Shown here in pieces: positions 1-29,267 of a stretch of 29,267 nucleotides of DNA; position 1 is the first letter of the stretch; each line of letters starts with the position of its first letter. The position numbers were made by a program, and so were the translations under genes. The stretch is from a virus, in IMG/VR virus record IMGVR_UViG_3300046000_003790, positions 1 to 29,267 of that record; one strand, written 5' to 3'. The notes beneath the pieces are model-generated. The model was given only the letters and a program-made list of their open reading frames with translations. It was not told the DNA's origin and did no database searches.

Positions 1-1
1 A

Positions 2-109
2 GGAGATCAATCTGGAGGCGAAGGATATGTTATATCTGATCCATCCGGACCAATAAAATTAGTTAATCGTGGAGGTTTTACAGCAGCTAATAGAGCTGCA
101 CAAAGATAA
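2..109 (+). CDS. C-terminal fragment of an upstream phage protein (unknown)
   Basis: An open frame enters from the left edge and stops at 107-109, two bases before the next start. The visible 35 residues end a protein and include EGYVISDPSGPIKLVNR. The EGYVI...KLV pattern loosely recalls motifs IV and V of nucleotidyltransferase/ligase-fold proteins (EGxVxx ... K), but too little is visible to name a family. It is listed because the frame has no stop and the spacing to the next gene fits this operon. Confidence 0.55.
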   Translation, partial: GDQSGGEGYVISDPSGPIKLVNRGGFTAANRAAQR

Positions 110-111
110 TT

Positions 112-990
112 ATGGAAAACGCCCAAAAAATACAACTTGCGCTTGACTTTATTAAGTTCGCTTCTGGGCATATGAATTTACAATCTTTACCTAAGATAAT
201 ATTTACTACTGATAACAAGTGGGCAAAGCAAATGAGATCTTTTGGTCAATATGATCCTTCAAAAAAGTCTATAGTTACTTATGTAGAGAATCGTAATATG
301 GCAGATGTGCTTAGAACGCTCTGTCATGAATTAGTTCATCATAAACAGAACGAAGAAGGAAGATTAAAAGCTAATTCAGGAGAAACTGGATCAGACATAG
401 AAAACGAAGCTAATGCTACAGCTGGAATTGTGCTAAGAGAGTATGGAAAAGTAAATTCCATGATCTATGAAAGCAGACTTACTGAGGACCTAAAAGAATA
501 CGAGATTTATTGTGATATGGACGGAGTCCTTTGCGACTTTGATGCTCAATTTGATCATTACTTTGGAGAATCAGTAAAAGAGTATATAGCAGATAAAGGA
601 ATAAAGTCTTTTGAAAACGCTGTAAATGAAGCTGGCGAAGAATTTTGGATTACGATGCCTATGCTAGCAGGAGCAAAAGAGCTTTGGCAAAAAATAGGAA
701 AATATGGAGTAACAATATTATCTAGTCCAGGAGAGTTTGACGGTGCAAAAGAAGGCAAGATAAAGTGGATAAAAGAAAACTTAAGACCTTCTCCAAAAAA
801 AATAATATTTAAACAGACTGGTCAAAAGCACACCGAGATACAAGGAAAAGGCGAAGAGGCGATTAAGAAATCTGTATTGATCGATGATTACGGAAAGAAC
901 CTAAAGCCGTGGGAGAGCATAGGAGCGAAAGGCATCAAGCATTCAGCTGACACATTACAAAATACACTAGATTCTCTAGAAGAGTTATAA
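112..990 (+). CDS. Fusion of a zinc-metallopeptidase-like domain and a HAD-family 5'-nucleotidase-like phosphatase
   Basis: This 292-aa protein has two parts. Residues 1-120 carry a HExxH zinc motif (H72-E73-L-V-H76) followed by ENEANA, where E99 would be the third ligand, as in gluzincins of the ImmA/IrrE type. Residues 128-292 form a HAD phosphatase: motif I is DMDG with D135 and D137, motif II is LSSPGEF, and motif IV is LIDDYGKN with D258 and D259. This resembles the deoxy-pyrimidine 5'-nucleotidase (NT5C) group, which dephosphorylates nucleotides. The small size of the first domain argues for a minimal peptidase or an inactive scaffold. An LTE tripeptide at residues 123-125 lies exactly between the domains and could be a prohead-protease site. 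No Shine-Dalgarno is visible. The domain calls are firm; substrates are inferred. Confidence 0.85.
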   Translation: MENAQKIQLALDFIKFASGHMNLQSLPKIIFTTDNKWAKQMRSFGQYDPSKKSIVTYVENRNMADVLRTLCHELVHHKQNEEGRLKANSGETGSDIENEANATAGIVLREYGKVNSMIYESRLTEDLKEYEIYCDMDGVLCDFDAQFDHYFGESVKEYIADKGIKSFENAVNEAGEEFWITMPMLAGAKELWQKIGKYGVTILSSPGEFDGAKEGKIKWIKENLRPSPKKIIFKQTGQKHTEIQGKGEEAIKKSVLIDDYGKNLKPWESIGAKGIKHSADTLQNTLDSLEEL

Positions 991-1006
991 TAAAAATAAT
1001 AACGTT

Positions 1007-1579
1007 ATGAACCAAGGACAACTTAAAAAAGAGTTCACTAAAAAAGATGTGACTCGAATGAGGAATTTGATCACTGGAAAATTAGGAGACAAGACTCAAA
1101 TCCAATCTGGATACGAAAAAAAACAAGAAGATCATAAAGAAGGAGACGTTTGGCAAGATTCTAGTGGAAAAAGCTGGACTATTAAGAACGGAATCAAAAG
1201 AACTGCTACAAAGATGAATAATCTAAAAAAACTTGTAGTCATGCCTTTATCTTGTCCTAAGTGTAGCAAGCACATGAAGATAAACGATCTCAATAAGAAG
1301 ATGTATGCTACTCAAGGCACTTGTTTTGACTGTGTAATAGAGAAAGAACATCAAATAAGAATTTCAGGAGATTGGGAAAGCTATGCTAGTCAACAGATGA
1401 CTGCTAATAAGAATGAAAGCCTTAAAGATTTTGAGCAAGCGTTAGAAAGTTGGTATAAAGAGAAGGATGAATTCTTTACAGAAAACGGAGATATGGAGAA
1501 TTGGAGCACCGGGGACAAGAAAAAAGCTTACAAAGAGATCAAAGAGAAGATAGAAGAGTTTAAAAACATCAAACTCTAA
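1007..1579 (+). CDS. Zinc-ribbon phage protein, function unknown
   Basis: A 190-aa, lysine- and glutamate-rich protein. The centre has two CxxC pairs, C83/C86 (CPKC) and C106/C109 (CFDC), about 20 residues apart, as in a small zinc ribbon. Before it is the segment GDVWQDSSGKSWTIKNGIK, a pattern I associate with conserved proteins of marine T4-like phages. The C-terminal half is predicted helical and charged. Zinc binding is a confident reading; a role in nucleic-acid or virion binding is a guess. It follows the phosphatase fusion after a 16-base A/T-rich gap, and is followed by an ATATTTAT element. Confidence 0.75.
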   Translation: MNQGQLKKEFTKKDVTRMRNLITGKLGDKTQIQSGYEKKQEDHKEGDVWQDSSGKSWTIKNGIKRTATKMNNLKKLVVMPLSCPKCSKHMKINDLNKKMYATQGTCFDCVIEKEHQIRISGDWESYASQQMTANKNESLKDFEQALESWYKEKDEFFTENGDMENWSTGDKKKAYKEIKEKIEEFKNIKL

Positions 1580-1580
1580 C

Positions 1581-1590
1581 ATATTTATAA
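1581..1590 (+). promoter_or_regulatory. ATATTTAT element (candidate phage promoter or control site)
   Basis: ATATTTATAA lies in the 24-base gap, with 15 bases between the octamer and the next start. The same octamer recurs at five other gene boundaries in this window. It contains TATTTATA, the reverse complement of the T4 late promoter core TATAAATA. The function is inferred. Confidence 0.4.
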
Positions 1591-1603
1591 AAAATTAGTA
1601 CAA

Positions 1604-2230
1604 ATGCCAACAAAAGATAACGAAAGTCAAAGAAAACTATTCGGCGCAGCGCTAGCAGCTAAACGAGGAAATAAACCCATTAGTAAAAAAGTTGCTGATA
1701 TTGCAGCATCTACTTCAGAAAAAGAACTTAGTAAGATGGCTTCTAAAAACGAAGGAGCTGATGTTGGTCAAGAGTTTGATAACCAAGTTGGAGACTATTA
1801 TGCAGTTCAAAGGCCTTATGATGGCTGTGAACCTAATAAGTTAGTTCATAAAGTTAATCCTCTTCAAGGAGTTCAAGGTATTGGCGTTGAACCAGTACAA
1901 ATATACGGAGCTTACATAGAAGAAAAGATGGCAATGACTATGGCAGAAAAGCTCTGTAAAGAGTTTGTAGATGCTGGAATTATGCTAGAAAAGAAAAAAG
2001 AAACTGTAGTAAGTAAGATAAAGAGTGCTATTGATGAATTAGAAGCTCAAAGAGGCGCATGTGTAGGTATGATTAAAGAGAATCCTAAAGAATCTGGAGC
2101 TCAAAAAGAAAAGATAGCCCATCTAGCTACTAGAATAGACGATCTTATGACTAAACTTGAAAAAATAGAGAAGTCTAAGAAAGAAATAGAGAACAAAGAA
2201 GATAAGAAACAAGATAAAAAGAAAAAATAA
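1604..2230 (+). CDS. DUF3008-like N-terminus with a lysine-rich coiled-coil tail
   Basis: A 208-aa protein. The N-terminus (NESQRKLFGAALAAKRG, about residues 6-22) matches the DUF3008 type of short phage/bacterial proteins, which usually read SKAQQRxFG(A/M)xxAxKRG. Residues 60-110 are a separate compact segment (VGDYYAVQRPYDGCEPN...). From about 130 to the end it is a long charged helix, probably coiled coil, ending in a poly-lysine tail (KKQDKKKK). The basic tail suggests DNA contact or packaging in the head, but no enzymatic motif is seen. The stop overlaps the next start by one base (TAATG), so the two are translationally coupled. Confidence 0.7.
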   Translation: MPTKDNESQRKLFGAALAAKRGNKPISKKVADIAASTSEKELSKMASKNEGADVGQEFDNQVGDYYAVQRPYDGCEPNKLVHKVNPLQGVQGIGVEPVQIYGAYIEEKMAMTMAEKLCKEFVDAGIMLEKKKETVVSKIKSAIDELEAQRGACVGMIKENPKESGAQKEKIAHLATRIDDLMTKLEKIEKSKKEIENKEDKKQDKKKK

Positions 2231-2592
2231 TGGAACCATACGCCCTATTCATAGGTACCTTAATGCAGAGCCGTAATCAAGCTCACATTTATCATTTACA
2301 AACAAACTCTTTTGCAGCTCACAAAGCTTTGCAAGAGTATTATGAAGAAATTGTAGATCTTGTAGATGGTCTAGTTGAGTCTTATCAAGGAAAATATGGT
2401 ATTCTTCGTGGATACAGTATGCTTAATCAAATAAAAGAAGACGATAACGCAGTTCTTTACTTTGAAGGTCTTTGCAAATTCGTAGAGACGATTAGAACTA
2501 AGGTACCACAAGACTCTTTTATTCAAAACGAAATAGATAACGTAGTTAATCTTTTAGAATCTACAAAGTATAAGCTTAAATTTTTACATTAA
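2230..2592 (+). CDS. Dps/ferritin-like helical phage protein (DUF5856-like)
   Basis: A 120-aa all-helical protein. Residues 19-40 read H-IYHLQTNSFAAHKALQEYYEE, which follows the spacing of the Dps ferroxidase helix (H..W......F..LH..FE..Y.E): H19, H22, H31, E36 and E39/E40 are candidate metal ligands. Dps proteins bind DNA and iron and protect against oxidative damage. This one is shorter than cellular Dps (about 160 aa) and lacks a clear second ferroxidase helix, so it may be a minimal relative, the family I recall as DUF5856. It overlaps both neighbours by one base (TAATG and TAATGA). The fold call is moderate; iron oxidation is unproven. Confidence 0.6.
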   Translation: MEPYALFIGTLMQSRNQAHIYHLQTNSFAAHKALQEYYEEIVDLVDGLVESYQGKYGILRGYSMLNQIKEDDNAVLYFEGLCKFVETIRTKVPQDSFIQNEIDNVVNLLESTKYKLKFLH

Positions 2593-3047
2593 TGAACAAA
2601 CCTTCTCTAGATCAGATCAAAAAAGGCATCGAAGTAGAGATGGAACATACTTCTGATAAGAAAGAAGCATTAAAAATTGCTCTTGATCACTTATCAGAAG
2701 ATCCTATGTATTATGATAAGCTAGCCAAAGCTGGATTAGAAGAAGGACAATTTTGTCCTCATTGTCTTATAGAGTACATCTTAGAACACAGACATATTTT
2801 ACAAGAAGCTGAATATAAAGGACGTAAAGTTCAATTGGGAAAACCAATGGCTGGAGATACAAAGAAGTTTAAAGTCTACGTTAAAAACGCAAAAGGTAAC
2901 GTAGTTAAAGTAAACTTCGGACAAAAAGGAGTAAAGATAAAGAAAAACAATCCTGCAAGAAGGAAAAGTTTTAGAGCAAGACATCACTGCGACACTAATC
3001 CAGGACCTCGTTGGAAAGCAAGGTATTGGTCATGTAGAAAATGGTAA
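2592..3047 (+). CDS. Two-domain small virion-type protein (DUF5661-like N-terminus, basic Cys-containing C-terminus)
   Basis: A 151-aa protein. Residues 8-45 (GIEVEMEHTSDKKEALKIAL, then DHLSEDPMYYDKL) match the DUF5661 type, a helical domain common in T4-like phages. A CPHC pair (C55/C58) follows. Residues 74-151 are a very basic domain ending FRARHHCDTNPGPRWKARYW then SCRKW, with C133 and C148, a C-terminal signature I have seen in uncultured marine phage virion proteins. An LQE tripeptide (70-72) followed by A lies between the domains and would fit cleavage by the phage prohead protease. It overlaps the previous gene and is 1 base from the next. Confidence 0.65.
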   Translation: MNKPSLDQIKKGIEVEMEHTSDKKEALKIALDHLSEDPMYYDKLAKAGLEEGQFCPHCLIEYILEHRHILQEAEYKGRKVQLGKPMAGDTKKFKVYVKNAKGNVVKVNFGQKGVKIKKNNPARRKSFRARHHCDTNPGPRWKARYWSCRKW

Positions 3048-3048
3048 T

Positions 3049-3369
3049 ATGATAAGTATAACTGAGATATTAAAAGAAGTAAAAGAAACATTTGAAAATT
3101 TTGCTACTACTCGTGGTAAGGGTGCTGCTAAAATAGCATCAACTGCTGAAGAAAAGGGCGGATTATCTTTACTAACTTGGCATCATTTTAAAGTTAAAGC
3201 TCCATATTACAAAAAAGCTACTGAAGGCAAATTTGATAAAGAAGCAGCTATAAAAGAGTTTGAAAAAACACTAAAAAGCATATCATTAAATATGACCCAA
3301 ATTGAATTTCAACGTGAAGTAGGTCGTATGGAAGTATTAGGTGAATTATTAATCAGAGATAAAAAATGA
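3049..3369 (+). CDS. Small conserved phage protein with capsid-targeting-like leader
   Basis: A 106-aa protein starting MISITEILKE-V. The first ten residues end in LKE, matching the (L/I)xE cleavage rule of T4 gp21 and resembling the ten-residue leader of T4 internal proteins. The body (ATTRGKGAAKIASTAEEKGG, then LSLLTWHHFKVKAPYY) is a conserved segment in T4-like environmental phages with no known role. The downstream start overlaps this stop (ATGA). Packaging into the head is an inference from the leader. Confidence 0.65.
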   Translation: MISITEILKEVKETFENFATTRGKGAAKIASTAEEKGGLSLLTWHHFKVKAPYYKKATEGKFDKEAAIKEFEKTLKSISLNMTQIEFQREVGRMEVLGELLIRDKK

Positions 3370-4136
3370 TTAAATTAACCGATTTAATAAAAGAAATGGT
3401 ATTGTATGAAGAGCAAATGCAATCTGATGCTTGGAAGGCAATTACTAAAACTATTGATATCCTTAAAAAGAAAGATAAAATTTTATTATTAAGCTGCTCA
3501 AATAGGTATAATTGGGATGATAACGATATAGATATTCCAAAGTCAAAAATGATTGCAATGTACATACAAGATCAATTACGCGATAAATGTATATTGATCG
3601 ATGTTCCTGAACTTAATATTATAGCTTGCGAAGGTAATGTTTCAAGAAAAGACGGCAATAGCTGTGGAGTAATGAAATCTAAACTTAAAGATAAAGAAAA
3701 AAATCCATCTGGACATCACAGATGTTGGGCTAGTATTAACAATCCAAAAGACGAACTATGGAAGATCTCTAAAGAACTTCTACAATCAGACGCAGTAGTC
3801 TTTTTTAGTTCTATAAGATGGGGACAAACTAACATGTATTATCAAAACTTAATTGAGAGACTAACTTGGCTTGAGAATAGACACAATACGCTAGGCGAAT
3901 CTAATATTATTAAAGATATTGAAACGGGTTTTATCTGCACAGGTCAGAATTGGAACGGAGAATCAGTTAACGAAACACAGAAACAAGTCCACAAGTTTTA
4001 TGGATTTAAACCAAATAACGATCTGTATTGGAACTGGCAATATACTAAAAATGCAAATGACGAAACGCAAAAGTCGTATAAAAATTCATATAGTAAGTTC
4101 GAGAAAGACACAAAAATAAACAGCAATAACATATAA
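3366..4136 (+). CDS. Flavodoxin-fold NAD(P)H-dependent oxidoreductase with capsid-targeting-like leader
   Basis: A 256-aa protein. After the leader MIKLTDLIKE-MVLYE-E, residues 38 onward are a flavodoxin-like fold of the NADPH-dependent FMN reductase type. A first beta strand plus phosphate-loop region (KILLLSCSNRYNW) is followed by a second strand (CILIDVPELNI), a Cys-rich insertion (SCGVMKSKLKDKEKNPSGHH then RCW), then the strand/loop AVVFFSSIRWGQTN and helix LIERLTWLENRH. Such enzymes transfer electrons from NAD(P)H through FMN to quinones, metals or other acceptors; the acceptor cannot be told here. An enzyme with an LxE-ended leader in a run of similarly led proteins could be head cargo. 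It starts inside the stop codon of the previous gene and ends 1 base before the next. Confidence 0.75.
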   Translation: MIKLTDLIKEMVLYEEQMQSDAWKAITKTIDILKKKDKILLLSCSNRYNWDDNDIDIPKSKMIAMYIQDQLRDKCILIDVPELNIIACEGNVSRKDGNSCGVMKSKLKDKEKNPSGHHRCWASINNPKDELWKISKELLQSDAVVFFSSIRWGQTNMYYQNLIERLTWLENRHNTLGESNIIKDIETGFICTGQNWNGESVNETQKQVHKFYGFKPNNDLYWNWQYTKNANDETQKSYKNSYSKFEKDTKINSNNI

Positions 4137-4137
4137 A

Positions 4138-4482
4138 ATGATTAAGCTTACAGAAATATTAGATGAAATATTATCAGAAGCGTGCTGGGATGGTTACCAA
4201 CAGCTAGGAATGAAAAAGAAAGGAAAAAGAATGGTTCCTAATTGCGTTAGAGTTAAAGAGGAAAAAAAAGGACCAAAATTAAATCCTGCGTATCTTACTA
4301 AAGATGCAGCGCAAATGAAAAAAGATATAAAAGACAGAAAAAGCTTAAAATCTGATGATTCAGCTGCTTATGGAAAATGGGACGCAGACTATATAGATAA
4401 GGCTAAAACAAAAAAGTATAAAACTAGAAAGTCAACCTCTACTACTGCATACGAAAAAAGATTTGGAAAAAAAGAAAAATAA
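4138..4482 (+). CDS. Small basic phage protein with leader and conserved CWxGY motif
   Basis: A 114-aa protein starting MIKLTEILDEILSE-A, with LxE-type cut points at E14 and, less well, E10 (LDE). Immediately after the second site is CWDGYQQLGMKKKGKRMVPN then C, a motif that recurs at the start of many environmental T4-like phage proteins. The C-terminal half is lysine-rich and has the pattern KWDADYIDKAKTKKYKTRKS followed by AYEKRFGK. No catalytic motif is seen. It is likely a DNA-binding or internal head protein, by composition and by leader. It has one base of spacing to its upstream neighbour and five to the next. Confidence 0.65.
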   Translation: MIKLTEILDEILSEACWDGYQQLGMKKKGKRMVPNCVRVKEEKKGPKLNPAYLTKDAAQMKKDIKDRKSLKSDDSAAYGKWDADYIDKAKTKKYKTRKSTSTTAYEKRFGKKEK

Positions 4483-4487
4483 GACAT

Positions 4488-4775
4488 ATGATAAAGCTAA
4501 TAGATATACTAAAAGAAATGTTTATTTTTGAATATGACCCACAAACAGAAAAAGCTTTAGCAAATAAAGCAAAATCTACAGGTATATCAAAAACTATACT
4601 AAAAAGTGTTTACGCAAAAGGTCTAGGAGCTTGGAAAACAGGACATCGTCCAGGCGCAGGTCAACATCAATGGGCTATGGCAAGAGTAAATTCTTTTGTA
4701 ACTGGAAAAGGTGGAGCTAGAAAAGCAGACAAGACGTTATGGAAAAAAGCAAGTAAATCAAAAAAGAAAAAATAA
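4488..4775 (+). CDS. DUF5824-like small basic protein with leader
   Basis: A 95-aa protein beginning MIKLIDILKE-MFIFE-Y, almost the same leader as its neighbours. The body has GISKTILKSVYAKGLGAWKT then GHRPGAGQHQWAMARVNSF, the core of a family I recall as DUF5824, present in many phage and some bacterial proteins. The C-terminus is poly-lysine (KKASKSKKKK). The strong positive charge and leader favour an internal DNA-associated head protein. The biochemical activity is unknown. Confidence 0.7.
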   Translation: MIKLIDILKEMFIFEYDPQTEKALANKAKSTGISKTILKSVYAKGLGAWKTGHRPGAGQHQWAMARVNSFVTGKGGARKADKTLWKKASKSKKKK

Positions 4776-4777
4776 TT

Positions 4778-5272
4778 ATGGAAAACAGTCTTTCGTATTA
4801 CAGAAACATATTGCTACAAGAAGTTGATCTTCCTGGAAATCAAGAAAAGATAGATGTAGCTGAGCCTAAGGGTAAAATAACAGCCGCTGACTTCAAGGCA
4901 CTTCGTGCTAAGAAAGGTATGAAGAAAGAAGTTAATACACCTAATCCTCCAACTGACTATTCAGGAAAACCATCTATTCCAGGTCTTGGTCCTATTGTAG
5001 ATATGGAAGAAGGTGAAGATCATGAAGTTTCTATGGCTAACAATAGTCTAGAGACTATCATCAAAGCTGCTATGGAGCTTAAGGCCAAAATGGGAAATCA
5101 AGAGAAAGATATTCCAGCATGGATTCAAGATCATATCACTAATGCTGCTAATTTCATTACTCAAGCTTCTGAAAACTATCATGAGTATTCTAATGGTCAT
5201 GATCAAGAAGATCAACCAGAGCAAGATAATGTAACTTCACTATTTGAAATACTAAAATCAAAAAAGAAATAG
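4778..5272 (+). CDS. Conserved helical phage structural-type protein with leader
   Basis: A 164-aa protein starting MENSLSYYRNILLQE-V (LQE site at residue 15). Residues 30-75 are low-complexity and proline-rich. Residues 82-140 form a helical unit (HEVSMANNSLETIIKAAMEL ... IPAWIQDHITNAANFITQAS) that I know as a repeated short module in cyanophage and other T4-like virion proteins. The end is acidic, then basic (KSKKK). The unit commonly sits in head or internal proteins, so a virion role is likely. It sits 1 base upstream of the endolysin start. Confidence 0.65.
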   Translation: MENSLSYYRNILLQEVDLPGNQEKIDVAEPKGKITAADFKALRAKKGMKKEVNTPNPPTDYSGKPSIPGLGPIVDMEEGEDHEVSMANNSLETIIKAAMELKAKMGNQEKDIPAWIQDHITNAANFITQASENYHEYSNGHDQEDQPEQDNVTSLFEILKSKKK

Positions 5273-5273
5273 A

Positions 5274-5873
5274 ATGGACATCAACAAACTAAAAGGACAT
5301 ATTCCTGACACAGTAATTGCACAGCTTCCTGACACAATCGCTAAGTTTGAACTTAACACTCCGCTAAGACTTGCTCATTTTCTAGCTCAAGCTGGTCATG
5401 AATCTGGTGGATTTAAAGCTGTTAATGAGAACTTAAATTATGGAGCCAAAGGATTATTAGGTATATTTAAAAAGTATTTTCCAACTCCAGAAAAAGCTGC
5501 TTTATATGAAAGAAAGCCAGAAAAAATCGCTAATTTGGTATATGGTGGTCGTATGGGTAACGGTCCTGAAACTTCTGGTGAAGGTTACAAGTATCGTGGT
5601 CGTGGTTACATTCAGCTTACTGGTAAAGATAACTATAAAGCCTTTGACTTGGTTGTTGCAGAAAATATCACAGAGAATCCGGATCTAGTAGCTACTAAGT
5701 ATCCATTGCTTTCAGCAGCTTGGTTTTTCCATAAGAACGGTCTTCACAAGATCGCTGACAAAGGAGCGACTGATGCTGTAGTAACAGAAGTAACAAAAAG
5801 AGTGAATGGCGGAACAATCGGACTTCCAGACAGGCTTAAGCACTTTAAAGAGTATCACGATCTCTTAAAGTAA
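5274..5873 (+). CDS. Endolysin, glycoside hydrolase family 19 (chitinase-like lysozyme)
   Basis: A 199-aa protein with the GH19 fold used by phages to cut peptidoglycan at the end of infection. The catalytic signature AGHESGGF places the acid at E43. The second conserved block, YRGRGYIQLTGKDNY (107-121), is the substrate-cleft loop typical of GH19 muramidases/chitinases. The helical C-terminus LSAAWFF...VTKRVNGG is also typical (VNGG). No signal peptide or cell-wall binding domain is visible, so export must rely on a holin or membrane disruption. The gene lies between the cargo-like genes and a membrane-protein pair that may complete lysis. Length is normal for a single-domain GH19 endolysin. 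Confidence 0.93.
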   Translation: MDINKLKGHIPDTVIAQLPDTIAKFELNTPLRLAHFLAQAGHESGGFKAVNENLNYGAKGLLGIFKKYFPTPEKAALYERKPEKIANLVYGGRMGNGPETSGEGYKYRGRGYIQLTGKDNYKAFDLVVAENITENPDLVATKYPLLSAAWFFHKNGLHKIADKGATDAVVTEVTKRVNGGTIGLPDRLKHFKEYHDLLK

Positions 5874-5928
5874 CCAAGAACATATATTTTTTTATTGTCG
5901 GAAAAATTCGATAGATTTGCTAAAAAAC

Positions 5929-7887
5929 ATGAAAGACTTAGAAATTCTAAAAAGATTGCTAGCAGAAGCTGAGGAAGAAGAAACTAACGTAGACACAGAA
6001 TCTTCCGAAGAAGAAACTGTTGAAGAGCCAAAACCCGGTTCTTTTGAAGCAGATCCTATGGGATTCATACTTAAAAAGTATCATAGTCTTAATGAGCTAA
6101 TGATCGAGTTAATGACTAAGGACTTTCAAGAGTATGTTGATGGCATCTTTGTAATGGCTCCAAAACCGACTACGTTTAAGATTCAATTGCACAACGGTCA
6201 ATTTTTCTTTTTAGTTTATCTAGGAAAAGCTTACGAAGCTACAATAGAAGGCAAAAAGTATTATTTGATGGGAATCGGTGAGAAAGAAAGATGCATGACC
6301 GCAATCGCTAGACTTCTTAGATTCGGAACTCCACTAAAAACTCAAGGACCTGAAGGCGCAGAACAAGCTACAAGAGACGAAGAAAATACAGGAATGGAAG
6401 GAGATTGGGCTGCAAAAGGTGGAGCTACTGGCGGAATGGAGCCAGAAGCGGGTGCAGAAGAAGCTCCACCAGAAGAAGGAGGAGAAGCATTAGCAGAAAA
6501 TAAAAAAATAATAGAAAGTATTTTAAAAAAATCAATAGTTACAGAATTGACAATTACTCCAGATTACAAAACTAAAAAAGGATCTAATCCTTATTACACA
6601 GTAAATTTAGATACAGACGAAAAGGTAAAATCCTCACTAAAACTATCTGGAGAACTAGTTTACAAAAGCATAAGCGATATACCTAGTGGTAAAAAAGATT
6701 CGTACTCTGATCCAAAAGGAGCTTATAAATTTGAAGTAATGACAGTTAATGACGAAGGCAAATTATCGTCAACAAAAAAATATGTTAGTCTAGCAAAAAA
6801 GTCAGTAACAGGACATTATGGTGAAAAGAGCACAGGCTCTGGTGGAGGTGCAGCACAAACAGCTGTACAAGAATCATCTCAATGTTTAGTTAATGCAATT
6901 AGATATAACAAAGGATCAGAGATTACTGAAAAAGATTTAAACGAAAAAAATTTTGCAAGAGCAACTAAACGTATTGAAACTACATCTAGTTTAGAGGAGA
7001 TGATGTCTTTTATACAAGATAATTCTTCATGGAAAACATCTTTAATTTCTACAGCAAACGCATTAGCTAAGCAATTTCCAGGTAACTTTAAATTCTATCG
7101 CGGTCAAGGAGTAGCAACTGCTGTAGATCAAGCAGCGAAAAGTTGTTTGAAATTAATAGTAGGGAACCTTAACATAAACAAGTGGAATCCCGCTGATATA
7201 TGGATGGCATCTGATAATTTAGATATAAGTAGTATACCACAAAATACAGAGATAGATAAGCTAAATAAATGGATGAAAGCTAAATATAAGTTAAAAGAAC
7301 TTATTGGAGTGTCTCTTAAAAAGTGCGGTGAAGATTGTAAATTGACAGTTTATAATCTAAAAGAAATAGAAAGACCAGAAAAGTTTGAAGGATTAGGACC
7401 AAAAGATACCAACTTCTTTAAGTCTCTAGACATTTATATAAAGTATACAGATGGCCTTATACAATTTAGAAACTTTTCAAACATAACAAGCTGGCAAGGA
7501 GAAATAAAATCTAAGACCGCTGCCGGTGGGAAAATAGGTGGAGGTGGAGTAAGTATGGTCGTTTCTCTACAAGGAAAACAAGATTCTTTACCCCAACAAT
7601 CAGAAGTGTTAGCAGCATGCAAATCTGCTGATGAAAAAACAGCTAGTGATCTATATAAAAAGTATAAATCTATCTCACTACTGAAAAGTAAAATGAAAGA
7701 GGAAGAGTTCATAGAAACATTTTTATCTGCTCCTTTATCTAGTAAAACTAGCAACTATATGAATATAGAATTACTTAATAGATTAAGTAAGATGTCTGAA
7801 GAAGAAAAAGATAAGTTTGTTCAAGGTCTCATATCTTATGCTAAGTCAGAAACTAATGTGTCTTCAGTGTTTGTAAAAGCATCATAA
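5929..7887 (+). CDS. Large virion-type protein of unknown function (two regions, LxE leader)
   Basis: I take the ATG at 5929 (652 aa) rather than an in-frame TTG at 5917, because nearly all genes here use ATG and this gives the leader MKDLEILKRLLAE-A. Residues 14-130 include a compact domain (PMGFILKKYHSLNELMIELM...), then an acidic/Gly/Ala linker (about 140-190) ending LAE-NKK. The second region (195-652) has a Gly-rich break, then AAQTAVQESSQCLVNAIRY, FYRGQG, and KWNPADIWM (D423) followed by GVSLKKC (S462, K464, K465). The D...(S)xK spacing faintly resembles PD-(D/E)xK nucleases, but the match is weak. The family recurs as a large unnamed protein in T4-like environmental phages. A head-internal role is inferred from the leader only. 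Confidence 0.6.
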   Translation: MKDLEILKRLLAEAEEEETNVDTESSEEETVEEPKPGSFEADPMGFILKKYHSLNELMIELMTKDFQEYVDGIFVMAPKPTTFKIQLHNGQFFFLVYLGKAYEATIEGKKYYLMGIGEKERCMTAIARLLRFGTPLKTQGPEGAEQATRDEENTGMEGDWAAKGGATGGMEPEAGAEEAPPEEGGEALAENKKIIESILKKSIVTELTITPDYKTKKGSNPYYTVNLDTDEKVKSSLKLSGELVYKSISDIPSGKKDSYSDPKGAYKFEVMTVNDEGKLSSTKKYVSLAKKSVTGHYGEKSTGSGGGAAQTAVQESSQCLVNAIRYNKGSEITEKDLNEKNFARATKRIETTSSLEEMMSFIQDNSSWKTSLISTANALAKQFPGNFKFYRGQGVATAVDQAAKSCLKLIVGNLNINKWNPADIWMASDNLDISSIPQNTEIDKLNKWMKAKYKLKELIGVSLKKCGEDCKLTVYNLKEIERPEKFEGLGPKDTNFFKSLDIYIKYTDGLIQFRNFSNITSWQGEIKSKTAAGGKIGGGGVSMVVSLQGKQDSLPQQSEVLAACKSADEKTASDLYKKYKSISLLKSKMKEEEFIETFLSAPLSSKTSNYMNIELLNRLSKMSEEEKDKFVQGLISYAKSETNVSSVFVKAS

Positions 7888-7896
7888 AAATAAAAA

Positions 7897-8268
7897 ATGA
7901 ATAAAACAATTAATACCATAAAGAATTGGCTACCTATTGTTAAAATTATTCAGTATATTGCAATAGTAATAATTGTATTGTATTTCGCAATTCAATTATT
8001 AACCTCAAAAAGAGAGATCTCTGGCGATTTTAAAGCTCAGTTAGACAGCTTACAAAAAGTTACAGTCGCTCTTCAAAAACAACAGAAATCTTACGATAGC
8101 ACAATATCCTTAGAAGAAGAAAAGATAAAAGAGTTGGACTATCAGATAGATCATGTAAAAGAAAAAACTACAATAATAAAAGAATACTATCATGAACAAA
8201 GTAAAGCTGCTGATAGCTATACTCCTACTCAGCTCGACAGTTTTTTCGCAAAGCGTTACGGATACTAG
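7897..8268 (+). CDS. Inner-membrane coiled-coil protein, spanin-like (i-spanin candidate)
   Basis: A 123-aa protein with a short cytoplasmic N-terminus, one transmembrane segment (about residues 14-35, IVKIIQYIAIVIIVLYFAIQ), and a periplasmic coiled coil (about 45-105). This is the architecture of Rz-type i-spanins, which link inner to outer membrane in the last step of lysis of Gram-negative hosts. The last 77 bases are overlapped in another frame by a second gene with a signal peptide, as Rz1 lies in Rz. It is two genes downstream of the endolysin. The topology is clear; the spanin role is inferred. Confidence 0.55.
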   Translation: MNKTINTIKNWLPIVKIIQYIAIVIIVLYFAIQLLTSKREISGDFKAQLDSLQKVTVALQKQQKSYDSTISLEEEKIKELDYQIDHVKEKTTIIKEYYHEQSKAADSYTPTQLDSFFAKRYGY

Positions 8269-8602
8269 TAAGCTACAGATAAGCTATCCAGTAGCAAAAA
8301 TGATTGTTAAAGATCTCATTAAAGGAGATTCATCTTTTGCGATGCTAAAAGTAAAAGAAGACCAGCTAACTCTTACAGAAAAAAAGGTCGCAGTTAAAGA
8401 CAGTATTATAAGTATGTATAAGCTTAAAGAACTTAACTATCTTAGTCAAGTTAATAATGAAACTGCTAAAGTAGAAGGCTGGCAAAAGCAATACTCTGAG
8501 CTCTATAAACAACACAGAAAACTAAAAGTAAAATACAGGTTCACGCAAATATTGTCTTATGCAATTGTTGGTGGACTTGGATACTTGTACATCACCAAAT
8601 AA
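8192..8602 (+). CDS. Signal-peptide protein overlapping the spanin-like gene; C-terminal membrane segment
   Basis: A 136-aa protein starting 77 bases inside the preceding gene in another frame. The start is supported because it supplies a clean signal peptide (KVKLLIAILLLSSTVFSQ, cut near residue 19-20). The next in-frame ATG (residue 37) would remove it. FSQ at the cleavage point is typical of Bacteroidota. The middle is a long charged helix (about 45-115), and a hydrophobic segment (about 118-134, ILSYAIVGGLGYLYI) ends the protein. There is no lipobox cysteine, so it is not a standard Rz1 lipoprotein. It could anchor by the C-terminal helix, or the pair may be a non-spanin membrane complex. 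Its stop overlaps the terminase start (TAATG). Confidence 0.6.
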   Translation: MNKVKLLIAILLLSSTVFSQSVTDTSKLQISYPVAKMIVKDLIKGDSSFAMLKVKEDQLTLTEKKVAVKDSIISMYKLKELNYLSQVNNETAKVEGWQKQYSELYKQHRKLKVKYRFTQILSYAIVGGLGYLYITK

Positions 8603-10200
8603 TGTCAGAACAACAAATTTCCATAAAGGATAAAGTAAAAGAAGAGTTTATAAAATGCGCAACAGATCCTGTGTATTTTATGAAAAAGTACTACATGATT
8701 CAGCATCCTCAAAGAGGTCGAATGCTATTCAATCTGTATCCTTTTCAAGAGAAAGTATTACGATTATTTCAAAATAATAAGTTCTCTGTAATTAACAAAT
8801 CAAGACAGTTAGGTATATCGACCCTAGTATCAGCGTATTCTTTATGGTTAATGTTATTCCAAAAAGATAAGAACGTTCTTGTAATTGCGACTACTCAGGC
8901 TACTGCAAAGAACATGGTAACTAAGGTTAGATTTGCCTATCAGAATCTACCATCGTGGCTTAAAATACCAGCTTCAGAAGACAACAGATTAAGTCTTAGA
9001 TTAAATAATGGATCACAAATTAAAGCTGTTTCTGCAGCTGGAGACGCAGCCAGATCTGAAGCAGTAACTTTGCTAGTAATTGATGAAGCTGCGTTTATTG
9101 ATAGAATCGAAGAGATCTTTACTTCTGCTCAACAAACATTGGCTACTGGTGGTGGCGCTATAGCATTGTCTACTCCTAATGGTGTAGGTAACTGGTTTCA
9201 CCAAACTTATAGTAAGGCTCAAAAGAAAGAAAACAGTTTTTTACCCATATCTTTACCTTGGACGGTTCATCCTGAAAGAAATCAAGAATGGAGAGATCAA
9301 CAAGACAAAGATCTTGGAGTAAGAAGCGCAGCTCAAGAGTGCGATTGTGACTTTGTAACTTCTGGTAACACAGTAATTCCTCCTGATGTCTTAAACTGGT
9401 ATGAAGCAAATACATTAAAAGAACCTCTAGAGATGAGAGGAATGGATAAAGGTTACTGGATATGGGAATATCCAGATCCTATGAAGTACTATACAGTTAT
9501 AGCTGACGTAGCAAGAGGCGATGGTGCTGACTTCTCCGCTTTTCAAGTCTTAGAAATGGAGACAATGACACAAGTCGCTGAATACAAATCTCAACCAGGA
9601 ACAAGAGAGTACGCTAATGTGCTTTTATCAGCAGCTACGGAGTATAATCATGCATTATTAGTAGTAGAAAATGCAAGTATTGGATGGGATGTAGTTCAAT
9701 CAGTAGTCGAAAGCGGATATCCAAATGTACACTATAGCTATAGAACAGAGATTGGAATGGACTTTCAAAAGTATCTAGATAAGTATCAGACCTCAAATTC
9801 AGCTTTAGTTCCAGGATTCTCTACTACAGGTAAAACAAAGCCGCTAGTTATTGGAAAGATGAGAGATTTCATAGAGAATAAGTTTGTAACCATAAGATCA
9901 CTAAGGCTTTTAGAAGAGCTTAGGGTATTTATATGGAAAAATGATAGCGGACAAGCAATGAACGGATATAATGACGATCTAGTAATGGCTTTCGCAATAG
10001 GAATGTATTTAAGAGATACTTCGTTAAGATATAAAAACACTGCAGACAGTCTTTTAAGAAACAGTCTAAATAATTTTACAAAAACCGATTCAGGTTTTCA
10101 AGCATATAACGCAAACAGTTCATTTAACAGTAACCCTTGGATGATGGATATACCAAGTCAAAATGGTATGGAAAGTCAAGATCTTCGGTGGTTATTATAA
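8602..10200 (+). CDS. Terminase large subunit (T4 gp17-like)
   Basis: A 532-aa packaging motor ATPase/nuclease. The N-terminal ATPase has Walker A SRQLGIST (67-74), Walker B LLVIDE (157-162, D161/E162) and the coupling motif STP (190-192). The C-terminal RNase H-fold nuclease has D302 (VIADVARGDGAD), E356 (LLVVENASIGWD) and D458/D459 (YNDDLVMAF), equivalent to the T4 catalytic triad D401/E458/D542. It is shorter than T4 gp17 (610 aa), mainly at the N-terminus. It cuts concatemeric DNA and pumps it through the portal into the prohead. No small terminase subunit is recognisable next to it: the upstream overlapping gene is a membrane protein. The portal follows after 20 bases, without sheath and tube genes between. 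Confidence 0.97.
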   Translation: MSEQQISIKDKVKEEFIKCATDPVYFMKKYYMIQHPQRGRMLFNLYPFQEKVLRLFQNNKFSVINKSRQLGISTLVSAYSLWLMLFQKDKNVLVIATTQATAKNMVTKVRFAYQNLPSWLKIPASEDNRLSLRLNNGSQIKAVSAAGDAARSEAVTLLVIDEAAFIDRIEEIFTSAQQTLATGGGAIALSTPNGVGNWFHQTYSKAQKKENSFLPISLPWTVHPERNQEWRDQQDKDLGVRSAAQECDCDFVTSGNTVIPPDVLNWYEANTLKEPLEMRGMDKGYWIWEYPDPMKYYTVIADVARGDGADFSAFQVLEMETMTQVAEYKSQPGTREYANVLLSAATEYNHALLVVENASIGWDVVQSVVESGYPNVHYSYRTEIGMDFQKYLDKYQTSNSALVPGFSTTGKTKPLVIGKMRDFIENKFVTIRSLRLLEELRVFIWKNDSGQAMNGYNDDLVMAFAIGMYLRDTSLRYKNTADSLLRNSLNNFTKTDSGFQAYNANSSFNSNPWMMDIPSQNGMESQDLRWLL

Positions 10201-10220
10201 TCTTCGCATAATTATTACTA

Positions 10221-12119
10221 ATGGCAGAAACACAAAAACAACAAGAGAATTTATTTACAACCCTTAGAAGGTTGTTTTCGACCGATGTTATTATTCGTAA
10301 CGAAGGCGGAGATATGCTTAAAGTCATTGACTCTGATAGGATTCAAACTTCAGGTGTCATACAGACTAACTCGCTTATTGATAGATTCAATAAAGTATAC
10401 ACTACTTCTACTGCTTATGGAGTAAATTTAAACTTAGCTCAAAACTATCGTTCGGCTAGGGTTCAAATCTATGCTGACTATGATGCCATGGATACTGATG
10501 CGATCATCGCTTCAGCGCTAGATATCATATCTGACGAAGCCACTCTTAAAAACGAGCAAGGCGAAGTATTGCAAATCAGATCAGCTGACGAAAACATTCA
10601 AAAGCTATTATACAATCTTTACTATTCAGTACTAAATATAGAATTCAACCTTTGGTCTTGGATTCGTAATATGTGTAAGTACGGTGACTTCTTTTTAAAG
10701 CTAGAGATAGCCGAAAACTATGGAGTATACAATGTAATTCCATTTTCCGCTTATAACATCGTTAGAGAAGAAGGATACAATCCAAGTAATCCAAGTGAAG
10801 TAAGATTCAAATACGATCCAAACGCAGCCTTAACGAATACCGCTGGATATATGAACTCTTCATCAGAAAGAGATCTAGGAATGTATTTCGATAACTATGA
10901 GATGGCGCATTTTAGGCTTACTGGTGACGTTAACTATCTACCTTATGGAAGATCTTATCTAGAACCAGCGCGTAAGCTATTTAAGCAGTATGTGCTTATA
11001 GAAGACGCTATGTTGATTCATAGGATCGTAAGAGCTCCAGAGCGTAGGATATTCTATGTAAACGTAGGTGCAATACCTCCAACAGAAGTAGAAAACTACA
11101 TGCAAAGAATGATCAATAAGATGAAGAAAACTCCTCTTGTAGATCCAAACACAGGACAATATAACCTTAAATATAATCAACAAAATCTATTAGAAGACTA
11201 CTTTATTCCTATGCGTGGAAACGATACCACTACAAGGATAGATACAGCTAAAGGATTAGAATATAATGGAATCGAGGACGTAAACTACTTTAAAGAAAAG
11301 TTGTTTGCTGCTCTAAAGATTCCTAAGGCTTTCATGGGATATGAAAAAGATCTTACTGGTAAAGCTACTCTAGCGGCAGAAGACATCAGATTCGCAAGAA
11401 CAGTAGAAAGAATTCAAAAGATTATAGTATCTGAACTTACAAAAATTGGACTAGTACACTTATATGCTCATGGATATACAGACGCGTCAGCAGCAAATTT
11501 TACAATATCTCTTACTAATCCTTCAATTATCTACGATCAAGAAAGGATAGCCTTATTTAAAGAGAAAGTAGATCTAGCTAACCAAGCAATGGAAAGCTCA
11601 CTACTTCCTAGAGACTTTATCTATGATAAAATCTTCCATTTCTCTGAAGATCAATACGCAGAGCTTCAAGATCAAATTGTAGAAGATAAGAAAAGAGTCT
11701 TTAGATACAAACAGATAGAAGAAGAAGGAAACGATCCAGCTGAAAGCGGACAAGCATTTGGAACTCCTCATCAATTGGCAAGTTTATATGGAGGAAAAGG
11801 CGATATGAATATGGAGCTTCCAACTGGATACAATGAAAAAAATCCTAATGAACCTACAAAAATACCTGGAAGACCACAGAAGTATAAATCGATAATTGGA
11901 ACTGATGAAGACGCTTTCGGTAGAGACAGACTTGGTAGAAAAGGAATGAATTCGAAAGAAGAAAAAGGCGAAGACGGAAGACTAACTTTAGAAAATACAA
12001 TGGGAGTTTACTTACAGACAATTAAGTCTTTACAGAAAGCTTTTCCATCAAGAAAGACTAAATTATTCGAACAACCTGAGGTTTTAAATGAAAACAATAT
12101 CGTAGACGACCTAGATTAG
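10221..12119 (+). CDS. Portal vertex protein (T4 gp20-like)
   Basis: A 632-aa protein, longer than T4 gp20 (524 aa), mainly through a C-terminal extension from about residue 500. Recognisable portal features include the N-terminal wing/clip region (YADYDAMDTDAIIASALDII then SDEATL), KYGDFFLKLEI, the stem-proximal stretch (RIVRAPERRIFYVNVGAIPP), DTAKGLEYNGIEDVNYFKEK and the LKIPKAFMGYEKDLTGKATL region. It forms the dodecameric ring at one vertex through which DNA enters, and nucleates prohead assembly with the core proteins. The extension ends in charged low-complexity sequence and LNENNIVDDLD. Start ATG with A/T-rich upstream and no Shine-Dalgarno. Confidence 0.96.
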   Translation: MAETQKQQENLFTTLRRLFSTDVIIRNEGGDMLKVIDSDRIQTSGVIQTNSLIDRFNKVYTTSTAYGVNLNLAQNYRSARVQIYADYDAMDTDAIIASALDIISDEATLKNEQGEVLQIRSADENIQKLLYNLYYSVLNIEFNLWSWIRNMCKYGDFFLKLEIAENYGVYNVIPFSAYNIVREEGYNPSNPSEVRFKYDPNAALTNTAGYMNSSSERDLGMYFDNYEMAHFRLTGDVNYLPYGRSYLEPARKLFKQYVLIEDAMLIHRIVRAPERRIFYVNVGAIPPTEVENYMQRMINKMKKTPLVDPNTGQYNLKYNQQNLLEDYFIPMRGNDTTTRIDTAKGLEYNGIEDVNYFKEKLFAALKIPKAFMGYEKDLTGKATLAAEDIRFARTVERIQKIIVSELTKIGLVHLYAHGYTDASAANFTISLTNPSIIYDQERIALFKEKVDLANQAMESSLLPRDFIYDKIFHFSEDQYAELQDQIVEDKKRVFRYKQIEEEGNDPAESGQAFGTPHQLASLYGGKGDMNMELPTGYNEKNPNEPTKIPGRPQKYKSIIGTDEDAFGRDRLGRKGMNSKEEKGEDGRLTLENTMGVYLQTIKSLQKAFPSRKTKLFEQPEVLNENNIVDDLD

Positions 12120-12127
12120 TTCTATAC

Positions 12128-12137
12128 ATATTTATAA
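12128..12137 (+). promoter_or_regulatory. ATATTTAT element (candidate phage promoter or control site)
   Basis: ATATTTATAA sits in the 38-base gap after the portal gene; 22 bases separate the octamer from the next start. It is identical over ten bases to the copy at 1581-1590. Confidence 0.4.
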
Positions 12138-12157
12138 CCAGAGATTTGTAAATTCTT

Positions 12158-13006
12158 ATGGCATTGAAACATTCAAAGTTCAGAAATTCAGGAATACTAT
12201 TCGAGCTTCTCGTTAGGCAAACTACAGCGGACCTACTAGAGAACAAAGATTCCAAGTCTGTAAAAATATTAAAGAAATATTTTACCAATACAGAATTAGC
12301 GAAGGAGTACTCATTGTACAATTCCTTTATTAATAGTCCTATGTTATCTACCTCTAAAGCAGAGATGTTTATTCAGACTTTAGTAGAAGAGTATAAAAAG
12401 CTAGACTACGAGAAACTAAAAAAAGAGAAGTATAACCTTATTAGGGAAATCAAAAATAGTTACGACTTAGATAATTTTTTTAAGGCTAAGATAGATAACT
12501 ATAAGCCTTATGCGTCTATATACATAGTATTAGAGTCACAAAATATTAAAGGAAACCTAAATCAGGTTGTAACTAGCAAGGTAAATATGTTAGAGCATAT
12601 CTCTAAAACTAATGTAAAGGAAAAGTCAACATCTACTACAATCATGGAAGAATTCATGAACGAAGACAAAGAGATTAGGCTTCTTGCTTATAAGATATTA
12701 GTAGAAAAGTTCAATAAGAAATATGTTGGTCTTTCTAAGGATCAAAAGGATGTATTAAAAGAGTACATCAACAATATATCTGACACAAAGAATCTAAAGA
12801 TCTACTTAAACAAAAGATTGACAGAGATAAAGAAACAACTTCTTGAGATGTCTACGACCGTAAAAGATCAAGTAACTGCTATAAAGCTAAAAGAAGTAGT
12901 AAAATTCATTAAGCCTATTCACGAAAACGAGGCTATCAAAGACGAAACCGTTTCGACGTTACTTCAATACTATGATCTAATTAACGAAATAAAAAGCGTA
13001 GACTAA
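12158..13006 (+). CDS. Conserved phage protein between portal and protease; possible prohead-core component
   Basis: A 282-aa, lysine-rich, all-helical protein starting MALKHSKFRNSGILFELLVR. This N-terminus (KFRNxGILFELLVRQ) is one I recognise as conserved in T4-like environmental phages next to gene 20, with no assigned function. There are long charged helices at about 60-130 and 165-250. No enzymatic motif, signal peptide or membrane segment is seen. Position matches T4 genes 67/68, which encode prohead-core proteins, so a head-assembly role is a positional inference. It is one base from the next gene. Confidence 0.65.
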   Translation: MALKHSKFRNSGILFELLVRQTTADLLENKDSKSVKILKKYFTNTELAKEYSLYNSFINSPMLSTSKAEMFIQTLVEEYKKLDYEKLKKEKYNLIREIKNSYDLDNFFKAKIDNYKPYASIYIVLESQNIKGNLNQVVTSKVNMLEHISKTNVKEKSTSTTIMEEFMNEDKEIRLLAYKILVEKFNKKYVGLSKDQKDVLKEYINNISDTKNLKIYLNKRLTEIKKQLLEMSTTVKDQVTAIKLKEVVKFIKPIHENEAIKDETVSTLLQYYDLINEIKSVD

Positions 13007-13007
13007 T

Positions 13008-14036
13008 ATGAGCATTCATTCAGATAACAGAAGATTGATGTCTACTTTGTACGAAAATACTATCGCTGTTTCTGTGAATAATCCAGAATTAGAGAACATA
13101 GTAGCTACAAAGATAATGCCCGATCAAGACGAAGAGGGCAATTATAGATTCGAACCTAACGAATATCAACAATTCCAAATTTTAGCGAGCGATTTCTACG
13201 AAGGTGAAGATTGGCGAGAAGTTAATATGGATGAAATGTCTACTTCATCTGCAGCAGGTGCATATAATCCTAGTTTACATGCTAGTCCAAAAAAATACAA
13301 AGGTCCTGAATTCAAAGAAGATATTAATTCTGGATACAAAGAAATAAAAGGATTTAGAGCTGGACATACAAAAGATAAAGGCGGATTTCAATATAAAGAT
13401 CTTTGGAATCTTAACGAAGATCAATTCAAAGAGATTATAGCTCGTTCAGAAGAAAGTAAAATTCAAAAGCTTTTAGATTTAGTAAAAAATAAAAACGAAA
13501 AGTTATACTTAAAATTTCTAGGATGGATGAGTGAACCTTATCCGCATTCCTATGATGAATTTGAGATGGCTGCTCAAGGTATTAGCGAAAGACAAGAGAC
13601 AGAAAAGTTTGGATTTAAAATAGGAGATAAGGTCAACATCGTAGATGAGTGGCCTGATACAGGATATGGAGATATTGTAGGATTTGAAGATGATAAAATT
13701 AAAGTAATAGTTAGAAAAGGTGGAGCATCAACTTTCTCTAGAAACATGGTATTTCATCCAAGTAAACTAGAGCATCAAAAATCAGACGATAAAGAAGATA
13801 TGGAAACTTTAAAAGAAGGACTTAAGACCGAAATCAAAGTTAGAAGTAAAAAACAACAGTTTCAAGAGGCTACAAAGATGGCTAATAAGAAACTAAAAGA
13901 AATAAATAGTATACTTGAATTTGCTCAAGGATTAAAGACAGAACTACACGAAGTAGAATGTGAGTCTTGTTCAAGAATGATGGAGTCTATGAAGCGAAAT
14001 ATAGCTGAAGCATACAAGAAAATAAAAAATCTGTAA
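13008..14036 (+). CDS. Head-region protein with SH3/KOW-like segment, function unknown
   Basis: A 342-aa protein. Residues 1-85 are acidic and of unknown fold. A central part (about 130-195) is helical (DLWNLNEDQFKEIIARSEES, then FLGWMSEPYPHSYDEFEMAA). Residues 203-238 (KIGDKVNIVDEWPDTGYGDI) look like a small SH3/KOW-type beta barrel. The C-terminal helix (about 275-342) carries a CESC pair. The same kind of barrel appears in the next gene and in the gene before the protease, suggesting a shared binding module in core proteins. The role is unknown; position suggests the prohead core. Spacing to the next gene is one base. Confidence 0.6.
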   Translation: MSIHSDNRRLMSTLYENTIAVSVNNPELENIVATKIMPDQDEEGNYRFEPNEYQQFQILASDFYEGEDWREVNMDEMSTSSAAGAYNPSLHASPKKYKGPEFKEDINSGYKEIKGFRAGHTKDKGGFQYKDLWNLNEDQFKEIIARSEESKIQKLLDLVKNKNEKLYLKFLGWMSEPYPHSYDEFEMAAQGISERQETEKFGFKIGDKVNIVDEWPDTGYGDIVGFEDDKIKVIVRKGGASTFSRNMVFHPSKLEHQKSDDKEDMETLKEGLKTEIKVRSKKQQFQEATKMANKKLKEINSILEFAQGLKTELHEVECESCSRMMESMKRNIAEAYKKIKNL

Positions 14037-14037
14037 G

Positions 14038-14901
14038 ATGAAAACTGAAGTAAAACATCTTCAAAAATTAGCTGGGATCTTAAAAGAATCAGTAGAAGAA
14101 GGCGATCGTATTAAAGTAGTATATGGTAATGAATTCTATGGAGAAACTGGAACTGTTAAAGAAGTTAGAGGTGGATTTATTGTCGTTAGTATAGATGGAA
14201 AAGACGGAGAGTACAGCATGCATATGTCTGATGTAGAAAGGACAGAAGACGAGGAAAATGACGATGATTTCTATGATGAAATGGAAGAGGGAGAAATTAA
14301 TGAAGCAGCTTATGTTCCTGAAAATGTAGCAAAGTTTGCAAAACGTAAAGGCGTTACTTCATTAGTAAACAAAGTGGCCAATTGGGCAGAAAAATCAGGT
14401 AAAAAAATAAGAGGTGGCACTGCAATTGGAAAAAACTACGATACTCTTATACTTGATCTAAGCCATCAAGATAGCGCTATATACATTAATATTCCAGAAG
14501 AAACTGTAGAGTTATATGGAGAACCAGTATTTGATGCGAAATCATTTGCAAAAGTATTAGCATCACAATCTAGCGATGAAAATCTATCAGAAATAGATAG
14601 AAATGATCCTAATTTAATGGCAATGAGAGCTAAAAAAGATGCTCCAAAACCTAAATCTCATAAACCAAATCTAAATCAATCTAAAATCAAAATGCTTCTT
14701 AAAAAGAAAGCTGAGGTTGAAAGAGATATGGAACAAGAAGCAGAGCCAGAAGGTGGACCTATAGCGGATAAGTACGGCGATACGCTAAATAGGATTGATA
14801 AAGCAATTGCTAAATTAAAAGGACAAGGCGAATGGGGTCCAGAAACTAATTCATATATGGATAAAGGAGAGATTGAAAGAAGAGCTTCAACAATAAAATA
14901 A
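14038..14901 (+). CDS. Probable prohead-core/internal protein with LxE leader and KOW-like domain
   Basis: A 287-aa protein starting MKTEVKHLQKLAGILKE-S. This LQKLAGxxxES leader is common at the N-terminus of marine T4-like phage head proteins and ends with an (L/I)xE prohead-protease site at E17. Residues 20-62 (GDRIKVVYGNEFYGETGTVK) are a KOW/SH3-like barrel, followed by an acidic linker. Residues 92-180 form a mixed alpha/beta domain (KFAKRKGVTSLVNKVANWAE...). The rest is a lysine-rich helix and linker. Its place between portal and protease matches the T4 core genes. No enzyme motif is seen. Confidence 0.65.
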   Translation: MKTEVKHLQKLAGILKESVEEGDRIKVVYGNEFYGETGTVKEVRGGFIVVSIDGKDGEYSMHMSDVERTEDEENDDDFYDEMEEGEINEAAYVPENVAKFAKRKGVTSLVNKVANWAEKSGKKIRGGTAIGKNYDTLILDLSHQDSAIYINIPEETVELYGEPVFDAKSFAKVLASQSSDENLSEIDRNDPNLMAMRAKKDAPKPKSHKPNLNQSKIKMLLKKKAEVERDMEQEAEPEGGPIADKYGDTLNRIDKAIAKLKGQGEWGPETNSYMDKGEIERRASTIK

Positions 14902-14919
14902 TAAAAAACTTAATTAGTC

Positions 14920-15051
14920 ATGGCAAAGACAAAAGGTTCAAGCAACGCAACAAAAATTAGTTTCGGAAAAAGAAAAAAAGGTAAAGCACAAAAATCATTT
15001 AACAAACACGATAGATCGGAAAAGAACTATCGCGGACAAGGAAAAGCATAA
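14920..15051 (+). CDS. 43-aa highly basic conserved phage protein
   Basis: A short gene, MAKTKGSSNATKISFGKRKK at the start and NYRGQGKA at the end. 14 of 43 residues are Lys/Arg against 2 acidic ones, so it should bind DNA or an acidic scaffold. I have seen close versions (SNATKxSFGKRKxGKAxKS...YRGQG) in other environmental T4-like phages, which supports it being real despite its size. It fills the gap between two head-region genes, and its stop codon abuts an ATATTTAT element. The position corresponds to the small T4 core genes (67/68), though the charge is opposite to acidic gp67. A head-internal DNA condensing peptide is the simplest guess. Confidence 0.75.
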   Translation: MAKTKGSSNATKISFGKRKKGKAQKSFNKHDRSEKNYRGQGKA

Positions 15052-15060
15052 TATTTATCA
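15051..15060 (+). promoter_or_regulatory. ATATTTAT element close to a start codon
   Basis: ATATTTATCA begins on the last base of the preceding stop codon and its octamer ends 4 bases before the next ATG. This spacing is too short for a normal -10 element driving that ATG, so here the motif may act in translation, serve a leaderless start, or be coincidental. Confidence 0.3.
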
Positions 15061-15062
15061 GC

Positions 15063-16484
15063 ATGACAATAGCTAAACTATACGAGAACCATAAGAAAGG
15101 AAAAGTTTCAAAACAATCCTTCTTGAACGAAGCAAGAAAAGACGCAAATCTTCCTTGGGTAAATAACTTTACTTCTTATGAAGATGCAGTTAAGATCCTA
15201 AAGAACAAAGGAATCCTTAGCGAAGTAAATTTAAACGTTCCTGGAGCTGTTGGATCAAGCAATCAGCGCGTTCAATATGATTCGTATTCTAGTAATGCTG
15301 AATTAAATGAAGACTCTCTTACAGTCGATGGAAAGACAGTTAAAACATATACACAAAATGGTGATAAGTCATATAATGTTAAGTATGACGATGGAATCGA
15401 AGATACTATTTCTGTAAGCCACGATGATTGGGATAAAATTAATGATTTAAAACTAAGTACTACTCAATCTTTAAACGAAACTTATAAGCTAACTACTACT
15501 CAAATCATAGACAGACTTAATCCATATGCTTTTAAAGATGCGATGGAGTTTGAGCTATCTAAGATCAAAGAAAAGCTTACAGACGAAATCTATGAAAAGA
15601 CTAGGGAGAAAGTTGCTAAAAAGATGGCAAAAAATCCTGAAGCTTATCGTGATACTCAATTAGCCAATACAAAAGACATTCAGAAAAAAGATAAGAAGCT
15701 TGCAATGGTCGATGTCAAAGACAATAACACTGTCGACAAAGACAACGAAATGAAAAAGATAAAAGGCTTTGAAGCAAAAAAGAATACTTCCGCTCCTAAG
15801 ACAGAAAACAGGAAAGGTAAACCAAAGGGAGTAAAAGAAATGAAAAGCAGTAAGAAGAAGCCTGCTGGAGTTAAAGAGGTAATGAAGCAAGAAAGCAAAG
15901 AGAAAGTGCTTAATGAAATGAGTGAATTCTTTAAAAAAAAAGATAGACTAAAAGAAAATACTGCAAGTCCTGCTCATCGTACTGACTATAATAAAGGAAC
16001 AAAGATCAAAACCCCAGAAGGCGAAGCAACAGTAACTGAAGTTATCGGATCAGTAATATACTACGAGCTAGAAGGCGGAATAGAAGGATCAAAAACGCTT
16101 AACGTTATAGACAAGATAAATTCAAAAAATATGTCTCCAGAAGACATGAAAAAAGCGCAAGACGCAAAAGATAAAGAAGAAAGAGATAAAATGTGGAAAG
16201 ATTGGGATAAAAGAGGAGAAAAACCTTTTGGTGGAATGCTTACAGATCCTGAATACTTTAAAAAGCCTTTAGACTACAAAAATCTAATGGAGAAAATCAA
16301 AAAAGTATTAGATAAGTTAAAGATGAAGAAAGAAGGAAGCGTAATAATGACTAAGACGGGTACAGCAGTAGGAGCTAGCAAAAATCCAGGAGATGCGTTT
16401 AAAAAAGCTTTAGATCTTCGTCAACAAACAGGAGATCAATTCGATGTTTTAGATACCAGAACTGGTCAAAAAAAGAAAGTATAA
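15063..16484 (+). CDS. Probable prohead-core/internal head protein with leader
   Basis: A 473-aa, Lys/Glu-rich protein. The N-terminus MTIAKLYENHKKGKVSKQSF then LNE-ARKDANLPWVNNF, followed by SYEDAVKILKNKGILSE, is a block I recognise from head-region proteins of environmental T4-like phages. It contains an LNE-A candidate cleavage site at E23. Residues 82-120 (VDGKTVKTYTQNGDKSYNVK) and 317-350 (GTKIKTPEGEATVTEVIGSV) look like small SH3/KOW-like beta units. Residues 165-300 are a charged helix with many lysines. The end (KTGTAVGASKNPGDAFKKAL then DLRQQTGDQFDV) is a separate compact domain. It ends four bases before the protease gene, suggesting co-production as a core protein. Confidence 0.65.
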   Translation: MTIAKLYENHKKGKVSKQSFLNEARKDANLPWVNNFTSYEDAVKILKNKGILSEVNLNVPGAVGSSNQRVQYDSYSSNAELNEDSLTVDGKTVKTYTQNGDKSYNVKYDDGIEDTISVSHDDWDKINDLKLSTTQSLNETYKLTTTQIIDRLNPYAFKDAMEFELSKIKEKLTDEIYEKTREKVAKKMAKNPEAYRDTQLANTKDIQKKDKKLAMVDVKDNNTVDKDNEMKKIKGFEAKKNTSAPKTENRKGKPKGVKEMKSSKKKPAGVKEVMKQESKEKVLNEMSEFFKKKDRLKENTASPAHRTDYNKGTKIKTPEGEATVTEVIGSVIYYELEGGIEGSKTLNVIDKINSKNMSPEDMKKAQDAKDKEERDKMWKDWDKRGEKPFGGMLTDPEYFKKPLDYKNLMEKIKKVLDKLKMKKEGSVIMTKTGTAVGASKNPGDAFKKALDLRQQTGDQFDVLDTRTGQKKKV

Positions 16485-16488
16485 TAAC

Positions 16489-17118
16489 ATGTCAAAAACA
16501 CTTCTAATAGAATACGCAACCTTCACTCCGACTAAGAGACTAAATGAAGGAGCAGTGAGCAAAACTGGAAACATGGTAGTTTCCGGACTAGTGCAAGCTT
16601 GTGATAAACCAAATGCTAATAGAAGAATATATCCATATCCAATCTTATTTCAGCAAGTCTCTAAATATATGGAAGGACCTATAGCAGAGAACAGAGCATT
16701 AGGCGAATTAGATCACCCAGAAAGTTCTGTAGTAAACTTAAAAAACGTTTCTCACAACATAGTAAGACTTTGGTGGCAAGGAAAAGATCTTTATGGAGAC
16801 ATAGAGATTCTACCAACTCCATCAGGCAATATACTTAAAGAGTTATTTAAAAATAATATCACTGTAGGTATCTCTTCAAGAGCAATGGGATCGGTATCTC
16901 CTATCGGAGAAGGTCTAGTTCAAGTAGAAGATGATCTTGATTTGATTTGCTGGGACTTTGTTTCTCAGCCTTCTACATACGGAGCATACATGAAGCCGAC
17001 CTCAGGACTTAGAGAGTCTATTGATACAACAATACAACAAACAAATAAGTACTCCAAAGCGAACCGGATGATCTCTGAGATCATTTGTACTGTGTCTGGT
17101 GAGTGTTGCATAAGATAA
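16489..17118 (+). CDS. Prohead core protease (T4 gp21-like, serine protease S80)
   Basis: A 209-aa protein, the same size as T4 gp21 (212 aa). The catalytic residues are visible: H76 in LGELDHPES and S129/S130 in VGISSRAMGS. NANRRIYPYPIL (42-53) is the usual substrate-strand block of this family. gp21 cuts head proteins after (L/I)xE during maturation. Candidate self-cleavage sites are RLNE20-G at the N-terminus and GLRE176-S near the C-terminus, as T4 gp21 trims itself. The C-terminus ends SGECCIR with two adjacent cysteines. It is followed by a structured region and a terminator, so gp21 closes a transcription unit. Confidence 0.94.
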   Translation: MSKTLLIEYATFTPTKRLNEGAVSKTGNMVVSGLVQACDKPNANRRIYPYPILFQQVSKYMEGPIAENRALGELDHPESSVVNLKNVSHNIVRLWWQGKDLYGDIEILPTPSGNILKELFKNNITVGISSRAMGSVSPIGEGLVQVEDDLDLICWDFVSQPSTYGAYMKPTSGLRESIDTTIQQTNKYSKANRMISEIICTVSGECCIR

Positions 17119-17119
17119 T

Positions 17120-17173
17120 GCGTGCTACCTTTAGGACTACGCGGTTTTAGCATTCTTAGACCGATGCGAAACC
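17120..17173 (+). other. Two tandem RNA hairpins after the protease gene
   Basis: First hairpin: GCGT (17120-17123) pairs with ACGC (17139-17142), with an inner CC/GG around a TTTA loop. Second: GGTTT (17143-17147) and GCAT (17150-17153) pair with ATGC (17164-17167) and AAACC (17169-17173), leaving a small bulge and a 10-base loop. They are directly adjacent and run into the terminator stem three bases later. They may form a protective mRNA 3' end or a small structured RNA. Pairing was found by eye; no folding was run. Confidence 0.5.
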
Positions 17174-17175
17174 AC

Positions 17176-17205
17176 CTCAACCCCGTAAGGTTGAGTTTTT
17201 ATTTT
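17176..17205 (+). terminator. Rho-independent terminator after gp21
   Basis: A perfect 7-bp stem, CTCAACC (17176-17182) with GGTTGAG (17189-17195), around loop CCGTAA, followed by TTTTTATTTT. This ends the unit containing portal to protease and separates it from the scaffold/capsid unit. Confidence 0.85.
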
Positions 17206-17236
17206 CGGTGATAATTGCGTTTATATAAAAATATAG

Positions 17237-17246
17237 ATATTTATTA
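17237..17246 (+). promoter_or_regulatory. ATATTTAT element after the gp21 terminator (candidate gp22/gp23 promoter)
   Basis: ATATTTATTA lies 31 bases after the terminator T-run and 106 bases (from the octamer) before the scaffold start. Its place directly after a terminator is what a promoter for the next unit requires. Downstream is a long leader with three hairpins. Confidence 0.5.
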
Positions 17247-17256
17247 CCATAAAAAT

Positions 17257-17325
17257 GCTTCGAGTCTAATACGAAGCTATAAGTAACACTTATAATATTG
17301 TCCCACTTTCCTACCAATGGACAAT
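17257..17325 (+). promoter_or_regulatory. Structured 5' leader of the scaffold/capsid unit (three hairpins)
   Basis: Three perfect inverted repeats follow each other. GCTTCG/CGAAGC (17257-17262 with 17272-17277) has a 9-base loop. TATAAGT/ACTTATA (17278-17284 with 17288-17294) has a 3-base loop. ATTGTCC/GGACAAT (17297-17303 with 17319-17325) has a 15-base loop. They occupy the leader upstream of gp22, 25 bases before its ATG. A role in mRNA stability or translation control of the very abundant head proteins is inferred. Confidence 0.55.
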
Positions 17326-17350
17326 TAAAAATCAAAAATTTTAAACAAAA

Positions 17351-18337
17351 ATGGAAAACATTTACCAACAAGCAATTGCTGATGCTAAAGCTTTACGCGC
17401 GTCTGCTATGGCGAACGCAAAGTCTGCACTACAAGAAGCTTTCGAACCAAAAATTACAGAGATGGTTCGCTTGAAACTTTCTGAAGAACTTGAAGAAGTC
17501 GAAGAACTCGAAGAAATGGAAGATCTAGAGGAAATGCAAGATTACGAACAAGGACTAGAGGAAGTCGATGAAACAATCGATGAATCCGGTCTTGACGAAA
17601 TTCTTGCTGAACTCGAAGAACTTGCTAACGAAGGAGAACACGATGGACTCAACGAAGCAGAAGAAGACGAAGATGCTGAAGAAGATGACGAAGAAGCCAT
17701 GGATGATGAAGATTCTGAAGTAGAAGATGCTGAAGAAGACATCGTTGATGACGAGACTAAAGTTATCGATATCACACTCGGAGATCTTAAAAAAGTATTC
17801 CAATCCTTACAAGCTCAAGAAGAAACTCCAGAAATGGATGACACAGATCTTGAAGCTGCTGAAGAAGAAGACATGGAAGAACCTTTCTCTCTTGATGAAA
17901 TCTTGGCCGAACTTGAAAATGAAGGCAAAGATCATATGTATGAGAAGAAAGACAAAGAAGTAAAAGACGACGAAGAGAAACACAAAATGAAAGAAGAACT
18001 TAACGAAGCTAAAAAAGCTATCAAGCAGCTTCAAGAGTCTTTCACAGAAGTTAATCTTTTGAACGCGAAACTTCTTTACATGAACAAACTTTTTAAAGCA
18101 AAGAATCTAAGCGAATCTGAAAAAATTAGGGTCGTAAAAGCTTTTGATCGTGCATCATCAGTGAAAGAAGTTAAAAACACATTTGATGTTCTTAAGGAAT
18201 CTATTGAAACCAAAAAGAAATCTCAAATTCAAGAATCATTCGGATATGCCTCAAAACCTGCTGGCGTATCTCCATCTAACAACGTAATCGAATCAGATCC
18301 TTTCGTTAGTAGGTGGCAAAAAATCGCGGGTCTCTAA
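17351..18337 (+). CDS. Prohead core scaffold protein (T4 gp22-like)
   Basis: A 328-aa, extremely acidic, helical protein, the expected composition of the T4 prohead scaffold. The N-terminus MENIYQQAIADAKALRASAM leads to a SALQE29-A protease site. Residues 48-165 are mostly Glu/Asp. The C-terminal part has the gp22 signature EVNLLNAKLLYMNKLFKAKN followed by VKAFDRASSVKEVKN. The protein fills the prohead, directs gp23 assembly and is then degraded by gp21, so many LxE sites are expected and seen. A short internal repeat, DEILAELE, occurs twice (near 17595 and 17896). It is followed 24 bases later by the major capsid gene, with no terminator between them. Confidence 0.9.
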   Translation: MENIYQQAIADAKALRASAMANAKSALQEAFEPKITEMVRLKLSEELEEVEELEEMEDLEEMQDYEQGLEEVDETIDESGLDEILAELEELANEGEHDGLNEAEEDEDAEEDDEEAMDDEDSEVEDAEEDIVDDETKVIDITLGDLKKVFQSLQAQEETPEMDDTDLEAAEEEDMEEPFSLDEILAELENEGKDHMYEKKDKEVKDDEEKHKMKEELNEAKKAIKQLQESFTEVNLLNAKLLYMNKLFKAKNLSESEKIRVVKAFDRASSVKEVKNTFDVLKESIETKKKSQIQESFGYASKPAGVSPSNNVIESDPFVSRWQKIAGL

Positions 18338-18361
18338 AAAATAAAAATTAATAATTTAACA

Positions 18362-20014
18362 ATGGCAAACCTAGTAAATTCCCTACTTAGCGAGTCAGCA
18401 AAAACAGCACACTTTGATCAACATAGTGTTGCTAACAAGCTTGCTGCTAAGTGGCAAAAATCAGGTCTTCTTAAAGGCCTCAATGAGAGCGAGCGCTCTA
18501 ACATGTCAGTAATTCTCGAAAACCAAGCTAAGCAATTGGTTGTTGAAACTACACAAACTAACGGAGGTCTTAACTCTGGCGGTGCAACCTTTACCCCTGG
18601 TACTGGTGAGCAATGGGCTGGTGTAGCTCTTCCTTTGGTTCGTAAGATCTTCGGTCAAATCGCTTCTAAAGAGTTCGTTTCAGTTCAACCGATGAACCTT
18701 CCTGCAGGTCTTGTATTCTATTTGGATTTCCAATATGGTAACAATAAGACGCCTTTCGCAGACGGTAGCTCAGTATATGGTACTCCAAGTGCTAAATTTG
18801 GTAACCTTGCTGAAGGTGGTCTTTATGGCGCTGGCAAATTCGGATTCTCTTTGAATCAGTTCACTGCTTCTGGTATTAGCGTAACTATTACATCTGCTTC
18901 TTTTGCTGATGTTAACTTTGATTCTTCTGTATCTGCATCAGTTGCAGTTGGATTGATAAAAAAAGTTGCAGTTCCTACTTCTTCTTTGACTACTCCAAAC
19001 CTTGACGGTGTAAGGTCTTTCGTAGCTATTTCTGGTTCTAACTTTACCACCGTAGCTAACGATCTATTCCCTGCTTTCACTGAATTAGTTGGTGGAAATA
19101 TCAATTTCTACTTCACTGGTTCTACAGCAGAATTGGCAGTAGCAACAGGTTGGTCAGTTTTCTATAATAAAGCTACCGACTTCAATACACGTGGTGATTT
19201 CGAAGACAGGTCTGGCGCTCCTTCAGTTCCTAACTCTCTTTCTAACACTTCTATCGTTATCCCTGAGATCAACGTTCAAATGAAGAGCCAAACCATCTCT
19301 GCTAAAACTCGTAAGTTGAAAGCACAATGGACTCCAGAATTTGCACAAGATCTTAACGCTTATCATTCTTTGGATGCTGAAGCTGAATTGACTGGCATGC
19401 TTTCTGAGCATATCTCTCTTGAGATTGACCTCGAAGTTCTTGACATGTTGATCCAAAATGCTCCTATCAACGAAGTATGGTCAGCTAAAGTCGGTAACCA
19501 ACTTAATGCAGGTGGTACTGGATTTGATTCTAATACAGCTGGTGTATATTACACTCAAATGTCTTGGTTCCAAACAATTGGTATCAAACTTCAAAAAGTT
19601 AGCAATATCATCCATCAGCGCACAATGCGCGGAGGTGCAAACTTCATGGTTGTTTCTCCAGCAGTAGCTACCATCTTGGAATCAATTCCTGGATTCGCAG
19701 CTGATACTGACGGTGCAGCAGATACAATGAAGTATGCTTTCGGCGTACAAAAGATCGGTGCCCTTAATTCTCGCTACAAGGTTTACAAAAACCCTTATAT
19801 GCTTGAGAACGTAATTCTTATGGGTTACAAAGGCGGTCAATTCCTTGAGTGCGGAGCGGTTTATAGCCCTTACGTTCCATTGATCATGACTCCATTGATC
19901 TACGATCCGAACACCTTCACTCCTAGAAAAGGTATCATGACTCGCTACGCGATGACCATGGTTCGTCCTGAATTCTACGGAACTGTAGTTGTTTCTGATC
20001 TTAACATTGTCTAA
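18362..20014 (+). CDS. Major capsid protein (T4 gp23-like)
   Basis: A 550-aa precursor, similar in size to T4 gp23 (521 aa), with the HK97-type capsid fold expected of this family. Conserved blocks include LVRKIFGQIASKEFVSVQPM, KTRKLKAQWTPEFAQDLNAY then HSLDAEAELTGMLSEHISLE, and GYKGGQFLECGAVYSPYVPL. The propeptide is about 60 residues: VVE62-T aligns with the T4 cut after E65, and ILE53-N is an alternative that fits the (L/I)xE rule better. Base use differs from neighbours, with more GGT, GCT, CTT and AAC codons, as expected for the most highly expressed virion gene. It ends in a strong terminator. Confidence 0.97.
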   Translation: MANLVNSLLSESAKTAHFDQHSVANKLAAKWQKSGLLKGLNESERSNMSVILENQAKQLVVETTQTNGGLNSGGATFTPGTGEQWAGVALPLVRKIFGQIASKEFVSVQPMNLPAGLVFYLDFQYGNNKTPFADGSSVYGTPSAKFGNLAEGGLYGAGKFGFSLNQFTASGISVTITSASFADVNFDSSVSASVAVGLIKKVAVPTSSLTTPNLDGVRSFVAISGSNFTTVANDLFPAFTELVGGNINFYFTGSTAELAVATGWSVFYNKATDFNTRGDFEDRSGAPSVPNSLSNTSIVIPEINVQMKSQTISAKTRKLKAQWTPEFAQDLNAYHSLDAEAELTGMLSEHISLEIDLEVLDMLIQNAPINEVWSAKVGNQLNAGGTGFDSNTAGVYYTQMSWFQTIGIKLQKVSNIIHQRTMRGGANFMVVSPAVATILESIPGFAADTDGAADTMKYAFGVQKIGALNSRYKVYKNPYMLENVILMGYKGGQFLECGAVYSPYVPLIMTPLIYDPNTFTPRKGIMTRYAMTMVRPEFYGTVVVSDLNIV

Positions 20015-20036
20015 CCTAACGGTAACACAATAAACT

Positions 20037-20066
20037 AAGGCCCAACTTCGGTTGGGTCTTTTTTTT
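20037..20066 (+). terminator. Rho-independent terminator after the major capsid gene
   Basis: Stem CCCAAC (20041-20046) with GTTGGG (20051-20056) closed by a TTCG tetraloop. It is extendable outward through a G-T pair to AAGG/TCTT, and is followed by a run of T to 20066. This is a very stable terminator. Confidence 0.92.
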
Positions 20067-20085
20067 GTCTACTTTCATTGTCACG

Positions 20086-20095
20086 ATATTTATAC
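20086..20095 (+). promoter_or_regulatory. ATATTTAT element after the gp23 terminator
   Basis: ATATTTATAC lies 19 bases after the terminator T-run, and its octamer ends 14 bases before the phoH start. As the first element after a strong terminator it is a good promoter candidate for the phoH-neck unit. Confidence 0.5.
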
Positions 20096-20107
20096 TAAAT
20101 CTGTTTC

Positions 20108-20779
20108 ATGAATGAAGCCAATAGCAAGTCAGCAAAAAGGTTAAAAAACCCAATTAGATTCGCAGTATCGCTTAATGAAGAGCAAAAGGAAGCAAAGACT
20201 TTCATAATGCAAAACAAAATAACGGTTTTAAAAGGTCAAGCAGGATCAGGAAAATCAATGGTTGCAGCTCAAGTCGCTTTAGACATGTTATTTAAGAAAG
20301 AGGTTGAAAAGATAATACTAACTAGACCAGCAGTTACATCAGGAGAAGAGATTGGTTATCTTCCAGGAGATAAAGACGCTAAACTAGCTCCTTACACTGC
20401 AGCGATCTATGACAATATGTATCGACTCTATAACAAAGAGAAGATAGATAAAGAGATCATGGAAGGAAACATAGAAGTTATACCTCTTGCGTTTATGAGA
20501 GGAAGAAACTTATCTAACTGTTGCGTAGTAGTTGACGAAGGACAGAACGTAACGAGCGCTCAAATGGAATTAATGCTAGGCAGACTATGTACTGGTTCAA
20601 AAATGATAATTTGTGGAGATGTAGCTCAAATCGATCTAAAGGACAGAAGAATGTCTGGTTTCAAATTCATATGCGACAATTTAGGTTCGGTGCAAGGTTT
20701 TGGGGTTTATACCTTAAAAACTAATCACAGAGATCCTATAGTCGAAGACATTTTAAAAGTATACGATAACTTTAGATAA
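20108..20779 (+). CDS. phoH: PhoH-like ATPase
   Basis: A 223-aa P-loop ATPase of the PhoH family. Walker A is GQAGSGKS (43-50, K49), Walker B is VVVDEGQN (140-147, D143/E144), and ILTRPAVTSGEEIGYLPGD is the typical block after helix 2. GDVAQIDL is the sensor region. PhoH is common in phages of marine and freshwater bacteria and is used as a diversity marker. It has been linked to phosphate stress in hosts and to RNA-processing ATPases, but its phage role is unsettled. Here it sits between the capsid gene and the neck genes, just after a terminator. Confidence 0.93.
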   Translation: MNEANSKSAKRLKNPIRFAVSLNEEQKEAKTFIMQNKITVLKGQAGSGKSMVAAQVALDMLFKKEVEKIILTRPAVTSGEEIGYLPGDKDAKLAPYTAAIYDNMYRLYNKEKIDKEIMEGNIEVIPLAFMRGRNLSNCCVVVDEGQNVTSAQMELMLGRLCTGSKMIICGDVAQIDLKDRRMSGFKFICDNLGSVQGFGVYTLKTNHRDPIVEDILKVYDNFR

Positions 20780-20788
20780 TAAATAACT

Positions 20789-21955
20789 ATGTCAAACCGC
20801 CCCATATGGCCTGGATCATCTAGTTTTACTACTGGATCTACGCCTTTCGGATTCTACGATACAGATGCTTCATTTGCTAGCGATGCCGATAAAGTAGCTA
20901 ATTATTGCGCTACTAAGTTAGGATATCCAGTAATGGATGTTGAACTTATTGATAAGCAACTTTACGCATGTTTCGAGGAAGCTGTTGCGGTCTATGCAGA
21001 AGAGCTTTATCAATCTAAGATAAAAGACAACTATCTCTCTATAGAAGGCGCGCCCACAGCGTCCCAATTAAACAACATCGTAGTTCCAGCGTCTTTGCAC
21101 AATATTATCAATATAGCAGACACTTATGGCACTCCAATAGGAATTGGTGGAACAGTAGGATGGTCTAGCGGATCATTAAGACTAAAAGCTGGGCAACAAG
21201 TCTACGATTTACAAGCTTGGGGAATAGAAAACAATTATATTTCTTCAAGCGATAGAATGGTTATCCAAAACATATTCTATCAAGGAGTTCCAGCAGTTAA
21301 TCAATACTACGATCCATATATAGGAGGATCAATAAACTATCAAGGAGCTACTGAGAACTTTGGTTGGGCAAGTTATTCTCCTGGTTTAAACTTTGTTTTG
21401 TTTCCAGTATATTGGGACATTCAAAGGATACAAGAGATAGAGATGTCAAATATAGTTAGACGTTCAGCTTATACGTTTGAGATTATAAACAATAAATTAA
21501 AAGTTTTTCCTAAACCAGAGATAGAAGACGCAGTAATGTGGATAGAATTCGCTAAAAAGAGTGAGTATTCTAACATTGCAGCTAACGGACCTTATGATGG
21601 AAACACAGGACTCGTAACAAATGCATCAAAAGCGCCTTATGGAAATATTACATACGCTCAGATTAATCAACCAGGAAAACAGTGGATCTATGAGTATGTT
21701 TTGGCTCTAGCCTCAGAAATATTAGGACTTATCAGAGGAAAATACTCTGAAGTGCCTATTCCAGGATCAGAAGTAACTTTAAATGGAGCTGATTTAATAT
21801 CAAAAGGAAAAGAAACTCAATTGGCTTTACGAGATAGACTAAGAACAGATTTTGAAGAGATGTCAAGAAGAGCTCAATTAGAAAGAAAGCAATCAGAACA
21901 AGCTTCTTTGTCAGATACATTAAGAGAAATTCCACTACTAATTTATATAGGATAA
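20789..21955 (+). CDS. Neck protein (T4 gp13-like)
   Basis: A 388-aa protein, longer than T4 gp13 (309 aa). Features include the N-terminal helical part VANYCATKLGYPVMDVELID then KQLYACFEEAVAVYAEELYQ, the middle block FPVYWDIQRIQEIEMSNIVR, and the C-terminal helical stretch (QWIYEYVLALASEILGLIRG then KYSEVPIPGSEVTLNGADLI). That last pattern is typical of gp13 homologues in T4-like environmental phages. gp13 binds the portal after packaging and, with gp14, closes the head and provides the tail-joining site. It has 9-base spacing after phoH and one base before the next gene. Confidence 0.75.
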   Translation: MSNRPIWPGSSSFTTGSTPFGFYDTDASFASDADKVANYCATKLGYPVMDVELIDKQLYACFEEAVAVYAEELYQSKIKDNYLSIEGAPTASQLNNIVVPASLHNIINIADTYGTPIGIGGTVGWSSGSLRLKAGQQVYDLQAWGIENNYISSSDRMVIQNIFYQGVPAVNQYYDPYIGGSINYQGATENFGWASYSPGLNFVLFPVYWDIQRIQEIEMSNIVRRSAYTFEIINNKLKVFPKPEIEDAVMWIEFAKKSEYSNIAANGPYDGNTGLVTNASKAPYGNITYAQINQPGKQWIYEYVLALASEILGLIRGKYSEVPIPGSEVTLNGADLISKGKETQLALRDRLRTDFEEMSRRAQLERKQSEQASLSDTLREIPLLIYIG

Positions 21956-21956
21956 T

Positions 21957-22448
21957 ATGGCATTGTTCGGTAGAAATAGAGACATACAAGTGTTCAACAC
22001 AATGAACAGAGAGCTACTTGAAGACATAATTAGTCAGCAAGTTGGGTATTATAAAGTAAAACTAAATGATACTTCTACAAATGTTTATGGAGAAGCTATG
22101 AACAAGTACTATATAGGACCAGTTTTGCTTAATTGCCTAATAGAAAGAGGAGATTTTGGAGTTAGTAGGATAGAATATAATATAGACGTAACGAGAGAGT
22201 CAACATTTAGGTTTTTTAAGAATCATTTGATAGATGCTAACGTAGTTCCTGAAATAGGAGACGTAGTTTTTTGGAACGAGGATTTTTTCGAAGTCGACAA
22301 CGTTAATGAGAATCAATTTATAGTAGGTAAAGACCCAGACTACGCCTATTCAGAAGGATTACAGAATTATGGAAATTCTTTATCTATCATATTGAATGCG
22401 CATTATACCAGTCCAGATAAGCTAGGAATAAACTTAAATAGATTATAA
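21957..22448 (+). CDS. Neck/head-closure protein (T4 gp14-like, probable)
   Basis: A 163-aa protein, shorter than T4 gp14 (256 aa). The core, FFKNHLIDANVVPEIGDVVF then WNEDFFEVDNVNENQFIVGK, recalls head-closure proteins, in which a beta barrel rings the neck. The N-terminus (LLEDIISQQVGYYKVKLND) resembles gp14 homologues next to gp13 in environmental T4-like phages. Assignment rests on this pattern and on the gene order 13-14-15. The stop overlaps the next ATG (TAATG), so it is translated with the gp15-like protein. Confidence 0.6.
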   Translation: MALFGRNRDIQVFNTMNRELLEDIISQQVGYYKVKLNDTSTNVYGEAMNKYYIGPVLLNCLIERGDFGVSRIEYNIDVTRESTFRFFKNHLIDANVVPEIGDVVFWNEDFFEVDNVNENQFIVGKDPDYAYSEGLQNYGNSLSIILNAHYTSPDKLGINLNRL

Positions 22449-23713
22449 TGGCTAATCAAGTAGTAAGACCAACATCTCGTAGAGAGTTTATGGATAAGCT
22501 AATAGAGCCTTATGATCCAAAATATGGTAATCCCAATGAAATATTCTCAGAACCTACTAAATTAGGTCAACCTGAGATCAATAGAGCTAGAGAAATCTCT
22601 GTAAAGGATGATAATATAAGAGATTATAAGATAGGAATACAAGACTTTGACGAAGCTTTAATGCATTACTTTCAAAATGTGCTTAAGCCATCAGTTATTC
22701 AGAACAATACAAGAATAAACGTTCCAATTCTATATGGATCTCCAGAAAATTGGAAGACAGTTCAGTCAGACGGCTATTATAGAGACGCAAATGGTAAGCT
22801 TTTAGCTCCATTGATCATGTTTAAGAGAAGAAGTATCACACAAAATAGAACTTTAGGTAACAAATTAGACGGCAACTCCGCAAAAAACATACAATTATTT
22901 AAAAAGAAGTATAGTAAGCGCAATATTTACGGTAATTTCAACTTACTAAACAATAGAAATCCAGAAGTTGAGTATGTAGCTTCTATAACTCCAGATTACG
23001 TGACTGTAGAGTATGATTGTTTAGTATGGACTTACTTTATAGAACAAATGGACTCATTAGTAGAGTCGATTAACTTTGCTTCAAGAACTTACTGGGGAGA
23101 TCCTACTAAATTTCAATTCTATTCTTCTATAGAATCGTTTGAAGAGTCTATAAACTACGAAGTGGGAGAAGATAGAGCAATAAAAAACTCTTTTTCTTTG
23201 ACTTTAAACGGATATCTAATTCCAGATTCTGTTAATAAAAGTATGGCTGCAGTAAATAGATCCTTTGGAGTTTCTAAGATTATATTTGGAATAGAAACTA
23301 GCGACAGCATACAATCAACAAATGCAATAAAGGCAAGATCAAGTAATTTTAAACCTTTAGGCTCTATTTTAGCTCAAGACGGAGTTAATATTATTATTAA
23401 TGAAGGAGCTTCACAAGGTTTAACTCCAATTTACGCAGATTACTTAATAAATAATACAAGTCTAGTTGGAACTTATGTCAATTCAACTTCTGTGACTTTT
23501 AATAAAGGCTGGGCAGAAGCTCCTAGTCCTTTACCAGCTAATAGTTCAACAAACTTTAATATATTTGTTAATGGAGTCTATATTGAGCCATCTTCATATA
23601 CTTTTACAAACAATATAACGTATTCTACGCTAGTCATTAATCCAATTTTGCTTGGATATAGTCTAGAATCTAACGATTTAGTAATAGCGGTAGGTAAATT
23701 TGCTACGACATGA
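22448..23713 (+). CDS. Tail completion/terminator protein (T4 gp15-like) with an extra C-terminal domain
   Basis: A 421-aa protein, against 272 aa for T4 gp15. Residues 70-270 follow the gp15 layout: HYFQNVLKPSVIQNNTRINV then PILYGSPENWK, the strand VEYDCLVWTYFIEQMDSLVE, and the late strand SFSLTLNGYLIPDS. gp15 caps the tail tube and binds the neck. Residues about 325-421 form an additional domain (TFNKGWAEAPSPLPANS ... FNIFVNGVYIEPSSYTF) absent from T4 gp15, which is duplicated as the separate next gene. The extra domain has a fibre- or carbohydrate-binding look but no known family. It overlaps the next gene by four bases (ATGA). Confidence 0.7.
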   Translation: MANQVVRPTSRREFMDKLIEPYDPKYGNPNEIFSEPTKLGQPEINRAREISVKDDNIRDYKIGIQDFDEALMHYFQNVLKPSVIQNNTRINVPILYGSPENWKTVQSDGYYRDANGKLLAPLIMFKRRSITQNRTLGNKLDGNSAKNIQLFKKKYSKRNIYGNFNLLNNRNPEVEYVASITPDYVTVEYDCLVWTYFIEQMDSLVESINFASRTYWGDPTKFQFYSSIESFEESINYEVGEDRAIKNSFSLTLNGYLIPDSVNKSMAAVNRSFGVSKIIFGIETSDSIQSTNAIKARSSNFKPLGSILAQDGVNIIINEGASQGLTPIYADYLINNTSLVGTYVNSTSVTFNKGWAEAPSPLPANSSTNFNIFVNGVYIEPSSYTFTNNITYSTLVINPILLGYSLESNDLVIAVGKFATT

Positions 23714-24054
23714 TACCAAATAAGAATATAATAGTTATACAGAGTCCTGGAGGTAGTACAAATTCAAGACAAGATATTTTGAATTATCTCGCCTCTAATA
23801 CTGTCATTACTGCATCTTATACGGATTATAGAACTGCAACTTTTAATAGAGGTTGGGCTATTGCTCCTTCAGATTTTCCTCCAAACTCTACTAATCAATT
23901 TGAATTTTATATAAATGGATCTAGCGTTGAGTTTGAAGCGATACAAAGTTTTACTTCTTCACTAAATAGCTCTATTTTAGTTATAGATCCTGAAGTTTTA
24001 CAATATGAACTTGAATATGGAGATACTATAATATCAATAGGAAAATTTTTATAA
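23710..24054 (+). CDS. Small protein paralogous to the C-terminal domain of the gp15-like protein
   Basis: A 114-aa protein. Residues 40-114 (TATFNRGWAIAPSDFPPNST then NQFEFYINGSSVEF) align without large gaps with residues 347-421 of the preceding protein, sharing TFN(K/R)GWA-AP, PxNS, F.(V/I)NG, L(V/I)IxP and (I/V)(S/A)(I/V)GKF. The DNA is also similar (ACTTTTAATA(A/G)AGG(C/T)TGGGC), so the duplication may be fairly recent. The first 35 residues differ. It may decorate the neck or baseplate as a free subunit. It starts within the gp15-like stop. Confidence 0.65.
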   Translation: MIPNKNIIVIQSPGGSTNSRQDILNYLASNTVITASYTDYRTATFNRGWAIAPSDFPPNSTNQFEFYINGSSVEFEAIQSFTSSLNSSILVIDPEVLQYELEYGDTIISIGKFL

Positions 24055-24058
24055 CATT

Positions 24059-24364
24059 ATGGCAAGAATAAAACTAAAACAGATATTATCTAATTTACAC
24101 TACAACGAAGCTGATGATCAACTTATACTAAGTGGATCTAAAGTGCCTACTGCTCTTCAAAATCCAGAAGATTTAGACGTTAATTGGGAAAACGCTTTTG
24201 GAAACTGGGATGGAACTAAGACTGGAACGCCTGACTTTATAATTTATGGAAATACCGTAGTTACTTCAAGCGCATATCAAAGTGGAACGATAGATGTATC
24301 AGGTTCAGTAGCTATAGTAGGAAACTTATTTGTAAGTGGATCTATTAGTAGTGGAAGTTTGTAA
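24059..24364 (+). CDS. Small fibre-like protein with VSGS repeat end
   Basis: A 101-aa protein starting MARIKLKQILSNLHYNEADD, an N-terminus I recognise from small genes next to fibre genes in T4-like environmental phages. The last 30 residues (GTIDVSGSVAIVGNLFVSGS) are the same beta-repeat used throughout the next, giant gene. It could be an N-terminal fibre adaptor or a truncated fibre. It stops cleanly, four bases after the previous gene begins the gap and 71 bases before the next start. Confidence 0.6.
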   Translation: MARIKLKQILSNLHYNEADDQLILSGSKVPTALQNPEDLDVNWENAFGNWDGTKTGTPDFIIYGNTVVTSSAYQSGTIDVSGSVAIVGNLFVSGSISSGSL

Positions 24365-24404
24365 AAACTAAGAAAACTAGTTGCGATAAACATAGAATTA
24401 CTTC

Positions 24405-24430
24405 ATATTTATTGACAGTACTATAAATAT
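24405..24430 (+). promoter_or_regulatory. Inverted pair of ATATTTAT elements; includes a T4-late-like TATAAATA box
   Basis: ATATTTAT (24405-24412) and its exact complement ATAAATAT (24423-24430) flank a 10-base spacer. The right arm with preceding bases reads CTATAAATA, the T4/cyanophage late promoter consensus, on the coding strand, 6 bases before the giant gene's ATG. It is either a late promoter or a dyad operator. Confidence 0.5.
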
Positions 24431-24435
24431 AAAAA

Positions 24436-27400
24436 ATGGCATCATTAACTGGACAAAAGATAAAGGATACGTACCAATCGTTACTAAAAGTAGGCGATAA
24501 CGGAAAAATAGCTCCTAATTTTAAAAATATATCGGACGGTAGTGGAAGTACAACTGGACTTTATCTAAAAAATGACGGAGTATTAGTTAGTGGATCATTT
24601 ATAGTATCAGGATCTTTAGACGTATCCGGATCTTTTTTTATAACTGAAATTTACGGTAATTTAATAGGCACAGCAAGTTTCGCAACCTCAGCTAGTCAAG
24701 CTATTTCAGCGTCTTTAGCGCAAACTGCTTCATTTGCTCCTAATTATACTACTCTAGTAGGATTCAATGCGTTTACTTCTAGCTATAAACTAGATAGTGG
24801 TTCTTTTGATCAAAGGACCGATCTGCTAGAAAACGCAATGTCAGGATCTAAAAGGCTTTATGTATCTCCTGAAGGATTAGACACAAATGATGGTACTGAA
24901 CCTCATAAGCCATTTAAAACAATTAAAGCTGCTGTAGACAGCTTAGGAGCAAAAAGCCCTTTTAATATAAAAAGATTCACAATATTTGTTGGATCTGGAG
25001 ATTATACCGAGCAGAATCCAATCATAGTTCCGCCTGGAGCCGCAATTGTCGGAGATAACTTACGTACTGTAAGGTTAACAGCAGCAAATCCAACAAAAGA
25101 CTTTTTCCATGTTTATGAATCTACCTATTTTTATGGACTTAGATTTTTAAATTTAAAACATCCAGCATTCTGTTTCTCTTTTCCTTGTTCTATAGCGACA
25201 GCGACTATATCAGGAGGACAAGTAACTGGACTTAATCTTATACATTCAGCCACTGGTTATACAGATGGAGTAAATCAAAATATAGATATATTAATAGAAG
25301 AACCAGACGCAATAGGAACCGCTGCAACTGCGGTAGCTACAATATCTGGAGGCGTAATAACTGGATTCACTGTTACAAGCGGAGGATCTGGATACGTTTT
25401 AGGAGAAAAACCATTAGTTTCTATTCCTATTCCAGCAGCTGTAAGACCTTTTGTTGGAACATCACCGTATATTCAGAACTGTTCTTCTATTACTGGTCCA
25501 TTCGACACTTCTGGAAATCAAATTTCAGTTTTTACTCCGCTACCTTACGATACAACTAATGTTGATGATCAAGGAGCTGGTGGAGGAATAAGAATAGACG
25601 GAAACTTAAACGCAGTGTCAACTCCGCTTAGATCAATGGTAGCGGACTCATTTACTCAAGTTAACCAAGGAGGACCTGGTCATCTAGTAATTAATCGTGG
25701 ATACGCTCAGTTTGTTTCTTGCTTTACTACTTTCTGTACTTATGGTTTTAAAACCGCAGCTGGTGGATTTGCAAACGTATCAAACTCGGTAATTGACTTT
25801 GGTAAATACGGGCTTATTTCAAAGACTTATTATCCAGTTACCTATAACACAGGATCTTCATTAGAAACTAAAACTTCTACTGTTAGCGGATTTGTTATAG
25901 ATGAAAATGGAGCAGGCTATACAGGTTCAGTCGCAAATGTAACCATAACTGGTGGAGGAGCTTCAGTAAACGCAACAGCTCAAGCAAATATAAATGCAAA
26001 CGGGTCAGTAGATGAAATAGTTCTACTTACTGGTGGTAGCGGATACACTGATCAACCAAATGTAACTATTGCAGCACCAACTGGAGTTGGAGGAATTCAA
26101 GCGACTACTGTTGCTGGTAAAGCATCAATTACTGGTGTTTCTGAGATGCTAATTAGTCTTGTTAGTGGATCTAGAAGTGTAGACATAAGCTCAAATATGA
26201 GACTTAACGGGGTAAACTACCTTATTACAGGAGTTGCTGCTGTAAGTGGACAACCTTCACAAAAAAGAATAACTACATATCCTTCTCCTTCGAGTATAGC
26301 TACTGGAGATGTAGTAAATTTTTATGATCTATCAAATATATCTACTGGAGGACTAGTTAATGAGTATGTTGGTTCTGGAGTAACTTACAACGCTCTTCCA
26401 CAATACGGTGGAATTCCAATAAAACAAAGAGAAGTAACTCAAATAGCTCCAGGTAAAGTATTCTATGTCACAATCGATAACATAGGTAACTTAGCTATCG
26501 GAAGTTTCTTTGCAGTAAACCAATTAACTGGTGAAGTAACTATAAACGCAAACTCTTTTAATCTATCAGGATTAAACGCAATAGGACCATTCAAGAGAAA
26601 CGGAGTTCCTGTTGGAGTAGTACTTCAAGAAGTAAGTAATAATACTGCGTTAATAAACTCTCAAGGAATTTATGGTGAAGACACAGCACCAACTCAATAC
26701 GCAGTTCAACAATATGTAGCTGTAATAAGTTCTTCAATAGGAACAAATATAGCTCAAACTAGTGCATCAATCGCAAGCAATATCGCAGCTACTAGCGCAA
26801 GTTTAATGAGCTTATCTTCTTCTTACGCTTCGCTTTCCTCTTCTTTTAGATCTGGATCTTATTCTGGAAGTTTTTCTGGATTCTTCTCTGGATCATTAGG
26901 AAATTTAAGAGGAAGAGTACAATATATTCCAGCTTTCGCTTCAAATGATACGTTAGTTACTAGCTCGATGTATCAAATATACCCACAAAGTATAGCGATA
27001 AACCAAGAAGCTATAACTACTGCAGCTCCTGAAGCTTTATATGTATGGCAATCTAGCACATCATCATTTAATGTAATAAGCGGTAAAGGTAACCTAAACA
27101 ACTACTTACAGCTTAATATACAAAATACAAACCAAGGAGTAAGCGCATCATCTGACGTGGTAGCTACAGCTAATAATGGAGATGAGAATACGAATTATAT
27201 CAATATGGGTATTAACGGAGGAAATTTCGTTGGTCCTGTTGGTTTATTTAATGACGCTTATCTTTTTTCAGCAGGAAGACATTTACACATAGGAAATACT
27301 GCTAATTATCCAGTACAAATATTTGCGGGAGGTTCTGATACAGATGCTAATAGAAAAGCATCATTCAATCCTAATGGAGCTCATGAAATAACTGGATCTC

Positions 27401-29267
27401 TAGATATAAGCGATAGACTTATAGTAAGAAACGGGATTACAGGAAGTCTATTTGGAAATGCAAGCACCGCAATTTCTTCTTCGTACGCCCTCTCTGCTTC
27501 TCAAGCTCAAAATACTATACTATTTGACGGAAGAAATAGACAAATATTTGCTACTACTGGATCTAATTCTTTTATAGGATCTCAAACAATAACCGGAAGC
27601 GTTAATATTTCAGGATCAACTACGCAAATAGGAAATAATACTCTTCTCGGAACTACTGTACTATCAGGAAGCGTAACTATTTCAGGATCACTAGGATCTA
27701 CTATTCCAAGCGTACAAATATATGGTGATATTAGACAAACTGGTTATCATAGATTTGATCCTGTAACGACTAATATAGATAATACAGTATCAGCTTCATA
27801 CATTTATGTTTCTGGTTCTACAAATGACTTATACTTCTCTCAAAATGGTAACGGATATGCAAATACAACGCGTTTACGTTGGTTAGAAGGAAATCTATAC
27901 ACTGGATTATTGAATGGAGGTGTAATTGGATCATCATCATCCACAGTTTATACAATATCAAGTGGTTCTGGTATTATAGTAGATTTAAACGCCTCATTAA
28001 GTGATAATTTATATCCAACCGTAAAGTATATAAATTGGACTGGATTATCTGCTAGTATTGCTCCACAAACTGGATCTTACGATCAAACTTTTGTTGGTAT
28101 TGATGATACTGGTAATATATACGCGCAAGGAACTCCTTTTGTTGCTGGTCAATTTGATACTATAATTAATATCGGACTTGTACTTCATCAAAATCGTTCC
28201 ACAATTAATGCAGTTAAGACACAACCTGGCGTAGCTTATGGAGCAGTACAAAGAAATAATATATTTACTAAGGCATTTGGACCATTAAAACTCTCAGGGT
28301 TTACTTTAGCTGCTAGCGGATCTTCTACTGGAAGTCTTATAGTAGGTAGTGGAACTGCTTATGCTGATGGAGCTTCTTACACAGTAGATCCAGATAATCC
28401 AAGTTATGTAGTAGATAATGGAACCTCTACTTCAAAGATATTTAGATACAGACAATCTGGATCTCAATACGTATATGATACTAATGCAGGAGCAGGCTAT
28501 CAAGTAATAGACTCATTAAACTATTCAAATAATGGAGTCTTAACCTCAGTTGGAGCGGGAAACTTCTCTATTCAAAGAGTCTTCTGGTTTCCAAATTCAG
28601 TAACAAAAGCAATAGTAGTTTATTACGGAAATGCCGTATACACTACTTTAGCAAATGCAATTGCAAATGTTAATATAGAGTCTTTTGTTGAAGCACCAAA
28701 TACAGCAGCTAATGCAGTATATCTAGGAGCAATTTGTATCTCAGGAGCCAATAACGCATCACTACAAACACCAGCTGACTGTACAATATTACCTTCAGGT
28801 CTATTTAGATCAGTCGGAGGATCAGGCGGTGGTGGTTCTACAATTACACAAACTTTAGCTGGACTTTCTGACGTAGCAATATCAGGACCAGTAAATCATC
28901 AACTATTAGCTTATGATAGCACTGCTGCAAAATGGACTAATCAGTCTACAATTACAGCTACTTTAATAGGAAATGCAAGCACTGCAACTACTGCTTCTTT
29001 TGCCACATTTGCTCTTACTGCTTCTTATATATCAGGATCTGGTGGAACAGGCGCAGGATTTCCTTTCTCTGGATCTGCAATAATAACAGGAAGCTTACTA
29101 GTTTCTTCTAGCTTAAATGTACTAGGAGAGCAAACCGTAACTGGAAGCTTAAACGTATCTGCTGGAATCACTGGGTCTTTGTTTGGGACTGCTTCTCAAG
29201 CTGTAAGTAGTTCATATGCTTTAACTGCTTCTTATGCCGCCAATGTGCCCCAAACTGCATCCTATGC
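24436..29267 (+). CDS. Giant tail-fibre or baseplate-associated protein (3' end outside the window)
   Basis: The frame is open from ATG 24436 to the window end (over 1,600 codons) with no stop. The N-terminus MASLTGQKIKDTYQSLLKVG is a known start of such proteins. Then come VSGS repeats, and a DUF1565/pectate-lyase-like start (KRLYVSPEGLDTNDGTEPHK, residues 139-158, then PFKTIKAAVD), probably a right-handed beta helix. Several GGSGY/GAGY repeats follow (about residues 250-320 and 490-540). Alanine/serine segments FGTASxAxSxSYALTASYA occur four times. A module of about 340 residues (27770-28800, RLRWLEGNLYTGLLNGG ... QRVFWFPNSVTKAIVVYYGN) is one I recognise from fibres of Bacteroidota phages. 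QTLAGLSDVAISGP near 28850 starts another repeat class. It likely mediates host attachment. Confidence 0.85.
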   Translation, partial: MASLTGQKIKDTYQSLLKVGDNGKIAPNFKNISDGSGSTTGLYLKNDGVLVSGSFIVSGSLDVSGSFFITEIYGNLIGTASFATSASQAISASLAQTASFAPNYTTLVGFNAFTSSYKLDSGSFDQRTDLLENAMSGSKRLYVSPEGLDTNDGTEPHKPFKTIKAAVDSLGAKSPFNIKRFTIFVGSGDYTEQNPIIVPPGAAIVGDNLRTVRLTAANPTKDFFHVYESTYFYGLRFLNLKHPAFCFSFPCSIATATISGGQVTGLNLIHSATGYTDGVNQNIDILIEEPDAIGTAATAVATISGGVITGFTVTSGGSGYVLGEKPLVSIPIPAAVRPFVGTSPYIQNCSSITGPFDTSGNQISVFTPLPYDTTNVDDQGAGGGIRIDGNLNAVSTPLRSMVADSFTQVNQGGPGHLVINRGYAQFVSCFTTFCTYGFKTAAGGFANVSNSVIDFGKYGLISKTYYPVTYNTGSSLETKTSTVSGFVIDENGAGYTGSVANVTITGGGASVNATAQANINANGSVDEIVLLTGGSGYTDQPNVTIAAPTGVGGIQATTVAGKASITGVSEMLISLVSGSRSVDISSNMRLNGVNYLITGVAAVSGQPSQKRITTYPSPSSIATGDVVNFYDLSNISTGGLVNEYVGSGVTYNALPQYGGIPIKQREVTQIAPGKVFYVTIDNIGNLAIGSFFAVNQLTGEVTINANSFNLSGLNAIGPFKRNGVPVGVVLQEVSNNTALINSQGIYGEDTAPTQYAVQQYVAVISSSIGTNIAQTSASIASNIAATSASLMSLSSSYASLSSSFRSGSYSGSFSGFFSGSLGNLRGRVQYIPAFASNDTLVTSSMYQIYPQSIAINQEAITTAAPEALYVWQSSTSSFNVISGKGNLNNYLQLNIQNTNQGVSASSDVVATANNGDENTNYINMGINGGNFVGPVGLFNDAYLFSAGRHLHIGNTANYPVQIFAGGSDTDANRKASFNPNGAHEITGSLDISDRLIVRNGITGSLFGNASTAISSSYALSASQAQNTILFDGRNRQIFATTGSNSFIGSQTITGSVNISGSTTQIGNNTLLGTTVLSGSVTISGSLGSTIPSVQIYGDIRQTGYHRFDPVTTNIDNTVSASYIYVSGSTNDLYFSQNGNGYANTTRLRWLEGNLYTGLLNGGVIGSSSSTVYTISSGSGIIVDLNASLSDNLYPTVKYINWTGLSASIAPQTGSYDQTFVGIDDTGNIYAQGTPFVAGQFDTIINIGLVLHQNRSTINAVKTQPGVAYGAVQRNNIFTKAFGPLKLSGFTLAASGSSTGSLIVGSGTAYADGASYTVDPDNPSYVVDNGTSTSKIFRYRQSGSQYVYDTNAGAGYQVIDSLNYSNNGVLTSVGAGNFSIQRVFWFPNSVTKAIVVYYGNAVYTTLANAIANVNIESFVEAPNTAANAVYLGAICISGANNASLQTPADCTILPSGLFRSVGGSGGGGSTITQTLAGLSDVAISGPVNHQLLAYDSTAAKWTNQSTITATLIGNASTATTASFATFALTASYISGSGGTGAGFPFSGSAIITGSLLVSSSLNVLGEQTVTGSLNVSAGITGSLFGTASQAVSSSYALTASYAANVPQTASY
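24655..24738 (+). repeat. Ala/Ser TAS-type repeat, copy 1 of 4
   Basis: Encodes GNLIGTASFATSASQAISAS then LAQTASFA. Related copies are at 27436-27507, 28960-29031 and 29167-29267. Degenerate protein-level repeat between fibre modules. Confidence 0.7.
27436..27507 (+). repeat. Ala/Ser TAS-type repeat, copy 2 of 4
   Basis: Encodes ITGSLFGNASTAISSSYALS then ASQA. Same module as the copy at 29167. Confidence 0.7.
28960..29031 (+). repeat. Ala/Ser TAS-type repeat, copy 3 of 4
   Basis: Encodes TLIGNASTATTASFATFALT then ASYI. The stretch GGAAATGCAAGCAC is shared exactly with copy 2. Confidence 0.7.
29167..29267 (+). repeat. Ala/Ser TAS-type repeat, copy 4 (continues past the window)
   Basis: Encodes ITGSLFGTASQAVSSSYALT then ASYAANVPQTASYA. 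The window ends inside this repeat. Confidence 0.7.

Follow-up and report, generated by a model that had tools for sequence, protein, structure and literature searches.

A locus near the capsid genes of a T4-superfamily phage is likely (probability roughly 0.84) a cassette of head cargo, in which unrelated proteins carry short N-terminal leaders of the T4 capsid-targeting kind; the leaders are observed, whereas loading, cleavage, release and injection are inferred. The window, by which we mean the whole 29,267-nucleotide stretch analyzed (IMG/VR record IMGVR_UViG_3300046000_003790), gave no match by megablast to named phages, and the nearest isolates are Flavobacterium phage immuto and Microcystis phage Mel-JY01. 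The phage itself is aquatic and T4-like.

Leader-Bearing Genes and Head Genes

Six ORFs, denoted by their starts (3049, 3366, 4138, 4488, 4778 and 5929), bear leaders. The sequence-only reading had listed six similar short leaders, all of which are present as written, and had placed them in a run, in which a leaderless GH19 endolysin intervenes at 5274-5873. The start of ORF 5929 is an ATG within the TTG-started ORF 5917. The relevant features are as follows, with a slash marking each predicted cut.

3049..3078, + strand: leader MISITEILKE/ of ORF 3049-3369; T4-register match, predicted gp21 cut after E10
3079..3369, + strand: mature part of ORF 3049, 96 aa; no known family
3366..3410, + strand: leader MIKLTDLIKE/MVLYE/ of ORF 3366-4136; T4-register match, invariant Glu at 15
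3411..4136, + strand: putative cargo with flavodoxin-like FMN/NAD(P)H reductase fold, ORF 3366; AlphaFold2 model, pLDDT 69
4138..4179, + strand: leader MIKLTEILDE/ILSE/ of ORF 4138-4482; T4-register match
4180..4482, + strand: CWxGY..GMKKKG..VPNC module, ORF 4138; homology to parts of fused proteins
4488..4532, + strand: leader MIKLIDILKE/MFIFE/ of ORF 4488-4775; T4-register match, conserved Glu at 15
4533..4775, + strand: DUF5824 module (PF19141), ORF 4488; E=5e-18
4778..4822, + strand: leader MENSLSYYRNILLQE/ of ORF 4778-5272; LLQE/ then VDLPGNQEK
5274..5873, + strand: GH19 endolysin, PHROG 181 (E=6e-65), PF00182; leaderless, not cargo
5929..5967, + strand: leader MKDLEILKRLLAE/ of ORF 5929-7887; core match, retained in relatives
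5968..7887, + strand: large cargo candidate, ORF 5929, C-terminal PHROG 1462 domain; E=3e-54
14038..14088, + strand: class-B leader MKTEVKHLQKLAGILKE/ of ORF 14038-14901, head region; LAGI-type
15063..15131, + strand: N-terminal segment ending FLNE/ of ORF 15063-16484, head region; sequence only, weaker
16489..17118, + strand: gp21 prohead protease, PHROG 207; E=6e-48
17351..18337, + strand: gp22-like scaffold; position and composition only, 5.8 LxE per 100 aa
18362..18394, + strand: gp23 N-terminus MANLVNSLLSE/; recurs in gp23 of many relatives

Orthologue alignments establish which Glu residues are kept. The ORF 3049 leader retains ILKE, LLTE or LLRE in 11 distinct orthologues, including that of immuto. 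In the 3366 family E15 (LYE/) is found in 13/13 sequences and E10 in all 12 that bear a leader, one homologue (L229) being leaderless, while in the 4488 family E15 (IFE/ or ILE/) is kept in 20/21 orthologues and E10 is mostly Q. These two families rule out E10 as a universal cut site. Relatives of 4138 sometimes lose E10 (ILEK, ILDQ) and keep LSE/A at the start of the module, so that the constant site, as inferred from the alignments, is likely ILSE/ at 14. The cut sites proposed earlier thus hold in part, with three (3366, 4138, 4488) needing to be moved to residues 14-15; in particular, the final cut in 4488 probably does not fall after MIKLIDILKE, because the conserved Glu of that family lies at 15.

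ORFs 3049, 3366 and 4778 gave no significant match in Pfam or PHROGs. The best 49 PDB matches to the 3366 model, with E values of 9e-6 to 9e-4, are topped by FMN azoreductases and NQO1/NQO2, with TM scores of only ∼0.4. Segments homologous to the 4138 module lie within fused proteins of Melnitz, P-HM1 and S-PM2 and within the virion-detected S-CREM2 gp160, and the DUF5824 module recurs directly after LDE/ or IDE/ in fused proteins of Melnitz (8e-22) and HTVC008M (4e-18). In one relative the 4778 module is preceded by an internal KLNE/KDLPGNQEK, and the ORF 5929 product is homologous to P-HM1 PHM1_160 (E=2e-33). The 4138 and 4488 products are small and Lys-rich. Cassette genes 1007, 1604, 2230 and 5274 have no leader, which counts against the cargo reading.

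The earlier assignment of gp21 to the window held, through its PHROG 207 match, and that of gp22 rests on position and composition alone, ORF 17351 having no significant family match. The window gp21 aligns to T4 gp21 5jbl with E=4e-13 and has His and Ser at two aligned sites where the 5jbl chain carries Ala, meeting, by this alignment, the criterion that the genome encode a gp21-family protease with catalytic residues. The LxE form noted before at 14038 and 15063 is present, in a non-T4 register at 14038 and weakly at 15063, where most orthologues fail the core pattern and where an individual weak leader could still be chance. Overlooked had been the leader-like start of gp23 itself (at 18362), MANLVNSLLSE/S, and the internal LxE joints of 112-990 and 2592-3047 described below.

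Leader Statistics

Amber data for T4 IPIII assign targeting to residues 4 and 7 and processing to residues 8 and 10 (PMC9026906), and from these the pattern M..h..h[LI].E, with Glu at 10, was set beforehand. In T4 a leader with this Glu changed to Asp keeps its targeting role, although its processing is blocked. The motif search of N-termini against a shuffled control that the sequence-only reading had proposed was run with 1000 residue shuffles of the window N-termini. The strict pattern matches 4 window proteins (3049, 3366, 4138, 4488) against a shuffle mean of 0.051 and maximum of 2; a register-free core within the first 20 residues matches 7, adding 5929, 14038 and gp23 in another register, against 0.56 expected and a maximum of 5. 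ORFs 4778 (LLQE) and 15063 (FLNE) have LxE endings but fall outside the stricter hydrophobic register. As a positive control, the strict scan of T4 recovers IPII, IPIII, gp24 and gp61.1.

One might object that the resemblance is chance, or a product of Leu/Glu-rich composition. LxE is indeed frequent: chance alone puts the core in ∼2% of N-termini, and a loose scan of T4 gives more than 10 matches, many in genes not known to encode virion proteins. Against this, the counts lie many-fold above those of shuffles and internal positions; in relatives the final core Glu peaks at residue 10 (14 cases vs ∼1 per position past residue 35); the signal is Glu-specific, D, K and Q controls being flat; and it depends strongly on genome location. 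The leader set is far above chance, and this explanation is all but excluded; the shuffles rule it out at the level of the set only.

The survey of location covered 159 related loci together with near-complete relatives, relatives being taken as stretches, with the caveat for leaders that gene starts in unannotated contigs come from our own gene caller. Within 15 kb upstream of gp17 a leader is present in 29/85 families (34%), vs 7/221 (3%) in tail/distal regions (p=2e-12); shares are 5-13% distal upstream and 0-6% across the tail genes and the distal downstream part, and the gp20-gp22 block has 15/49. The sequence-only reading had said that a leader motif just as common in early, non-virion genes would refute it; these shares do not refute it. 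Among relatives three leader classes recur on unrelated proteins: MIKLxxILxE (16 families), LAGI-type (∼30) and NFxxKKFLxEN (8).

That the shared N-termini are relics of duplication, or a 5'-end recombination handle without protein function, might be suggested by the several MIKL genes in tandem. The codons differ among the four window MIKL-type leaders, however, so that recent duplication of 5' ends is ruled out, and residues critical in T4 mutants are constant while their neighbors vary. This alternative, too, can be all but set aside.

Fused Proteins and Their Joints

As a sequence pattern, cargo modules alternate between stand-alone forms with a leader and fused forms with (L/I)xE at the joint. 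Two window genes are of the fused type.

112..990, + strand: two-module protein, HExxH metallopeptidase-like domain plus NT5C/HAD nucleotidase; PHROG 2643, E=1e-22
2592..3047, + strand: two-module protein, DUF5661 plus PHROG 7595 module; joint ILQE/, residues 69-72

The 112-990 joint is SRLTE/DLKE/, at about residues 121-129, and its type of nucleotidase stands alone with a leader in immuto, Melnitz and two further relatives (L226, L230). In immuto (host LMO8) leaders are borne by QQO92101, the nucleotidase, and by QQO92104, QQO92105 and QQO92108. The module of 2592-3047 has counterparts in HTVC008M, where it comes directly after LEE/ (E=1e-21), and in Melnitz (E=1e-13), a single protein of which holds modules of three window genes. 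At least two disparate domains per polypeptide are thus found in 112-990 (HExxH-type and NT5C), in Melnitz fused proteins and in a relative's three-module protein (L093), where 6/7 LxE sites lie in two low-confidence interdomain stretches. The AlphaFold2 model of the latter is of low confidence (pLDDT 57) because the alignment is shallow, and no fold claims are drawn from it.

An initial joint test, run over the whole protein set with tail repeats and truncated genes left in, gave a diluted 1.5-fold signal, and pieces of one and the same gene inflated a second. In a filtered set made for this reason, (L/I)xE lies at the joint in 21/39 fused/stand-alone pairs against 5.4 expected (0/10000 randomizations), as in NLLTE/GGAAGHMAHPFD and MNLIKILLSE/GGTGGHMAHPFD. 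Other Glu-rich patterns are also enriched at joints, ∼2.5-fold, and some joints have no LxE.

Virion Evidence from Relatives

Published virion mass spectrometry of S-CREM2 (PMC10665884, Table 3; ORFs 200-221 left out, numbers small) shows the T4-register leader in 4/43 detected vs 1/156 undetected proteins (p=0.008), with no enrichment of control patterns with D, K or E.L. The four are a SAM hydrolase, a kinase, a cytidylyltransferase and gp13. Cutting after LxE in S-CREM2 would give the predicted N-termini ADEKQQQ (gp154), EETEAHK (gp14), FDRDQES (gp6) and KKNCWPGYEK (gp160). The multi-module gp160, in which the window 4138 module follows LEE/, was detected with 7 unique peptides, its form not being reported (PMC10665884), and the cytidylyltransferase of the same cargo set was also found in S-SM1 virions (PMC3037559). 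As a caution, the authors of the S-CREM2 study point to possible co-purification of abundant proteins (PMC10665884). All proteomes cited are cyanophage, and cyanophage leaders (MKxFxxFLTE) are unlike MIKLxxILxE; the P-HM1 cytidylyltransferase is a cargo homologue without a leader. A literature search found no virion proteome for the window phage, immuto or another close relative.

Leader proteins could instead be parts of the prohead core or scaffold, like T4 gp67/gp68, cleaved and mostly expelled rather than delivered. Leaders are common in the gp20-gp22 block, where T4 has core genes, and several leader proteins are small and Lys-rich (4138, 4488). Many of those upstream of gp17, however, are enzyme-like (flavodoxin-like, NT5C, Zeta-type kinase, cytidylyltransferase, KWDG ligase-like), which fits cargo, and homologues were detected in finished virions, so we regard this alternative as unlikely. 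Less likely still, short helical N-termini could act elsewhere, at a membrane, a replication site or a partner protein, with LxE incidental. An amphipathic N-terminal helix is predicted by the model of 3366, and such helices have many uses; the exact T4 register, Glu-specific signal, head-gene neighborhood, LxE kept at joints and virion link all speak against it.

Proposed Mechanism and Significance

In the head-cargo reading, the amphipathic leader of 10-15 residues on each cargo protein would act like a T4 capsid-targeting sequence, binding the gp22 core so that the protein is drawn into the prohead. Cleavage by gp21 after (L/I)xE would free the cargo ahead of DNA packaging, and the freed proteins would travel in the head and probably reach the host with the DNA. 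Part of the cargo would be fused multi-module proteins with hydrophobic-LxE segments between modules, and since these segments are leader-like gp21 would be expected to split fused modules too. The leaders, their position, enrichment and recurrence on unrelated proteins, the LxE at joints and virion association in a relative are shown; core binding, cleavage, release and injection are inferred without cleavage or injection data, as is prohead loading of both single proteins and polyproteins. The original proposal of head-packed, injected proteins is supported to this extent, packaging, cleavage and injection in the window phage being inferences.

A bolder reading, toward which we lean only slightly, is that in T4-superfamily phages the head enzymes form a shuffled module library, either single and leader-tagged or as polyproteins with leader-like (L/I)xE joints, gp21 serving as polyprotein processor as in RNA viruses and ready-made nucleotide, NAD and redox enzymes being delivered at injection. 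Were gp21 to cut the joints, a head protease would act as polyprotein processor in DNA phages.

In marine T4-like phages many conserved genes lack a known function, and virion proteomes repeatedly list enzymes without explanation (cytidylyltransferase, kinase, SAM hydrolase). A readable leader would permit genome-wide prediction of head-loaded proteins, checkable on existing mass-spectrometry data, and the leaders would also be ready-made tags with which selected proteins could be put into the heads of phages infecting Bacteroidota and cyanobacteria.

Comparison with Known Systems

In the giant phage SPN3US, of a different group from the window phage, many head proteins are found, some cut by the prohead protease prior to ejection (PMC5694885, PMC7411985). 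Polyvalent proteins are multi-domain and predicted to be co-injected, with peptidases, nucleotide enzymes and others mixed (Iyer et al. 2017, PMC5512222). The window cassette similarly joins disparate domains, including peptidase and nucleotide enzyme types, co-injection being inferred; release of polyvalent proteins is proposed via a built-in metallopeptidase (PMC5512222), whereas the window joints are gp21-type (L/I)xE, and cassette modules, unlike polyvalent proteins, also occur singly behind leaders.

The T4 capsid-targeting sequence proteins IPI, IPII, IPIII and Alt are processed by gp21. Like the T4 internal proteins, the window propeptides have hydrophobics at 4 and 7 and (L/I)xE at 8-10, with gp21 and scaffold in the same genome and a common leader before unrelated mature parts. 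Unlike in T4, there are far more carriers, in several classes (MIKLxxILxE, LAGI-type, NFxxKKFLxEN), and LxE is often in tandem with the conserved predicted cut at 14-15; most of the cargo resembles enzymes, and some modules are fused. While T4 already provides the leader principle, its breadth, the diversified leaders and the polyprotein form appear new. Cyanophages S-CREM2 and S-SM1 have modules in common with the cargo set (CWxGY, cytidylyltransferase), and cytidylyltransferase, kinase and SAM hydrolase were detected in their particles. These virion enzymes were reported without a loading mechanism, and the S-CREM2 ones bear a leader of T4 type that offers one.

Features of the Phage and Its Head Region

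The window is a complete IMG/VR record of 29,267 bases that includes a T4-type head block, and upstream of gp17 there is an array of small genes (112-7887), all on one strand. The best match of its gp23 is to Flavobacterium phage immuto (56%), followed by Microcystis phage Mel-JY01 (49%) and Rhodothermus phage RM378 (37%), from which we infer that the phage is a distant relative of T4, with a host probably among the Bacteroidota.

Features of the window (single numbers are ORF starts, which also serve as gene names)
112-990, HExxH-type domain joined to 5'-nucleotidase
2230, DUF5856
2592, DUF5661 and PHROG 7595
4488, DUF5824
5274-5873, endolysin within the array, without leader, excluded from cargo
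8602-10200, gp17, head block
10221-12119, gp20, head block
16489-17118, gp21 (prohead protease), head block
17351-18337, gp22-like scaffold, head block
18362-20014, gp23, head block

Three further observations concern this region. The gp23 N-terminus, MANLVNSLLSE-S (18362-18394), resembles that of T4 gp24, MAKINELLRE-S, and gives the impression of a vertex-protein-like propeptide on the major capsid protein. After the endolysin, overlapping ORFs 7897-8268 (membrane helix) and 8192-8602 (signal-like N-terminus) are spanin-pair-like. Between the portal and gp21 genes a basic 43-residue protein, MAKTKGSSNATKISFGKRKKGKAQ... (14920-15051), belongs to a family with members at the equivalent place in about 70 related loci.

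Leaders Exceed Chance Expectation

The sequence-only reading had proposed that six unrelated proteins with similar N-terminal leaders ending in LxE are packed in the head and injected; all six leaders are indeed present. Amber-suppressor work on the T4 IPIII capsid-targeting sequence, MKTYQEFIAE, assigns residues 4 and 7 to targeting and 8 and 10 to processing (PMC9026906), and so that it would not be fitted to the window itself, our strict pattern, M..h..h[LI].E, was derived from these data. In the shuffled-control search that the same reading had suggested as a check, the leaders were well above expectation, with four strict matches (3049, 3366, 4138, 4488) against a mean of 0.051 and a maximum of 2 in 1000 shuffles, and seven genes with the core in any register of the first 20 residues (0.56 expected). 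The last Glu of the core is most often residue 10 in relatives. A strict scan of the T4 genome returns IPII, IPIII, gp24 and gp61.1. The last of these, a 54-residue protein annotated as hypothetical (minus strand, 18966-19130 of the T4 stretch L206), starts with MKTFKEFIKE-D, nearly identical to the IPII/IPIII targeting sequence, and on this likeness could possibly be an unrecognised T4 internal protein.

The cut sites first proposed held only in part, as orthologue alignments move the probable cut to a later LxE. For 3366, Glu 15 is invariant (13/13), with L13 and E10 nearly so; for 4488, E15 is kept in 20 of 21 orthologues and residue 10 is mostly Gln; in relatives of 4138 a second site, ILSE/A (a slash marks the predicted gp21 cut), is retained where the first has been lost. 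LxE sites often come in tandem in these leaders, and cutting, itself inferred, likely occurs at the second site in all three.

Leaders Concentrate near Head Genes

Our comparison set was 159 IMG/VR loci surrounding gp23 or gp17, together with stretches of near-complete relatives (103-183 kb) and immuto, in which we counted non-redundant families by region. Of the families encoded in the 15 kb preceding gp17, 29/85 have a core leader; the figures are 15/49 for the gp20-gp22 region, 21/333 farther upstream, and 7/221 for the tail and distal regions (p=2e-12, first against last). An equal frequency in non-virion genes would have refuted the cargo proposal; by region, leaders are commoner near head genes. 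Leader classes recur on unrelated proteins (MIKLxxILxE, 16 families; RMQKLAGIIxE-like, about 30; NFxxKKFLxEN, 8), and codons differ among the four window leaders, so that it is their protein sequences that are alike.

In immuto (MW353176) four proteins, at 1803, 103762, 117587 and 118588, have the long leader MENFDLKKFLVENKL in common, and further leaders at 24977 and 25470 are distant from head genes, so cargo genes are not limited to a single cassette.

Leader Proteins in Virions

The published virion proteome of cyanophage S-CREM2 (PMC10665884 Table 3) provides a link to particles. Among the first 199 annotated ORFs the strict T4 register is found in 4/43 proteins detected in virions, compared with 1/156 of those not detected (p=0.008), and control motifs show no enrichment. 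ORFs 200-221, largely tail proteins, were left out; their addition would likely weaken this value somewhat.

Virion-detected S-CREM2 proteins with strict leaders
SAM hydrolase, MKDFDSFLEE/
gp13, MKDLHSFLTE/
Kinase, MKRFDAFLTE/
Cytidylyltransferase, MKNFSSFLTE/

Also detected is gp160, a multi-module, LxE-linked protein that includes the 4138 module. Cytidylyltransferase is found in S-SM1 virions as well (PMC3037559). The S-CREM2 authors were undecided as to whether such enzymes are truly inside particles (PMC10665884); the leader, we infer, argues independently for an internal location. Near-leaders are seen in two more detected proteins, the Cas9-like nuclease gp12 (RFASFMAE-A; 7704-10313 of S-CREM2 stretch L214) and gp136 (MQTFSMFFSE-D; 7301-8014 of stretch L216), so Met or Phe may be tolerated at the L/I position.

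Proposed Cargo Identities and Fused Modules

The predicted fold of 3366 is that of a flavodoxin-like FMN/NAD(P)H reductase (pLDDT 69), with azoreductases and NQO1/NQO2 the top structural matches (E from 9e-6, TM about 0.4). A 74% identical homologue on a 187-kb contig (L229:3010-3750) is without the ten-residue leader and has unrelated neighbours. Relatives add a Zeta-toxin-like kinase, DUF6934, DUF6267 with a KWDG ligase-like motif, and cytidylyltransferase. In S-PM2 (L211:4983-6762) the genes for DUF6267 and cytidylyltransferase are apparently broken or rearranged relative to P-HM1, the DUF6267 gene being short and the rest of it encoded at the start of the following gene.

The same modules are met in two arrangements, standing alone after a leader or joined to another module through an LxE-rich segment: MNLIKILLSE/GGTGGHMAHPFD versus NLLTE/GGAAGHMAHPFD after a nucleotidyltransferase; MIKLIDLLTE/SVFPF versus FRINE/ISYPS after nucleotidase; and MKTLKQLLLTE/EDFFPKYQIYCDMDGV versus the window joint SRLTE/DLKE/YEIYCDMDGV. 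Genes 4138 and 4488 form a single gene in one relative, with SINE/G at the junction, and a Melnitz protein (L213:13583-15535) combines cytidylyltransferase with the 4138, 4488 and 2592 modules in one chain, QLDE/ preceding DUF5824. In a two-module protein of the isolate Mel-JY01, MGKLINILLSE/ lies ahead of the modules and NNIIAE/ at the joint. Over 39 filtered family pairs, 21 have LxE at the joint versus 5.4 expected (0/10,000 resamplings); D, Q and K control motifs are flat, while other Glu-containing motifs are about 2.5-fold enriched, so that general Glu richness of linkers explains part of the signal. In one relative's protein (L093) 6/7 LxE sites fall within its two low-confidence interdomain stretches.

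Proposed Mechanism and Comparison with Known Systems

In our best reading, the leader would attach to the scaffold core and the protein bearing it would enter the prohead, where gp21 is predicted to cut after LxE, also separating fused modules; the cargo would then remain in the head and probably be injected. Each of these steps is inferred. The window gp21 aligns to T4 gp21 (5jbl), with His and Ser at two positions where the 5jbl chain has Ala, which we take to be catalytic-residue mutations.

The open-access literature that we searched, a scope that leaves absence unproven, yielded no earlier description of this leader system for these phages, of its diversification into classes, or of fused cargo whose joints carry head-protease motifs. 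Diverse proteins behind one common leader, as in the window, are already known from the internal proteins of T4 and the T-even phages (PMC3012670; PMC9026906), and polyvalent proteins (PMC5512222) are multi-domain and predicted to be injected, like the proposed fused cargo, for which injection is inferred. As far as that literature goes, the common targeting sequence and multi-domain proteins of this kind are known, and what is likely new is the leader system here, its classes and the joint motifs.
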